Positions 1 through 64,000 of a DNA stretch of 64,000 bases are shown one piece after another. The first letter of the stretch is position 1. Every line of letters begins with the position of its first letter. The stretch is from Tetmemena sp. SeJ-2015 (Eukaryota > Ciliophora > Spirotrichea > Sporadotrichida > Oxytrichidae), in the NCBI GenBank assembly GCA_027382625.1, contig JAJKFJ010020752.1:186001-250000 (forward strand), written 5' to 3'. Made by a program: the position numbers and the translations under genes. The notes beneath the pieces are model-generated. The model was not told the origin of the DNA and did no database searches. It worked only from the letters and a program-made list of their open reading frames with translations.

Positions 1-54
1 GATCTGATGCCGCACTGCGGCGTTGCGCTGAGCGCATAGCTCGCCCAGAAATGC

Positions 55-79
55 AAAGGGCGCCCATGGGCGCCCCTTT
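55..79 (-). terminator. Rho-independent terminator after the first gap gene
   Basis: Two GGGCGCCC arms (58-65 and 68-75) separated by AT and flanked by AAA and TTT form a strong hairpin. Read on the minus strand it lies 25 bases after the gap stop codon and ends in TTTGC. The short T tract makes it moderate rather than ideal. Bases 1-54 upstream of it show no gene. Confidence 0.6.
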
Positions 80-104
80 CGTGGTTTCGATCAGCCCCTG
101 AGGG

Positions 105-1107
105 TCAGATCAGCTTGCCCATCGCCACGGCAGTATCCGCCATGCGGTTCGAGAAGCCCCATTCGTTGTCATACCAGGTCAGGATCGACACGAATGTCCC
201 GTCCATTACCTTGGTCTGGTCCATATGGAACACCGAGGAATGCGGATCGTGGTTGAAGTCGGACGAGACATTCTTGAACTCGGTATAGCCCAGAATACCC
301 TTGAGCGGCCCGCTTTCCGCCGCCGCCTTGATCGCGGCATTCACCTCTTCCACGCTGGTCGCGCGCTTGGCGATGAACTTCAGGTCCACGACCGAAACAT
401 TCGGCGTCGGCACGCGGATCGCGAAGCCGTCCATCTTGCCCTTCAACTCGGGCAACACCAGACCCACGGCCTTTGCCGCCCCGGTCGAGGTCGGGATCAT
501 GCTCAGCGCCGCAGCACGGCCCCGATACAGGTCCTTGTGCATCGTATCCAGCGTCGGCTGGTCGCCGGTGTAAGAGTGGATGGTGGTCATCATCCCCTTT
601 TCGATGCCGATGGCATCGTTCAGCACCTTGGCAACCGGCGACAGGCAGTTCGTCGTGCAGGACGCGTTGGACACGACCAGATCGTCCTTGGTCAACGTGC
701 CGTGGTTCACACCGTAAACGATGGTCTTGTCCGCGCCGTCACCGGGGGCCGAGATCAGGACCCGCTTCGATCCGTTCTCGAGATGGGCGAGGCATTTTTC
801 CTTCGAGGTGAAAATCCCCGTGCATTCCATCACGATATCCACATTGCCCCAGGGCAGTTCGGCGGGTTTTTGATCGCCGTGACCTGCATGTGGCCCCGGC
901 CAACATCAATCCAGTCAGGCCCCGTGGTGACCTCTACCGGGAAGCGGCCATGCACCGAATCAAAGCGCAGCAGATGCGCGTTGGTCTCGACCGGGCCAAG
1001 GTCGTTGATCGCGATGACCTGAATGTCTTGCGGCCCGATCGATGATCGCACCGCAGCACCTTGCGGCCGATGCGGCCGAATCCGTTGATGGCAACCTTGA
1101 CGACCAT
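105..1107 (-). CDS. gap: Type I glyceraldehyde-3-phosphate dehydrogenase (first copy, frame broken)
   Basis: It oxidises glyceraldehyde 3-phosphate to 1,3-bisphosphoglycerate with NAD(P) in the cytosol. The N-terminus [15 protein letters not shown] is the Rossmann nucleotide-binding start. The active-site motif [10 protein letters not shown] carries the catalytic cysteine, followed by the HSYTGDQ histidine block. Length matches the family (about 334 residues). The start ATG at 1107 has a good GGAGGAAG ribosome site. Two frame changes lie near 1045 and 870, and similarity continues in the new frame each time, so sequencing error is likelier than a pseudogene. A TGATAGCGCTAACA operator-like site lies about 40 bases upstream. 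It sits downstream of a 47-codon gene and a second gap gene on the same strand. Confidence 0.9.
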
Positions 1108-1143
1108 GGTCTTCCTCCGAAGCTTGCTGGATCCGGAACGCGG

Positions 1144-1157
1144 TGATAGCGCTAACA
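1144..1157. promoter_or_regulatory. CceR-like operator upstream of gap
   Basis: TGATAGCGCTAACA is a near-perfect palindrome around AGCGCT in the 89 bases between the small peptide gene and gap. It resembles, from memory, the motif of CceR, the LacI-family regulator of central carbon metabolism in Rhodobacter sphaeroides, which is a reasonable controller of a gap gene. Related half-sites occur beside the second gap gene (2456-2486). The regulator itself is not in the window, so the assignment is inference. Confidence 0.55.
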
Positions 1158-1196
1158 ACGCCAGCCGCGCAGAAAAGCAAGCCCAGTCTGCCCGGG

Positions 1197-1340
1197 TCAG
1201 TCCCAGAATTCCAGCATGTCCATCATGCCAAAGAACTTGCGCACAACGAAAAGCAGGCTTTCGCCGCCGGTCAGGGCGAAATCGGCCGCGATCCCGGCCA
1301 GGATCACCAGGGCCAGGATCAGGGCAACGCGATCGGTCAA
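1197..1340 (-). CDS. 47-residue membrane peptide between the two gap genes
   Basis: A TTG start at 1340 is preceded by AGGGAG at six bases' spacing. The frame encodes 47 residues starting (M)TDRVALILALVILAGIAADF and ending MLEFWD. Residues 6-22 are a single hydrophobic segment, followed by a basic, aromatic C-terminal half (VVRKFFGMMDMLEFW). It begins 10 bases after the stop of the upstream gap gene, so it is very likely cotranscribed and probably translationally coupled. I recall similar short membrane peptides beside gap in other Rhodobacterales, sometimes mislabelled as the dehydrogenase; no function is known to me. The non-ATG start and short length make it easy for gene finders to miss. 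Confidence 0.75.
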   Translation of the reverse strand: MTDRVALILALVILAGIAADFALTGGESLLFVVRKFFGMMDMLEFWD

Positions 1341-1350
1341 CGGCTTCTCC

Positions 1351-2347
1351 CTAGTTGAGAAGCCGCCCCATCACACCGGCCACGTCGGCCATGCGGCAGG
1401 AAAAGCCCCACTCGTTGTCATACCACGCCAGCACGCGCACGGTGCGGCCACCGACCACCTTGGTCTGGTCAGGCGCGAAGATAGACGATTGCGGCGTATG
1501 GTTGAAGTCGATCGACACTTTCGGCTCGGGGTCATAGGCCAGCACCATCCCCATGTAGCCCGCCGCCGCCTCGCGCACGATTTCGTTGACCTCCTCTACC
1601 GTCACCGACTTGCCCGCGACAAAGGTCAGGTCGACCGCGCTGACATTCGGCGTCGGCACGCGGATCGCCGATCCGTCCAGCTTGCCCGCCAGCTCGGGCA
1701 GCACCTCGCCAATCGCCTTTGCCGCCCCGGTCGAGGTCGGGATCATCGCCATCGCCGCCGCCCGCGCGCGGTAAAGGTCACTGTGGCGGCGGTCCAGCGT
1801 GGGCTGGTCGCCCGTATAGCTGTGGATGGTGGTCATGATGCCCGATTCGATGCCGATGGCGTCGTTCAGCACCTTGGCCAGCGGCGCAAGGCAGTTGGTG
1901 GTGCAAGACCCGTTCGACACCACCAGATGCTCGGCGGTCAGCGCGCGATGGTTGACGCCATAGACCACGGTCTTGTCGGCATTCTTGGCCGGGGCCGAGA
2001 TCAGCACGCGCTTGGCGCCGCGACCAATGAACGCGGCCTTGTCGCGGTCGTTGAACTTGCCGGTGCATTCCAGCACCACATCCACGCCCTGCCAGTCAGT
2101 TCCTGCGGGTCATACGGTAGACACTGCGGATCGGGCCGCGCCCAGATCAACTGGCCGATCGGTGACCTTCACCAACGCCGTGAAGCGGCCATGGACCGAG
2201 TCGTATTAGAAGATGGGCGTTGGTCTCGACCGGACCCGTGGCGTTGATCGCCACCACCTGCACGTCGTTGCGCCCCGATTCCGCGATATGCGCCAGGGTG
2301 CAGCGCCCGATGCGCCCGAATCCGTTGATCCCGATGGTGATGGTCAT
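1351..2347 (-). CDS. gap: Type I glyceraldehyde-3-phosphate dehydrogenase (second copy, frame broken)
   Basis: This is a second full-length gap homologue with start [21 protein letters not shown] and active-site block [21 protein letters not shown]. It differs clearly from the first copy (for example [21 protein letters not shown] against [21 protein letters not shown]), so it is a diverged paralogue rather than a recent duplicate. The two may serve different directions or cofactors, as with paired GAPDHs in other bacteria, but the sequence does not say which. Frame changes lie near 2205 and 2100. The gene opens a probable three-gene minus-strand unit: gap, peptide, gap. Confidence 0.88.
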
Positions 2348-2455
2348 AGATCTCGCGCTCCGGCTTGGCTTTTACTGGAACTCTTCAGGGCATAGGCTGT
2401 TACCTAATGTGTATCCCGGAGTATTCAAAGCCCGAAAACGACGTAATTTCATGTT

Positions 2456-2486
2456 GTTAGCGCAAACCTGGCATGTTTGCGCTAAC
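2456..2486. promoter_or_regulatory. Paired CceR-like half-sites in the gap/DUF808 divergent promoter
   Basis: GTTAGCGCAAAC (2456-2467) and its exact reverse complement GTTTGCGCTAAC (2475-2486) are separated by seven bases, giving a perfect 12-base inverted repeat. Each arm also resembles the operator found upstream of the other gap gene. It lies in the 209-base region between divergent gap (start 2347) and the DUF808 gene (start 2557), so it could control both. The repeat is seen; the regulator is inferred. Confidence 0.6.
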
Positions 2487-2556
2487 CGCGTCGCTGCTTT
2501 GCAGAATCTCTGGCGAATGGTTAACTCGACAAAGGTTTTCAAGGGGAAGCAGCAAG

Positions 2557-3525
2557 ATGAGTGGACTTCTGGCACTCCTGGACGATGTGGCCGCGATCGC
2601 CAAGGTTGCGGCGGCTTCGGTCGACGACATCGCCGCCGCCGCCGCAAAAGCCGGGGCCAAGGCCGCGGGTGTGGTCATCGACGATGCGGCGGTGACGCCC
2701 AAGTATGTCCATGGCTTCTCAGCGGACCGGGAATTGCCGATCATCTGGCGCATTTCGCTCGGTTCACTCAAGAACAAGCTGGTCGTCCTTCTGCCCGGGC
2801 TTCTGGCGCTGGACTATTTTCTGCCACAGGCGATCACGCCCCTGCTGATGCTGGGCGGGGCCTATCTCTGCTTCGAGGGCGCGGAGAAGCTGTTTCATGC
2901 CATGGCGCCCCATGCGGACGAGGCTGTCGCGGCGGATTTCGACCAGAAGGATGCAGCGCATCTTGAAGAGGAAAAGGTCGCAGGCGCGATCAAGACCGAT
3001 TTCATCCTGTCCGCCGAGATCATGACCATCGCCCTTGCACCACGAAACCCGAATTTCTGGTGAGCCAGCGCTGCGCGATCGTCGGCGCGATGATCACAGT
3101 TGCGGTATACGGCGCGGTGGCGCTGATCGTGAAGATGGACGATGTCGGCCTGCATCTGGCGGCCAATGCCAGGGGCGGCTTTCTGCGCGGCCTTGGCCGG
3201 GGGCTGGTGCGCGGGATGCCCAAGCTGATGGCCTTCCTGTCCACCGTCGGCACGGCGGCGATGCTTTGGGTCGGCGGCAACATCATCCTGCACGGGCTTG
3301 AGGTGACGCATCTCTGGCCCTGGCCCTATGAGATGATCCACTCGATTGCGGTAACACTCGCCCAGGCGATGCCGCGGCCTTGCAGGGGGCGACGGAAGGA
3401 TGGTGACGGCGGCGCTGGACGGGGTAGCGGGGCTGGTCCTGGGGCTGCTGTTGATCCCGGTCGCGACGCGGGTCGTCGGGCCGCTCTGGGCCAGGCTGAC
3501 CGGCGGCAAGGCGGCGGCGCATTAA
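2557..3525 (+). CDS. DUF808 (YedI-like) inner-membrane protein
   Basis: It belongs to the DUF808/YedI family of polytopic inner-membrane proteins of unknown function. Family hallmarks visible are MSGLLALLDDVAAIAKVAAASVDD at the start, the VDDIAAAAAKAGAKAAGVVIDD region, TPKYVHGF, IKTDFILSAEI, VALIVKMDDVGLHL and LSTVGTAAMLWVGG. The ATG at 2557 was chosen because the conserved MSGLLALLDD begins there with GGGGAAGCAGCAAG upstream; an earlier in-frame ATG at 2473 is not conserved. Frame changes near 3050 and 3375 are bridged by continued similarity, and the gene ends ARLTGGKAAAH at 3525. It is divergent from gap and shares the repeat at 2456-2486. Confidence 0.85.
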
Positions 3526-3533
3526 GCGCCGCC
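3513..3533. terminator. Hairpin between convergent DUF808 and rarD genes
   Basis: GGCGGCGC, a five-base loop ATTAA that includes the DUF808 stop codon, and GCGCCGCC form a perfect 8-base stem. There is no T tract, so this may be an mRNA 3' stabiliser or a weak bidirectional terminator serving the two convergent genes, whose ends are 10 bases apart. Confidence 0.4.
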
Positions 3534-3535
3534 CC

Positions 3536-4432
3536 TCAGCGGCGGCGCAGCACTGCGGTCAGATAGGCCGCAAGCGAGGCCCAGATGAAGGCAAAGCCCA
3601 GAAGCTTGCCCGCACTGAACGGCTCGCCGAACAGGAAGACCGCCGTCAGGAAAATCATCGTCGGCGCGATATATTGCATGATCCCGATGGTCGACAGCTT
3701 CAACAGTTTCGCCCCGTTGGCATAAAGCATCAGCGGAACGGCCGTCACGACACCCAGCCCCAATAGCAGCAGGTCGTCTGAAAGATTGCCCTGAAGGAAA
3801 TGGCTTTCGCCCTGTGCTGCCAGCCAGATCACATAGGCCAGGGCGAAGGGCAGCAGGATCAGCACTTCCAGCGCGAACCCCTGGTTCGGCCCCAGCGGCA
3901 GGCGGCGCTTGAGATAGGCATAGAAGCCCCAGGTCACGAACAGGCCAATGGCGACCACCGGAACCTTGCCGCTTTCCACGGTCAGGATGATGACCGCGAT
4001 GGCCGCGCCGGCAATGGCCACCCATTGCAGGCCGCGCAGCCGCTCGCCCAGCAACAGCGCGCCCAGCAGGATCGAGAAAAGCGGGTTGATGTAATAGCCC
4101 AAGGCCGCGTCCAGCGCATGGCCCGACTGGATGGACCAGACATAGATGCCCCAGTTCATCGTGATCAGCGCCGCCGTGACCGCCCCCATGCCCAGCATCT
4201 TCGGGCTGCGCAGCGCGGCGCGCAAATCGGCGGTGCGCCCGCGCAGGGCCAGCAGGGCCACCGCCACGGGAACCGACCAGATCACTCGATGCGCCACCAC
4301 CTCGGACGAGGGGATATGGGCAACCAGCTTCATGTAAAGCGGCAGGAACCCCCAAAGCAGATAGGCGGAAAGGGCATAGAGAAACCCAGCGCGGGTGTCG
4401 CCATGCAGCGGGGGAGAAGTGGTCTGGGACAT
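3536..4432 (-). CDS. rarD: RarD-family EamA transporter
   Basis: An intact 298-residue polytopic membrane protein with about ten hydrophobic segments. YLLWGFLPLYMKLVAHIPSSEVVAHRVIWS is the typical RarD N-terminus, and TIGIMQYIAPTMIFLTAVFLFGE the typical second EamA repeat. RarD proteins are drug/metabolite-superfamily permeases; the E. coli member was linked to chloramphenicol sensitivity, but no substrate is certain. The gene is unbroken and reads MSQTTSPP at 4432, with the stop at 3536 facing DUF808. About 65 bases separate it from the desaturase gene upstream on the complementary strand. Confidence 0.85.
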   Translation of the reverse strand: MSQTTSPPLHGDTRAGFLYALSAYLLWGFLPLYMKLVAHIPSSEVVAHRVIWSVPVAVALLALRGRTADLRAALRSPKMLGMGAVTAALITMNWGIYVWSIQSGHALDAALGYYINPLFSILLGALLLGERLRGLQWVAIAGAAIAVIILTVESGKVPVVAIGLFVTWGFYAYLKRRLPLGPNQGFALEVLILLPFALAYVIWLAAQGESHFLQGNLSDDLLLLGLGVVTAVPLMLYANGAKLLKLSTIGIMQYIAPTMIFLTAVFLFGEPFSAGKLLGFAFIWASLAAYLTAVLRRR

Positions 4433-4497
4433 GCGCCGGGTCTAGAGCGCCGCGCCCTGCGGCGCCACGGCAAACTTGTGCCCCTTACAATGGCGGA

Positions 4498-5391
4498 TCA
4501 GCGGCGGCGGGCCAGATAGTCTCGGGTAAATGCTGCATAGCCGTCAGCCGTGACCCTGAGATGCGCCTTCATCCGCCGGTGCAGCGCGGGCAGGCGGTGG
4601 AAGGGCACTGCCGGATAGGTGTGATGCTCGGCATGGTAGGGCATGTTCCAGGCCAGGAAACGGACAATCCTTGTGGTAAAGGTGGTGCGCGTGTTCAGGA
4701 ACATGTCGGCCACTTCAGGGCAATCGCCATGCTCGGCCAGAAGGTAAAGTCGCAGGCAGGGCTGACCCAGCAGAACGGGAACCAGCCAGACCCAGAGAAG
4801 CGCCGGAGTGAAAAACAGCGTGAATGCCGCAGCGGCGTAAAGCGCCAGCAGGATGCGAGCCTCGCGCTGCATCCGGGGCAGGGCGGTTTCGGGCAGATAG
4901 GGCGCCCTCACCCGACCCCGCGCCAGAGACCAGAGCAGCGCGATCCCCGATTTCCAATAGGGCAGGCCAGAGACATGCCAGGCCCAGGCCCGCAGGGTGG
5001 CGGGCTTGTCACTGTCAAGTTCGGGGTCCTTGCCGGGCTGGTTGGTCCAGCGGTGATGGGCCAGATGGAAGTAGCGGAACCATTCGAAGGGCAGGACCAG
5101 CACCAGCCCGCAGGCCCGCCCAACCGCTTCGTTCAGCCGTTCCGAGGCGAAGGGCGTCTTGTGGGTGCATTCATGTTCCAGGGTGAACAGGAAGACCAGC
5201 AGCACGCCCTGCACCGGCAACAAGAGCGGCCAGAGCGGCACCCGCAGCAGGATCAGCGTCGAGGTTACGGCGATCAGCCCCAGATGCCCGGCCAGATGCC
5301 GAAGGCCCGCCAAGTCCGACCGCGCGGTCAGCGCCGCCTTCTCGGTGGCGGGAAGGGTTGCGAGAAAGGCCTTGTGACCCGTCTCAGCCAT
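4498..5391 (-). CDS. Membrane fatty acid desaturase
   Basis: A 297-residue integral membrane desaturase (FA_desaturase family) that would use a di-iron centre and O2 to introduce a double bond into a lipid or carotenoid-like chain. The three histidine boxes are visible: HECTH, HLAHH and HAEHH (in YHAEHHTYPAVPFH), separated by hydrophobic segments such as LIAVTSTLILLRVPLWPLLLPV. The start MAETGHKAF at 5391 overlaps the stop of the upstream cupin gene by 8 bases, so the two are translationally coupled. A longer frame to 5556 exists but is the antisense/out-of-frame shadow of the cupin gene. The substrate cannot be told; beta-carotene ketolase-like and acyl-lipid desaturases are both possible. 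Confidence 0.8.
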   Translation of the reverse strand: MAETGHKAFLATLPATEKAALTARSDLAGLRHLAGHLGLIAVTSTLILLRVPLWPLLLPVQGVLLVFLFTLEHECTHKTPFASERLNEAVGRACGLVLVLPFEWFRYFHLAHHRWTNQPGKDPELDSDKPATLRAWAWHVSGLPYWKSGIALLWSLARGRVRAPYLPETALPRMQREARILLALYAAAAFTLFFTPALLWVWLVPVLLGQPCLRLYLLAEHGDCPEVADMFLNTRTTFTTRIVRFLAWNMPYHAEHHTYPAVPFHRLPALHRRMKAHLRVTADGYAAFTRDYLARRR

Positions 5392-5803
5392 GGGGCAGTT
5401 CCCAGCCGGGCGGGGCCAGTTCGAACCCCTCGAAGCGGAAACCGGGCGAGACGGTGCAGGACACCAGCGTCCAGTCCCCCAGACTGCGCGCCGCCTGCCA
5501 GTGACCGGCGGGCACCATGATCTGCGGGCATTCATCCGCCAGGACATCCGGGCCAAGCCGATGATCGCGCGCCACTGTCTCTCCCATCGACAGGGTCAGC
5601 GCCGCGCCGGAATGCCAAAGCCAGATCTCATCGGCATCGACCCGGTGCCAATGGCTGCGCTCGCCTGCCTTCAGCAGGAACAGGATCGCCGTGCCCGTGG
5701 CGCGGCCATTGACGTCCGGCCCGATCCAAGTGCGGCGATACCAGCCGCCTTCGGGATGGGGCTGAAGCCCCAGTTTCGCGATGATCCGCTCGGCGGTGGT
5801 CAT
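5384..5803 (-). CDS. Cupin-family protein (DUF985)
   Basis: A protein of about 139 residues beginning [26 protein letters not shown], which is the DUF985/Cupin_5 signature. [18 protein letters not shown] contains the cupin histidines, and [26 protein letters not shown] is the second conserved cupin motif. DUF985 proteins are small beta-barrels of uncertain function. The ATG at 5803 overlaps the upstream pseudouridine synthase stop as ATGA and has GGAGAG four bases before it; an ATG four codons earlier is less well placed. It overlaps the desaturase start by 8 bases, so rluE, this gene and the desaturase form one operon. Confidence 0.82.
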
Positions 5804-6335
5804 GCGTCTCTCCACTGTCCCGGCGCCAGGCCCTCAAGCGTCCAGTCGCCCACCCGCCAGCGGATCAGCCGCAGGCAGGGCAGGCCGACTGCCGCGCACA
5901 TCCGGCGCACCTGCCGGTTGCGGCCTTCGCGCAAAGTCAGTTCGATCCAGGCGTCCGGCACGGATTTCCGCTCGCGGATCGGTGGCGTGCGCGGCCAAAG
6001 CCATACGGGCGTATCGACCAGACGGGCGCGGGCCGGGCGGGTCATTCCATCCTTCAGCCTCACGCCTTCCGCCAGGGCGCGCAAGGCCTCGGGGCCAGGC
6101 ACGCCTTCGACCTGGGCAAGATAGGTCTTTTCAACTTGTGGCTGGGGTCGGCGATGCGGGCCTGCAAGCGACCGTCATCGGTCAGGACAACCAACCCCTC
6201 GCTGTCGCGATCCAGCCGCCCGGCAGCATAGACGCCCTTGACCGGCAGCACGTCGGCCAAGGTCGGCCGCCCTTCGCCATCGGTGAACTGGCACAGCATG
6301 TCATAGGGTTTGTTGAGAAGGATGAGCCGGGCCAT
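5800..6335 (-). CDS. rluE: 23S rRNA pseudouridine synthase, RluE type (one frameshift)
   Basis: RluE isomerises U2457 of 23S rRNA to pseudouridine. The start [19 protein letters not shown], the catalytic [17 protein letters not shown] motif with its aspartate, and the C-terminal [27 protein letters not shown] and GDWTLEGL match RluE closely. It lacks an S4 domain, as RluE does. A single frame change near 6130 follows an AAAA run read on the minus strand; one more A restores a continuous product of about 178 residues. The ATG at 6335 begins the conserved sequence; a start five codons earlier is possible. It heads the operon with the cupin and desaturase genes. Confidence 0.85.
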
Positions 6336-6433
6336 GACCCTAGCTGCCACGGGCGGGCGGCTTGTGCAAAATGAATCTGGTAGCGGCCAAGCCTGGTTGC
6401 GCCCGGACCCGCGGAGGTTTAACCAGCTCCACG

Positions 6434-6454
6434 GTATGTTACGTTATTACATAC
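6434..6454. promoter_or_regulatory. Zur-like operator upstream of zinT
   Basis: GTATGT and ACATAC arms enclose an A/T-rich centre TACGTTATT in an otherwise G/C-rich sequence, 28 bases before the zinT start. Zur sites in this class are A/T-rich palindromes of about this size, and ZinT is Zur-regulated in E. coli. The repeat is seen; the regulator is inferred. Confidence 0.5.
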
Positions 6455-6481
6455 GACTCAGTTGGAAAAAAGGAAAATCCA

Positions 6482-7135
6482 ATGCGGCGACCGACCTCTC
6501 TCGCGCTTCTGATCCTCACCGCGACGCTGGCGCTTGGGCCAATGGCCCAGGCCGAAACCGCGACGGACGGGCACGATCATCATCATATGACCGAAGCCGA
6601 GAAGCTGATTTACGACGGCGTTTTCGAAGACAGCCAGATCCAGCCTCGCACCCTCTCCGACTGGGCCGGCGAGTGGCAGTCGGTCTATCCGCTGCTGAAA
6701 GATGGCACTCTGGACCCCGTCATGGAGGCAAAGGCCAAGACCGGCGACAAATCGGCCCAGGAATACCGGGCCTATTATGAAGTCGGCTATAAAACCGATG
6801 TCGATCGCATCAAGATCGAAGGCGACAGCGTGTCCTTTCACAGTGGCGACAAGGTCGCGAGCGGTACGTATGCCTCGGACGGGTACGAGATCCTGACCTA
6901 TGAAGAGGGCGTCCGCGGCGTGCGCTACATCTTCAAGAAGACCGGCGGAGACGATGCTGCTCCGGCATGGATTCAGTTCTCGGACCATGCCATCGCGCCA
7001 AAGGCTTCAGGAAATTACCACCTGTATTGGGGCGAGGACCGCGCCAAGGTGCTGACCGAGCTGACGAACTGGCCGACCTATTATCCCGCAGCTCTGAGCG
7101 GCGGCGATATTGTGCATGAGATGCTGGCACATTGA
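6482..7135 (+). CDS. zinT: Periplasmic zinc/cadmium-binding protein ZinT
   Basis: ZinT (YodA) binds zinc in the periplasm and hands it to the ZnuABC importer. A signal peptide (MRRPTSLALLILTATLALG, cleavage near AQAETA) is followed by the histidine-rich HDHHH and the ZinT core LSDWAGEWQSVYPLL, EYRAYYEVGYKTDVDRIKI and the C-terminal ASGNYHLYWGEDRAKVL / WPTYYPAALSGGDIVHEML. Mature length is about 195 residues, normal for the family. The ATG at 6482 is chosen because the signal peptide starts there, with AAGGA upstream; longer in-frame starts run through the operator. No znuABC genes lie nearby. It converges with eno across a hairpin. Confidence 0.9.
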   Translation: MRRPTSLALLILTATLALGPMAQAETATDGHDHHHMTEAEKLIYDGVFEDSQIQPRTLSDWAGEWQSVYPLLKDGTLDPVMEAKAKTGDKSAQEYRAYYEVGYKTDVDRIKIEGDSVSFHSGDKVASGTYASDGYEILTYEEGVRGVRYIFKKTGGDDAAPAWIQFSDHAIAPKASGNYHLYWGEDRAKVLTELTNWPTYYPAALSGGDIVHEMLAH

Positions 7136-7141
7136 ATCGAA

Positions 7142-7173
7142 AGCGGGCGCCCCAGGGGCGCCCGCTCTTGTTT
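7142..7173. terminator. Terminator between convergent zinT and eno
   Basis: AGCGGGCGCCCC and GGGGCGCCCGCT (7142-7153, 7155-7166) form a strong hairpin with a tiny loop, followed by CTTGTTT on the plus strand. It lies seven bases after the zinT stop and can act for both genes. Confidence 0.65.
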
Positions 7174-7188
7174 CGGCGCTGCGGCCTG

Positions 7189-8495
<1,307 letters not shown>

Positions 8496-9392
8496 TTAGC
8501 CCCCCTTTGGCCTGCAAGGAAAGCGCCGCCTTGCGCTTGCGTTCGCGGGCGAATGTGTAAAGGCCCGAGCCGACCACGATGGCCGAGCCGATCAGGGCAT
8601 GCGCCTCGGCCGCTCGCCCAGGAAGATCACCCCCAGAGCCACGGCAAAGACCAGGCGGAATAGCGGAAGGGCGCTATGGCCGAGACCTCGCCGATGCGCA
8701 TGGCGTGGACATGGCGAATAGGCGACCAGCCCGGTCAGCAGCGCACCGCCCAGGTTCAGGGCCGCGGGCAGCGCAGGGAGGATGAAGGCGTCGCCCTGCA
8801 TGACCATCAGCAACACCCCCGCAGGAACCGTGGCGAAATAGCCCCAGGCCGAGACGCTGAACGTGCCGAGCGAGGGCTTCATCCGCCGCGTGGCCAGATC
8901 GCGCGCCGCCAGCGTGACGACGCAGAAGATCATCGCCACGCCCGCGATGTGAAAGCCGCCTTGCCAGGGCGACAGGATGACCAGCACGCCAAGAAAGCCG
9001 ACGCTGACCGCCAGCCAGCGCCGCCAGCCGACGGATTCGCCCAGAAACAGCGCCGCGCCCAAGGTCACGATCAGCGGCGGCCTGCAGCAGGGCCGAGGCA
9101 GCGCGAGCGGCGCCAGCGCCAGTGCGATGATGTAGAAGAAGGCGGCCGAGGCCTCGCCCAGGTGCGCACGCAGCGCCGCCCTTCAGCGCCTCGATCGAGA
9201 ACACCGCTCGCGCCCGACAGGCGATCAGCCGAAGACCATGTCCGGCGATGCCGTTGATGATCAGCACTTCCCGGGGGAAGATCGACCGTGGCACGTTTCA
9301 GAAACAGTCCTCACCGCGAATCCGCCATGGACAGAAGCATCCACAGCGCCGCCCGGCATTCTCGCCGATGCCGCCGAACCTGCCATTGTCAT
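8496..9392 (-). CDS. EamA-family (DMT) transporter, several frameshifts
   Basis: A ten-helix drug/metabolite-superfamily permease. Recognisable pieces are ALWMLLSM, IFPREVLIINGIAG, the GAALFLGESVGWRRWLAVSVGFLGVLVIL helix pair, and VFAVALGVIFLGERP at the end of the second EamA repeat. The reading frame changes several times between 9080 and 9330 and again near 8690, so the N-terminal third has to be pieced together. The start at 9392 has AGGAGAGG upstream. The natural end is the TAA at 8496 if one G is removed from a six-G run; otherwise translation goes on to 8470. It is probably cotranscribed with eno. The substrate is unknown. Confidence 0.65.
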
Positions 9393-9543
9393 GCCGCCTC
9401 TCCTTGCACATGCGGCACACCGGCACAGCCCGCCTGCATATCGCCGGCGGCGGCGGACGGAACCCCATCCGCGACTCTCTGCGTCGGTTCGGACAAGTGG
9501 CGCTTGACCCTGCCGGGCGATAAGCCCGGGAAGGCAGGAGGCA

Positions 9544-10372
9544 ATGATGCGCAGGGACAGGCTGGACAGTGCGGGGCTGCGATGCTTCTGGGGGTGCAAC
9601 TGCTGCTGGCCTTCAACCAGATCGTCGTGAAGCTGGTGAATGCTGGCCTGCAGCCGGTGTTTTTCGCCGGGTTGCGCTCGGCCCTGGCGGTGGTCTGCCT
9701 TTGGCTCTGGCTGCGCGCGCGGCGCCGCCGCGGCTGCGGCGGGCGCATTTGGCAGGGCTTGCTGATCGGGCGTCTTCTCGGCGGAATTCCTGTTTTGTTC
9801 GTAGCGCTGGATCTGACACGGTGGGGGGGCCTGGTCATCATGTATTCCATGCCGGTCTGGTTCCGATCCTGGCCACATTTTCGGCGGGGCGAGCGGGTGA
9901 CGCGCAACACGCCCTGGGCCTTCCCCTTGCCTTCGCGGGCTGCGCCTGGGCGATCCTGTCGCGCGCCCGGCGAGGGCGGCAGCCTGACGGCGATCTTTGC
10001 GCGCGGGGGCCCGGCCTGGGCTGGGCAGGCACGGCCTTTGTGGCGCGCCGCCCCGTGATCGGGCCAGGGGGCGGAAAATGCAGCTGTTCTGGAATGGTGC
10101 TGGGTCCGACCCGATTCTACTTCTGCCGCGCCGTTCTTTGCCCTGATCCGCGCCCTTCACCGACCCCATCTGGCGGACGGGTGTTTCAATCGCGGGGTGT
10201 GGTTCGCGATTCATTTCCTGGTTTGGCTGATGTCGTCTACCCTTCGGGACGGTGGATCCTTCTCTTCCTGACGCCGGGTCCTGTCGTCCTCCTGGGCGGG
10301 GCGCTGATGGGCGAGTTCGCTTTCGCGCAATCCTGGGGGGTTCGGCTGGTCGCGGCGGGGATGTGCTCATAA
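9544..10372 (+). CDS. EamA-like (DMT) transporter, heavily frameshifted
   Basis: A second polytopic permease-like gene, divergent from the previous one. VQLLLAFNQIVVKLVNAGLQPVFFAGLRSALAVVCLWLWLRARR is a typical EamA first repeat, and PVVLLGGALMGEFAFAQSWGVRLVAAG is a typical end of the second. The ATG at 9544 follows AGGAGG. Frame changes occur near 9590, 9840-9900, 9990 and several times to 10300, so the middle is only inferred. The true stop is uncertain; the last recognisable codon is near 10372, while one frame runs to 10488. Two divergent EamA genes in this place suggest related exporters, but no substrate can be named. Confidence 0.55.
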
Positions 10373-10501
10373 CGGGCGCCGCGGGGCAGGTGGCGACGGA
10401 CGCAGAATCGCGTCGGCCAGACGGATCGCCCCAGTTCACCCAAGGCATGAGGGTCGCCAAGGGCCGGATTTGGAAAAAGACCTGTTAGAAATCACTCCAA
10501 G

Positions 10502-10510
10502 TTGTCCACA
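10502..10510 (+). promoter_or_regulatory. DnaA-box-like sequence
   Basis: TTGTCCACA differs from the E. coli DnaA box TTATCCACA at one base. nrd promoters of several bacteria carry DnaA boxes, which fits its position upstream of nrdJ, but a nine-base match by itself is weak. Confidence 0.3.
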
Positions 10511-10652
10511 GGGCTACCCACAAGATGTATGGCCACCCTGGTGTGGCCCGTTCCATCACGAAACCCGTTTAAGCAGGAAAATCTCCAGATGAACAAAAAA
10601 AGGGTTTGAACCTGCTCCCTTTTACGACAGTTTGACACGGCAGTCCGGCAAG

Positions 10653-10667
10653 ACACTAAATCTAGTG
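10653..10667. promoter_or_regulatory. NrdR-box-like palindrome upstream of nrdJ
   Basis: ACACTAAATCTAGTG has CACTA/TAGTG arms and follows the NrdR-box pattern of ACAC-A/T-rich-GTG. NrdR represses ribonucleotide reductase genes in response to dATP/ATP. Tandem boxes are usual, and I could not find a clear second one. Confidence 0.55.
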
Positions 10668-10836
10668 CGGATGGCGACAGCAACGAAACGTTCCCTGGCG
10701 CCCGTATCATCGGCGCCAAACCCCTGACCACAAAGCGTGGCCCGGGCAGGTCGTTTTGTCCCTTCGCCACTGACGGGTCGGGCAAGAAATCAACCGGCGC
10801 GCCGAATGGCGGCCTGAGCGGAAGGGACAAGGGGTC

Positions 10837-13800
10837 ATGAAGATCGAGCGCAAGTTCACCACCGAAGCAACCGGGGCCTATGGCGCCCTGGCCTTTTCGG
10901 TGACCACGTCGGAAATCCGCAACCCGGATGGCAAGACCGTGTTCAAGAATGACGCGGTGGAAGTGCCGGAAGGCTGGAGCCAGGTCGCCTCTGACGTGCT
11001 TGCGCAGAAATACTTCCGCAAGGGGGGGGTTCCAGCCATCCTGAAGAAAATGCGCGAAAAGGGCGTGCCGGCTTTCTGTGGCGCTCGGTCCCCGACGAGG
11101 ATGCGCTGGCAAAACTGCCTGTGGATCAGCGCTTTGTCGGCGAAACCTCGGCCAAGCAGGTCTTTGACCGTTTGGCGGGCGCTTGGGCCTATTGGGGCGT
11201 GAAAGGTGGCTATTTCACCACCGACGCCGATGCCCGCGCCTATTACGACGAAATGCGCTTCATGCTGGCCCGCCAGATGGCCGCGCCGAACTCGCCCCAG
11301 TGGTTCAACACCGGCCTGCATTGGGCCTACGGCATCGACGGCCCGGCGCAGGCCATTTCTATGTCGATTACAAGACCGGCGCTGACCAAATCGAAGCGCC
11401 TATGAACATCCGCAGCCGCACGCCTGCTTCATCCAGTCGGTCAAGGATGATCTGGTCGGCGATGGCGGGATCATGGACCTCTGGGTGCGCGAGGCGCGTC
11501 TGTTCAAATACGGTTCCGGCACCGGCACCAACTTTTCCTCGCTGCGGGGCGAGGGCGAAAAGCTGTCGGGCGGCGGCAAAAATCCGGATGGGGTTTCCGG
11601 TGGGGCCGTCGGCCGGGGCATCAAATGGGCGGCACCCCGCGTCGGGCTGCCAAATGGGACTGCAATGGATCACCCGGATACGAAAGTTCATCAACGGAAG
11701 GTCACGAGGAAAAAAAGGGGCCCGCTGGGGGGGTCCAAAGGGGAGAAAAAAACTGAAGAATTTTCCGGCATTCGCCTGGGATGGCTCGTGAGCCCGGATC
11801 CCCCAAGAACCCGCGCTGAAGGCGGGATCCGGGGCGCCAAGAAGGGAAGACCCCCACACTACACAACCGCGTGCTCAATATGCGGGGGCAGGGGTATGTT
11901 TGATCGAATTCCCCACCTATGACGTCGATTGGGACTCCGAGGCCTACATCACTGTCTCGGGCCAGAACTCGAACAACTCGGTCCGCGTGACCGACGCCTT
12001 CCTGACCGCCGTTCGCGAGGACCTGCCCTGGGAGCTGGTGCGCCGCACCGATGGCAAGATCGCCAAGACCGTGCAGGCCCGCGACCTGTGGCAGCAGATC
12101 GGCCACGCCGCATGGGCCTGCGCCGATCCGGGCATCCAGTTCCACGACACGGTCAATGCCTGGCACACCTGCCCCGAAGACGGGCCGATCCGCGGGTCGA
12201 ACCCCTGCTCGGAATACATGTTCCTTGACGACACGGCCTGCAACCTTGCGTCGATGAACCTGCTGACCTTTTTCAAGGACAACCGTTTCGACGCCGAGGC
12301 CTATATCCACGCCACCCGTCTTTGGACCGTGACGCTGGAAATTTCGGTGATGATGGCGCAGTTCCCGTCCAAGGAAATCGCCCAGCTGTCCTATGACTTC
12401 CGCACCCTCGGCCTTGGCTATGCCAATATCGGCGGTCTCTTGATGAACATGGGGCTGGGTTACGATTCGGTTCAGGGCCGGGCGCTCTGCGGCGCGCTGA
12501 CCGCAATCATGACCGGCGTGGCCTATGCCACTTCGGCTGAGATGGCGCAGGAGCTGGGCCCGTTCCCCGGCTATGCCCGCAATCGCGAGCATATGCTGCG
12601 GGTGATCCGCAACCACCGCGCCGCCGCCTGGGGCAAGACCGAAGGGTATGAGGCGCTGAACGTGAACCCGGTCGCGCTGGACCAGGTGAACTGCCCCGAC
12701 GAAACCCTTGTGGCGCTGTCGAAATCCATCTGGGACGAGGCGCTGGCCCTTGGCGAGAAATACGGCTACCGCAACGCCCAGACGACCGTGATTGCCCCCA
12801 CCGGCACCATCGGTCTTGTCATGGATTGCGACACCACCGGCATCCCCAGCCCGACTTCGCCTGGTGAGTTCAAGAAGCTGGCTGTGGCGGTTACTTTCAA
12901 GATCAATCAACCAATCCGTTCCGGCGTCTTTGGAAAAAGCTGGTTACCCCGCCTTCAGGTTTTCCGAAGATGTGGCTTATGCCGGGGGGCCACGCCTCGT
13001 GGCGCAGGCGCCGGGGGGATAACCACACCGCGCTGATCGGCCACGGCTTCGGCCCCGCGAGATTCGAGAAGGTCGAAGGCAGCCCTTCCGACCGCCTTCG
13101 ACATCCGCTTCGTGTTCAACCAGTGGACGCTGGGGCCGAGTTTCTGCACCGGAACCCTTGGCATCCGCCGAGAAGCTGAACGGGCCCGACCTTCATCTGC
13201 TGCGCCACCCTTTGGTTTTACCAAGCCCAGATCGAGCCGCCAAGACCATGTCTGCGGGACGATGACGCTGGAAGGCGCGCCCTTCCTGAAGCCGGAACAT
13301 TATTCGGTCTTCGATTGCGCCAACCCCTGCGGCAAGACGGGCAAGCGCTATCTGTCGGTCGACAGCCACATCTACATGATGGCTGCGGCGCAAAGCTTCA
13401 TCTCGGGCGCGATTTCCAAGACGATCAACATGCCGAACTCGGCCCGATCTCTGAAACCCTGGCGGCTTACGAGCTGTCCTGGTCGCTGGGATCAAGGCCA
13501 AGCGCTTACGCGACGGTCGAAACTGTCCACCGTGGCCCGCGTGTGAGGATGACGAAGAGGCCGAAGAAATCCTCGCCACCGGTCCGGCGCAGGAAAAGGC
13601 CCGGTATGCGAAAAGTCGTCGAAAAGGGGTATCTAAGGGGACATCGTCGCACGCGAAAAGCTCCGACGGGGCAAGGGCTTTTAAAAGGGCATCGTCGGGG
13701 CACAAGGTCTATCTGGGGACCGGGAAATTTCGGGGGGCCGCTGGCGAGATCTTCATCACATGCACAAGGAAGGCGCTGGCTTCCGCGCGATGATGAACAA

Positions 13801-14404
13801 CTTTGCCATCGCTCCCCTCGGCTCATAGGGTCCGCTGGGGAATTGTCGAGGCCTTCACCTTCACCCGTTTTGAACCCCGGGCATGGTGCAGGGCAATGAC
13901 AGCAGCAAGAACGCGACCTCGATCCTTGACTACATCTTCCGCGAACTGGCGATCAGCTATCTGGACCGCACCGACCTTGCGCATGTCGGCCCAAGGGCCC
14001 TGCCCTTTTACGACCTCGGTGCGGCGAGAGGAAGGCAAGGAATGTCGGGAAGTCAGCGAGGCGGGGCACCAAATGTCGAGTGTGAAGTCGATTCCTCGAC
14101 CCCGGGATCTGCGCAAAAGCCTGCCGCAGGGCTGATGGTGTCAAGGGGTGGAATCGCGGATGGGGGACCGGCGCTGGCCACCGGCACCGATGCCCCCCAG
14201 GCGGAATGTTTGTGCCCGGAAAAAGCCGCAGTGTGGCCCTTTCGGGCGGGCAGTCTCGCGTTTTGGCCGCAATGCCGGGGGCGGGCCCCAAAATGCGGGT
14301 TTTTTACCGGGGACAGCTGCTCGGATTGCGGCAATTACACTTTGGTCCGCAACGGCACCTGCATGAAGTGCAACACCTGCGGCTCGACCACCGGGTGCAG
14401 CTGA
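10837..14404 (+). CDS. nrdJ: Class II (adenosylcobalamin-dependent) ribonucleotide reductase, many frameshifts
   Basis: NrdJ reduces ribonucleotides to deoxyribonucleotides with a B12-generated thiyl radical, independent of oxygen. Clear blocks are [16 protein letters not shown] at the start, [113 protein letters not shown] and the C-terminal cysteine-rich tail [22 protein letters not shown]. Total length (about 1189 codons) is normal, so little is missing. The frame breaks near 11085, 11360-11470, 11600-11900, 12890-13110, 13440-13880 and 14020-14330; in 11690-11880 the bases drift toward runs of G and A, yet the expected codons are still traceable. I read this as poor consensus, not decay. 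A MacA-type gene follows a terminator. Confidence 0.88.
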
Positions 14405-14421
14405 TCAGATCCAGTCTATGC

Positions 14422-14459
14422 AAAGGGGGCGGCAGGAGCGATCTTGCCGCCCTTTTCGT
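14422..14459 (+). terminator. Rho-independent terminator after nrdJ
   Basis: GGGCGGCA and TGCCGCCC pair around a ten-base loop, with AAA before and TTTTCGTT after. It starts 18 bases after the nrdJ stop. Confidence 0.75.
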
Positions 14460-14668
14460 TCCCCCTTCATCTTGGCCCAGTTATCCCGCAGGGGTCCGGG
14501 GGTATGAAACGCGCGGCGGCCTGCCAATGGCACTGCGCAGGCATGGAAATCCCCACCCGCGCGGGCCGCTTCTGATTTCCCGTCTGGTCCTGCCGCCTAT
14601 AGTCCGCCTTGCGCCGACGAAGCGCCGCCTTTGCGGGAACGCTGGCCCTTTGACCGGAAAGACCACCC

Positions 14669-15929
14669 GTGACGAAACCACCTGCCTTCGGGCCGCCGCG
14701 GCCAAGCGCCCGACCTTGCCGCCTGGGCAAGATCAAGAACCGCCGTCCGGACCGGCTGGCTGTGGCTGACCTGATCGCGGGCTGTGGCGCGGGGGCGGGT
14801 ATTTTTCCAGCGAAACCACGGCTCCCGTCCGTTATGACACGGCCAGCGTCGAAAAAGGCGCGCTGACGGTGACGGTCGTCGCCACCGGCACGGTGCAGCC
14901 GACGACCCAGGTCGATATTTCCTCGGAACTGTCCGGCACGCTTCTGTCGGTCGATGTCGATTTCAACGATGAGGTGACCGAAGGCCAGGTTCTGGCCAGG
15001 CTCGATGACACCAAGCTCAAGGCCCAGGTGTCGAATGCCGAAGCGCAATTGATCGCGGCGCGGGCAAAGCTCGCCTCGGCCCAAGCGACCGTCAGCGAAA
15101 CGGCGGATGCATTGGAAAGCGCCTCGGCGCTGGGGCAAGCGCGGGTTGTCGACCGCAGTGTCATTATCTCGGCCAAGGCGGCGCAGACCGGGCCCCTGGC
15201 GGCGGTGGACTCGGGCCCCGGCCGATGTGACCCTGGCCGAGGCCAATCTCGCGCTGCAAAAGGCCGATCTGGAAAAGGCCGAGATCCGCTCTCCCATCAA
15301 GGGGATCGTGCTGAACCGCGCGGCGGAAAAGGGCCAGATCGTCGCCGCCACGCTGAATGCGCCGGTCCTCTTCACCTTGGCCGAAGACCTTGCCCGGATG
15401 GACCTTCAGGTCTCGGTCGACGAGGCCGATATCGGCCGCGTCGCCGTTGGTCAGAAGGCCACCTTCACCGTCGATGCCTATCCGGGCCAGAGGTTCGAGG
15501 CGGTGATCACCAGCCTGCGCTATGCGCCGGATGATACCGAGGGCGTGGTGACCTATACCGCCGTTCTCAGCGTGGCGAATGACAGGCTGCTTCTCCGCCC
15601 CGGCATGACCGCGACGGCAACGATCACCGTGGCGGAACAAGGCGACGTGCTGCTGGTCCCCACCGCCGCGCTGCGCTATGCGCCCCCGGCGACCGAAAGC
15701 GCCAGCCGGTCAGGCAGCGGGCTTCTGGGCTATATCCTGCCGGCGCGGCCGTCGCAGGGCGGCAATCGCGGGCGCGGCGAATGGCTCGGGTCTCTATGTG
15801 CTGAAAGGCGGCGTGCCGATGCGGGTCAAGGTCACCCCCGGCGCGACCGATGGCAGCAAGATCGCCGTGTCCTCGGACGAGCTGTCCGAAGGCGATGAAG
15901 TCATCCTGTCGCAAAGCACGGGCGGCTAG
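14669..15929 (+). CDS. MacA-type periplasmic adaptor (HlyD family), frame broken
   Basis: The membrane-fusion protein of an ABC-type exporter, linking an inner-membrane MacB-like permease with an outer-membrane channel. A GTG start at 14669 precedes an N-terminal basic/hydrophobic anchor. Then come the MacA core VVATGTVQPTTQVDISSELSGTLLSVDVDFND, the lipoyl half EGQVLARLDDTKL, a coiled-coil region rich in Ala/Glu, and EIRSPIKGIVLNRAAEKGQIVAA. The C-terminal barrel LRPGMTATATITV is followed by GDEVILSQSTGG. Frame changes lie near 14770-14860, 15200 and 15780. It ends three bases before the ATPase gene. No outer-membrane channel gene is adjacent. Confidence 0.82.
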
Positions 15930-15932
15930 GCG

Positions 15933-16632
15933 ATGGATGCGCCGCTGATCGAGTTCCGCGCCGTCTCGCGGCTTTACGGCGAGGGCGAGGCGCTGGTGCG
16001 CGCGCTCGACGCGGTGATCTGGTGATCCGCAGGGCGAGTTCGTTGGCGATCATGGGCCCATCCGGTTCAGGCAAGTCGACGGCGATGAACCTCATCGCTG
16101 TCTCGACCGGCCAAGCGCGGGCGACTATCTGTTCGAGGGCGTGCCGGTGCAGGGGCTTGCCGCCGATGCGCTGGCGCTGCTGCGGCGGCATTATCTGGGC
16201 TTCGTCTTTCAGGGCTTCAACCTGCTGCGCGCACTTCGCGCAGGAGAATGTGGAACTGCCGCTGATCTACAAGGGATGCCAGCGGCAGAGCGCAGCGCAA
16301 GGGCGCGGCAGCGCTGGCGCAGGTCGGTCTACAAGGGCGCGAGCATCACCAGCCCTCGCAGCTTTCGGGCGGGCAACAGCAGCGTGTCGCCATCGCGCGG
16401 CGCTGGCGGGCGATCCGATGTGATCCTGGCCGATGAACCCACCGGCAATCTCGACAGCCAGCGCAGCCATGAGATTCTGACCCTGCTGCAAGAACTGAAC
16501 CGCCGCCAGGGCATCACCATCGTCATGGTCACGCATGAAGAGGACATCGCCGCCTATGCGCGGCGGCTGGTCGTGTTCACCGATGGCAGGATCGTCAGCG
16601 ACACGCCGACGGCTCAGGAGGGCGCGGCATGA
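15933..16632 (+). CDS. MacB-type ABC exporter ATPase (frame broken)
   Basis: The nucleotide-binding subunit of a MacB/LolD-class exporter. Walker A is GPSGSGKST, the Q loop VFQGFNLL is visible, and the signature region and Walker B are followed by [20 protein letters not shown] and the H loop VTHEED. Length is about 233 residues after correction. Frame changes occur near 16020, 16100, 16240, 16320 and 16400, all in G/C-rich runs, and the signature motif falls on one of them. The stop overlaps the permease start as ATGA, showing tight coupling. Unlike E. coli MacB, ATPase and permease are separate chains. Confidence 0.85.
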
Positions 16633-17811
16633 TCCTGGAAGCGGTGCGTCTGGCCCTGCGGTCAATCTTCCGCAACAAGCTGCGCTCCTTTCTGACCGTG
16701 CTGGGCGTGGTGATCGGCGTTGCCGCCGTGATCGCGATGGTCACGGTCGGGCAGGGGTCATCGGCCCAGGTCTCGGCCAGCGTCGAAAGCCTGGGCTCCG
16801 ACATCGTGTGCTGCGGCCCGGCCAGCGCGGCTTTGGCCCGCCGTCGGGCGCACGCCGACCCGGCGCTTTACCCTGCGCGACGCCCGATGCCGTGGCGACG
16901 CTGCCCGTCGCGCGGCGGTGGCGCCGATTTCCACCGCCTCGGCACGGTGGTCTTTGGCAATGCCAATACACGACCTCGATCACCGGCTCGACCGAAGCCT
17001 GGCGGAAGTGTCGAACTGGTCCTTTGCGGCGGGCGCAATTTCAGCGCCTCCGAGGTCCGCGCGGGGGCGGCGGTCTGCCTGATCGGGCAGACGGTGCGGG
17101 CGAATCTGTTCGGGGCGGGCGATCCGGTTGGCCACAGATCCGGGTCAAGCAGATTTCCTGCGAGGTGGTCGGGCTTCTGGAGTCCAAGGGCGCGGGCAGT
17201 TTCGGGCAGGATCAGGACGATCTGGTGGTCATGCCGGTGCGGCTGGTGCAGCGGCGGCTGAACGGGGACGAGGATGTGAACTCGATCCAGATCGCGCTGC
17301 AAAAGGGCGGCGACACGGCGGCGGCGATCCTTCAGATCCAGGACCTGATGCGCGAGCGGCGCAAGATAGGGCTGGGCGAGGCCGAGACTTCTCGGTCACC
17401 GACATGAAGGAAAGTGGCCTCGATGCTGAACTCGGTCAATTCGGTGCTGTCGGGGATGCTGTCCTCGGTCGCGGCGGTCAGCCTGCTGGTGGGCGGGATC
17501 GGGATCATGAACATCATGCTGGTTTCGGTGACCGAACGGACGCGCGAGATCGGCATAAGACTGGCGATCGGGGCGACGGCGCAGGTGCTGACGCCAATTC
17601 TGGTCGAGGCGGTGGTCCTGTCGCTGCTGGCGCGTGTGGGGTCGTGTCGGGCTGGCCTGGCTTGGGGCGCGGGCGGTCATGTGCCCTCCTTCACCCGGAC
17701 CTGGTCGTGGCCATGGCCTTCGCCTTCTCGGCGGTGGTGGGCGTGGTTTTCGGATACTTCCCGCCGGCGCGCGGCGCGGCTGGACCCGATCGAGGCCTGC
17801 GCCACCAGTGA
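16629..17811 (+). CDS. MacB-type ABC exporter permease (frame broken)
   Basis: The permease has the MacB/FtsX topology. The first helix is in [26 protein letters not shown], a large periplasmic domain follows, and the C-terminal helices include [38 protein letters not shown]. Corrected C-terminus is LDPIEALRHQ at 17811. Frame changes occur near 16830, 16990, 17130, 17390, 17640-17700 and 17795. With the preceding two genes it forms a tripartite export system, probably for a peptide, lipid or macrolide-like compound; the substrate cannot be read from sequence. Confidence 0.82.
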
Positions 17812-17891
17812 TGTCCCACGCGGGGACAGGGCTTTGATCAAGTGATTTCAAAGGGTTGACCTTGCAGAATTAACCTTTGGCAAGGTTTGCC

Positions 17892-18888
17892 TCAGCCGTT
17901 GAACCGCAGACGCAGGCATGCGATAGCCCGGCTCGGTCAGGCCCTTGGGCGCTTTCGGAAAGGGTGCGGCACCCTGCACGGCCCGCACCGCCGCGCGATC
18001 CAGCGCGGCTGAGCCGGAGGATGCGGTGACGGTGACGCCAAGCAGCGCGCCCGAAGGGGCGACGGTCAGTTGCAGTTTCACCGTGCCCGAAGCGCCGCCG
18101 CCCTCGGACGGGTAGGTTTGCCGCCGCTCGACCCGCGCCTGAACCTTGGCGCCCCAGGTCGCCTTCAGATCGGCGATCTCGGATTTCGACAGACCGGCCC
18201 CGGCGCTGCCACCCTGTCCGGCGCTTGTCCCCTTGCCCGTGCCCGACGCTTGGCGGCGGGCGGGCGGGCGCGGGGGCGGCGGCGCTTTCGCCGGTTTCCG
18301 GCAGGTTTCTTCGCGGGTTCTTTGGTCTTCGGTGCGGGAACGGGCCCGGCCTCGGCTTTGGCGTGACGGCGCCTTTCGACGGGCGCGGGGGGCGGCAGGT
18401 CGCCGACCGGCGGGTTCGGGATCCAGCAGGCGATACGGGGCGGCAGGCCGTCCGCCGGGGGTGCGGGCTGTGACGGCGAGGTGAGCTGGGGGCGAGGTCT
18501 TCCGCCATGGCCGGGGCCAGCGCTTGCAGATCAAGGACCGGGGCGTGTGGTGGCGTCGCGGGCAGAAGGTCGGCCTGGCTCACGATCTCGACCGTCATGG
18601 CGGTGGCGGCAGGCAGGCTGTGCAGCGCATGGCCTCTTCGCCCGCGAGCCGAGACCGAGAAGGTGCCGCAATGGCCAGGGCCCAGCGCGCTGGCATGAGC
18701 AGCCCGACGAGGCCAGTGCCGCCCAGGCCGGCGCGGCGGCGGGTCCGGGTTTCGGTGCGGATTGCGGGATCGGGCCGGGCAGGGCGGCAAGGGGGGCAGC
18801 GTGCGGGCGGGACAGGGCGCAACCGCGCAGGGGCCGGGGCGGGCGGAACGATCCGCCCGGAAATGCCCTTTGCCCAAGTCTGGCTCAT
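17892..18888 (-). CDS. tonB: TonB-family energy transducer (start uncertain, frame broken)
   Basis: TonB couples the ExbBD proton-driven motor to outer-membrane receptors. A hydrophobic stretch near GLVGLLMPARWALAIA, a long Pro/Ala/Lys-rich spacer and the C-terminal TonB domain are seen: KATWGAKVQARVERRQTYPSEG, GTVKLQLTVAPSGALLGVTVTASSGSAALDRAAVRAVQGAAPFPKAP. With one frame correction near 17925 the end becomes CLRLRFNG at 17892, the normal TonB finish. The N-terminal start is unclear: an ATG at 18888 gives an unusual extension, and the true start may be near 18700. It lies 52 bases downstream of the sitD-like gene on the same strand, suggesting a metal-uptake role. No exbBD lie in the window. 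Confidence 0.75.
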
Positions 18889-18940
18889 CCGCCTTGCCCC
18901 CGCGATACCGCCCCGTGCCTGCGCTGCCGGGCGACGCTTG

Positions 18941-20114
18941 TCAAGCGGCGGGCGGGGCGGGTTGCGGCTGATCTTGCGGTCTGGGCGGGATCAGCGGGGC
19001 GACAGAGGCGACCGTCTCGCGCCCGAGGGCGGCACCCATCTCGGTCAGGACCAGCATTGCGCCTCGCGCCGGACCAGCCCGTCATCCAAGGCGCGCAGCA
19101 CCACGTTGCGGATCTGGCGGCGCGGCCAGCGCAGATGGCTTTCCAGCGCGGTGATGGCGTTTTCCTCGTCGACCCGCGGCCCCCCGGCATGGCTGTGCAG
19201 ATGGGTCACCAGCGTGCGGCAGGCAAAGGCAAGGCGGTCATTGCGGCGACGCAGCAGCGTGGCGATCACGCCCTTGCCGGGGGCCGCCACCAGCGCCAGC
19301 GCGAAGAAGGCCCCGGTCATCAGCGCCATCGTGCCGCCGATCGACACATCCAGCGCCAGCGCCGCCTGCTGGCCCGCAAGCGCCGACGCCATGCCGATCA
19401 GCGCGGCGAGCGTGACCATGACCGCAAGGCTTTGGGTCAGAAGATAGGCGGTGGCGGGCGGGACGATAACGAAAGCGACAAACAGGATCGCGCCCACCGC
19501 ATCGAAGGCGGCCACGGCGGTGGCCGAGGTCAGGGCGAAAAGGCCGCCCAGCACGAGACCGGGGCGCAGGCCCTGCAAGGCGGCGAAATCCGGGTCGAAA
19601 ACCGCAAGTTTCAGCGGCTTCCAGAACAGCAGGACGAAGGCCAGGTTCAATCAGCGAAGACCGTCAGGCTGATGACGGCATTTGGAATGTCCATCCCCGG
19701 CGATCGGGGTCGTGTCAAGCCGACAAAGGGCGATCTCGCCAGAAGCACGGTATCGGTATCAAGATGGATGTCACGGGCGTAAAGGTTGATGATCAGCACC
19801 CCGCGGCAAAAAGCGTGGGGAAGACAAGTCCATGGCCGCATCATTGTCAGACGGCGGGTGCGGGTCAGCGCCTCGATCAGCAGCACGGTCAGAAGGCCCG
19901 CCGCAGCCGCCCCGGCGATCTGGATCGGTCCGGAGATATAGCCGGTCGCCAGCCAGGTCAGCGCGATGCCGAAGACGATGGCATGGCTGATCGCATCGGT
20001 CATCAAGGACGAGCCGCGCAGCACAAGAAAGCAGCCGGGCAGCGCGGCGGCCAGCGCGACCAGAAGCCCGGTCAGCAGGATCATCGCATCCGGGTTGGCG
20101 AAGAAGGCGGTCAT
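18941..20114 (-). CDS. sitD: Manganese/iron ABC permease with C-terminal winged-helix-like extension (SitD/MntD type)
   Basis: The second permease of an ABC-3 metal importer. MTAFFANPDAMILLTGLLVALAAALPGCFLVLRGSSLMTDAISHAIVFGIAL is the classic ABC-3 N-terminus, and FDAVGAILFVAFVIVPPATAYLLT the conserved core. After the last helix, about 100 residues remain, including VDEENAITALESHLRWPRRQIRNVVLRALDDGLVRREA. This resembles the DtxR/MntR-like helix-turn-helix tail known in longer members of the family. The start at 20114 overlaps the sitC stop as ATGA. Frame changes near 19800-19850, 19645 and 19060 were bridged; the corrected tail ends QDQPQPAPPAA at 18941. Confidence 0.82.
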
Positions 20115-20945
20115 GCGCGCCTCCGGGACCAGGCCGCGGCCCGCGGGGCGAAGAGGATCGACAGCAAGACCAGCCCCGCCGCGACCAGCACGATCACCGG
20201 GCCGGTGGCCAGGCCGCGCGCGGTCGAGGACAGAAGCGCCCCTTTGAAACGCCCGCCCCCGCGCCCAGAAGGGCGGAAAGGAGGACCATGGGCAAAAAGC
20301 CCCTCGACCCATTGCCGGGCGGCGACGGAGGGGCGATCAGAAGCGCGACCATCAGGACGACGCCGACCACCTGAAGCCCCGCGACGATGGCGATGGCCCG
20401 GTCACGGCGGCCAGAAGGCTTTCCATCGCGGCAACCGGGCGGCCGAGGCGCGCGGGCATAATCACGGTCGAAAGCGCGAAGTTTGAGGTCCTTCCAGAAG
20501 GTTGCAGGATCAGCAGCACCAGCGCGGAAAGGCGGAAAGCAGCGTCACGTCCGAGGCCAGCATAGCGGCGGCCTGCCCGAAGAGGAAACTCGACACCCCG
20601 GCCTGCGCCGCGCCCCCCGAATGCTGGATATGGCTGAGAAGGACGACGCCGAGCGCGAAGAAGGTCGACAGGATGATTCCCATGGCGGCATCGGGCTTGA
20701 TGCGGGTGAAGCGCAGGATGAGCTGGATCAGCCCGGCGGCGATCAGGCCCGCGATCAGGGCGCCAGTCAGCAGGGCAGGCAGGCTGCGTTCCTGCGCCAC
20801 GAGAAAGCCGATGCAGATGCCGGGCAGGGCGGCGTGGGACAAGACATCCCCCCTCAGGCTTGCTGCGCGGACGCAAAGGGCCAAGCGCGCCCGCCAGCGC
20901 GCCCAGAAGCGCCGTGCCAAGCGCGACGGTCAGAAGCGGGCTCAT
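20111..20945 (-). CDS. sitC: Manganese/iron ABC transporter permease (SitC/MntC type), frame broken
   Basis: The first ABC-3 permease of the importer, with about eight membrane segments. [22 protein letters not shown] begins it; SLRGDVLSHAALPGICIGFLVA is the family hallmark, and GIILSTFFALGVVLLSHIQ and SSFLFGQAAAMLASDV are conserved. The ATG at 20945 with GAGGG seven bases before it was preferred over the one at 20951. Frame changes lie near 20880, 20540 and 20250-20420. It overlaps sitD by four bases and probably sitB in the same way. Confidence 0.82.
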
Positions 20946-21730
20946 CGCCATGCCCTCATGGCCCAGGCCGTGATCGGCCGGGTCAAGCACCCCCAGTTGC
21001 CCGCCATAGGCGGGGCGCAGATTGTCGCGCGTGTTAGGTGGTGGCGACCGGGCCCTGCGCCACGACGCGGCGGTTTGAGCATGATCAGCCAGTCGAACCA
21101 GGTTTGACAGTGGAAAGATCATGATGGACGACCACGACGGTCTTCCCCTGGTCGCGAGGCGCTGAAGGATCGCGATGATCGCCGCCTCGGTCGTTGGCAT
21201 CGACCCCGGCCATCGGCTCGTCCAGGAAGTAAAGGTCGGCCTCCTGCACCAGGGCGCGGGCAATGAAGACGCGCTGCTGCTGGCCGCCCGACAATTGGCC
21301 GTTTTGGGCGGTCGGCATAGTCGAGCATGCCGAGGTCGGCCAGCGCCTTGAGCGCTTTTTCCCGCTGGGCCCCGGGCGGGGCGGCGGAACAGGCCCAGGC
21401 GGCCGTAAAGCCCCATGTGACGACGTCGATCACGGTGGTGGGGAAATCCCAGTCAACGGTCGAGCGTTGCGGAACATAGCCGACGCGCGCCCGCGCCTGG
21501 GCCAGGGGTTGGCCGAAAAAGCGGATATGGCCAGCAGCGGGGCGGAAAAGGCGAGGCAGGATTTCAGGAAGTGCTTTTGCCCGAGCCGTTCGGGCCGACG
21601 ATGGCGGCCATCACGCCGGGGGGAATGTCGATATCGGCATCCAGCAGCACCGGCGCGCCGCCATAGCCGACGGTCAGATCCTCGACATGCAGGGCGAGGT
21701 GGGGTTCGTGCAGGGGGTCGGGGTGGTCAT
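20942..21730 (-). CDS. sitB: Manganese/iron ABC transporter ATPase (SitB/MntB type), frame broken
   Basis: The ATP-binding subunit of the metal importer. [40 protein letters not shown] carries Walker A; the signature [32 protein letters not shown] includes Walker [14 protein letters not shown] is the usual C-terminus. The ATG at 21730 lies just after the sitA stop. Frame changes near 21565, 21480, 21400, 21310 and 21180 were bridged. The exact stop depends on one indel; a TGA overlapping the sitC start at 20942 is most likely. Confidence 0.8.
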
Positions 21731-21732
21731 GC

Positions 21733-22655
21733 TCAGCCCTCGGGCCAGGGGCGGGGGCCGCCCAGCGATTCCGTGATCACCGTGACATTGTGGCGGATCA
21801 TGCCGATATAGCTGCCATCTTCGCTGCCCTCGGCCCCCATCGAATCGGAATAGAGCTGGCCGCCGATCTTCACATCGCCGCCCTTGGCGCGACGGCCTGC
21901 AACAGCGCCTCGATGGTGCGCGGGTTGACCCATGCTTTCGACGAAGACGGCGGGTACGCCGGCCGAAACGACCGTATCGGCCACGGCGTCCGATATCGGC
22001 GATGGCGGCTTCGGATTTGGTGGAAATGCCTGGATCGCCGCGACCTGCATGTCGAAGGCGCGGCCGAAATAGGCGAAGGCGTCATGGGCGGTGACAAGGT
22101 GCGGTGGCCCGAAGGAATGGTGGCCAGCGAGGCCCCGGCCCAATCGTCCAGCCTCTGGATCTGCGTCTCGACCGCGCGGCATTGGGGCGATGGACCGGCG
22201 CAATCGGGCCGGGCTCGGTGATGGCGGCGGCGATCACCGGACCGTACCTTTCCAGGCCCGGGTCCATCCAGACATGCGGGTCGGCAGATCCTTGGCGGTC
22301 AGGCGGGGGTCTTCCGGCACGGCGCCTTCCGAAACCGCCACTGTGGGGCGGCTTTGGCCCAGCTTGGCCAGAACCTCGCCCAACTGCCCCTCGAGATGCA
22401 GCCGCCATAGAGGATGATCTCGGCCCCCTGCAAGGCGCGCAGGTCGGAGGGCGCGGGCGAGAAGAGATGCGGGTCGGTGCCCGGCCCCATCAGGGTCGCG
22501 ACCTGGGTACAATCGCCGCCGACCTGCGCCGCGATATCGCCGATCATGCCGACCGTGGCGAGGACCTGAAGCGGCTCTTGCGCCGCAAGCGGCGTGGCGA
22601 GAACGGTGGAAAGCGAAAGGGCGGCGAGAAGCGAAAGGGGGCGGTGCGGGATCAT
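21733..22655 (-). CDS. sitA: Metal-binding periplasmic protein of the importer (SitA/MntC type), frame broken
   Basis: The cluster A-I solute-binding protein that captures Mn2+ or Fe2+. A signal peptide (MIPHRPLSLLAALSLSTVLATPLAAQEPL) precedes the TroA core VLATVGMIGDIAAQVGGDC, LMGPGTDPHLFSPAPSDL (with a metal histidine) and LVTAHDAFAYFGRAFDM (second histidine). FVESMG and YSDSMGAEGSEDGSYIGMIRHNV follow; this last block is typical of SitA/MntC and holds the final aspartate ligand. That pattern favours Mn/Fe over zinc. Frame changes near 22385, 22200, 22010 and 21900 were bridged. It is divergent from the Fur-family gene across a palindromic operator. Confidence 0.87.
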
Positions 22656-22692
22656 GCCGGGCTTTTCTTTTCAGTTGCAGGGACAGGTTACA

Positions 22693-22713
22693 TGCAGATG
22701 AGAAGCATTTGCA
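22693..22713. promoter_or_regulatory. Fur/Mur-type operator between sitA and fur
   Basis: TGCAGATG, five central bases AGAAG and CATTTGCA form a 21-base palindrome with one mismatch, 38 bases upstream of sitA. It matches the general pattern of alphaproteobacterial Fur/Mur sites (GCAAATG-N-CATTTGC). A weaker repeat, ATTCGCA ... TGCGAAT (22747-22776), lies closer to the Fur-family gene. Confidence 0.7.
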
Positions 22714-22795
22714 AGTAGCTTCGCTGTGACCGGCCTTGCAAGCCAGATTCGCATCTGCGGGTTTTCAGTTGCGAATGCCTGTGCTAGAAACACCT

Positions 22796-23218
22796 ATGAG
22801 AATTCGAGCCGACAAGACCGAGAGAATGACCCAGGCGCTGCGCGATGGCGGCGTACGGGTGACGCGCCAGCGCGAGGCGCTGCTGCGGGTGCTGACCGAA
22901 GCCGCCGACCACCCTGACGCGGCGGAATTGCATCGCCGGGCCAAGGGCATAGACGACACCGTCTCGCTGGCCACGGTCTACCGCACCCTGTCCGTGCTGG
23001 AGCGGGAAGGCGTGGTGCAGCGCCATTCCTTCGAATCCGGCGGGGCGCGGTTCGAGGTCGCCGACCGCTCGCATCACGACCATATCGTCGATGTCGATAC
23101 CGGCGCGATCATCGAGTTTCACAATGACCGGATCGAGGAATTGCAGCGCCAGATCGCGGCGGAGATGGGATATGAGATCGTCCATCACCGGATGGAGTTG
23201 TATTGCCGCAAGAAATAG
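22796..23218 (+). CDS. fur: Fur-family metal regulator, probably the manganese regulator Mur
   Basis: An intact 140-residue Fur protein. The winged-helix DNA-binding part contains RVTRQREALLRVLTEA and the recognition helix region VSLATVYRTLSVLEREGVVQRH. The dimerisation part has FEVADRSHHDHIVDVDTGAIIEFHND, which holds the regulatory metal ligands. The usual pair of C-terminal CXXC motifs is absent apart from a single late cysteine, as in many alphaproteobacterial Fur/Mur proteins. The ATG at 22796 is preferred over an upstream one at 22736 that runs through operator sequence. Its divergent placement with sitABCD suggests that it senses manganese and represses the importer; this is inference from context. 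Confidence 0.88.
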   Translation: MRIRADKTERMTQALRDGGVRVTRQREALLRVLTEAADHPDAAELHRRAKGIDDTVSLATVYRTLSVLEREGVVQRHSFESGGARFEVADRSHHDHIVDVDTGAIIEFHNDRIEELQRQIAAEMGYEIVHHRMELYCRKK

Positions 23219-23270
23219 GGGCGCCGCCGACGCCCCCGCCAGAGGCGGAGCTTGCCACAGCAGATAAGCC

Positions 23271-25349
23271 TCAGGGCGTAAGGGCCTGTTCCGGCAAGAG
23301 TTCCGCGATTTCGCGGCGGAAGGGCAGCACGTCGCCGGGCAGGCCGTCATCTGGCGCATCCAGAGCCTCGGCCCAGGCGCGGCCAGCATAGGTGGCCCAG
23401 GCGATCGGTCCGGGGGCGGCGCAATCGCCGATCCTTTGCAGGGTCTTGATGCCCGCGCCTTGCCAGTCAAGCGCCATGGCCTGATGCCAGAGCCCGTCAT
23501 TGGGGCTGCGGGAGGTGACATAAACCAGCGCCTCGGCGGGGAGGGTGGAGGTGGCGCCGGTCCAGGTGCAACCAGGGGGACCTCGGACGCGCCGATGGCT
23601 TCGGGGGCCTTGGAGGTGTGGACCGTGACGCCGATTTCCAGCAGGCGGCGCATGATGCGGGCCTGTTCCAGCGTGTTGTCGGCCCATTCCGCCACCTTTA
23701 CGGCGGGCGGGCATGAAATCCACAGTGCAACCCGCGCCACCAGCACTTCGGCCAGGACCGAGCCCATGTAGAAATGATCGTCGTCATAGAGGGCGACACG
23801 CTTGCCCTGCGGCAGATGGCCGGACATCAGGTCATCGGGGGTAAAGACCGGCATGGCCGGATCGGTCGGGATCGGTGCCAGGTGCAGGCGGGCGACGGCA
23901 TCCCTGCGCCATGTCGCCCCGGTCGCGATGGCGAAATGCTGGGCGTCGAGCGACAGCAGGTCTTCGGCGGTCAGGGTAGACTCGCGGTAGATCTGGACAT
24001 TGGCCAGCGGCAGCAACTGGCCGGTGCGATAGTCGGCGACGCGCCCCAGGCCGAGAGCCGGGCAGGGCGCGTTCCTTGCTGACCCGGCGCCCAGCGTGGA
24101 AGAGGCTTCGGCCAGCGTCACCCGATAGCCGCGTTGGCGGCTGCGGCGCTTCCAAGCCCGAAGGGCCGGCGCCGACGATCAGACAGCTCCGACGCTCCCT
24201 TGGGGTGCATCCTTTCGGGATGCCAGCCCTTGCGCCATTCCTCCATAAAGGCGGTGTTCTGGGTGCAGCGGCTGATACCTTGGGTCATGTCGCCCGAGAC
24301 GCAGATATTGCAGCCGATACATTCGCGGATATCCTCGAACCGACCCTCTGCGATCTTCTTCGGCAGGAACGGATCGGCGATCGAGGGCCGCGCCGCGCCG
24401 ATGAAATCCAGAATGCCCGAACGGATTTGCCGCACCATCGCATCGGGCGAGGTGAAGCGACCGACCCCCACCACGGGTTTCGCCGTCAGCGCCTTGATCG
24501 CCGCGACCAGGTCTTCCTGCGCGGCTTCGGGGGTGAAACGCGAGGTGCCCGAGCAAGCCTCCCATGTGCCCTGGGCAAGATCCCAGAGGTCGGGCATGTC
24601 GCCCTGCATGGCGATGAAATCGCGCAAATTCCGGGATTGGAAAAGCCGAAAGCCCCGCCCTCGTGCAATGAAAGCCGCAGCGAGAGGGCGAGTTCGCCCT
24701 TGGTCTCTTCGCGCGCGTCCTCGACGATCTCGCGCAGAAAACGGGCACGGTTTTCCAAGCTGCCGCCGTATTCGTCGGTGCGGTGGTTGGTGGCGCGGCT
24801 CAGGAAATGTTGCAGGATGCCAAAGCCATGCGCGCCGTAAAGGCAGATGAGGTCAAACCCCGCGTCTTGGCTGCGGCGAAAGGCGTTGCGGAACCAGCGG
24901 CGCAGGTCCCGGATATCCTGTTTGTCCATCGTGCGGGCCTGCACGGGGTCCGAGGTAAAGGTCAGGATCGGCCCGCCCGACACCGCAAGCGGCACTTCGC
25001 GGCTGTAAAGGTTCGGCCCGTTGATACCGGAATAGGCAAGCTGGATGCCCGCCAGCGCCCCGTGGCTTTTCATCGCCTCGGCCATGCGGGCCAAAGCGGG
25101 AATGTCGCGGTCGTCCCACAGGTGCTGTTCGATAAAGGGCGTGATTTCCGATGTGGGGTGAATCTCGGTCTGTTCGGTGAAGATCACGCCCCAGCCGCCC
25201 TCGGCCTTGGTGCGCCGCATCTCGACCACGGCCGAGGGGTCACGGTAGCCGCCGCCGTTGCAATGGGGCACCTGATAAAAGCGGTTCTTTGCGGTCTTGG
25301 GGCCGATCTGCATGGGGGTGAACAGAAGGTCATGGGCGGGGGCGCGCAT
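23271..25349 (-). CDS. Trimethylamine/dimethylamine-dehydrogenase-like iron-sulfur flavoprotein (frame broken)
   Basis: A flavoprotein of about 693 residues, close in layout to trimethylamine dehydrogenase. An FMN TIM barrel comes first (LLFTPMQIGPKTAKNRFYQVPHCNGGG, SGINGPNLYSREVP, YGAHGFGILQHFLSRATNHRTDEYGGS). Next come AARPSIADPFLPKKI and a [4Fe-4S] motif CIGCNICVSGDMTQGISRC, then two Rossmann-like domains. Such enzymes oxidatively demethylate methylated amines, passing electrons to an electron-transfer flavoprotein. Frame changes lie near 24640, 24130 and 23560. It starts directly after the stop of an amidase gene, so the two are one operon. Dimethylglycine or N-methylproline demethylases share this architecture, so the exact substrate is open. 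Confidence 0.8.
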
Positions 25350-26106
25350 CTAGATCAGCCTCAGGTCAGCGGATTGGGTGGACAGGCGCGCCGGGTCGCG
25401 CGGGGGCAGTTCGGCGATCAGCAGGGTCGGGGTCTCGCCCGCCTGGGCCAGTACCTCGCCCTGCGGCCCGGTGATCAGGCTGCCGCCGAGATAGGCCAGA
25501 TCGCCCTCGGTGCCGCAGAAATTGGCGTAGACGATGGCGAGGCCATGGTTCGCGGCCATGGCGGGAATGGTGTGGCGGATGACATGGGTGAAGGGCTGCA
25601 TATTGGCGGTGGGGCACAGGATGACACGCACGCCCCGGTCGGCCAACATCTTCACATGCGGTGCGAACTCCACGTCGTAACAAATCAGAAGTGCTGCGTT
25701 TCGCCGTTTCAGTGAAAACGTCGCATATTGGTCGCCCGGGGCGAAAAAGCGCCCTCTCGCGCGGGCCGAAAAGCTGGATCTTGCGGTAATGGGCAAGCGT
25801 TTCGCCCTGGGGGCCAAAGGCGATGGCGCTGTTGTAAAGGCAGGCGCCGTCGCGTTCGGCATAGCCCGTCACAAGGGCGCAGCCCGTTGCGCGGGCGGCG
25901 TCCGCCAGACGGGCCAGCGGGGCGCTGTCGCGGGTCAGGCTCTTTTTTGCCATATCGGGCTGGTTATAGCCCGGCAGCCACAACTCCGGCAGGACCAGCA
26001 CCGACGCATCCAGGGCCGCAGCCGCGCGCAGGGCGCGTTCGGCCTGGTCGACGGCGTCGTCGATGTCGGACAGCGGCGAGACGCCCTGCCACAGCGCCAG
26101 TTTCAT
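25350..26106 (-). CDS. Nitrilase-superfamily carbon-nitrogen hydrolase (one frameshift)
   Basis: A carbon-nitrogen hydrolase of about 251 residues. The Glu-Lys-Cys triad is visible: Glu in VLPELWLPGYN, Lys in HYRKIQLFGP and Cys in LLICYDVEFAPHVKMLADRG. Members cleave amides, carbamoyl groups or nitriles. One frame change lies near 25740. The start MKLALWQGVSP at 26106 has GGGGG at seven bases' spacing; an ATG two codons earlier is too close to it. It leads the operon with the trimethylamine-dehydrogenase-like gene and faces a LuxR-type regulator across a palindrome, which suggests that it processes an amide in the same pathway. Confidence 0.82.
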
Positions 26107-26110
26107 GGTC

Positions 26111-26171
26111 ATACCCCCGGTGTTGGCCCGTTCAGGCTATTTCAGTTAGATTGAGGGGTATATACCCCCGG
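26111..26171. promoter_or_regulatory. Operator region between the amidase and LuxR-type genes
   Basis: GGGGTATATACCCC (26155-26168) is a perfect 14-base palindrome, and ATACCCCCGG occurs twice, at 26111-26120 and 26162-26171. The region separates divergent genes and is unusually A/T-punctuated. It is a likely binding site for the adjacent LuxR-type protein. Confidence 0.6.
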
Positions 26172-26180
26172 AGAGGTATC

Positions 26181-26971
26181 ATGCAGCCCCCGCCCGAGAG
26201 TTCAGAGTCAAAGCTTGCCACGGCCATTGCCGAATTGGGCGGCCCCGGCTTCCCGGCGGCTTTTGCGGGCTGGCTGCAAACCCTGGCCGGGCCGGACAAC
26301 CTGATCCTTCTGGCCTTCCGCGATGCCGGGCCGCCCGAACTTCTGTACCGGCACAGCCGCGCGCCGCAGGTGTTTTCGCGGCTGGGAAAGCGAGTATCTG
26401 GCCGGGGCCTATCTGCTGGACCCCTATCACGGTCTGCATCGGCGGGGGGCCGAGACCGGGCTTTACCGGCTGCGCGACATCGCGCCGACGCTTTTCAGCG
26501 CAGCCGCTATTTCACCGATTACTACCGGCAGACCACGCTGATCGACGAACTGGCCTTTCTGGTTCGCCCGGCGCCGGGCGTGTCGCTGACCCTGTGCCTT
26601 GGCGCGCGGCCCGTGTCGGGCAGGCCCTTACACGCCCCGCGAGATCGGGATTGTGCAGACCAGCCCCGGTCGTGGATCGCGCTGGCGGCGCGGCATTGGT
26701 CGGGACTTGCGGCCCGCGCGGGGATGCCCGGCGACGTGACCGGCGATGTGAACGGGCGCTTGCTGCGCGGTCTGGCGGGCCAGGGCATCGCGCTGACGCC
26801 GCGCCAGGCCGAGGTCGCGCTGCTGATGCTGAGCCATCCGGCGCCGATCGGACTGCGGCTGGGTTCGCGCCCAGACGGTCAAGGTCTTCCGCGCCAGCTT
26901 TACGCCCGCTGCGGCTGACGAGCCAGGCCGAGCTTTTCGCGCTATGCTGCCGCTTCTGCCGCGACGGGTAG
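26181..26971 (+). CDS. LuxR-type transcriptional regulator (frame broken)
   Basis: A regulator of about 260 residues. The N-terminal part (KLATAIAELGGPGFPAAFAGWLQTL, DNLILLAFRDAGPPELLY) is of no family I can name. The C-terminus is a LuxR helix-turn-helix: LTPRQAEVALLMLSH, then in shifted frames IGLRLG, QTVKVFR and LYARCGLTSQAELFAL. The ATG at 26181 follows GAGAGG. Frame changes lie near 26385, 26500, 26640 and 26850. It is divergent from the amidase/demethylase operon and overlies the operator pair, so it is probably the local activator. The stop could be 26971 or 26979 depending on one indel. Confidence 0.7.
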
Positions 26972-27002
26972 GTCCTTGACAGCCCCTCCGGCGCATGGCG
27001 GC

Positions 27003-29028
27003 CTAGATTCCTTGACCAGCCGCAGGCGTCATAGATCGCGGCATGGTGTGCGGGCTTCGACCGCATCGCCGATGCGATAGAGGCGAAAGCCATGCGGACC
27101 CCTGCCTTCAGGCTGGGGTTGCCCCGCGATCAGCGCGTCGTAATCCACTGCGCCAAGATTTTCCGACAGCGGCTTCAATTCGAAATACAGGTCCGCATTC
27201 GGGGCGGTGCCATGGTTCACGACGATCTGGTCGAAGCTGCGCGTCTCGCTGCGGTCCAACAGATAGTCCGACCCGACCACCGCGGTCAGCTGGTTGCCCT
27301 CGGGCCGCACCGCATTCAGGCGATAGGTCACGGTGAAGCGCGTCTTGCCGAATTGCAGCGCCCGCATATAGGGGACAAGGTTCATTGCCATGACCTCGGG
27401 CGCAAAGCTGCGGTCGGGGGTCATCACCTCGACGCTGGCGCCGGAAGCGGCAAGGACCTCGGTCGCCTGCAGGGCCGCATGATCGCCCGCGTCGTCGTAA
27501 AGCAGGACATTCTGCCCAGGGCGCACATCGCCCGACAGGATGTCCCAGGCGGTGACGACCCGATCCGCGCCGGAGGCCAGGTCGGGCAGTTGCGGCATAG
27601 CCGCCCGTGGCGATGATCACCACATCCGGCTTTTCGGCCAGAACATCCGACGCCTCGGCAAAGGTGTTGAAGCGGAACTCCACCCCCCGCGCCGCGCATT
27701 GCGCCATGCGCCAGTCGATGATGCCGATCATTTCCGCCGCGCTGCTTTGACGCGGTCAGGCGACTGCCGCCGGCTGTCGGCGACCTCGAACACACGTCAC
27801 CGATGCCGCGCGCCGCCGCGACGCGGGCGGCCTCAAGTCCGGCGGGCCAGCGCCGACACCACGACCCTCTTCTTCACGTCAGCGGGGCGATGTCATGGGC
27901 ATCGTCTCTTCGCGGCCCGTGGCGGGATTGTGCAGGCAAAGCGCCATGCCGCCCTGATAGATGCGGTCCAGACAGTAGGTCGCGCCGACGCAGGGCCGGA
28001 TCTCGTGTTCGCGGCCCTCCGAGAGTTTGCGCACGATATGCGGGTCGGCCATATGCGCCCGCGTCATGCCGACCATGTCAAGAGGCCATTGGGCGACGGC
28101 GTGGCGTGCCGTGGCCACATCGGGGATGCGGGCGGCGTGGAAAGGTGGCAGGCCGACCTCGGCGCGGATGCGGCCCGCAAGGTCCAGATGCGGAGCCGAC
28201 CGCATTCCCTGAATCGGGATCACATCGGTCATCGCCGCATCGGTGTGGATACGCCCCTTGATGATGTTGACGAAATCGACAAGGCCCGATGGGCCCTTTA
28301 CGCCGGCATTGGACGCCTTTCGACCGGATCGCCCGCCTCGGCCTCATCCGCCACATAGCGCATTCCCATCAGGAAGCCGGGACCAACGCGCTTGCGGCAG
28401 GCTTCCAGCACCTCGAAGGCAAAGCGCAGGCGGTTGTCGAGGGAGGAGGCGTCATAGGGCCTTCGGGCATGGCATTCGTCAGCGGGCTGATGAAATTGTC
28501 CATCAAATGCCCGTAACATTCGAACTCCACCCCATCGAGTCCGGCGACTTTCATCCGTTCTGCGGCATCGGCATAGTCCTGGATGACGCGGGCGATATCC
28601 CAATCCTCGGCCACTTTCGGGAAGGCGCGGTGGGCGGGTTCGCGCGCGGGGCCAGCGCCCAGGACGGGCAGCCAATCGCCCTTGTCCCACCGCGTCCGGC
28701 GGCCAAGGTGGGTCAACTGGATCATCACCGCCGCCCCCGCCTCGTGGCAGTCATCGGCGAGGCGCTTCATCCATGGCACGACCTCGTCTTTCCAGACCAG
28801 CACATTGCCGAAAGCGGGCGGGCTGTCGCGGCTGACGCTGGCGGAGCCGGCCGTCATCACCATGGCGACGCCGCCCTTGGCGCGTTCCAGATGATACAGC
28901 CGGTAGCGGTCCTTCGGCATCCCGTCCTCGGGGTAGGCGGGTTCGTGGCTTGTGGTCATGATCCGGTTGCGAAGCGTCAGGTGCTTCAATTGATAGGGCT
29001 GGAGCGGGATCATTCGATGCGGGGACAT
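27003..29028 (-). CDS. NADH:flavin oxidoreductase / N-demethylase-like flavoprotein (DgcA type, frame broken)
   Basis: A second protein of the same two-part flavoenzyme class, about 675 residues. The barrel begins MSPHRMIPLQPYQLKHLTLRNR and contains TTSHEPAYPEDGMPKDRYRLYHLERAKGG, IQLTHLGRRT and FECYGHLMDNFISPLTN. The iron-sulfur region RPCVGATYCLDRIYQGGMALC, a Rossmann domain and a C-terminal FAD/NAD part follow. The HEPAYPEDGMPKDRY block is like dimethylglycine and N-methylproline (stachydrine) demethylases. Frame changes occur near 28450, 28290, 27740-27870, 27590 and 27045. The stop (27003) assumes one of these is an indel. Starts at 29052 and 29013 are alternatives. Confidence 0.75.
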
Positions 29029-29116
29029 GGGGCGGGCCTTGGACATGGACATGTCGGGCCAGACTAGCCGCTGGGGCGCGGCCGGACAGGCCGGATACGA
29101 CCATGCGCGGTCGGAT

Positions 29117-29578
29117 TCAGGTCAGGCGCAGAAGGAGCCCGTGCAGCAAGCTGCGCTCTTCGGCGCTGAGCGGCCGAGCGTTTCATCCGAGACCATCAGC
29201 GCCACCGTTTCAGCCGGCCGAACAGGGCCGCGCCCGTCGCGGTTCAGCCCCACGGTCAGGCGGCGGCGGTCCTGCGGGTCAGGCGGGTTGCGCCCATGGC
29301 CCAGCCGCACCAGCCGGTCGACGACACCCTTGATCGTGGCCGCATCCATTGCCGTCTCGCGCCCGAGCGGGTTCTGCGACAGCGGGCCAAGCTGGGACAG
29401 GCGGGCCAGCCGGCGAATTGCGGGGTGGTGACTTCGGGATAGGGTCGGAAAAGATCGCCAGATGGCGCTGCGTGACCCGGCGCAGGACGAAGCCGATCTG
29501 GTCATCCAGCAGATAGGGCAGCGCGGGGTCGGATTGGGCCAGGGCGTGCAGATAGACGCGGCGACGGGCTTTGGGCAA
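29117..29578 (-). CDS. MarR-family regulator (frame broken, TTG start)
   Basis: A MarR repressor of about 155 residues. YLLDDQIGFVLRRVTQRHLAIFSD is the N-terminal helix pair, then ATIKGVVDRLVRLG is the recognition helix region, followed by the wing DPQDRRRLTVGLNRDG. Frame changes lie near 29440 and 29270-29140. A TTG at 29578 fits the best frame; an ATG at 29585 in another frame would do if a six-T run has one base wrong. It is divergent from the molybdenum hydroxylase operon, and TTTGCATACGAA (29648-29659) in the gap is a candidate site. It is therefore the likely ligand-responsive repressor of the heterocycle operon. Confidence 0.78.
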
Positions 29579-29647
29579 AAAACATCACCAACGGGCCCGG
29601 GGGCCAGAGAGAAGCGTTGACAGATGGGTCGAGTGGGACGCAACTTG

Positions 29648-29659
29648 TTTGCATACGAA
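29648..29659. promoter_or_regulatory. Candidate MarR operator before the hydroxylase operon
   Basis: TTTGCATACGAA is an imperfect 12-base palindrome, A/T-rich in a G/C-rich context, 22 bases upstream of the first operon gene. A TTGACA at about 29617 could be the promoter -35. Both are by eye only. Confidence 0.35.
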
Positions 29660-29681
29660 TGATCTTCCCGGGGGCCCAGGG

Positions 29682-30480
29682 ATGGGGTATCACCAAGCCG
29701 CGACACTGACCGAAGCGCTGGACCTTGCGGGCCGGGGCGCGCGTCTTCTGGCGGGGGGCACCGATCTTTACCCCGGTGCCGGGGCGCGGCTGGCGGGGCC
29801 GGTGGGGGACATTGCCGGTCTGGCCGAGCTGCGCGGGATCAGTGGGGGGGATGGCTGCGGATCGGCGCCTGCACCACCTGGAGCGAGATCGCGGCGGCGG
29901 CTCTGCCCCCGGCCTGCGCAGCTTTGCAGGAGGCGGCGCTTCAGGTCGGCGGGCGGCAGATCCAGAATGCGGGCACGGTGGGCGGCAATCTTTGCAACGC
30001 CTCGCCCCCCGGGTTTGGCTGCCGCCCCTGCTGGCGCTTGTGCGAGGACGGGGCCGGGGCCGGGGCCTGCGCCGCCATGCGCTGGCGATTCCCTCCCTGG
30101 GGCCGCGCCGGTGACCTCCCGCCCGGGCGAGGTGCTGGTCGCCCTGCATCTGCCGCAGGCGGCGCTTGCCGGGCGTCGCGGTTCGAGGAAGCGGGCGCGC
30201 GGCCTATCTGGGATCTCGATCGCCATGGGGGCGGTGCGGCTTGAAATTCTGGACGGCCAGATCACCACGGCCCGGGTGGCGGCGGGGCCTGGGGCCGGTC
30301 GCACGGCGGCTGGCTGCGGTGGAAGGGGCGCTGCCTGGCCTTGTGGAGGGGCAGCGGACCGCGTCGATGCGGCGCAGGTTGCGGCGGGGCTTTCGCCCAT
30401 CGCCGATGTGCGGGCCAGCGCGGCATACCGCCCCGGGGCGGCGGCGGAACTGATCCGCCGGCGGGGGGCATCTGGCATGA
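29682..30480 (+). CDS. FAD-binding subunit of a molybdenum hydroxylase (frame broken)
   Basis: The medium subunit of a xanthine-dehydrogenase-family hydroxylase, moving electrons from the iron-sulfur clusters to FAD. MGYHQAATLTEALDLAGRGARLLAGGTDLYPG holds the first FAD motif (AGGTDL), and GGRQIQNAGTVGGNLCNASP the second (TVGGNL). The C-terminal CO_deh_flav_C part follows (LEILDGQITTARVA). Frame changes near 29865, 30010, 30070, 30185, 30290 and 30400 were bridged. The stop overlaps the next start as ATGA. It is the first gene of a long operon divergent from marR. Confidence 0.82.
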
Positions 30481-33116
30481 TCCGTTTCCCGCTCAACGGT
30501 CAGGATGTTTGGGTCGAAGCCCGGGGACGAGCGGCTGAGCGAGGTGTTGCGCGAAAGGCTTGGCGCCGCGGCAAAAAGGGGTGCGATGCGGCGATTGCGG
30601 CGCCTGCACGTGCTGGTCGATGGCCGCGGGTTTGCGCCTGCCTGATGCCGGCGGGGCGCGTCGCCGGGGCCGTTGTGGTGACGGTCGAGGCCGAGACGCC
30701 GGAACTGACCCGGCTGCGTGCGGCCTTCCTGCGCCATGGTGCGGCGCAATGCGGCATCTGCACGCCGGGGATGCTGCTGGCCGGGGCCGAGTTGCTGGCC
30801 CGCAATCCCGCACCTTCTGAAGCCGAGGCGCAAGAAGCGCTGGGCGGGGTTCTGTGCCGCTGCACCGGCTATCGCAAGATTCTGGCGGCGGTCTGTGATA
30901 CGGAAAGCGAGGCGCCTTCGCCGGAGACCGGCATCGGCGCGCGGGTGCAGCGGCTGGACGGTGCCGCCAAGGTGGCGGCGATGTCTTTGGCGCGGATCAT
31001 GCGCCAGAGGGGGCCTTGCAGGTCCGCGCCATTTCCCCTCGCCCCCCCTCCCATGCCGCGTTGCCTTTTCGACCTTGCCCCTTCGCGGCGCGGCCCGGCA
31101 TCGCCGGGTCTGGACCGCCGCCGACATCCCGGGCGCAAGCCTTTCCCGCATCCCGCCCTTTGCCGACCAGCCCGCCATCGCCACTTGCCCCGCCGGCTTC
31201 GCGGCGAATGCGTGGCGTTGTGGCCTTCGACCGGGGGCCGAACCGGATCTTGCCGAATTTTCCCGATCCACCTGGCAGGCGCTGCCCGCCCTGCTGACCC
31301 CGCCGAGGCCGAAGCGCGGGCGCGCAGCTGATCCATGGCACGCGGGCGCGAACCTGCTGATCGAGGGCCGTGTGCGGCGCGGCGATGGCCGCGGCGCTGG
31401 CCCTTCGGCCCATGTCGGTTCGAAGGCAGCTTCGAACCGCCTATGTCGAAAAATGCCTATATCGAGCCTGAGGCCGGGGTGGCCTGGATGGAGGGCGATA
31501 TGTTGGTCATCCGCGCCTGCACCCAGGCGCCGGGCATGGACCGCGAGGATACCGCCGCCGTGCTGGACCTGCCGCTGGCGCGGGTGCGGATCATTCCTTC
31601 GGCAGTGGGCGGTGGCTTCGGCTCGAAGCTCGACCTGTCGCTGCAACCGCTGATCGGGTTGGTCGCGCTGAAAACCGGCCGCCCGGCGCGGATGATCTAT
31701 TCGCGCAGCGAAAGCATGGCCTCGACCACCAAGCGCCATCCGGCCGAGATGAAGGGCCGGATCGGCTGTGACGGGGAAGGGCGGATCACGGCGGTCGAAT
31801 TCGAAGGCCGCTTCAACACCGGCGCCTATTCAAGCTGGGGGCCGACCGTGGCGAACCGGGTGCCGGTCCATGTTTCCGGCCCCTATTACACGCCCGCGAT
31901 TTCGGCGCGGGCGCGGGCGGTCCACACCCATGGCCCGGTCTCGGGTGCCTTCCGCGGCTTTGGCGTGCCGCAGGGTGCCCTGTGGCAGGAGACGCTGTAT
32001 GACCGCCTGGCCGAGAAGGCGGGGCTGGACCGGCTGGAGTTCCGGCTGCGCAACGCGCTGCGCGACGGGCAGGCGACGGCGACCGGGCAGGTCGTGCAGG
32101 CCGCCGGCATCGCGCCCTGCCTGACCGCCCTGCAACCGCATTGGCAGGCGGCGCTGGCCTGGGCGGGGCAGGCAGGGGCAGGGGGTCGGCATCGCCTCCT
32201 GCTGGTATGGCTGCGGCAATACCGGCCTGCCCAACCCCTCGACCATGCGCATGGGCATTGCGGCCGACGGCAGGATCGTGCTGCATCAGGGCGCGACCGA
32301 TATCGGCCAGGGCTCGGGCACGGTTGATCCCGCAGATCGCCGCCGCGGCCTTGGCGTGCCGTGCAGGCGCTGCATCTTCTGGGCCGATACGGCCTCACCC
32401 CGGATGCGGCAAGACCAGCGCGTCGCGCCAGACCTATGTCTCGGGGCCGGGCGGCACAGGCGGCGGGGGCGGCGTTGCGGCGGCGATCCTGCGGATGGGC
32501 AATGCCGGGCCAGGGGCCGAGATCGTTCCTGACACTGGAAAGATCATCCTGCGTGACGGCGCGACCCGGCGTGAGATCGACCTATCGGCCCTGTCGAGGG
32601 ATTCGCGCGGCTACGTGCTTTCGGTCGAGGAAAGCTATGATCCGCCGACCAGCGGCCTTGATGCTGACGGCCAGGGCAAGCCCTATGCCGTCTACGGCTA
32701 TGGCGCGCAGATCGTGGCGCTCACGGTCGATCTGGCCCTTGGCACGGTGAAGCTCGACAAGATCACCGCTGCGCATGATCTGGGCCGCGCGATCAACCCG
32801 ACCCTGGTCGAAGGCCAGATCGAGGGCGGCATCGCCCAGGGCATCGGCCTGCGCTGAGAGGAGTATCTCGCCGCCGCACCGAGAACCTGCATGACTACCT
32901 GATCCCGACCGTGGGCGATGTGCCCATAATCGAAAGCCTGATCCTGGAAGTGCCCGATCCCGAAGGGCCGTTCGGCGCCAAGGGCCTGGGCGAGCATGTG
33001 CTGATCCCGACCGCCCCGGCGATCCTGAACGCCATCCGCCATGCGACGGGCGCCGCGCTGACCCGGGTTCCCGCGCTGCCGCACCGCATCCTCGAAGCGA
33101 TGAAGGGCAAGGCATG
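30477..33116 (+). CDS. Molybdenum hydroxylase with fused 2Fe-2S and molybdopterin domains (frame broken)
   Basis: About 880 residues in one chain. The first ~150 are the iron-sulfur part: MIRFPLNGQDVWVEA, a plant-type ferredoxin cysteine cluster (CDAGDCGAC in corrected frame), and the second cluster QCGICTPGMLLA with VLCRCTGYRKI. The rest is the molybdopterin part: TQAPGMDREDTAAVLDLPLARVRIIPSAVGGGFGSKLDL, SGAFRGFGVPQGALWQETLYD, the DIGQGSGT block and GAKGLGEHVLIPTAPAI with the catalytic glutamate. This order is that of the Desulfovibrio aldehyde oxidoreductase (Mop). Frame changes are concentrated at 30530-30660, 30990-31440, 32180-32450 and 32860. Together with the FAD subunit it would hydroxylate an N-heterocycle or aldehyde. 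Confidence 0.83.
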
Positions 33117-33124
33117 ATCCGCGC

Positions 33125-33181
33125 CCCTTCCTCCTGGCTCAAATATCCCAAGGGCCTCCGGCGGGGCGAAACCCCCGGGGC
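33125..33181 (-). repeat. Rhodobacterales-type intergenic stem-loop repeat, copy 1
   Basis: Read on the minus strand: GCCCCGGGGG, loop TTTCG, CCCCGCCGGAGGCC, then CCTTGGGATATTTGAGCC and AGGAGGAAGG. The order, a GC hairpin, then GGGATATTTGAGC, then a purine-rich tail, is shared with 44034-44090 in the opposite orientation. It lies between the hydroxylase and hnr-like genes. Confidence 0.6.
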
Positions 33182-33201
33182 CCGCAGCAAGGATGGCCGC
33201 C

Positions 33202-34605
33202 ATGTCTGATGCCGCGCCCGAGAAGATCCGCTGCGATGCCTGTCCGGTGATGTGCTATATCGCGCCGGGCCAGACCGGGGCCTGCGACCGCTATGCCAAT
33301 GCGGCCGGGCGCATCGTGCGCACCGATCCGGTCGTGATGCTGTCGCACGCCCTGACCGGCGGCCAGCGCATCGTGCCCTTCGCCGCCGCCCACATCCTGC
33401 CCGACAATCGGACCGGAGGCGCCTGCACGCCCGGTGCCGCCTTCGCCGCGCCCTTTATCTGCCTCGCAGGGACGCGCGGTCGGCACGTGGTGACCGAGGC
33501 GATCTTTTCCTATTGCGGCGTCAAGGTGAAGATCGACACGGACCGCTTCTCTTGGACCGGAAGGCGCTGTGATCCGGGTGCAGGGCGAACCTGTGGGCCA
33601 TGTCACCACGGCCGAATATGGTAGCCAGATGCTTTCCCTGGGGGGCGTGCATCACCTGACCGGCGGATCAAAGCCCGAAGGCCGCATCACCTGCGCCGCC
33701 ATGCTGTCCTTGTGCAATGGCGAAGCGGTCGAGATGGAGATCGAGGGCGGCGCGCGGGTGGTGGTGCAGGCGGGGCAGCCGCCCATCGTCGATGGCAGGC
33801 CCGAACGGCGGATGCGGGTCGGCTGCGGCTCGGCCACGATCGGCATGTTCGCGGCGCAATGGCGCGGGCTGGTGGATGAGGTGGTGGTGGTCGACGATCA
33901 CATCACTGGCGTCGTCTCGGAACATCAGGCCGGCAAGGTGCTGGGATGGCAACCGACCGGGATCAAGATCAAGGGCCACCGCTCGACCCCCGGCCGCTAT
34001 TTCCGTGTGTCCGAGCCGGGGCTGGGCTGGGGCGGCACAAGGCTGACCGATCCGCTGGAAATCCTGGGCGACTGGCAGGAGAAGAAGGGGGCACGGCCGG
34101 GGCTGACGCTGCTGATGGTGTCGACCACCGGCGAGGATCACGCCTATTATGTGCTGGACGAGCACTGAAGCCCGTGCAACAGCCCTTGCCCGAGGCATTG
34201 CACGGCACCGTCGCCCTGATCGACGAGAATGCGAACCCTCGCTCTGCACCGTGCTGTTCGTCGGCGGGGCGGGCGGGTCTTTGCGCGCGGCGTGCCAAGA
34301 ACCCGGTGCGGCTGACCCGCTCGGTTCAGGGCGGTGTGACACGGCTGACCTCGGGCGGGGCCGAATGCTTTGTGTGGCCGGGCGGCGGCATCACCTTCAT
34401 GGTCGATGTGCTGGATCTGCCCAAGGGGGCCTTTGGCTATGTGCCGACCCCCGCCCTGGTGGCGCCATTGGAGTTTACCCTGCCGCGCGCCGATTATCTG
34501 GCGATGGGCGGTCATGAAGCCGCGATCCGCAGCCTTGACCGCGCAGTGGCCGAGGGTGGCGAATACCCGACCGCCGCGCGGCTGGAAAGCTGGCCCCTGC
34601 GATGA
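33202..34605 (+). CDS. hnr: 6-hydroxynicotinate-reductase-like iron-sulfur protein (frame broken)
   Basis: In Eubacterium barkeri Hnr reduces 6-hydroxynicotinate to 1,4,5,6-tetrahydro-6-oxonicotinate and was reported to hold a covalent flavin and iron-sulfur clusters. Here about 467 residues start MSDAAPEKIRCDACPVMCYIAPGQTGACDRY, with four cysteines spaced for a [4Fe-4S] cluster. Then follow CTPGAAF, EAIFSYCGVKVKIDTDRFSW, LGGVHHLTGGSKPEGRITCAAML, RMRVGCGSATIGMF and a C-terminal half with TRSVQGGVTRLTSGGAECFVWPGGGITFMVDVLDLPKGAFGYVPTPALVAPLEFT. Frame changes lie near 33570, 34165 and 34255. The ATG at 33202 has AAGGA eight bases before; 33193 is the alternative. It overlaps the UPF0280 gene by four bases. 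The assignment rests on my memory of the family, not on a search. Confidence 0.7.
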
Positions 34606-35446
34606 GCGGCGCTGTCGCAGCCCTTTTGCCCGACGGCAGGCTGCATTTGCAGCATGGGCCGATTGATATTGTGGCGCAGGGCTTTGGCCCGGATGATGCG
34701 CTGCGCGCGGCCCATGCCCGTGCTGCCGCGCGCTTTGCCACCGTGCTGGACGAACTGGTCGCCGAATTGCCGATGCTGCGCAGCGAAATGGGTCTTGTCA
34801 GCGGAAAGATTGCCCGGCGGATGGTGCTGGCCGTCTTGCCCTATCGGCCCGCCTTCCTGACGCCCATGGCGGCGGTGGCCGGGGCGGTGGCCGAAGAGGT
34901 CTTGCAGGCCCTGGCCGGGCCCAGGATCACGCGGGCCTATGTGAACAATGGCGGCGATATCGCGCTGCATCTGGGGCCGGGCGAAAGCCTGACCTGTGCC
35001 CTGGCCGTCACGGGCGGGCTGGAGCAGGTCACAGTCGCGGGTTCTGACCCGGTGCGCGGCATCGCCACATCGGGCTGGCGCGGGCGCAGCTTCTCGCTGG
35101 GCATCGCCGATGCGGTGACGGTGCTGGCGCGCACCGCCGCAATGGCCGACGCTGCGGCGACGATGATCGCCAATGCGGTCGATCTGCCGGGCCATCCCGG
35201 TATCCGCCGCAGACCTGCGCAGGAGATGCAGGCCGACAGCGATCTGGGCGCGCGGGCGGTGACGGTGGATGTGCCCGCGCTTTCCCCCGCAGACCGCGCT
35301 GCGGCCTTGCGGGCGGGGCTGGCGGCAGCCGAAGGGTTCCGGGCGCGGGGCTTGATTGAAGCGGCGGCGCTTTTCCTTCAGGGTGAAAGCGTTGCGACGG
35401 GAGGCGGTCTCTTGGCCGCCCGAAGCGAAGCGAGGAACATGTCTGA
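34602..35446 (+). CDS. UPF0280 (ApbE-like) protein
   Basis: A protein of about 281 residues of the UPF0280 family, in the ApbE (FAD:protein FMN transferase) superfamily. LRSEMGLVSGKIARRMVLAVLPYRPAFLTPMAAVAGAVAEEVL and VNNGGDIALHLGPGESL are conserved; RGIATSGWRGRSFSLGIADAVTVLARTAAMADAAATMIANAVD is the typical ApbE-like C-terminal region. The ATG at 34602 overlaps the hnr stop as ATGA. One frame change near 35400 makes the end ambiguous: with correction the stop is the TGA at 35444-35446, overlapping the next gene. Because Hnr of E. barkeri has a covalent flavin, a flavin-transferase-like partner gene directly downstream is suggestive. Confidence 0.8.
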
Positions 35447-36019
35447 TTTCACCATCCGCAAGATCGTCTGCCAGATCGAGGAGATCCGCCATGAAGGCGG
35501 CCCTGCGCCCGCCGCCCCCGTGCTGCGCGGGGCGATCTACGCGATCTGCGCCAATCCCTTTGCGGGCCGCTATGAGGCGAACCTTCAGCCCGCGATGGAG
35601 ACGCTGAAACCCCTGGCGCTGGACCTGACCGACCGGCTGGTGGCGGCTCTGGGTGGCCCGTGCGGATCGACGCCTATGGCAAGGGCGCCATCGTCGGCGA
35701 GAATGGCGAGCATGAACATGGTGCGATCTGGCATGTCTCGGGCGGCTACGGCATGCGCGAGCGGCTGGGCGAATGCCGCGCCATCGTGCCCTCGGCCATG
35801 AAAGTCGGCGGTATGGGATCGACGCTGGATGTGCCGCTGGGCCATCTGAACGCGGCCTATGTGCGGTCGCGTTTCGACGTGATCACGCTGGCTTGCGAGG
35901 ACGGGCCGCGCGCCAATGAGGTTCTTTTCGCGCTGGCCATGGCGCGGGGCGGGCGGGTGCACAGCCGGATGGGGGGGCTTGAGATGGCCGATGTGAAGGG
36001 GGAGGACGGGCTTCGGTGA
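35439..36019 (+). CDS. AA_synth-family protein of unknown function
   Basis: About 193 residues of the amino acid synthesis (AA_synth, PF06684-like) family; the name is historical and the reaction is not established. MSDFTIRKIVCQIEEIRHEGGPA begins it, with AIYAICANPFAGRYEANLQPAMETLKPLALDLTDRLVAALGG; VRIDAYGKGAIVGENGEHEHGAIWH and GMRERLGECRAIVPSAMKVGGMGSTLDVPLGH are the conserved core. One frame change near 35655 (a missing base after GGTGGCCCG) is bridged. It overlaps the UPF0280 gene by eight bases and the next gene by four (GTGA), so it belongs to the operon. Confidence 0.82.
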
Positions 36020-37440
36020 ACCAAGCGCACGAATTTTCGCCGAAAATTCGAGGCCTTGCCCGGCTGGCCTGCCCTGTGGCGGCGCTGCTGCCGGGGCTGG
36101 CGCAGGCCTGCGCCCTGCCGCCTTCGGTGCTGCTGACCCTGCCGACCGACACCTATATCACCGCCGCCGCGCTGACCGTGGCGCTGACGGCGGTGCTGGG
36201 CGCGCTGTCGGGGCGGCTGCCGGATTTCACCGCCCGCAAGCTGGCAGAGTTCCGGCCCGGCGCCCTGACCACCGTCACCTCCTACCTGTCCTTCCTGGCC
36301 TTTCTGGGCCTGGTTCTGGTCGGCCTGCTTGGCAATCGCGACCCGATGCACAATCTGATGACGCTGGTGTTCTGGACCGGGGTCTGGATCGCGCTTCCGC
36401 TTGGGTCGATGCTTTTGGGCAATCTGTGGCGGCCACTGAACCCATGGACAGGGCCCGTGCGGATTGCGCGGACACTGCTGCCGGACCGGCGGGATGGGCC
36501 CTTTTCGCGCCTAGGCCATTGCCCGGTTCGGGGCCCTGGCGGGGTTTGCCTGGTTCCAGAGCATCTCGCTATTATCCCGACGATCCGCCGTTCTGGCAAG
36601 GCCGCGCTGGTCTATTGGGCGATGATCTTCGTGCTGGCGGTGCTGGACGGCGAGGACTTCCTGCAGCGGGGCGAGTTCCTGACCGTGCTTTTCACCATGA
36701 TCTCGCGCGTCTCGCCGGTCTGGATCGAGCGGCAGGACGACATAGCCCGGCTTTGCGCGGGTTTTCCCGGGGCGCAGGTCCTGCGGATGGCGCCGCTTTC
36801 GCCTTCGGCCGTGGTCTTCGTGACACTGGCCCTGGCGGCGCTTACCTTTGACGGGCTGATGGAGACCTTCTGGTGGCGGGCCCTGATCGGCGAGAACCCG
36901 TTGGAGCCTGCCGGGCGCTCGGCGGTGATGATGGCCAATACGCTGGGGCTGCTGGGGGTCTGGGTGGTGACCATGGCGCTGATCCTTGGGGTGATCCGGG
37001 GGGGCGGCTGGCGGCGGGGCCGGTCGCGCTTTCGTTCCTGGCCATCGCGGCGGGCTACCATGCGGCGCATTATCTGGTGATGCTGCTGACCGCCGGGCAA
37101 TACACCCTGGCCGCGCTGAACGATCCGCTGTTCAGCGGCGAAAGCTGGCTGGGCTGCCGCCCTTCTATGTGTCCTTCGGTTTCCTGACCGATCCGCGCAT
37201 CATGCCGCTGATTTATGCCTTCCAGTTCACCGCCATCCTTGCGGCGCATCTTCTGGCGGTCGTGTTGGCGCTGCGCTGGCGGGCGGCGGCGCGGCGCGGC
37301 TGCGGGCGCATCTGCCGCTGACCGGATTGATGGTCCTTTATACGATCCTTGGCCTCTGGCTTCTTTCGACCGCCAGGCAGGGTGACATTTTGTCCATTTC
37401 GTTCGCGTACTTACAGACCAGACCGCGGAGTTGCCGCTAG
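36016..37440 (+). CDS. Polytopic membrane protein of unknown function (frame broken)
   Basis: About 470 residues, with a GTG start overlapping the upstream stop (GTGA). At least eleven hydrophobic segments are seen, for example VTSYLSFLAFLGLVLVGLLG, VFWTGVWIALPLGSMLLG, AALVYWAMIFVLAVLDGEDF and LGLLGVWVVTMALILGVIRGG. Short loops contain GNLWRPLNPW and FDGLMETFWWRALIGENP. I recall this type only as a large membrane protein beside amide and N-heterocycle transporter genes; no function is known to me. Frame changes lie near 36520, 37010, 37155 and 37285. The stop could be 37384 (a TGA in another frame) or 37440. Confidence 0.65.
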
Positions 37441-37471
37441 AAGCAACCCGCCCCAACATGGAGAGACGGAA

Positions 37472-38724
37472 ATGACGAACCTGTTTATGCCCAGCCGCCG
37501 CAGCCTGTTGAAAGGGCAGGCGCAGGGTACTTGCCGGATCTGCCGCCGTGGTGCGGCCCAGGCCAGCCCGATCAGCTGGTCCAGCTTCACCGAGGCATCG
37601 GCCTCCTATGCCGCTGTAGAACCACGGGGACGGCGGCCCTGAAGGCGATCAACGAGGCGGGCGGCATCGCCGGACGCCCGGTCGAGATCCTGTTCGAGGA
37701 TGATGCGACCGACCCCAAGCGCGGGGCGGAGGTGGTTGACAAACTGACCCAGTCGGATGGCTGCGATATCGTCATGGGAACGCTGTTTTCCCATGTCGTC
37801 ATGGGCTCGGCCCCGCGCGCGGCGGAACTGAAGGTGCCCTATCTGGTCTGTTCGGAAGGCTATCACGTCGCCTCCGGCGCGCTGAACCGCTGGACCTTGC
37901 AGCCGGGCATCACCGATGTGCGCAGCCAGATTTCCAGCATGGCGCCCTGGGTCGCGGCCAATCTGGGCAAGAAGGTCACCATCTTCTACCCGGACTATGC
38001 CTTCGGCTATGACCACCGCGACTTCTTCTCGAAAGCGATCGAGGCGCAGGGCGGACAGGTTCTGGCCCAGATCGCCATCCCGCCGACCGAAACCAGCTTT
38101 ACCCGCTATTTCGCGCAGATCCCGGCGGATACCGAGGTGCTTTATCACGTCATGGTCGGCCCGGCCGTGCTGACCTTCGTCAAGGAGCTGGGCGAATTCT
38201 ACGGCTCAGGCGCGAAGCCGCAGCTTTTCGGCTTTGTCGACAGCCTGGAAGCGGTGGATACCGCGACGCCGGGGCTGGAATTCCTGGAAGGCAGCCATTT
38301 CTGGGAAGCGCATCCGCGCACCAAGCCCGCCGATGCAGGCGAGCATGAAGGCACCTATCGCGCCGCCGTGGGGGTCGACGACAATGGCACCAGTGTCAGC
38401 GATGCCAAGGATGTGGCGACCTATTCCCACATGTTCTCGTGCTGGGAGACGCTGTATTTCCTGAAGGCCGCGATGGAAAGCGCGGGCTATACCGGCCCGG
38501 CCGACCGTCAGAAGCTGGTCGAGGCGATGGAGGCGATGTCCGACCTGCCCTATGGGATTGAGCGGCCACAGGGCGCGAAGGTCTTCAACGGCAAGACCCA
38601 TCAGGTCTTCGGCGTGCAGAACATCAGCCAGATCCAGTCGGGCAAGCTGGTCAAGGTCCATACCACCTCGATGGAGGACGGGCTGTACGAGGATGCGGTG
38701 GATTACACCACCATGTCCTTCTGA
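37472..38724 (+). CDS. Liv/amide-type ABC solute-binding protein, Tat-exported
   Basis: The receptor of a branched-chain-amino-acid/urea-type importer (periplasmic binding fold type I). The N-terminus SRRSLLKG is a twin-arginine signal; the next codons are frame-broken (37510-37640). Then come ALKAINEAGGIAGRPVEILFEDDATDPKRGAEVVDKL, YHVASGALNRWTLQP, VTIFYPDYAFGYDHRDFFSKAIEAQGG and PPTETSFTRYFAQIP. HEGTYRAAVGVDDNG and KTHQVFGVQNISQIQSGKL follow, all as in short-chain amide or urea receptors. About 415 residues. The ATG at 37472 follows GGAGAG. Its ligand is likely the heterocycle or amide that feeds the operon. Confidence 0.85.
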
Positions 38725-38751
38725 CCCCTGATTCACGGGTTTGACCCCTGG

Positions 38752-38774
38752 CCCCGCCCGCTTTCGCGGCGGGG
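38752..38774 (+). other. Stem-loop between the binding-protein and permease genes
   Basis: CCCCGCC and GGCGGGG pair around CGCTTTCGC with no T tract. Hairpins at this place in ABC operons often protect the binding-protein mRNA and lower permease expression; that role is inferred. Confidence 0.45.
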
Positions 38775-38800
38775 TTGACACCCGCCTTACGGCTGATCGC

Positions 38801-39657
38801 ATGTCTTTTGGACCTTTCTTCTTCTCGCCCTGATGGAGGGCTGGTGCCCGCCGCGCGCTCGCGCTGGCGGCTTCGGGCCTGTCTCTGGTTTTTGGCGTGA
38901 TGCGCGTGGTCAATGTCGCGCATGGCGAGTTCAAACATGCTCGCGCGCGTGATCGCCTGGTTCGTCGCGCGGTCCGCCGGCCTGGGCGCATCCGTGGCGC
39001 TGGCCGTCAGCCGTGGCGGTGGCGGCGCTGCGGCGCTGGCCGACCGGCTGGTGCTGCAGCGGCTGACTATGACCCGGAGGCGACATCGTGGCGACGATCG
39101 GGCTTTCTACATGATCCAGCGGCGCGCTGACCTTTTATGGCCCCGATGCAAGGCCGGTGGCCGCGCCTTTCGAATGGCGGCTGCAACTCCCGTGGTTCGG
39201 CTATTCTGGCTACAAGCTGTTCGTGGTGGCGGCGGCGGCGCTGGTGCTGCTGGCGCTGTGGTTGTTCATGACGCGCACGAAGGTGGGCCTTGTGATGCGG
39301 GCCACCCAGGTCGACCGGGAGGTGGCGCAGGCTTTCGGCATTGATGTCGATCTGGTCTATATGGCGGTTTTCGGCATCGGCGCGGCCCTGGCGCGGTGGC
39401 AGCGGTGCTATCGTCCGATCCAGCAGGCGCATTACCTGATGGGGCATGATCCGCTGCTTCTGTCCTTCATCGTCGTGATCATCGGCGGGCTGGGGTCTCT
39501 GCGCGGCACCGTGGTTGCGGCGCTGGTGATCGGCCTGTCGGACGGGGTGATCAGCATGTTCTTCTCGCCCACCCTGGCCAAGATCCTGGCCACGCTGCTG
39601 GTCGCCCTGGTGCTGGTCTTCCGCCCGCAGGGCCTGTTCGGGGGGCGCGAAAGATGA
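38801..39657 (+). CDS. ABC permease, LivH type (frame broken)
   Basis: One membrane subunit of the importer. GLSLVFGVMRVVNVAHGEF is the LivH signature, LQLPWFGYSGYKLFVVAAAALVLLALWLFMTRTKVGLVMRATQVDREVAQAFGIDV the middle, and FIVVIIGGLGSLRGTVVAALVIGLSDGVISMFFSPTLAKI the end. About 285 residues. Frame changes lie near 38808 (a T run), 38850, 38935, 39010-39150 and 39400. The stop overlaps the next start as ATGA. Confidence 0.85.
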
Positions 39658-40581
39658 GCGGGCGCAAGATCTGGGCGGCGCATCTGGCGCTTCTGGCGGT
39701 GCTGTTCGCGCTGCAGTACATCCTCCCGCCCTATCACGCGACCAATCTGGCCCGCGTGATGGTGCTGGCGCTGTTCGCAACCGGCTACAATCTGGCCTTC
39801 GGCTATACCGGGCTGCTGAGCCTGGGCCATGCGCTGTTCTTCGCGGCGGGCATGTTCGCGGCGGCGCTGCCCGCCTGGCACTACGGGCTGGGGGCTGGGC
39901 CTGCCCTGCTGCTGGCCGTTCTTGGCGGCGCGGGCATGGCGCTGGTGACGGGGCTTCTGGCGCTGCGGACGGCGGGGGTCAGTTTCATGATCGTGACGCT
40001 GATGTTCGCCAAGGCCTTTCACCTGATCCTGATCTATTTCAACCAATGGACCGGCGGCGATCAGGGCTTCGCTCTGCCCGCCGCCAGCCGCACTGGCCGG
40101 CAGGCGCTGTCGCAAGACGGGCCGCGGTTCCTGGTCGCCTGGACGCTGTTCTCGGTCGGGCTGCTGGTCTGTCTGGCGCTGGTGCGGTCGCGCTTTGGCC
40201 GGGTTATGGTGGCGATGCGCGAGAATGAGGACCGTTCGCGCCTTCTGGGTTACAACCCTATCGGGTGAAGCTGTGGTTCTGGTGATTTCGGGTGCCTATG
40301 CCGGGGTTGCGGGGGGGCCTGGGCGATCCTGTTCGGCTATGCCGGCGCGGGTTTTGCCGAGATCCAGTTTTTCCATCCTGCGATGCTTTACGTCCTGATG
40401 GGCGGCGCAGGCGTGGTGGCCGGCGATCCTGGGGCTGCGGCGATGTTCTGGCTGGTGGAATGGCAGCGGAACTGACTTCAGCCTGGCTGTTCCTGGTGGG
40501 TGCCGCGTTGGTGGTCCTGGTCCTGTTCGCGCCCAGGGCGTGCGGGCTGGGTGCGCGCCGTTTCTGGAGGATCTGCCATGA
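39654..40581 (+). CDS. ABC permease, LivM type (frame broken at the end)
   Basis: The second membrane subunit: ARVMVLALFATGYNLAFGYTGLLSLGHALFFAAGMFAAAL is the LivM hallmark, followed by LLALRTAGVSFMIVTLMFAKAFHLI and RSRFGRVMVAMRENEDRSRLLGYNP. After a frame change near 40262, VISGAYAGVAGG and AGFAEIQFFHPAMLYVLMGGAGVV continue to the end. About 308 residues; stop TGA overlaps the ATPase start at 40578. Confidence 0.85.
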
Positions 40582-41298
40582 GCCTGTTGCAAGCGCGCGG
40601 CCTTGTGCGGCATTTCGGCGATTGCGCGCCGTCGATGGCGGTGGATTTCGACCTGGCCCCGGCGAGGTCCATGGGCCTGATCGGACCGAACGGGCGGGCA
40701 AGACACCTTCGTCTCGCTTCTGTCCGGCGCATCCCGGTGCAATCGGCCAGATCTTCCTGCAAGGGGGCCCAGATCACCCGGCTGTCGGGACAGGCCAGGG
40801 TCAGGCAGGGGCTGGCCTATACGTTCCAGATCACCTCGATCTTTCCGGGCCTTTCGGTCTTCGACAATGTCGCCCTGGCGGTGCAGGGCGGGCGTGACAC
40901 GGTGGGCGCGCTGCGCGGCGACAAGGCCGCCCTGGCCCGCGCCGTGGCGGCGGCGCTGGAAAAGGTCGGGCTTGGGGGCCATGGCGGTCAGATGGCGGAG
41001 AGCTGAGCTACGGCCATCAGCGGCTTCTGGAAGTGGCCATGGGGCTGGCGCTGAAGCCCCGGGTGCTGATCCTGGACGAGCCGACCCAGGGCCTGGCCGC
41101 GGGCGAGATCGCGGGCTTCATGGCGCTGGTGCGCGGGCTGGTGCCCGAGGTCGCGGTGCTGATGATCGAACATAACATGGAGGTGTGATGGGCGTCGCCG
41201 ACCGGATCACCGTCCTGAATTTCGGCCGGTCCTTGCGCGCGGGACACCCGCCGAGTCCGAGCCGATCCGCCGTGCAGGAGGCCTATCTTGGCGCTTGA
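40578..41298 (+). CDS. ABC ATPase, LivG type (frame broken in Walker A)
   Basis: MSLLQARGLVRHFG starts it. Walker A is broken by indels (GLIGPNGRARHL where GPNGAGKTTF is expected). FQITSIFPGLSVFDNVALAVQ is the LivG Q-loop region; ELSYGHQRLLEVAMGLALKPRVLILDEPTQGLAAGE carries the signature and Walker B. VLMIEHNMEVVMGVADRITVLNFGR follows and the end is VQEAYLGA at 41298. Frame changes lie near 40640-40710, 41005, 41185 and 41240. The damage in Walker A fits the general error pattern and is not evidence of inactivity. Confidence 0.85.
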
Positions 41299-41392
41299 AG
41301 TCACGGGCTGACGGCGGCTACGGCCCGGTGACAGTGCTGCGCGGGGTGGATTTCAGCGCCCGGCCGGGTGAGGTGACCTGCATCATGGGCCG

Positions 41393-41423
<31 letters not shown>

Positions 41424-41668
41424 GCGCTGATGGGGCTTTTCCCTGTTCGGGGCGGATCACGCTGGACGGGGACAGGTCTCGGGCCAGCCCGCCCACAAGG
41501 TTCCCGGGCTGGCCTGGCTGGTGCCGCAGGGGCGGCGGCTGTTCGGGCCGCTGACCGTGGCCGAGAACTTCCATCGCGGATTGATACGCGCAACCGGCTG
41601 CGTGACGGGCGCGGGTGCTGGAGATGTTCCCGCGTCTGGGCGAGCGGCTGGGCAGGTGGCCTCGACCC

Positions 41669-41701
<33 letters not shown>

Positions 41702-41970
41702 GCCGGGCATTGTGTCTTGAGCCGAAGGTCCTGCTTCTGGACGAGCCGACCGAAGGCTTGCAGCCCTCGATGATCCAGCTCATCCGCGAGGCGATGCTGC
41801 GGCTGAAGGCCGAGGGCGTGGCGGTGGTGCTGGTCGAGCAGCGGGTCGATGCGGTGCTGAAGATGGCGGACCGCGTCGCCTTCATGGCCCATGGCAGGGT
41901 CGAAGACATCGTCGAGGCTGGCGCCTTGACGCCCGGAGCGCGGCAATTCGCGGATTATGTGGGGGTATAG
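41288..41970 (+). CDS. ABC ATPase, LivF type (TTG start, frame broken)
   Basis: The second ATPase: MALEVTG at a TTG start (41288) overlapping livG by 11 bases, then [43 protein letters not shown] with an intact Walker A. QGRRLFGPLTVAENFHRGL, the signature [38 protein letters not shown] and VVLVEQRVDAVLKMADRVAFMAHGRV follow. Frame changes lie near 41312, 41455, 41495 and 41610. It ends GARQFADYVGV. With the binding protein, two permeases and livG it is a complete importer. Confidence 0.86.
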
Positions 41971-42007
41971 CGATGGGCGCGGCAGGATGCGCGGGCAAGG
42001 CGGGGGG

Positions 42008-44024
42008 ATGGCTGTGACCAGAGCAGGGCTTGTGGCGGGCGTCGATGTCGGCGGAACCTTCACCGATCTGGTCGTGTTCGATCCCGTCTCGGGCGGGGTG
42101 CGGCTGGCCAAGGTGCCGACCACGCTGCCGAACCAGTCGGGCGGGGTTCTGGCGGCTTTCGAGGCGGCGGGGGCCGATCTTTCCGCGCTGGACCTGATCG
42201 TCCATGGCACCACGACCACGACCAATGCGGTGCTGGAGCGCCAGCTTGCCCAGACCGGCATCATCACGACCGCGGGTTTCCGCGACGTGCTGGAACTGGG
42301 TCGCCGCACGCGGCCGCAGGCCTATGGCATGGCAGGCCGCTTCGTGCCGATCATTCCGCGCGACCTGCGTCTGGAAGTGCCCGAGCGGATGGATGCGCGT
42401 GGGCGCGTGGTCACGCCGCTTGATGAAAATGCTTTTCGCGACGCCGTTGCTGCATTGCAGCAAGCGGGCTGCGAGGCGTTGGTGATCCATTTCCTGCACG
42501 CCTATGCCAATCCGGCGCATGAACTGCGGGCTTTGGAGATTGCGCGAGAGGTCTGGCCAACCCCCTACATCACCTGCGGCCATCACCTGCTGTCGGAAAG
42601 CCGTGAGTTTGAACGGGGGGTGACGGCGGCCGTCAATGCCTCGGTCCAGCCGTTGCTGGAACGCTTATTCCGCGGCTGGCGGGAGGGTTGGCGCAAGGCG
42701 GCTATGGCGCGATCTGTTGGTGATGAAGGGCAATGGCGGCATGGTTGCCGCGCAGCATGGCGAAGAAGCCGTCAGCGGTGATGTCGGGGCCTGCCTCGGG
42801 CGTGATGGCGGCGGTGCGACCGGGCGGCGGCGGGGATGCAAGACCTTCTGACCTATGACATGGGCGGCACCTCGACCGATGTGGCGATGATCCGTGGCGG
42901 CGTGGCCCCGGTCTCGAACGAGATCGAGGTGGAATATGCCATGCCGATCCACGTGCCGATGGTCGATGTGCGCACGGTGGGCGCAGGCGGCGGGTCCATC
43001 GCGCGGGTCGATGCGGGGGGCATGCTGCGGGTCGGCGCCGAAAGCGCCGGCTCCTATCCCGGCCCAGTCTGCTATGGCGCGGTGGCACGAAGGTCACGAT
43101 CTCGGACGCGAACCTGATCCTGGGGCGCCTGCCTGCCAGCCGGTTCGGACAGGCAGCCGAGGCGGCGCGGGCGGCGATGGACGCGCAGATCGCGCGGCCT
43201 TTGGGCCTGGGGATCGAAGAAGCCGCCGAGGCCGTGCTGCGGATCGCCAATACCCATATGGCGGGCGCGTGCGGATGGTGTCGATCTCGATGGGGGCCGA
43301 TCCGCGCGATTTCGCGCTTTTCGCCTTTGGTGGGCAGGGCCGCTGCATGCCGTCCCCTGGCCGGGAATTGGCGGTGCCAAAGGTGCTGGTCCCGCGCGGC
43401 CCGGCATTACCAATGCGCTGGGCTGCGTGGTCGCCGACCTGCGCCATGATTTCGTGCGCACGCTGAACCGGCCCCTGGATGTGCTGGACATGGCGAGGTC
43501 GCGGCCATCCTGTCGGCGCTTGAGGCCGAAGGCCGCCGGCTGATCGCGGCAGAGCGGGTCGAGGTGCGCGATGTGAAGGCCGAGTTTTCGGCCGATATGC
43601 AGTTCCTGGGGCAGACCCATCTCTGCGCGTGGCCTTGCCCTTCCGCCGCTCCGACCAGGACCAGATGCAGGCGCTGTTCGAAGCGGCCTATCATGCCCCC
43701 TTCCGCGTGGATCTGCCGGAAATCCGCGCCTCGGTGATGAACCTGAATGTCTCGGTCACCGGCAGGCGGGCCGAGTTGGACCTGTCGCGGCTGATCGACC
43801 CTTCCGGGCGCAAATCCGCGCCGGAGGTCAAGGAGCGGCGGCGGGTGTGGTTTGACGGCGGCTGGCAGGATGTGCCGGTCTATTGGCGCGATCACCTGCC
43901 GCTGGCGCTGGATCTGGAAGGCCCGGCCATCGTCGAGCAGATGGACACGACGCTGGTGGTGGAGCCGGGCTGCCGGGTGACGTCGGACAAGGACGGCAAT
44001 CTGATCGTGGCGGTTCGGGGCTGA
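42008..44024 (+). CDS. hyuA: Hydantoinase/oxoprolinase subunit A (frame broken)
   Basis: HyuA is the ATP-binding subunit of ATP-dependent hydantoinases and 5-oxoprolinases, which phosphorylate and open cyclic amides. MAVTRAGLVAGVDVGGTFTDLVVFDP is the actin-like phosphate-1 motif; HGTTTTTNAVLERQ, DMGGTSTDVAMIRGG, VRTVGAGGGSIARVDAGG and GAESAGSYPGPVCYG are conserved, as is AFRVDLPEIRASVMNLNVS. About 672 residues. Frame changes lie near 42690-42840, 43080, 43265, 43340-43410, 43490 and 43620. It is 37 bases after livF and followed by a repeat and hyuB. In this operon it could open the reduced ring lactam made by the hnr-like enzyme. Confidence 0.88.
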
Positions 44025-44033
44025 AAACGCCAA

Positions 44034-44090
44034 GCCGGGGGACTTCGCATCCCCCGGCCCCCTGCGGGATATTTGAGCGGAAAGGAAGGG
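44034..44090 (+). repeat. Rhodobacterales-type intergenic stem-loop repeat, copy 2
   Basis: GCCGGGGGA, loop CTTCGCA, TCCCCCGGC is a perfect nine-base stem, followed by CCTGCGGGATATTTGAGC and the purine tail GGAAAGGAAGG. The layout matches 33125-33181 in the opposite orientation. The tail also supplies a ribosome site for hyuB. Confidence 0.65.
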
Positions 44091-44097
44091 GGGGACG

Positions 44098-45765
44098 ATG
44101 ATCGATCCGGTGACATTGGCGGTGATCCAGGCGGGGTTGCAGCAGGTCTGCGACGAGATGGACCTGACCTTCTCGCGCGCGGCCTTTTCGCCGGTGATCG
44201 CCGAGGCGGATGACCGCTCGGACGGGATCTACAGCGCCGAGGATGGCAGCCTGATCGCGCAGGGATCGAAGGGGTTGCCCGTCTTTGTCGGCTGATGCAG
44301 TTTCTCCACCCGAACCTGATCCAGCGCATCGCGGCAGGGGTGACGGCAGCGCCCGAGCCGGGCGACATCTATATCGTCAACGACCCCTACCTGGGCGGCA
44401 CGCACCTGATGGATGTGCGCTTCGCCATGCCGGTCTGGCGCGACGGCAAGATCTGGTGCTGGCTGTCGAATACCGGGCATTGGCCGGATACCGGCGGCAT
44501 GGTGCCGGGCGGGTTTTCGGCCAGCGCGATCAGTGCTGAACAGGAAGGGCTGCGCCTGCCGCCGGTCAAGCTGTTCAAGAAGGGCGTTCTGGACGCCGAG
44601 ATCTGGGCGATCATCTGCTCGAACATCCGCGTTTCCGACCAGCGCATCGGCGATGTGAAGGCGCAGGCAAGCGCCCTGATGGTCGGGGCCGAGCGGCTGG
44701 CGGCGCTGATGGACCGCTATGGCGACGCGACGGTGAGCGAGGCGGTGGCACGGATGCGCGATCTGGCGGCGCGGCAGATGCGGGCCATGGTCGGGCTGAT
44801 CCCGGAAGGAAGCTATCAGGCCCGCGCGATGATCGACAGCGACGGGGTGGTGAACGAGCCCTTGACCATCGCCTTGACGATGACGCGGTCGGGCGAGCGG
44901 CTGATCTTCGACTTTGCCGGATCGTCGCTGCCCTGCGCGGGGCCGATGAATTCGGTCCGGGCGACGACGCTGTCATCGGTCTATCTGGCGGTGCGCCATG
45001 TCTTCCCGGATGTGCCGATCAGTGCCGGGGCGTTCGAGCCGCTGGAAGTGACGGGGATCGAGGGCACGTTCCTGGACGCCCATTACCCGCGCCCGGTGTC
45101 TGGCTGCGCCGCCGAGGTTAGCCAGCGCATCGCAGAAGCCGTCTTTGCAGCACTGGTCCAGGCCATCCCCGAGCGGTGACGGCGGCCCCGGCGGGGACAA
45201 GCGGCAATTTCGGCCTGGGCGGGACCGATCCGGAAACCGGGCGGGCTATGTGATGTACCAGATCTCGGGCGGCGGCTATGGCGGTTTCGCCGGGGGGATG
45301 GCATCTCGAACGGCTGTTCCACCATCGGCATATCCAAGGCGCCGCCGTCGAGATCATGGAGCAGAAGTATCCGTCCTCTATCGCCGCTACGCCCTGCATG
45401 AAGGCTCGGGCGGCGCGGGCCGGATGCGGGGCGATCGGGCTGGATTACGAAATCGAGGTTGCTGCGCGGCACGCGCGGGCGTCCTTCGTGATGGACCATG
45501 GCCGGGTCGGGCCGCAGGGCGTGTGGCGGCGGCGACGGCGCGTGAACCGGGTCGAGATTCACCGCAGGATCAGCGGTTCTGTGCCGGAACACCTGTCCAA
45601 GGCGCAGGACATCGTGCTGCAGGCGGGCGACCGGGTCAGGGTGCGCACGCCGGGCGGGGGCGGCTATGGCGGCCCCAAGAGCGCGATCCGGCGCTTGTGG
45701 CCGAAGATCTGCGGCTGGGCCGCTACAGCGCGGAAGAGGCCCGGCGGCTTTGGCCGCCGGGCTGA
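44098..45765 (+). CDS. hyuB: Hydantoinase/oxoprolinase subunit B (frame broken)
   Basis: HyuB is the partner subunit. MIDPVTLAVIQAGLQQVCDEMDLTFSRAAFSPVIAEADDRSDGIYSAEDGSLIAQG is the family start, and GDIYIVNDPYLGGTHLMDVRFAMPV carries the conserved NDP motif. TGHWPDTGGMVPGGFSASA, EGLRLPPVKLFKKG and the glycine-rich end DRVRVRTPGGGGYGGP follow. About 555 residues. Frame changes lie at 44295, 45175, 45240, 45300, 45370, 45440, 45540 and 45690. It ends four bases before the convergent RND gene. It closes the operon that starts at 29682. Confidence 0.88.
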
Positions 45766-45769
45766 GCGG

Positions 45770-48700
45770 TCATTCGGCGGCCTGCACCTTGCGTCCCGAC
45801 AGACGGTCCTCAAGCGCGCCGATCCGCGCATTCAGAAGCGCGGCCCGGTCATCGCCCGACCGCAGCCGTGCCACCAGTTCCTCGGGCGTGGGCACGCAGC
45901 GGCTCGCGCCCTTGCCGATCAGGCGGCCGAAGACCCAGCCCAGGGCGCGCGAAAGATCGTCCATGATCAGGAAGAAGGCCGGAACGATCACCAGCGACAG
46001 CACCGTTGAGACGATGATGCCGCCGATCACCGCCGTTGCCATCGGGGCGCGGAATGACCCGCCCTCGCCCACGCCGAGCGCCGAGGGGAGCATCCCTGCC
46101 GACATGGCGATGGAGGTCATGACGATCGGCCGCGCCCGCTTGTGCCCGGCTTCGACGACTGCGGCGATGCGGTTCATGCCGCGCACCCGCATCTCGATGG
46201 CGAAATCGATCAGCAGGATCGCGTTCTTGGTCACGATGCCCATGAGCATCAGGATGCCGATCAGGACGGGCATCGACAGGGCCGAGCCGGTCAGGATCAG
46301 CGCCGCCGCCACGCCGCCGATGGCGAGGGGAAGCGAGAAGAGGATGGTAAAGGGCTGGATCACCGATTTGAACAGCAGGATCAGCACCGTCAGCACCAGC
46401 ATCAGACCCATGATCATGGCATTGCCGAAGCTGGTCATGAGTTCGGCCTGAACCTCGGCATCGCCTGCGGGCTTGACCGTGACCGAGTCAGGCAGATTCA
46501 GGGGCGGTATGCCTTTTTCGGCATTGCCAAAGACGATCTCCTCGAAGCGCGCGGTGGCACTGTCCAGCGGCACGCCCACCGGCAGATCGGCCCCCACGGT
46601 GGCGACGCGCTGGCGGTTCAGGCGCTGGATCGTGGCCGGGCCTTCCGACAGCGTGATCTCAGCCACGGCGGAAAGCGGCACCAGCTTGCCCGAGGCCGTC
46701 ACGACCTGAAGTGCCGCCAACCGTTCCAGGCTTTCGCGCGAGGCATCCTCGAGCTGCACCCGCACCGGGATCTGGCGGCTGTCGACCGAAAGCTTGGCAA
46801 GTGATGCATCGCCGTCGCCGATGGTCGCGACCCGCACGGTGGCTGCGATGGCCTGGGTGGTGACGCCCAGCCGCGCGGCCTCTTCCAGACGGGGGTGATC
46901 TGACTTCGGGTCGGGGCAGGGTGCTTTCGGTCGAGACGTTGGTCAGCAGCGGCTCGCCCGCCAAGGCGCGCTCGATCATCGTTGTCGCCGCGACCAGATC
47001 GGCATCGCTGGCCGAAAGGACGTTGTACGAGACCGGCCGACCGCCTGCGCCGGGCCCGCCCAGCTTGAAGGCGCGGATGTCGGGGATTGCCGCCAGGCGC
47101 TTCAGCACTTCGGCCTCGATCTCGACCTGCGGCTGCGTGCGCGTCTGCGAGGGCGGCACATGAATCCAGTCGCGCAGCAGGGGAATGCCGCTTGCGACCT
47201 CGATCAGCCGCCGTTCCAGGGACACGTCGCGCTTCTCAAGAAGATACGCATATCGGCGCGGCGCACGTCGAGATCGCCCAAGGGCGAGCTGCCGCCGACA
47301 ACATGACATGCTCGATACCGGGAATATCCTTGACGCGTTTGCGGCATGCTTCCGTGGTGCGGTCGGTCTCGGCCAGGTCGAGCCGGGCGGCAATTCGACC
47401 GAGACCGAGAAGCGGCTTTCGTCATCCGGCGGGAAGAGGTTGCCGGGAACCTGAAGCATCAGCCCCACCGAGACGATCACCACGCCAATGGCCACGAGCA
47501 AGGTCAGGTAATAGGCCGGAAAGCGGAAGCGCGAGCCGAACAGCCGCGGCACGGCGGTGGATTTCCTGACCAGCCACAGATAGCCGCGCATGAAGATACC
47601 GTCCTTCAGCTCGCCATGGCCCTGGTCCTTGGCGGTCATCAGATAGGCGGCCATCATCGGCGTGATGAGGCGCGCGACAAGCAGCGAGAACAGAACCGCG
47701 ATGGCGACGGTCAGGCCGAATTGGCGGAAATACTGGCCGGGGATGCCCGGCATGAAGCTGACGGGGACAAAGACCGCGACGATGGTGAAGGTGGTCGCGA
47801 TCACGGCAAGGCCGATTTCGTCGGCGGCATCGATCGAGGCGCGGTAGGGGGTTTTGCCCATGCGTATGTGGCGCGAGATATTCTCGATCTCCACAATCGC
47901 ATCGTCGACGAGGATCCCTGTCGCCAGCGTCAGCGCCAGAAGGACACGGGGGTTCAGCAAAACCCCCATCTGCCCATCCCCCCAGAATCGAATGGCCGAC
48001 AGGGCAGGCGGGGCAGAATCGCGTGGCGCCCATTTGCCGGGAAAAGATGAAACCAAACGAAAACGAAACCCCCCTCGACACTGTCAAAAGCGGGGTTTTT
48101 TAATTTGCCATGGGTTAATAGACGGCCGTACCACCGGGCACGGTCACTCGGGGGTTTTTTGGCCGGATTCTTTTACGAACTTTCCCCTGATTGGGCCACC
48201 AAAAAACTTCGGACCGCCCTTTTGGGAGCGGAGACCCCCACATCCCGGGGGGTCCCAATCGGTCCCAAAGTCTTGGGGTCTTCTAACTTCGATATCTGCC
48301 CAATCCACAGGCGGACATGACGGCCCGAGGGGCACGCGAGGGTTGCCGGGCCGGCGCGGCGGGCGGTTCCTTTTTGCCCAGGGTCGGATCGATGTTCGCC
48401 CACCCCACCGGCCTTCCCGACCAATTCATTTCAGGGAAAAGCTGCTGGCTGCCGCCAGCCCCCTTTGTCCTAGCTCCCCAGTTTAACCGGGGTCGAATTC
48501 ACAGGGGATCCCCCGGCCGCCCCGCCATAGGGGTCCACCCCCCGAGCCCTTTCCCCTGAAGGGCGCCTCATCGTTCTCACAAACCAACATTCTTCCAGCT
48601 ATCCGGGTACGAAACATAGGTCAGGATCGCGCCCCTTCGACCGACCGGCGACGATAGGGCCTCGATATCGCCGGGCAGATCGCCCCGGATGCGACGATTC

Positions 48701-49015
48701 GTCCTTTGTGCCTGCACCCCTTGTGGGTCCATGCCAGTAGAATTCGACCGCCGGGGTCGACACCCCCCGAGACGGTGGACTCCTCTTGACCCCGGTGATG
48801 CCCGCGACGGCATCCTCGATCTCCTTGGTGATCTGGGTCTCGATCTCGGCCGGGGCGGCGCCCGGCTGGGCGACGGCGATCGAGACGATCGGCACGTCGA
48901 TATTGGGAAAGCGGGTGATCGGCAGGGTGTTGAACGACTGCCAGCCGATCAGCATCAGCGAAGAAGGCAAGAAGCGGCGCGACCGGATTGCGGATAGCCC
49001 AGGGGGAAAATTCAT
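45770..49015 (-). CDS. RND-family efflux permease (HAE1/AcrB type), degraded N-terminal third
   Basis: A proton-driven exporter subunit of about 1080 residues. N-terminus: FNTLPITRFPNIDVPIVSIAVAQPGAAPAEIETQITKEIEDAVAGITGV. Middle: ILVDDAIVEIENISRHIRMG and FVPVSFMPGIPGQYFRQFGLTVAIAVLFSLLVARLITPMMAAYLM, which contain the proton-relay aspartates region. C-terminal half: NAMIMGLMLVLTVLILLFKSVIQPFTILFSLPLAIGG and MLMGIVTKNAILLIDFAIEMR. Length is complete, but 47950-48650 is hardly readable. Frame changes also lie near 46880, 47290, 47350. It is overlapped by its adaptor gene (ATGA). Confidence 0.86.
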
Positions 49016-50172
49016 CGCGCCCCTTACGGGCCCAAAAGGTCACAGGCCCCGGATTGATTTGTCCCGGGGGCGCCGAAGGCGCCGGCCTTGGCGACAACCT
49101 GATCGCCTTTGGTCGGGCCCCGGTCACTTCGACCCAGCCGTTTTCGCGGATACCCAGTTTGACCGCGACCTTTTCCACAACACCGTCCCTGACACGCAGG
49201 ACGGTCTGCTCGCCGCCCATCGCGCTGACTGGGGTGACCGGCACGGCCAGCGCGTCATGTTCGGCCACGATCACATGGGCCTCGATGAACATCCCCGCGC
49301 GCACCCCGGGTTTCCGCGGCGATCGAGATGGGGGCGCGGCCAAGACGGGTCGGGCGTCAATGACGGGTTCCACTAGGCGGACCGTCCCGGTCAGCCCGGC
49401 GGGGGTGCCGACGCCCTTCAACTCGGCCGTCTGGCCGGGGGTGAGACGCAGGATATCGGCCTCGGCCACATCGGCCCACAATTCCAGCGCGCCGTCCTTT
49501 TCGATCACGAACATCGGGCTTCCCGCCGCCGGGGCGACGGCGCCGTTTGGGGGCGTTGCGCCGGTGATGCCCCGGCTAGGGGGCCTTCACCTGGGTGGGG
49601 TCAACTGCAATTCGACATTCGCCATCGCCCCTCATAAAGCCACCGGGGCGGGGGCGGCCTCGAGCGAGGGCGCGCAACCGAGACCGGGGGTGGCGGGAAC
49701 CGCATTGGCGCTGGCAGATCCAGCCGGGCCCGGGTGGCGGGGCCCCGATCCCCGTTTCCTGGGCCGTTCGGGCCCCCGCTGTCCTCGGCCCGGGGTACTC
49801 GCTTCGGTCAACTGGGCTTTCGGGCCCGGGCATGGGGCTTTGGCCGATTCCAGCCGGGGACGGGCGCCCCGCACAAACTGCTTTCGCAAACCCAAATGCC
49901 CCCCGGCCCCCACTCCCCACACCCAAAGGGTTTGATGGGGTGGCCCCCATCAGCGGCTGGACATTTACCTGCTCGACCGGATTACGAAGCCGGTGGCAAC
50001 ACCCGCCGACCATAGGCGCGTCGCCCCCTGGGCCACTGTATGCAAAAACCGGCGCCACTGCCGCGGGCACGGTTTCGGCGGCGGCAGCGGTTTCGGCCGG
50101 GGGAGGGGCCGGTCACGGGGCCCAGGGGGAGCAGGGGAGCAAAAGAAACGGTAACAAGAAGTAACGGGCCAT
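49012..50172 (-). CDS. RND efflux periplasmic adaptor (degraded N-terminal half)
   Basis: The membrane-fusion partner of the RND pump, about 387 residues. The start MARYFLLPFLLLPCS is a signal peptide. The C-terminal half is clear: FVIEKDGALELWADVAEADILRLTPGQTAEL, LTGTVRLVEPVIDARP, VRAGMFIEAHVIVAEHDALAVPVTPVSAMGGEQTVLRVRDGVVEKVAVKLGIRENGWVEVT. The stretch 49520-50130 holds the hairpin and lipoyl domains but is so error-rich that only short pieces can be read. It overlaps the RND gene by four bases and follows a TetR-like gene by 13. Confidence 0.75.
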
Positions 50173-50185
50173 GGATAGCTCTTTT

Positions 50186-50767
50186 CTAAGCGGCGTCGGT
50201 GCCATCCCGCGGTTTATGCTTTGCAATCAAGACATTCAGGTCGGGATAAGGGCTCATTCTGACGGGGGGCCGCAGCCCTTACCATCATCACACAAAGCGG
50301 GCATGGGCGCCAAACGCTGGTCAGGGTTTGGGCGTGAGGGCCCCAGACCGGGCAAAACGCCCAGCATATTTGGGGCAGATGGCTCTTCCCTATCGCCGCA
50401 GATTGCCGCCACTTTTGGTCTTGCATCGCGCGGCACCCCATCTCCCCCGATGCCCCCGTCCTTGGCGGGTGCAGACCTCTCCGGGATCTTGCCGGCACCC
50501 GCCCATCAGGGCTCGGCGGGTTTCGGATGTCGGGGAATTCTGTTCGATCTCGGGGATTCCCCCGCCACCTGCCCTTTGACCAATGGCCCCTTCGGGGAAA
50601 TACGGAAAATTCCCCACGCTCATCCCCGCCGCGCGGGGCCCGATCCGATGGAACGCCGTCGAAAACCCCTTTTTGGCAAAAATCGCGCAAGCGGCCAAGG
50701 GGTATCGCCGAAACTCACCCCAGGTTGGGGACAGGCCCCCCAGGGGAGGCTGATCGGGGGGGAACAT
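50186..50767 (-). CDS. TetR-family regulator of the RND operon (degraded)
   Basis: A span of 582 bases (about 194 codons) has the right size and place for a TetR repressor. Recognisable is the helix-turn-helix region LAACAIFAKKGFSTAFHRIGPRAAGMSVGNFPYFPEGAIGQR. With obvious single-base changes it is a typical TetR sequence with AGMSVGNFYRYF. A plausible C-terminus is MSPYPDLNVLIAKHKPRDGTDAA, with TAG at 50186. The frame is lost in between. It lies 13 bases upstream of the adaptor gene, so it would repress its own operon. Confidence 0.55.
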
Positions 50768-50916
50768 GGCGGTCAAAAAGGGGTAAAGAAAGTTCATCAC
50801 TGAAGTACAGGGTTTTTACATTCCGTCAAACCCTTCCAGCTTTCTATCCCACGAAAGCTTCGCCCCTTGGTTTTCGCGGGGATTGGTCAGGAAAGGGGTT
50901 TCGCAGGAGGTCGTCG

Positions 50917-52007
50917 ATGGCCAAGGGGTTTTGGGTTTCCCCGTTTGGGGGCAGTATGGCAAACGCGCACCGGGGTGATCGACCGGCATGGAATCCGCAC
51001 GCCCGCCTTTATCCCCGTGGGGACCGGCCACGGTCAAGGCGATGCTGCCCCACAGCTCCCGACCGGGGGGATATCCTTCTGACAAAACCTACATCTGATG
51101 CTCGCCCGCCGCCGAACGCATCGCGCGGGTGGGTGGTTTGCACAAGTTCATAACGGCAGAAACCGATCCTAGGATTCCGGGGGCCCTTTTAGGGCATACC
51201 TGGGGCCCCCCCGCAAGCTGACCAGGAAGGGGTGGTCTTCTCGACCATATCGACGGTCGAAGCACCATCTACCCCGAGCGCAGCATGGGAAAACCAGGGG
51301 CTTCTGGGGAGCGACACTAGTCTTCGACGGTGTCCCGGGCCCCTTCCCCCACGAGGCGACGGTGGCAAATCGATGCGCCTGTCAGCGTGGGGACGACGGT
51401 CGGGCAGGCCTTTGGCGACCGGCCGGGCCATGCGCTGTTCGGCATCATGCAGGGGGCGCACCCGCGAGCTGCGGGCGGAATCGGCGGCGGAACTGCGCTC
51501 GATCGGCTTTGACGGCTACGCCGTCGGCGGCCTCGCCGTGGGCGAGGGGCAAGAGGCCATGTTCGACGTGCTAAACTACGCCCCCGGACTGCTGCCTGCG
51601 GACAAGCCCCGCTACCTGATGGGCGTCGGCAAGCCCGACGATATCGTGGGCGCGGTCGAACGTGGCATCGACATGATGGATTGCGTCCTCCCCTCGCGTT
51701 CGGGCCGCACGGGGCAGGCTTGGACCCGCATGGGCCAGATCAACATCAAGAACGCCCGTCACCATGACGACCCGCGCCCGCTGACGAGAATTGCAATGCC
51801 CGGCCTGCCGCAGCTACAGCCGCGCCTATCTGCACCATGTCTTCAAGCCAGGAAATCATCGCCTCGATGCTGATGACATGGCACAACCTGCACTACTATC
51901 AGGAACTTATGTCCGGCCTGCGCGCTGCCATCGCCTCGGGCAACCTCAAGGCCCATGTCGCGGCCTTCCATGCCCGCCGGGCCGAAGGCGATATCGAGCC
52001 GCTCTAG
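50917..52007 (+). CDS. tgt: Queuine tRNA-ribosyltransferase (frame broken, first third degraded)
   Basis: Tgt exchanges guanine 34 for preQ1/queuine in tRNAs with GUN anticodons. [20 protein letters not shown] is the N-terminal motif; [78 protein letters not shown] includes GGLAVGE and the catalytic aspartate region. The zinc-binding end [17 protein letters not shown] and [21 protein letters not shown] are clear. About 364 residues. The ATG at 50917 follows AGGAGG at six bases. Frame breaks are dense between 50930 and 51470, and there is one near 51785. Divergent from tetR. Confidence 0.87.
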
Positions 52008-52116
52008 CCGGCCCTGTAACCCTGCACAGGGTGCAGGGCGGCTTTGCACAGGGGCCGGGGTTGCCCTGCGCCGGGCAGCGCCTAGGTCATGTCTCCAACC
52101 CAAAGGGAGACTTGCG

Positions 52117-53173
52117 ATGACCGACAGGCTTTTCACGCCGCTCAAGGCTGGCGGGATCGAGATGAGGAACCGGGTGGTCATGGCCCCCCTGACCCGCAAC
52201 CGCCCCCTATCAGGGCGATGTGCCGGGCGATCTGCATGTCGAATACTACCGCCAGCGCGCCGGGGCAGGGCTGATCGTGACCGAAGGCTCGCAGATCTCG
52301 CCGCAGGGCAAGGGCTATGCCGATACGCCCGGCATCTATTCGGACGCGCAGTTGGCAGGCTGGAAAAAGGTGACGGATGCCGTCCACGCCAAGGGCGGCA
52401 GGATCGTGATCCAGCTTTGGCATGTCGGACGCATCAGCCACCCGGACCTGCTCGACGGCGGCACGCCTGTCGCGCCTTCGGCCATCCCGGCGGGCTCGCG
52501 CACTTTCGTGAATGGCCAGTTCCTGGAAACCGGCGCGCCACGCGCGTTGACCGAGGCCGAGATTGCCGTGATCGTGCAGGATTACCGCCAGGCCGCCGCC
52601 AATGCGATCCGCGCGGGCTTTGACGGGGTCGAGATCCATGGCGCGAACGGCTATCTGATGACCAGTTCCTGCGCGACACCTCGAACACCCCAGCGAGGGC
52701 ATGGCGGGTGATCCAACCGACCCGCTTCCTGCGCCAGGTGGTGTCGGCTGTGCCGATGAGATCGGTGCGCCGCGGGGGGTCCGCTCTCCCCGGTCGGGCC
52801 AAAAAGCGGCATCGCCGCCGACACCCCCGGCCCGTTGGGCCGGGTGGGCATTTTAACCCCCGGGGCATCGCTCCTCATGGGTCGAAGGCCGACCGGCGGG
52901 CCCCGCGATGGCCCCGGGGGGGATTCGAGCGCTGCGGCCGTTCCCAGGGACCTACCGGCCAACAACGGCTACACGCGCGAGACGGCTGTGAAGGCAGTTG
53001 CCTCTGGGGCTGCGGATGCCGTCGCTTTCGGCAAGCTGTATATCTCGAACCCCGATCTGGCCGAGCGTCTGGCGGCGAATGCGCCCCTGAACCCCCTGCC
53101 GACCGAGGGGCTGTATGGCGGTGGCGCCGAAGGCTACACCGACTATCCTACCCTGGCCGAGGTCAGCGCCTAA
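52117..53173 (+). CDS. Old yellow enzyme-family NADH:flavin oxidoreductase (frame broken)
   Basis: An FMN ene-reductase of the NemA/OYE type. MTDRLFTPLKAGGIEMRNRVVMAPLTRNR, VEYYRQRAGAGLIVTEGSQISPQGKGYADTPGIYSDAQ, IQLWHVGRISHPDLL, AGFDGVEIHGANGYL and NNGYTRETAVKAVASGAADAVAFGKLYISNPDLAERLAANAPLNPLPTEGLYGGG are family blocks. About 352 residues. The section 52680-52960, around the active-site loop, is very error-rich. The ATG at 52117 follows GGGAGA. Its stop overlaps the stop of a convergent gene. Typical substrates are alpha,beta-unsaturated carbonyls, nitro-esters or N-ethylmaleimide. Confidence 0.85.
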
Positions 53174-54201
53174 AGCCCGAAGGGCGCAAGGTCGCGCGCC
53201 TGGCGGGCCTGCAGGACGGTGTCGGTGAAAACCGGATCCCCGCGTTTTCCCATGGGATGGGTCGGCGCACCGGGGTGCGCCGGCTCACAGGTCCACTTGC
53301 AAGGGGTCACCTTGCCTCGCGGAAAGGTCGGTGGCACCGGCGGCAGAGGGCCCTGTCGGGCCTCGGCATGCTCGCGCGGCGATCTCGGCCTTGCCATCGG
53401 AAGGGTGAGGGAAAAGCCCCAGCCCCCAGGGCAAGCCGGCCCCGGGCGTTCGGCGCAGGTGCCGACTTGATCGGTCAGGACACGCTGCACCGGCAGGCGG
53501 CGAACCCGCTCCTCCAGCGCCGCGGCCAGGCGGCGGGTCGGCATGGCCCCAATCGGTCCGAAACCCCCGCAGCGAAGCCAGGGGCCATTCCCGACGCCTG
53601 GACCGCCGGTCGCCCCAGCAGAACCCGGGACGACTTGCCGGTCGATTCCGCCAAAGGATCGGCCGGATGCGCCAGCGCAAGTGATATGCGTTGTCCGCGC
53701 CTGCGCCCATGGCGTGACCCCTGCACGGTGCTTTCACGAATCCCGCGGGGCGAGGGCAGGCCGACCTTTTCCGTCGCGGCTGGCACAAGCTCAAGCAAGG
53801 CCCCGCTTACCGGCAGCGCTGCGACGGTCACGAAGCGCGCAGGTCGGCCGTCTTTGAAAACCGACGGTCCGCGCCCATCCGCCATCGAAGCCTCCGGCCA
53901 GATAATCCAGCGCGAAGCCGGTCTGGAACCGCGACCAGGGCCGAAGGGGCCATCCGCCGCCAGGCCAAGCGCGCCGCAGGTCTCGGGATCGCCCCAGGCA
54001 ATTTCCCACGGATCGACGCCGGGGCCAGCGGGCAGGAACGCCGCCTCCGGCAAGCAAAAGCAGATCAGCCAGCAGCGAAGCCGCCGGGGCGGCGGCCTGT
54101 GCCATGGCGCGACCTGCGGGCATGGCGGCGGCAAGGGGGCAGGCGGCCAGTCCTTGAAGTACCTGGCGGCGGCGCAGGGCGCGGAACGGGTCTTGCGGCA
54201 T
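53170..54201 (-). CDS. Probable Tat-exported protein, unrecognised (degraded)
   Basis: The best start, MPQDPFRALRRRQVLQGLAACPLAAAMPAGRAMAQ at 54201, is a twin-arginine signal peptide with cleavage near AMAQA and AAGGA just before the ATG. A TAG at 53170 gives about 343 codons. Readable fragments are DPWEIAWGDPETCGALGL, FQTGFALDYLAGGFDGGWARTVGF, GRPARFVTVAALPVSGALLELVPAA and the end PVFTDTVLQARQARDLAPFGL. I could not match these to a family. Frame breaks are frequent across the whole length. The gene converges with the OYE gene, their stop codons overlapping. Confidence 0.45.
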
Positions 54202-54490
54202 GGGGTCCTTGATCCTGGTCACAGCAGCGATTTCGCCTGCAGGGTGGTCGCTGCCGAGGGGCGTTGACAAGGATGGTTACCCCGACCTGCCGTCAACCGC
54301 CTGTGACGATCCGCTCTTGCGGCGGTCGGCGCGCGGGTTCACATTGGCGGGCCTATACCAAGGCCCGGGCCCCGCGTCCCGGGCCGCGCTTGAAACCCCC
54401 GCTGCGGGTGCACAAGTTAACAGATCCGCGGGGACGACCGGGTTGCCGATGGTCGGGGTCCGGTCCCGTCTGCCGCAAGTGAAGGATGAC
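54202..54490. other. Divergent promoter region before lon
   Basis: No gene is seen. CTTGAAA at 54389-54395 matches the -35 element of a heat-shock (RpoH) promoter, which would fit lon, but no clear -10 was found. GGCCCGGG ... CCCGGGCC (54363-54385) forms a hairpin. Quality is low here. Confidence 0.35.
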
Positions 54491-56894
54491 ATGATGAACG
54501 AACCCCTGTCCTCCAGCTACCCCGTGTTGCCGCTCCGCGATATCGTGGTTTTCCCGCATATGATCGTGCCGCTCTTCGTGGGCCGCGAAAAATCGGTGCG
54601 GGCACTGGAAGAGGTGATGGCGGACGACAAGCAGATCCTGCTGTCCAGCCAGATCGACCCCAGCGTCGACGATCCGGGCACCGATGCGATCTACCGTGTC
54701 GGCGTGCTTGCCAATGTGCTGCAATTGCTGAAACTTCCCGACGGCACCGTCAAAGTGCTGGTCGAGGGTAAGGCGCGGGTGAAGATCACCGAATTCCTGG
54801 AAAACCCGTCTTTCTTCGAGGCGAATGCGGGCCGCCTGGACGAACAGACCGGCGATACCGCCTCGGTCGACGCGCTGATCCGCGCCGTGGCGGAAGAATT
54901 CGAACGCTACGCCAAGATCAAGAAGAACATCCCCGAAGAGGCGATGTCGGCGGTCAGGAAACGCGCAAACCCCGGCGCGGCTGGCCGATCTTGTCGCCGG
55001 GCATCTGGGCATCGAGGTGGCGCAGAAGCAGGAGCTTCTGGAAACGCTGACCGTCGCCGAGCGGCTGGAAAAGGTCTATGGCCAGATGCAGGGCGAAATG
55101 TCCGTGCTTCAGGTCGAGAAAAAGATCAAATCCCGCGTCAAGACCCAGATGGAAAAGACGCAGCGGGAATACTACCTCAACGAGCAGATGAAGGCGATCC
55201 AGCGCGAGCTGGGCGATGGCGAGGACGGCCAGAACGAAATCAACGAACTCGAAGAGCGCATCCGCAAAACCCAATTGTCCAAGGAAGCCCGCGAAAAAGC
55301 GGATGCCGAGGTCAAGAAGCTGAAATCCATGTCGCCCATGAGCGCCGAGGCGACGGTGGTCCGCAACTACCTCGACTGGCTTCTGGGCGTGCCGTGGGGC
55401 GTGAAAAGCCGGATGAAGAAGGATCTGGGCGCCGCGCAGAAGGTGCTGGATGCCGATCACTACGGTCTGGAAAAGGTCAAGGAACGGATCATCGAATACC
55501 TTGCGGTGCAGGCCCGTTCGGCCAAGCTCAAGGGTCCGATCCTCTGCCTCGTCGGCCCTCCGGGTGTCGGCAAGACCTCGCTTGGCCGGTCGGTCGCGAA
55601 GGCCACGGGCCGCGAATTCATCCGCATCTCGCTTGGCGGCGTGCGTGACGAATCCGAAATCCGCGGCCACCGTCGGACCTATATCGGCTCGATGCCCGGC
55701 AAGATCATCCAGGCGCTGAAAAAGGCGAAAACCACCAATCCGCTCATCCTGCTCGATGAAATCGACAAGATGGGGCAGGATTTCCGTGGCGACCCCGCCT
55801 CGGCCATGCTCGAAGTGCTGGACCCCGAACAGAACGCGACCTTCGTCGACCACTACCTCGAAGTGGAATACGACCTGTCCAACGTGATGTTCATCACCAC
55901 GGCGAACTCTTACAACATGCCCGGCCCCCTACTGGACCGGATGGAGATCATCTCGCGCGCGGTCACGCTGGACGGCCGCGAGATCGCCAAAGGCCATCTC
56001 CTGCCCAAGCAGGTCAAGGCCAACGGGTTGAAGAAGGGCGAGTTCGCGGTTTCGGACGAGGCGCTGACCCATGTGATCCGCTATTACACGCGGGAAGCCG
56101 GGGTGCGGAACCTCGAACGCGAAATCGCCAAACTGGCACGCAAGGCCGTGACCGATATCCTGAAGGGCAAGACCAAGAAGGTCGATGTCACGCCGGACAA
56201 GGCCGAGGAATACCTTGGCGTCCAGCGCCATCGCTATGGTCTGGCCGAGCAGGAAGATCAGGTCGGCGTGGTGACGGGTCTGGCATGGACCAGCGTCGGC
56301 GGTGACCTTTTGTCCATCGAGGCGCTCAAGCTTCCGGGCAAGGGCCGGATGAAGACGACCGGCAAACTTGGCGATGTGATGAAGGAATCGATCGAAGCGG
56401 CGGCCTCATACGTCCGCTCGATCAGCCCCGAGCTTGGGATCAAGCCGCCCAAGTTCGAAACGCTCGACATCCACGTCCACGTCCCCGAAGGCGCCACGCC
56501 CAAGGACGGCCCCTCGGCCGGTCTGGCAATGGTAACCTCGATCGTCTCGGTCCTGACGGGTATCCCCGTCCGCAAGGACATCGCCATGACCGGCGAGGTT
56601 ACCTTGCGCGGCAATGCGCTTGCCATCGGGGGGCTTAAGGAAAAACTGCTGGCCGCCCTTCGCGGGGGGATCAAGACCGTGCTGATCCCGCAGGAAAACG
56701 CCAAGGATCTGGCCGAGATCCCGGAAAATGTGAAGACCGGGCTCAAGATCATTCCGGTCACGCATGTGCGCGAGGTTCTGGCCCAGGCGCTGGTGCGCCA
56801 GCCCGAGCCGGTGGATTGGGACGAGGCGGCCGAGGAAGCCGCCGCTGCCGCCCGCAAGGCGGGGGGCGAGGCCCCGGCCCAGATCGCGCATTGA
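54491..56894 (+). CDS. lon: ATP-dependent protease Lon (one frameshift)
   Basis: Lon degrades misfolded and regulatory proteins in the cytosol. [40 protein letters not shown] starts the substrate-binding domain, and a coiled coil ([30 protein letters not shown]) follows. Walker A is GPPGVGKTS, then [23 protein letters not shown] and LLDEIDKM (Walker B). The protease domain has GPSAGLAM with the catalytic serine and [20 protein letters not shown] with the lysine. About 801 residues. One frame change near 54965 is bridged; from 55017 on the gene is clean. The ATG at 54491 follows GAAGGA; the next ATG three bases on is equally possible. Confidence 0.95.
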
Positions 56895-56914
56895 AGCGCC
56901 ATGACAAGACGAAT

Positions 56915-56947
56915 AGGGCGGCCCCAGCGGGCCGCCCTTCTTTTTTG
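56915..56947 (+). terminator. Rho-independent terminator after lon
   Basis: AGGGCGGCCC, loop CAGC, GGGCCGCCCT, then TCTTTTTTG. It starts 20 bases after the lon stop and is a strong terminator. Confidence 0.88.
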
Positions 56948-56952
56948 TTGCC

Positions 56953-57384
56953 TCAGGCCACCCGGCGCGGCGCGATGCCCAGACGCCGGTAATCCACGGC
57001 CTTGATGCCAAAGGGAAGCCGGACCAGCGCCTCGGGCCGGCAGGTGGCGACCTCGTCGGCCATCACGCCTTGCCAAACCCCGTCAAGGCCCGGATAGCGC
57101 CAGTGGTACAGCGCAAGGCCCTGCGGCGTCATGCCGACCGCACGGATATCCGTCTTGCAGCGCCGGTCGCTGACCACCGGAACCGGGGCGCTGCCATTGC
57201 CTGCCGCCGCGGCGAACATGATAGCGCCATCAGCGGCACCAGAAAATCATGGCTGCCCGAAGACCCGGTCTCGGCCCGCACACCACTCGGGCTCCATCAC
57301 CGGCTCGGCCAGCCCGCCCGCGTGAAGAGGCGGCGACAGAACGCCCAGAACCAGAGCGGAAGACAGCAACAGCGATTTCTTCAT
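56953..57384 (-). CDS. Small secreted protein with an S74-like chaperone motif (frame broken)
   Basis: About 143 residues. MKKSLLLSSALVLGVLSPPLHAGGLAEP is a signal peptide. The C-terminal half, SDRRCKTDIRAVGMTPQGLALYHWRYPGLDGVWQGVMADEVATCRPEALVRLPFGIKAVDYRRLGI, follows the pattern of the Peptidase_S74 intramolecular chaperone domain found at the end of phage tail spikes (SDRRLKTDI, GLMAQEV, VDY). Frame changes lie near 57255. The ATG at 57384 has GGGGAG at six bases. Rhodobacterales have short chromosomal proteins of this type without a phage context; their role is unknown. Confidence 0.65.
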
Positions 57385-57603
57385 GGTCATCTCCCCTGTT
57401 GAGACCGAGAATGCGGCAGCGACATCGGAAAGCGGCCCGGAACGGCAGCGGGCCTTGCGGGCAAGTCTTGCGGGGAAGGGGCGGGCGATCAGTCCTTCCT
57501 GGCCCCGCGCGGCGGATGCGGCGACAAAGCAGGATTCCAGTGGCTTGTTTCCCGCCCGCCGATAGGCTTTCGCCAACGGGGCCTGACCAAAGGGACATGA
57601 GTG

Positions 57604-57987
57604 ATGGCGCGCAAGACGACTTCTGCCGCGGAACCGGCATCCAAGGCCGAACCAGAGGCTGCGGCTGCGGCGGAGGCCCCGACCGCCACCGAAGACGCGG
57701 CGGCGAAAGGCCCCAGCCTAAAGATCAAGGATCTGGTCACCCGCGTCGCCGAGGCGACGGGCGGCAAGCGCAAGGATGTGAAAGAGATGGTCGAGGCCAC
57801 GCTCAAGGTCCTTGGCGATGCCATGGCCAAGGGCGAGGACATGAACCTGCCGGGCTTCGGCCGCACCCGGATCACCCGCAGCGCCGAAAAGGATGGGGCG
57901 GCCCATCTGACGATGAAAGTCCGGCGCGGCGCACATCGGCCAAAACATGTCGATGAGCCTCTTGCAGAGGACGGCGAGGATAGCTAG
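57604..57987 (+). CDS. HU/IHF-like DNA-binding protein
   Basis: 127 residues. An Ala/Glu-rich N-terminal extension of about 40 residues is followed by a bacterial histone fold: IKDLVTRVAEATGGKRKDVKEMVEATLKVLGDAMAKGEDMNLPGFGRTRITR. The strand region after it (KDGAAHLTMKVRRGAHRPK) replaces the longer DNA-binding arms of HU, so DNA bending may differ. The ATG at 57604 is chosen over the GTG one codon earlier. No frame change is seen. It is 24 bases upstream of a tRNA gene. Confidence 0.8.
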   Translation: MARKTTSAAEPASKAEPEAAAAAEAPTATEDAAAKGPSLKIKDLVTRVAEATGGKRKDVKEMVEATLKVLGDAMAKGEDMNLPGFGRTRITRSAEKDGAAHLTMKVRRGAHRPKHVDEPLAEDGEDS

Positions 57988-58011
57988 AAGCACCGCACCG
58001 AATTCAGGTTC

Positions 58012-58086
58012 GGGCGATTAGCTCAGCGGTAGAGCGCTTCGTTCACATCGAAGATGTCAGCGGTTCAAATCCGTTATCGCCCACCA
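58012..58086 (+). tRNA. tRNA-Val (CAC)
   Basis: GGGCGAT pairs with ATCGCCC in the acceptor stem; the D arm GCTCAGCGGTAGAGC is canonical. The anticodon stem CTTCG/CGAAG holds loop TTCACAT with anticodon CAC. The T arm is AGCGGTTCAAATCCGTT. CCA is encoded. Confidence 0.95.
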
Positions 58087-58113
58087 TTCTTTCCGGCCTG
58101 ATGGCCGGGTCAC

Positions 58114-58153
58114 GGGCCGGTGCTGCGGAAAGCAGCACCGGCCCTTTCGATTT
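58114..58153 (+). terminator. Rho-independent terminator after tRNA-Val (CAC)
   Basis: GGGCCGGTGCTGC and GCAGCACCGGCCC form a perfect 13-base stem with loop GGAAA, followed by TTTCGATTT. Confidence 0.88.
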
Positions 58154-58312
58154 GTCCGCGAAAAATCATAATTCTGTCAGTGCCTTGCGGGGTCCGCCGA
58201 ACATGACAGTCCTTGTCATTTGAAGGAATCCCGCGACAGGCGCATCTCTCCTGGCACAGCTTCACCGCCCCATCGGAACAGCAGGGCGCAGAGAGACACA
58301 GGAGAGGATCAG

Positions 58313-59297
58313 ATGAAAATTTCGCATAGCCTTCGCGCTTCGGTTTTCGCCATCGCCGCGGTGCTTGGCGCCCCGGCCCTTGCCCTCGACATCGGCGCGC
58401 AGCGCCCTGACGGCGACAGTGTCAGCCCGGTTGTTGTGGCCGAAGGCCCCGTCGCCATCGCCGTCGTCGCCCCGGTTCTGGGCAGCCCCGCGACCGTCGC
58501 CGACGCCGGCGAGGCTGATGACAAGGGCGAGACGCTGAAAGTTGTCGCCGCCGAAGCCCCGGCCGAAGCGCCCGCCGTGATCGTTCCGGCGCTGGTCGCG
58601 CCGATTGCCGTGCCGCCCGCCTTGCCGGTTGACGTGACGCCACCGCCGCTGCCGCAGATGCCCTCCTATTATGTCGGCATCGACGGCAAGCCGGTCGGCC
58701 CGCTGGACGAAGCCGCGTTGCACGAGTTGGTGGCCAAGGGCAGCTGACCGAAGAGACGCTGGTCTGGACCGACGGCATGTCCGACTGGATCAAGGCCGCC
58801 GATGTTGCCGACCTGGACAAGATTCTCGAGGGCGCGCCGAAATCGGCGGCCCTGGGTACGGGCAAGGGCGACGGCAAGGCCCCGGCCACTGCGCCGGTCG
58901 CGGCTCCCGCCCCGGTCACCGTTGCTGCCGCGCTGCCGGGCACCTGGGAGATCGACGGCATGGTGCCGGTAGACGGGCTGGGCATGGGCGATGCCGAGAT
59001 TGTGCAGGTCTTCAATCCCGACGGCACCTATTCCGCCAATGGCACCATTCTCGCCGTCGTGCCGGGCATGGGCGCCTATCCGGTCGAGATCGTGGTCAGC
59101 ACCGCGGGTCGCTGGAGCGTGGCCGAAGGGCCGGACGGGCAGGGCCAGGTGACGGTGAACGCCACCACCTACGTCTCAATCCCCTCGATGGGTGTGCCCG
59201 TCCAGGTCAATACCGGCACCGACAGTTTCGTGGTGCAGGTGGTGGATGGGCGACGCTGATTGTCGATGGCAGCGAATGGCAGCGCATCAGCGCCTGA
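58313..59297 (+). CDS. Secreted protein with a GYF_2 domain (two frameshifts)
   Basis: About 327 residues. MKISHSLRASVFAIAAVLGAPALALD is a signal peptide. A low-complexity Ala/Val/Pro region follows, then SYYVGIDGKPVGPLDEAALHELVAKG and MSDWIKAADVADL, the GYF_2 (DUF4339) pattern. The C-terminal part (GTWEIDGMVPVDGLGMGDAEIVQVFNPDGTYSANGTI) looks like a small beta domain that recurs in lipocalin-like secreted proteins. Frame changes lie near 58742 and 59250. The corrected end is TLIVDGSEWQRISA. The ATG at 58313 follows GGAGAGG. Function unknown. Confidence 0.75.
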
Positions 59298-59318
59298 GCG
59301 ATGTCACTTCAAGACGAC

Positions 59319-59353
59319 GGCTCCGTCCGAAAGGGTCGGAGCCATGTCATTTT
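59319..59353 (+). terminator. Hairpin after the GYF_2 gene
   Basis: GGCTCCG and CGGAGCC (59319-59325, 59337-59343) enclose 11 bases, followed by ATGTCATTTT. It is a probable terminator with a weak T tract. Confidence 0.5.
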
Positions 59354-59451
59354 CGGTGATCGTCTTCGCCGCTTCAGGACGACCAAATACCTGTCGCTTC
59401 GTCCTGGCCGGGCTTGCATCGCGCACGGCAGACGGCTATCTCGCCCGGATC

Positions 59452-59527
59452 GGGCGGTTAGCTCAGTTGGTAGAGCGTCTCGTTTACACCGAGGTTGTCG
59501 GGGGTTCGAGTCCCTCACCGCCCACCA
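59452..59527 (+). tRNA. tRNA-Val (TAC)
   Basis: GGGCGGT/ACCGCCC acceptor stem, D arm GCTCAGTTGGTAGAGC, anticodon loop TTTACAC with anticodon TAC, T arm with GGTTCGAGTCC, CCA encoded. It is 1.4 kb from the CAC isoacceptor. Confidence 0.95.
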
Positions 59528-59834
59528 TCCGCCGACCAGCGTCGATCTGCCCCGGCTGACGGGCGCGCCGTCCTATTGACCTCCTATGCCAATGCCCGGG
59601 GGCAAGTGATTCGCACCGCGGCCCCACGCCGGATTGTCGATGCTTTGGAAACGGCATGGAGCATTGTTCGTTTCTTGCTAGGTGGACACAATTTCAGGTT
59701 GTCTCAGAGCGCAAGAGATAAGCGCAAGGCTGCAAAATTGGGCAAAACTGTGACGGAATTTGATCTGGATTGCGGCCTGTGCGACTATGATCTTCAGCAA
59801 TTTCATAATCCCCTGTGTGCCAGGAGTAGCCACA
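59528..59834. other. Gene-free stretch after tRNA-Val (TAC)
   Basis: No convincing gene, hairpin or repeat is seen in these 307 bases. They are noticeably less G/C-rich near the 3' end, as expected for a promoter of the next gene. Confidence 0.4.
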
Positions 59835-60411
59835 ATGCTGAGTTTCAAATTTGCCGCTCCGGCGGTCTTTTGTGCGGTCTTGCTTGCAGGTGTTTCGGCG
59901 GCCAACGCGGCGGTCGTTAACTTCAAGTTCGACTTTGAAACCCCGATTACCTCGCCCTTCACCCATGTCGACAACCCGCCACCGGAAGGTCCGGGCAATT
60001 GCCTTGCGGGCGACTGCATCAAAGTGAACAAGAACGGGTTTGACAACATCTCGATCACCTCGCCGCTGCTGTTTTCGGTGAGTTCGTTCTGGTTCCAACT
60101 TCTCGGTGAAGGTGACGACATGCTCGTGACGACGAGCAAGGGTGCCTTCCATCTGCTGGAAAGTGTTTTCGACCACAATAACGGGCATGTTGCCGACTCG
60201 GCCTCGCTGTCTCCGGCGAATTTTGCTCTTATGCAAGACATCACCTTCATCCAGTTCATCATGACAGGTCGGAACGGCAATGGTCGCGTCGACGATGTCG
60301 TTGGCAGCATGACGATGCAAGACGCGCCCCCGGCGACCGTGCGCTGCCGGCGGCGGGGCGCTGCTGCTGGTTTGCGGGTTTGGGCCTGCTGCGCCGCCGC
60401 AAGGCGCCTGA
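59835..60411 (+). CDS. VPLPA-CTERM (PEP-CTERM-like) surface protein
   Basis: About 192 residues. A signal peptide MLSFKFAAPAVFCAVLLAGVSAANA precedes a domain with FDFETPITSPFTHVD and FWFQLLGEGDDMLVTTSKGAFHLLESVFD. After a frame change near 60338, the C-terminus reads PLPAAG, a hydrophobic stretch and GLGLLRRRKA, the VPLPA-CTERM sorting signal. It would be cut and sorted by an exosortase/rhombosortase-type enzyme. The ATG at 59835 follows CAGGAG. The stop (60411) assumes a second indel in the tail. Confidence 0.78.
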
Positions 60412-60450
60412 TCCCGATCCGATAGAACGGCTCGATTGCATGACCATAGA

Positions 60451-60483
60451 CAGGCGGCCCATGGGCCGCCTGTTTTGGTTTGG
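60451..60483 (+). terminator. Rho-independent terminator after the VPLPA-CTERM gene
   Basis: CAGGCGGCCCATGGGCCGCCTG (60451-60472) is a perfect palindrome, followed by TTTTGGTTTG. Confidence 0.8.
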
Positions 60484-60572
60484 GCCCGGATGCGCAGATC
60501 ATGTGCGGGGATGGCGGTTGTCTTTCCGGCGCTGACGCACGACCTTCGGAACCAGGTGACAGGAGGCCTGCG

Positions 60573-61508
60573 ATGAGCTGGAATCCCATTCTCGACCCGA
60601 CGATCCCGATCGGCGATGCCGTCGATGCCATCGAGACGGTGATCGTCCCCCGCGCCCGCGATCTTGGCGGGTTCGAGGTGCGGCGCGCCCTGCCATCGGC
60701 GCAGCGGCAGATGGTCGGCCCCTTCATCTTCTTCGACCAGATGGGTCCCGCCGAATTCCTGACCGGCGATGGCATAGACGTGCGGCCGCATCCGCATATC
60801 GGCCTGGGCACCGTGACCTATCTGATGAAGGGCCGCCTGCATCCACCGCGATTCCCTGGGGACCGATCAGTGGATCGAACCGGGGGCGGTGAACCTGATG
60901 TTCGCGGGCCACGGCATCACCCATTCCGAACGCACCGACGGGGCGGCGCGCCGGGCGCCCTTGTCGATGTTCGGCCTGCAGACCTGGCTTGCCCTGCCCG
61001 AGAGCCGGGAAGAGGATGCGGCGGGCTTCATCCATATCGGCGCGAGGCGCTGCCGGAACTGGAGGGCGAGGGCAAGCAGGTGCGGCTGATCCTGGGCACG
61101 GCCTGGGCGAGAAAGTGCGCTCGAGATGCCTCCGAGGTTTTCTATGCCGATGCGGTCTTTGGCCCCCGGCGCGGCCATCCCGCTGCCGATGACCATGAGG
61201 ATCGCGGCGTCTACGTGCTGGAAGGCACGGTCAGCCAGGGCGGCCAGAGCTTCGAGGCCGGGCGGATGCTGGTCTTCCGGCCGGGCGACCGGGTCTCGGT
61301 GCGGGCCGGGGCGCAGGGCGCGCGGATCATGCTTCTGGGCGGGGCCACGATGGGCGGGCCGCGTTTCATCTGGTGGAATTTCGTCGCCTCGTCGCAGGAA
61401 CGCATCGACGCCGCCAAAGAGGCATGGCGCGCGGGCGACTGGGCGCATGGCCGCTTCCGCCTGCCGCCGGGGGATGACGCCGAATTCATCCCGGCGCCGG
61501 AGCGGTAG
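60573..61508 (+). CDS. Pirin-family protein (two frameshifts)
   Basis: About 311 residues of the pirin bicupin family. RARDLGGFEVRRALPSAQRQMVGPFIFFDQMGPAEF, DVRPHPHIGLGTVTYLMKG (with metal histidines) and MFAGHGITHSERTD are conserved in the first cupin. LPELEGEGKQVRLILGTAW begins the second, and FIWWNFVASSQERIDAAKEAWRAG is the usual end. Frame changes near 60848 and 61045 each revert to the original frame's protein. The ATG at 60573 follows AGGAGG. Some pirins are quercetinases; most bacterial ones have no known substrate. Confidence 0.88.
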   Translation: MSWNPILDPTIPIGDAVDAIETVIVPRARDLGGFEVRRALPSAQRQMVGPFIFFDQMGPAEFLTGDGIDVRPHPHIGLGTVTYLMKGRLHPPRFPGDRSVDRTGGGEPDVRGPRHHPFRTHRRGGAPGALVDVRPADLACPAREPGRGCGGLHPYRREALPELEGEGKQVRLILGTAWARKCARDASEVFYADAVFGPRRGHPAADDHEDRGVYVLEGTVSQGGQSFEAGRMLVFRPGDRVSVRAGAQGARIMLLGGATMGGPRFIWWNFVASSQERIDAAKEAWRAGDWAHGRFRLPPGDDAEFIPAPER

Positions 61509-61793
61509 TTCCGGGGCGAGGGGGCCGGTGGCGGCTGCCCTGTGCCGGGGGATTCGGGAAGTCTCTGCCTTGGCCCCGCGCCTTTCAAATGCCCCCGGCA
61601 CTCGCAGCCAGCCAACCCGTCCGGGCTGTTTTGGCCTGATCTTTCCGGGCGATGGCTGCGGCATGGCCAGAAGCTGCGAGACGGGGCAGGGTGGGCCGCG
61701 GGAATTTTCGCGGACGAATATTTTGGCATTCCGCGCTTGACGGCGCCCGCCCCCGCGTATCTACCCCCCACGCCCGGCAGCCGGGATGGATGT

Positions 61794-61870
61794 GCGGTTG
61801 TAGCTCAGTTGGTTAGAGTACCGGCCTGTCACGCCGGGGGTCGCGGGTTCGAGCCCCGTCAACCGCGCCA
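61794..61870 (+). tRNA. tRNA-Asp (GTC), first copy
   Basis: GCGGTTG/CAACCGC acceptor stem, D arm GCTCAGTTGGTTAGAGT, anticodon loop CTGTCAC with anticodon GTC, T arm GCGGGTTCGAGCCCCGT, CCA encoded. Confidence 0.95.
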
Positions 61871-61895
61871 CAGCCCTCCCTCCCGAACGTATTGC

Positions 61896-61972
61896 GCGGT
61901 TGTAGCTCAGTTGGTTAGAGTACCGGCCTGTCACGCCGGGGGTCGCGGGTTCGAGCCCCGTCAACCGCGCCA
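61896..61972 (+). tRNA. tRNA-Asp (GTC), second copy
   Basis: Identical over all 77 bases to the copy at 61794-61870, 25 bases downstream. Only the spacer differs, so the pair is a recent or homogenised tandem duplication. Confidence 0.95.
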
Positions 61973-62327
61973 CTTTCCCCCTTTAAAACTGTGGTCCCCG
62001 AATTGTCCCACGCAGGGACATTGGGCCGTACCATGTGATTTCAATGGCTTGCCAGACGGGGATTCACAGATTCTTAACCTCTGCGCCCTGGCTTGGGCGA
62101 TCACGAAAACCTCACGCCGATCTCCCGCGCCATCGCGGCGGATCAAGCCTAGCGGAGGGGGATTTCGCGACTCGCGCCGCGGCGCTAGCTTCTGCCTCGC
62201 ACGGAACAGAGCCTGCCGGACGGTCGCGCCAAGATGCCAGACCGCCGACGCGAACAGGCCCGGCGTCCCGTGCAGGAGGAAGGCCGGTCAGGCCGCGCGC
62301 CACCGGCCCCGTTTCGGGATGAACTTC
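61973..62327. other. Gene-free stretch after the tRNA-Asp pair
   Basis: No convincing gene is found in these 355 bases. TGTCCC/GGGACA (62002-62019) can form a short hairpin, which may be the tRNA terminator, but there is no T tract. Confidence 0.4.
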
Positions 62328-62586
62328 ATGAAAACCCGCATGTTTGCCGCCCTGGCCCTGGCCGGGCTGACCGCCACTGCCGCGCTGGCCGCCGGCACGC
62401 AGGTGACAGGGGCGATCAAGGCGATCGATCCCGCCGCCATGACGATCACGCTGGCCGATGGTTCGGTCTATGTGCTGCCCCAAGGGCGACAAGGCGGATC
62501 AGTTCAAGGTCGGCGAGAAGGTGACTCTGACCTGGACGATGGTCGGCACCCAGCATCAGGTGGATACGATCGCGCCCGCTTCGTGA
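62328..62586 (+). CDS. Small secreted DUF1344-like protein (one frameshift)
   Basis: About 85 residues. MKTRMFAALALAGLTATAALAAG is a signal peptide, followed by TQVTGAIKAIDPAAMTITLADGSVYVLP and, after a frame change near 62482, DKADQFKVGEKVTLTWTMVG. The pattern, one small OB-like beta domain with the IKAIDPAAMTITLADG motif, is that of DUF1344. An ATG at 62319 is the alternative start. A terminator follows. Confidence 0.75.
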
Positions 62587-62606
62587 TGCCATGCGGCTTT
62601 ATCGGG

Positions 62607-62633
62607 AAAGGGGGCCTCCGGGCCCCTTTTTCA
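62607..62633 (+). terminator. Rho-independent terminator after the DUF1344-like gene
   Basis: AAAGGGG and CCCCTTT arms enclose a G/C-rich centre, and TTTTTC follows. It also lies before the end of the convergent GNAT gene. Confidence 0.75.
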
Positions 62634-62638
62634 TCGGT

Positions 62639-63080
62639 TCAGAGATCCATGCGGTAGCGGATATGGTCATCGTTTTCGACATAGCTGTCATAGAGGCGCC
62701 GCGCCCGGGTGTTGTCCTGCGCGGTGTGCAATACAGCCGCTGCCAGCCCGCGCGCGGGCCAGCGCCATCAGATCGTCGATCAGCGCCCGGCCCAGGCCCG
62801 ATCCGCGCAGCGCGGGATCGACGAAAAGGTCTTCCAGATAGCAGTCGTCGCCCGTGACCCAGGTCGAGGCGTGTTGACATGCAACGCGAAAGCCCGCGAC
62901 CCGGCCGTCCCGCAGCGCCACCCGCCCGGCCAGCGCCGAGCCGGGATCGAGCAGCCGCTGCCAGGTCGCCTCGGTCACCTCCGGCGCAAGGGTGACGCCG
63001 TAGAAATCGAGATATTGCTGCCAGAGGGTCAGGAAGGCGGGCTTGTCGCCCGCCGCGATCCAGCGGATGCCGGTTTCCAT
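62639..63080 (-). CDS. GNAT-family N-acetyltransferase (one frameshift)
   Basis: About 147 residues. IRWIAAGDKPAFLTLWQQYLDFYGV begins it; LEDLFVDPALRGSGLGRALIDDLMALARA is the acetyl-CoA-binding motif A with RGSGLG. After a frame change near 62755 the C-terminus carries the usual TRARRLYDS pattern, and the stop is at 62639. The ATG at 63080 follows the M20 peptidase stop by 16 bases, so the two are probably cotranscribed. The amine acceptor is unknown. Confidence 0.82.
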
Positions 63081-63096
63081 CTTGCGGTCCTTAGCC

Positions 63097-64000
63097 TCAG
63101 GCGATGCGCGCCAGCACGCGCGCCCAGCTGCGGATGCCGTGATGGAAGCTGGCCAGATCGTATTTCTCGTTCGGCGAATGGATCTGGTCATCGTCACGGC
63201 CAAAGCCGATCAGCATCGCATCCATCCCGAGATAGGTCTTGAAATAGCCCGCGATCGGAATCGATCCGCCCGATCCGACAAAGGCCGCCGGACGGCCCCA
63301 TTCGTCGCTCAGGGCCTGACGCGCCGCCTCGAAGGCCGGGTCGGAGATTTCCATCACAGAGGCGGGCGCGCCCTCGACCCCGTCATGCCAGGTGATCTCG
63401 ACGTCCTCCGGCATCTGCGCCTCGGCCCAGGCGCGAAAGGCGGTCAGCACCTTGGCCGGGTCTTGTGCCGAGACCAGCCGGAAACTCACCTTGGCATGGG
63501 CCTCGGCGGGCAGCACGGTCTTGAACCCCGCGCCATTATAGCCGCCCCATAGGCCGTTCACCTCGGCTGTCGGGCGCGACCAGATCATTTCCAGCGGCGT
63601 GCGGTCCGCTTCCCCCGCAGGCACCGACAGGCCGACATCGCCCAGATAGCGGCCATGGTCGAAGGCCAGGGCCTGCCATTGGGCGCGCAAGGATTCGGGC
63701 AGTTCCGCCACATCGTCATAGAACCCCGGCACCTGCACGCGGCCCGTATCATCATGCAGCCCCGCCAGCAGCCTGGCCATAACGTGCAGCGGGTTGCGGG
63801 CAAGGCCGCCATACATGCCCGAATGCAGGTCGCGGCTGGCGGCGCGGAGGGTGAATTCGGCCTTGCAGAGGCCGCGCAACATGGTGGTGATGGCGGGCAC
63901 GGCGCTGTCGAAGAGGCCCGTGTCGCAGATCAGGGCGAGATCGCAGGACAGTTCGTCCTTGTTGGCCTGAAGAAAGGGGATCAGCGAGGGCGAACCCGAT
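63097..64000 (-). CDS. M20-family peptidase, 5' end outside the window
   Basis: The C-terminal two thirds of a zinc-dependent M20 dipeptidase/deacylase (301 codons seen). SGSPSLIPFLQANKDELSCDLALICDTGLFD belongs to the catalytic domain, ASRDLHSGMYGGLARNPLHVMARLLAGLHD to the dimerisation domain with its conserved histidine, and GSGGSIPIAGYF and DDDQIHSPNEKYDLASFHHGIRSWARVL to the return to the catalytic domain, with a metal-binding histidine in IHSPNE. The frame is unbroken in the window. The start and first metal ligands lie beyond base 64000. Confidence 0.9.
   Translation of the reverse strand, partial: SGSPSLIPFLQANKDELSCDLALICDTGLFDSAVPAITTMLRGLCKAEFTLRAASRDLHSGMYGGLARNPLHVMARLLAGLHDDTGRVQVPGFYDDVAELPESLRAQWQALAFDHGRYLGDVGLSVPAGEADRTPLEMIWSRPTAEVNGLWGGYNGAGFKTVLPAEAHAKVSFRLVSAQDPAKVLTAFRAWAEAQMPEDVEITWHDGVEGAPASVMEISDPAFEAARQALSDEWGRPAAFVGSGGSIPIAGYFKTYLGMDAMLIGFGRDDDQIHSPNEKYDLASFHHGIRSWARVLARIA

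Follow-up and report, generated by a model that had tools for sequence, protein, structure and literature searches.

A candidate operon for reductive nicotinate breakdown in which an ATP-dependent HyuAB-type enzyme appears to take the place of enamidase

According to the excerpted account in PMC9304392, the nicotinate pathway of Eubacterium barkeri uses a molybdenum hydroxylase, 6-hydroxynicotinate reductase (Hnr) and a bifunctional enamidase that opens 1,4,5,6-tetrahydro-6-oxonicotinate (THON) hydrolytically and deaminates it; PDB entry 2vun carries the name enamidase. A reductive nicotinate cluster has already been published for Azorhizobium caulinodans ORS571 (AZC_2804-2790) and Bradyrhizobiaceae SG-6C, its genes having been located by BLAST with those of E. 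barkeri, and the same excerpts describe the aerobic reductive route as proceeding via glutarate (PMC3511419). By analogy with the clusters of genomes G087, G215 and G313, which look alike in the content given there and include an enamidase, the third step of the ORS571/SG-6C cluster is probably also catalyzed by an enamidase. In the open-licence PMC literature, as far as the excerpted texts go, no report was found that joins HyuAB to 6-hydroxynicotinate breakdown or describes an exchange of ring-openers. The excerpts that mention oxoprolinase together with 6-hydroxynicotin- concern Aspergillus, with oxoprolinase in glutathione metabolism (PMC6346535), and another excerpt places a phenyl-hydantoinase beside selenium-molybdenum hydroxylases (PMC2276186). 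Excerpts of PMC7560415 and PMC5746545 had no bearing on the question.

The window, the whole stretch of 64,000 nucleotides analysed here, carries a plus-strand gene set at 29,161-45,756 with a divergent MarR gene in front. Its content, order and strand agree with the sequence-only reading of this DNA, while the four-base overlaps also described there are unreadable, because most of the genes are cut by frame changes. The MarR-type regulator (29161..29515, minus strand) was traced by tblastn with the protein of locus L011 in two frame pieces at 55-75% identity, and the family was confirmed in relative L052. Pfam matches identify a molybdenum hydroxylase with FAD, 2Fe-2S and molybdenum parts, a candidate nicotinate dehydrogenase. 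Its FAD-binding subunit (29688..30461, plus strand, as are all the genes that follow) matches PF00941 with 46.8 bits, retains a remnant of PF03450 in a second frame and gives 36-41% identity in one frame in tblastn with relatives. The 2Fe-2S and molybdopterin subunit (30477..33111; PF01799, PF02738 and PF20256) corresponds to one fused protein in relatives, 889 aa long in L011, which aligns with the window. Among 80 related loci, the FAD gene is found in 67 and the fused gene in 74. Next comes the Hnr family protein (33214..34596), which lies in three frame pieces and keeps a CxxCx3Cx9C motif. Its identity rests on homologues, because neither the window pieces nor the intact L026 protein matched any Pfam or NCBIfam model: the middle piece is 86% identical to P0003, a protein named 6-hydroxynicotinate reductase, and 90% identical to L009, and close homologues in plasmid records bear the same name. 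By this homology it is a putative 6-hydroxynicotinate reductase. A PDB sequence search with the L026 Hnr returned nothing at E≤1, and a scan of viral contigs confirmed no Hnr.

The UPF0280 protein (34602..35432) scores 367 bits on NF003322 (cut-off 290), and its L026 relative matches PDB 2o34 (E=6.6e-6). Attachment of flavin to Hnr by UPF0280, which we take to be conceivable from its ApbE likeness and the covalent flavin of Hnr, is not claimed here; the ApbE-target-like stretch of Hnr varies (GSAT in 76 of the 80 called proteins). The AA_synth (DUF1185) protein of subtype A (35439..36016) has PF06684 in both of its frame pieces, and the polytopic membrane protein that follows (36076..37383, four frame pieces, no Pfam family) is present in 22 of the 80 loci. 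A Liv-type importer is encoded by genes for a LivK-type substrate-binding protein (37516..38721; PF13458, 157 bits), LivH-type and LivM-type permeases (38801..39648 and 39654..40567; both PF02653) and LivG-type and LivF-type ATPases (40581..41295 and 41316..41967, the latter with PF00005). The unit ends with the candidate ring-opener, consisting of a HyuA-type ATP-binding subunit (42023..44015; PF05378, 163 bits; PF19278, 39 bits) and a HyuB-type subunit (44098..45756; PF02538, 284 bits).

The gene order from FAD subunit to HyuA recurs in 15 of the 80 related loci; in these, HyuB lies mostly past the end of the stretch examined and MarR is uncalled in four (L016, L019, L022 and L029). The listing of a Fuscovulum ytuae plasmid record shows the whole unit from MarR to HyuB. 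The order is therefore non-random, and the loss of order among relatives, which the sequence-only reading had named as one of two outcomes that would speak against it, was looked for and the order found to be conserved. In F. ytuae the annotated overlaps from FAD to AA_synth are 4, 4, 4 and 8 bases, followed by gaps of 61, 88 and 134 and then values of 4, 13, 14, 0 and 8, so that the unit consists of two tight blocks with gaps flanking the membrane protein and LivK. The best explanation for the host of the operon is a Rhodobacterales bacterium resembling Paracoccaceae.

Members of the HyuAB-type amidohydrolase family open cyclic amides with ATP. The window proteins belong to the HyuAB/oxoprolinase superfamily by their PF05378, PF19278 and PF02538 matches and by the ATP motifs kept in HyuA (DVGGTFTD at 42044 and DMGGTSTD at 42857). 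The first HyuA piece is 63% identical to the L013 protein, and the window HyuA is 51-52% identical to that of L026. Family and ATP motifs are common to the cluster HyuA, N-methylhydantoinase (7hk5), 5-oxoprolinase (6yra) and caprolactamase CapAB. On the CapAB models, however, the intact L026 proteins reach 505 and 321 bits against cut-offs of 1000, which places them outside the equivalog, and the first HyuA and HyuB pieces of the window give 132 and 160 bits. In the records examined, public annotation of the cluster HyuAB uses generic or transferred names, among them hydantoinase/oxoprolinase, N-methylhydantoinase A and acetophenone carboxylase.

The proposed role of HyuAB is supported by its alternation with enamidase. 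Among 43 Hnr-bearing genomes drawn from 289 evenly sampled alphaproteobacteria, 25 have HyuA only, 17 enamidase only, none both and one neither (Fisher p 4.3e-11, uncorrected for kinship). The best match in a genome is at least 52% identical to L026 HyuA where HyuA was called present and at most 47% where it was called absent; the calls depend on identity cut-offs, and second HyuA copies in G172 (51%) and G020 (52%, partial) fall near the line. In 50 genomes of the 80 loci the corresponding numbers are 41, 5, 3 and 1 (p 1.5e-4), and 26 Hnr-bearing plasmids divide into ten with HyuA and 16 with enamidase, with none having both or neither. Both openers occur in three Mesorhizobium genomes, whose enamidase sits away from Hnr, and neither occurs in two genomes (G013 and G276). 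The gene starts within 12 kb of Hnr in 16 of the 25 HyuA genomes and 12 of the 17 enamidase genomes, and HyuAB lies directly behind UPF0280 in L105, L121, L124 and L136 and behind AA_synth in L024. At 48 loci without HyuA, 129 of the 141 listed proteins (at least 230 aa) were compared with Pfam; four of the 129 contain Amidohydro_1, two of which were identified as enamidase (L047 and L077). When the labels are mapped onto the tree of Hnr, enamidase changes state at least five times across branches with good support, and HyuA/enamidase nine times on the best tree; an independent-pair test on the Hnr tree, underpowered with a median p of 0.125, never pointed in the wrong direction. The tie between HyuA and Hnr is not strict, since HyuA is found at 54-61% identity in three of 37 Hnr-lacking control genomes and seven of 17 plasmids bearing the cluster-type HyuA have no Hnr on the same record. 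No enamidase was found in the window or in its assembly, the latter being weak evidence because the assembly may cover just part of the genome of the bacterium concerned. The locus is thus a variant distinct from the E. barkeri type, with HyuAB in the place that enamidase occupies in E. barkeri and in Sulfitobacter-type clusters, and it differs likewise from the ORS571/SG-6C type as inferred from a comparison of the excerpted gene content.

These results favor a catabolic operon for nicotinate by the reductive route, with HyuAB in enamidase's place, a reading that we hold with good confidence. Nicotinate would be taken up by the Liv importer and converted to 6-hydroxynicotinate by the molybdenum hydroxylase, and Hnr would reduce this to THON, probably with reduced ferredoxin. 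HyuAB would then hydrolyze the THON lactam with ATP to aminomethylene-glutarate, which would lose ammonia to give 2-formylglutarate and then CO2, toward glutarate. AA_synth is a probable helper after ring opening, UPF0280 may serve Hnr and MarR may control the operon. The proposal, made from the sequence, that nicotinate or a closely related pyridine is degraded aerobically gains support from the names of the Hnr homologues, from the HyuA/enamidase alternation and from a nicotinamidase-like gene linked in 33 of the 80 loci, one representative of which scores 220.6 bits (NCBI cut-off 174). A cluster of similar gene content, compared at that level from the excerpts of PMC3511419, is found in SG-6C, a strain able to use both nicotinate and 6-hydroxynicotinate for growth. 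A ferredoxin-NADP-reductase-like gene occurs in 15 of the 80 loci, with 139 bits, below the cut-off of 390. The earlier proposal of a ring-opening step other than enamidase likewise fits, HyuA and true enamidase being near-perfect alternatives, and the best reading is that HyuAB would open the tetrahydro-oxonicotinate ring with ATP. The sequence-only reading had overlooked that the aerobic reductive route and clusters of this type were in print, and also that the frames are broken.

It is improbable that the substrate is instead another pyridine, such as a substituted nicotinate, with Hnr and HyuAB acting on analogues of 6-hydroxynicotinate and THON. The same-order loci have no linked nicotinamidase in the stretches examined, and in several an old-yellow-enzyme gene adjoins the operon and could feed in a methylated or modified pyridine; against this, the Hnr of the same-order group is near that of nicotinamidase-linked clusters (75-80% in the middle piece; L025, L026 and L033), and SG-6C, with its like-content cluster, degrades nicotinate itself according to the excerpts of PMC3511419. 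We consider it unlikely, too, that on the same route AA_synth opens the THON ring while HyuAB acts on a different lactam or on an amide further along the pathway. AA_synth is the more widespread: within the stretches examined it occurs in 69 of the 80 loci and HyuA in 32, and it is present in 49 of the 50 genomes. But it also stands beside true enamidase, often as a tandem pair, and is therefore no substitute for an opener. In addition, five of the 25 HyuA genomes lack it at E≤1e-15 (G116, G234, G246, G283 and G331), G047 has HyuA without AA_synth, and HyuAB lies within the unit in L024 and four compact clusters.

The frame changes bear on whether the operon functions in this organism. At least two frame pieces each are found for the FAD, fused 2Fe-2S-molybdenum, LivH, LivM, LivG, LivF, HyuA and HyuB genes, and the cutting of most operon genes would suit a decaying pseudo-operon. 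Yet the breaks span the whole window: its 110 coding segments, 33 within the 16.6 kb of the operon and 77 in the remaining 47.4 kb, have a median length of 106 aa, whereas three relatives have medians of 275, 303 and 299.5 aa, and the Lon gene at 54,960 has an open frame without most of its N-terminal domain. Since the breaks are window-wide and the ATP and cysteine motifs are retained, the breaks inside and outside the operon are probably sequence error, and decay is very improbable. Enolase, among other genes elsewhere in the window, keeps a long open frame, so the breakage is incomplete.

The window AA_synth is 60-65% identical to the L026 copy versus 37-51% to the enamidase-linked subtype, a special subtype that is present in all 17 enamidase genomes; the L026 relative matches PDB 3byq and 2qtp. 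The idea that AA_synth is exclusive to the HyuAB branch was dropped, AA_synth being found beside enamidase as well. We think it rather likely that the HyuAB of these clusters is a THON lactamase, ATP-dependent and so far undescribed, which has been swapped at least five times with the unrelated metal-dependent enamidase, and that enamidase for its part requires its own AA_synth paralogue, subtype B, in order to work. Two modules would then plug into one core of molybdenum hydroxylase, Hnr and UPF0280: HyuAB, accompanied or not by AA_synth-A, and enamidase paired with AA_synth-B. For many alphaproteobacteria, the finding supplies a candidate for the enzyme that opens the ring when nicotinate is broken down aerobically by the reductive route. 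It would provide a clear case of non-homologous replacement within a vitamin degradation pathway, and the orphan families AA_synth/DUF1185 and UPF0280 become testable parts of a defined pathway.

On the plus strand of the window, between 29.7 and 45.8 kb, six-frame reading with Pfam and NCBIfam located the genes of the candidate nicotinate-degrading operon in the order FAD subunit, 2Fe-2S and molybdenum parts, 6-hydroxynicotinate reductase family protein (Hnr), UPF0280, AA_synth, a membrane protein without family, LivK, LivH, LivM, LivG, LivF, HyuA and HyuB. A MarR gene lies on the opposite strand ahead of the FAD gene, so the plus-strand unit with a divergent regulator proposed in the sequence-only reading is borne out. 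Frame changes interrupt most operon genes, and the 110 coding segments of the whole window have a median length of 106 amino acids, where the same method gives medians of 275, 303 and 299.5 in three relatives. As these breaks are window-wide, and the 64 kb come from contig C1832, one of 5,213 in a 146 Mb assembly, the window is likely a bacterial contig with many sequence errors within a eukaryote-sized assembly. An AcrB-type efflux pump gene, likewise in frame pieces, lies convergent with HyuB (45773–47987, minus strand).

PMC3511419 documents a cluster conserved across Azorhizobium, Bradyrhizobium, Rhodopseudomonas and strain SG-6C that encodes steps 1–3, an ABC importer and two conserved proteins of unknown function. 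The same paper records nicotinate and 6-hydroxynicotinate as growth substrates and finds the cluster's Hnr to be 42% identical to the E. barkeri enzyme. In E. barkeri, 1,4,5,6-tetrahydro-6-oxonicotinate (THON), the proposed Hnr product, is opened by a bifunctional enamidase, according to PMC9304392. On these two accounts, both an aerobic reductive route and its gene cluster were already known, and Hnr is named as the reductase in public records.

Bacteria and archaea, represented by one genome per species, yielded at least 586 stretches encoding a relative of Hnr, and gene calls and family assignments were made for the best 80. All 80 contain Hnr; since many loci stop short of the cluster end, the remaining counts are lower bounds, namely at least 78 for UPF0280, 74 for the fused FeS-Mo protein, 69 for AA_synth, 67 for FAD, 56 for MarR, 54 for LivH, 33 for a nicotinamidase-like gene, 32 for HyuA, 22 for the membrane protein, 15 for a ferredoxin-NADP-reductase-like gene, 14 for HyuB and 11 for an old-yellow-enzyme gene. 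The gene order on which the earlier reading relied, from FAD to HyuA, recurs in 15 of these best 80 loci, and the complete set, annotated gene by gene, is present on the Fuscovulum ytuae plasmid NZ_CP124537. Several mesorhizobia have another layout, with the importer ahead, the nicotinamidase-like gene divergent and HyuBA on the opposite strand, adjoining the ferredoxin-NADP-reductase-like gene.

The ring-opening enzyme differs among these loci. At L047 and L077, an amidohydrolase adjoining the cluster matches the solved enamidase 2vun (E=1.6e-107 and 2.2e-104), and a search of both whole genomes found no cluster-type HyuA. The genomes of 50 of the 80 loci were therefore searched with that enamidase and the HyuA of locus L026. 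HyuA (≥52%) is present in 44 and enamidase (≥61%) in eight, giving 41 with HyuA only, five with enamidase only, three with both and one with neither. The HyuA of G020 comes in two fragments and that of G027 is incomplete; G021, scored as HyuA only at 52%, has an additional 39% enamidase relative. The three genomes with both are mesorhizobia, in which the enamidase is distant from Hnr. In the two examined (L091, L092) it forms a second cluster with two AA_synth copies and MarR; the neighbours are, in L091, a PnrA-type importer and a nucleoside hydrolase and, in L092, an isochorismatase-type hydrolase. This second cluster perhaps serves pyridine nucleoside breakdown.

An independent sample of 289 alphaproteobacteria, evenly drawn across the class, contains 44 Hnr genomes, or 43 without the query's own. 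Among these, 25 have HyuA (≥55%), 17 enamidase (≥68%), none both and one neither (G276, whose contig stops at 12 kb); Fisher's test, which ignores kinship, gives p=4.3e-11. Because 37–47% HyuA paralogues occur in ten of the 17 enamidase genomes, the HyuA call depends on the gap between 47% and 55% in best hits per genome. Of the 25 HyuA genomes, two hold weak enamidase relatives of 36–39%, and G172 has a second HyuA copy at 51%. The opener starts within 12 kb of Hnr in 16/25 HyuA and 12/17 enamidase genomes. Among 37 Hnr-lacking controls, three have HyuA (54–61%) and one enamidase (80%), a weaker comparison than that within the Hnr set because many controls are small genomes.

Plasmids show the same division. 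Ten of 26 Hnr plasmid records carry HyuA (≥63%) and 16 enamidase (≥68%) on the same record, none both and none neither, though these records are non-independent, 12 of the 16 enamidase records being from Sulfitobacter. Within Rhizobium, R. gallicum and R. etli plasmids carry enamidase and those of R. lusitanum HyuA. The Hnr records outside the 12 from Sulfitobacter come from Rhizobium and its relatives, from Rhodobacterales and Methylobacterium, and from a single Comamonadaceae bacterium. Cluster-type HyuA also occurs on seven plasmid records that contain no Hnr, six from Sinorhizobium medicae and one from Rhizobium rhododendri.

In a quickly built tree of 93 Hnr proteins (66 with HyuA only, 22 enamidase only, three both, two neither), the opener label needs at least nine changes, and strongly supported branches alone force five for enamidase and six for HyuA. 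Over six independent pairs on such branches that differ in HyuA, enamidase never differs in the same direction; on average it differs in the opposite direction in 4.3 pairs and shows no difference in 1.7. The sign test falls short of significance (median p 0.125). Opener exchange has thus happened repeatedly, although its formal test is weak.

AA_synth was considered as a rival opener. The family splits into subtypes A and B, and subtype B (≥68% to the L047 copy) occurs in 17/17 enamidase genomes versus 2/26 other Hnr genomes (G130 and G245, on contigs different from Hnr's); G154 has a 58% copy. Two consecutive AA_synth genes, together with an amidohydrolase, are annotated both on the Sulfitobacter pontiacus plasmid and on that of the Comamonadaceae bacterium. 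Subtype A, to which the window protein belongs, often adjoins Hnr or HyuA and is also often in tandem with subtype B by enamidase. Its presence alongside either opener makes AA_synth an unlikely ring-opener; as a guess, it may act on the opened chain, for example in enamine hydrolysis or a decarboxylation required by the aerobic route.

The THON ring is a six-membered lactam whose nitrogen is also that of an enamine. The solved relatives of HyuA comprise N-methylhydantoinase, 5-oxoprolinase and the acetone and acetophenone carboxylases; its motif DVGGTFTD (window position 42044) is kept in 31 of 32 proteins and its second ATP motif (42857) in all 32. We infer that HyuAB would drive opening of the THON lactam with ATP, and ammonia loss would then yield the enamidase's product. 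An aldehyde ferredoxin oxidoreductase gene lies near enamidase in L047 (4137–5819), L077 (4179–5897), L122 and L142; its product could oxidise a pathway aldehyde and recharge ferredoxin for Hnr. Adjoining the window operon, a minus-strand old-yellow-enzyme/FAD oxidoreductase (27050–29004) is related to 2,4-dienoyl-CoA reductase and to trimethylamine and histamine dehydrogenases, and could, speculatively, be an N-demethylase supplying the pathway from trigonelline; a second, more distant one lies at 24102–25349, also on the minus strand. The cluster is ordinary in kind, while the swap of its ring-opening enzyme is well supported and appears to be unreported in the open-licence literature searched.
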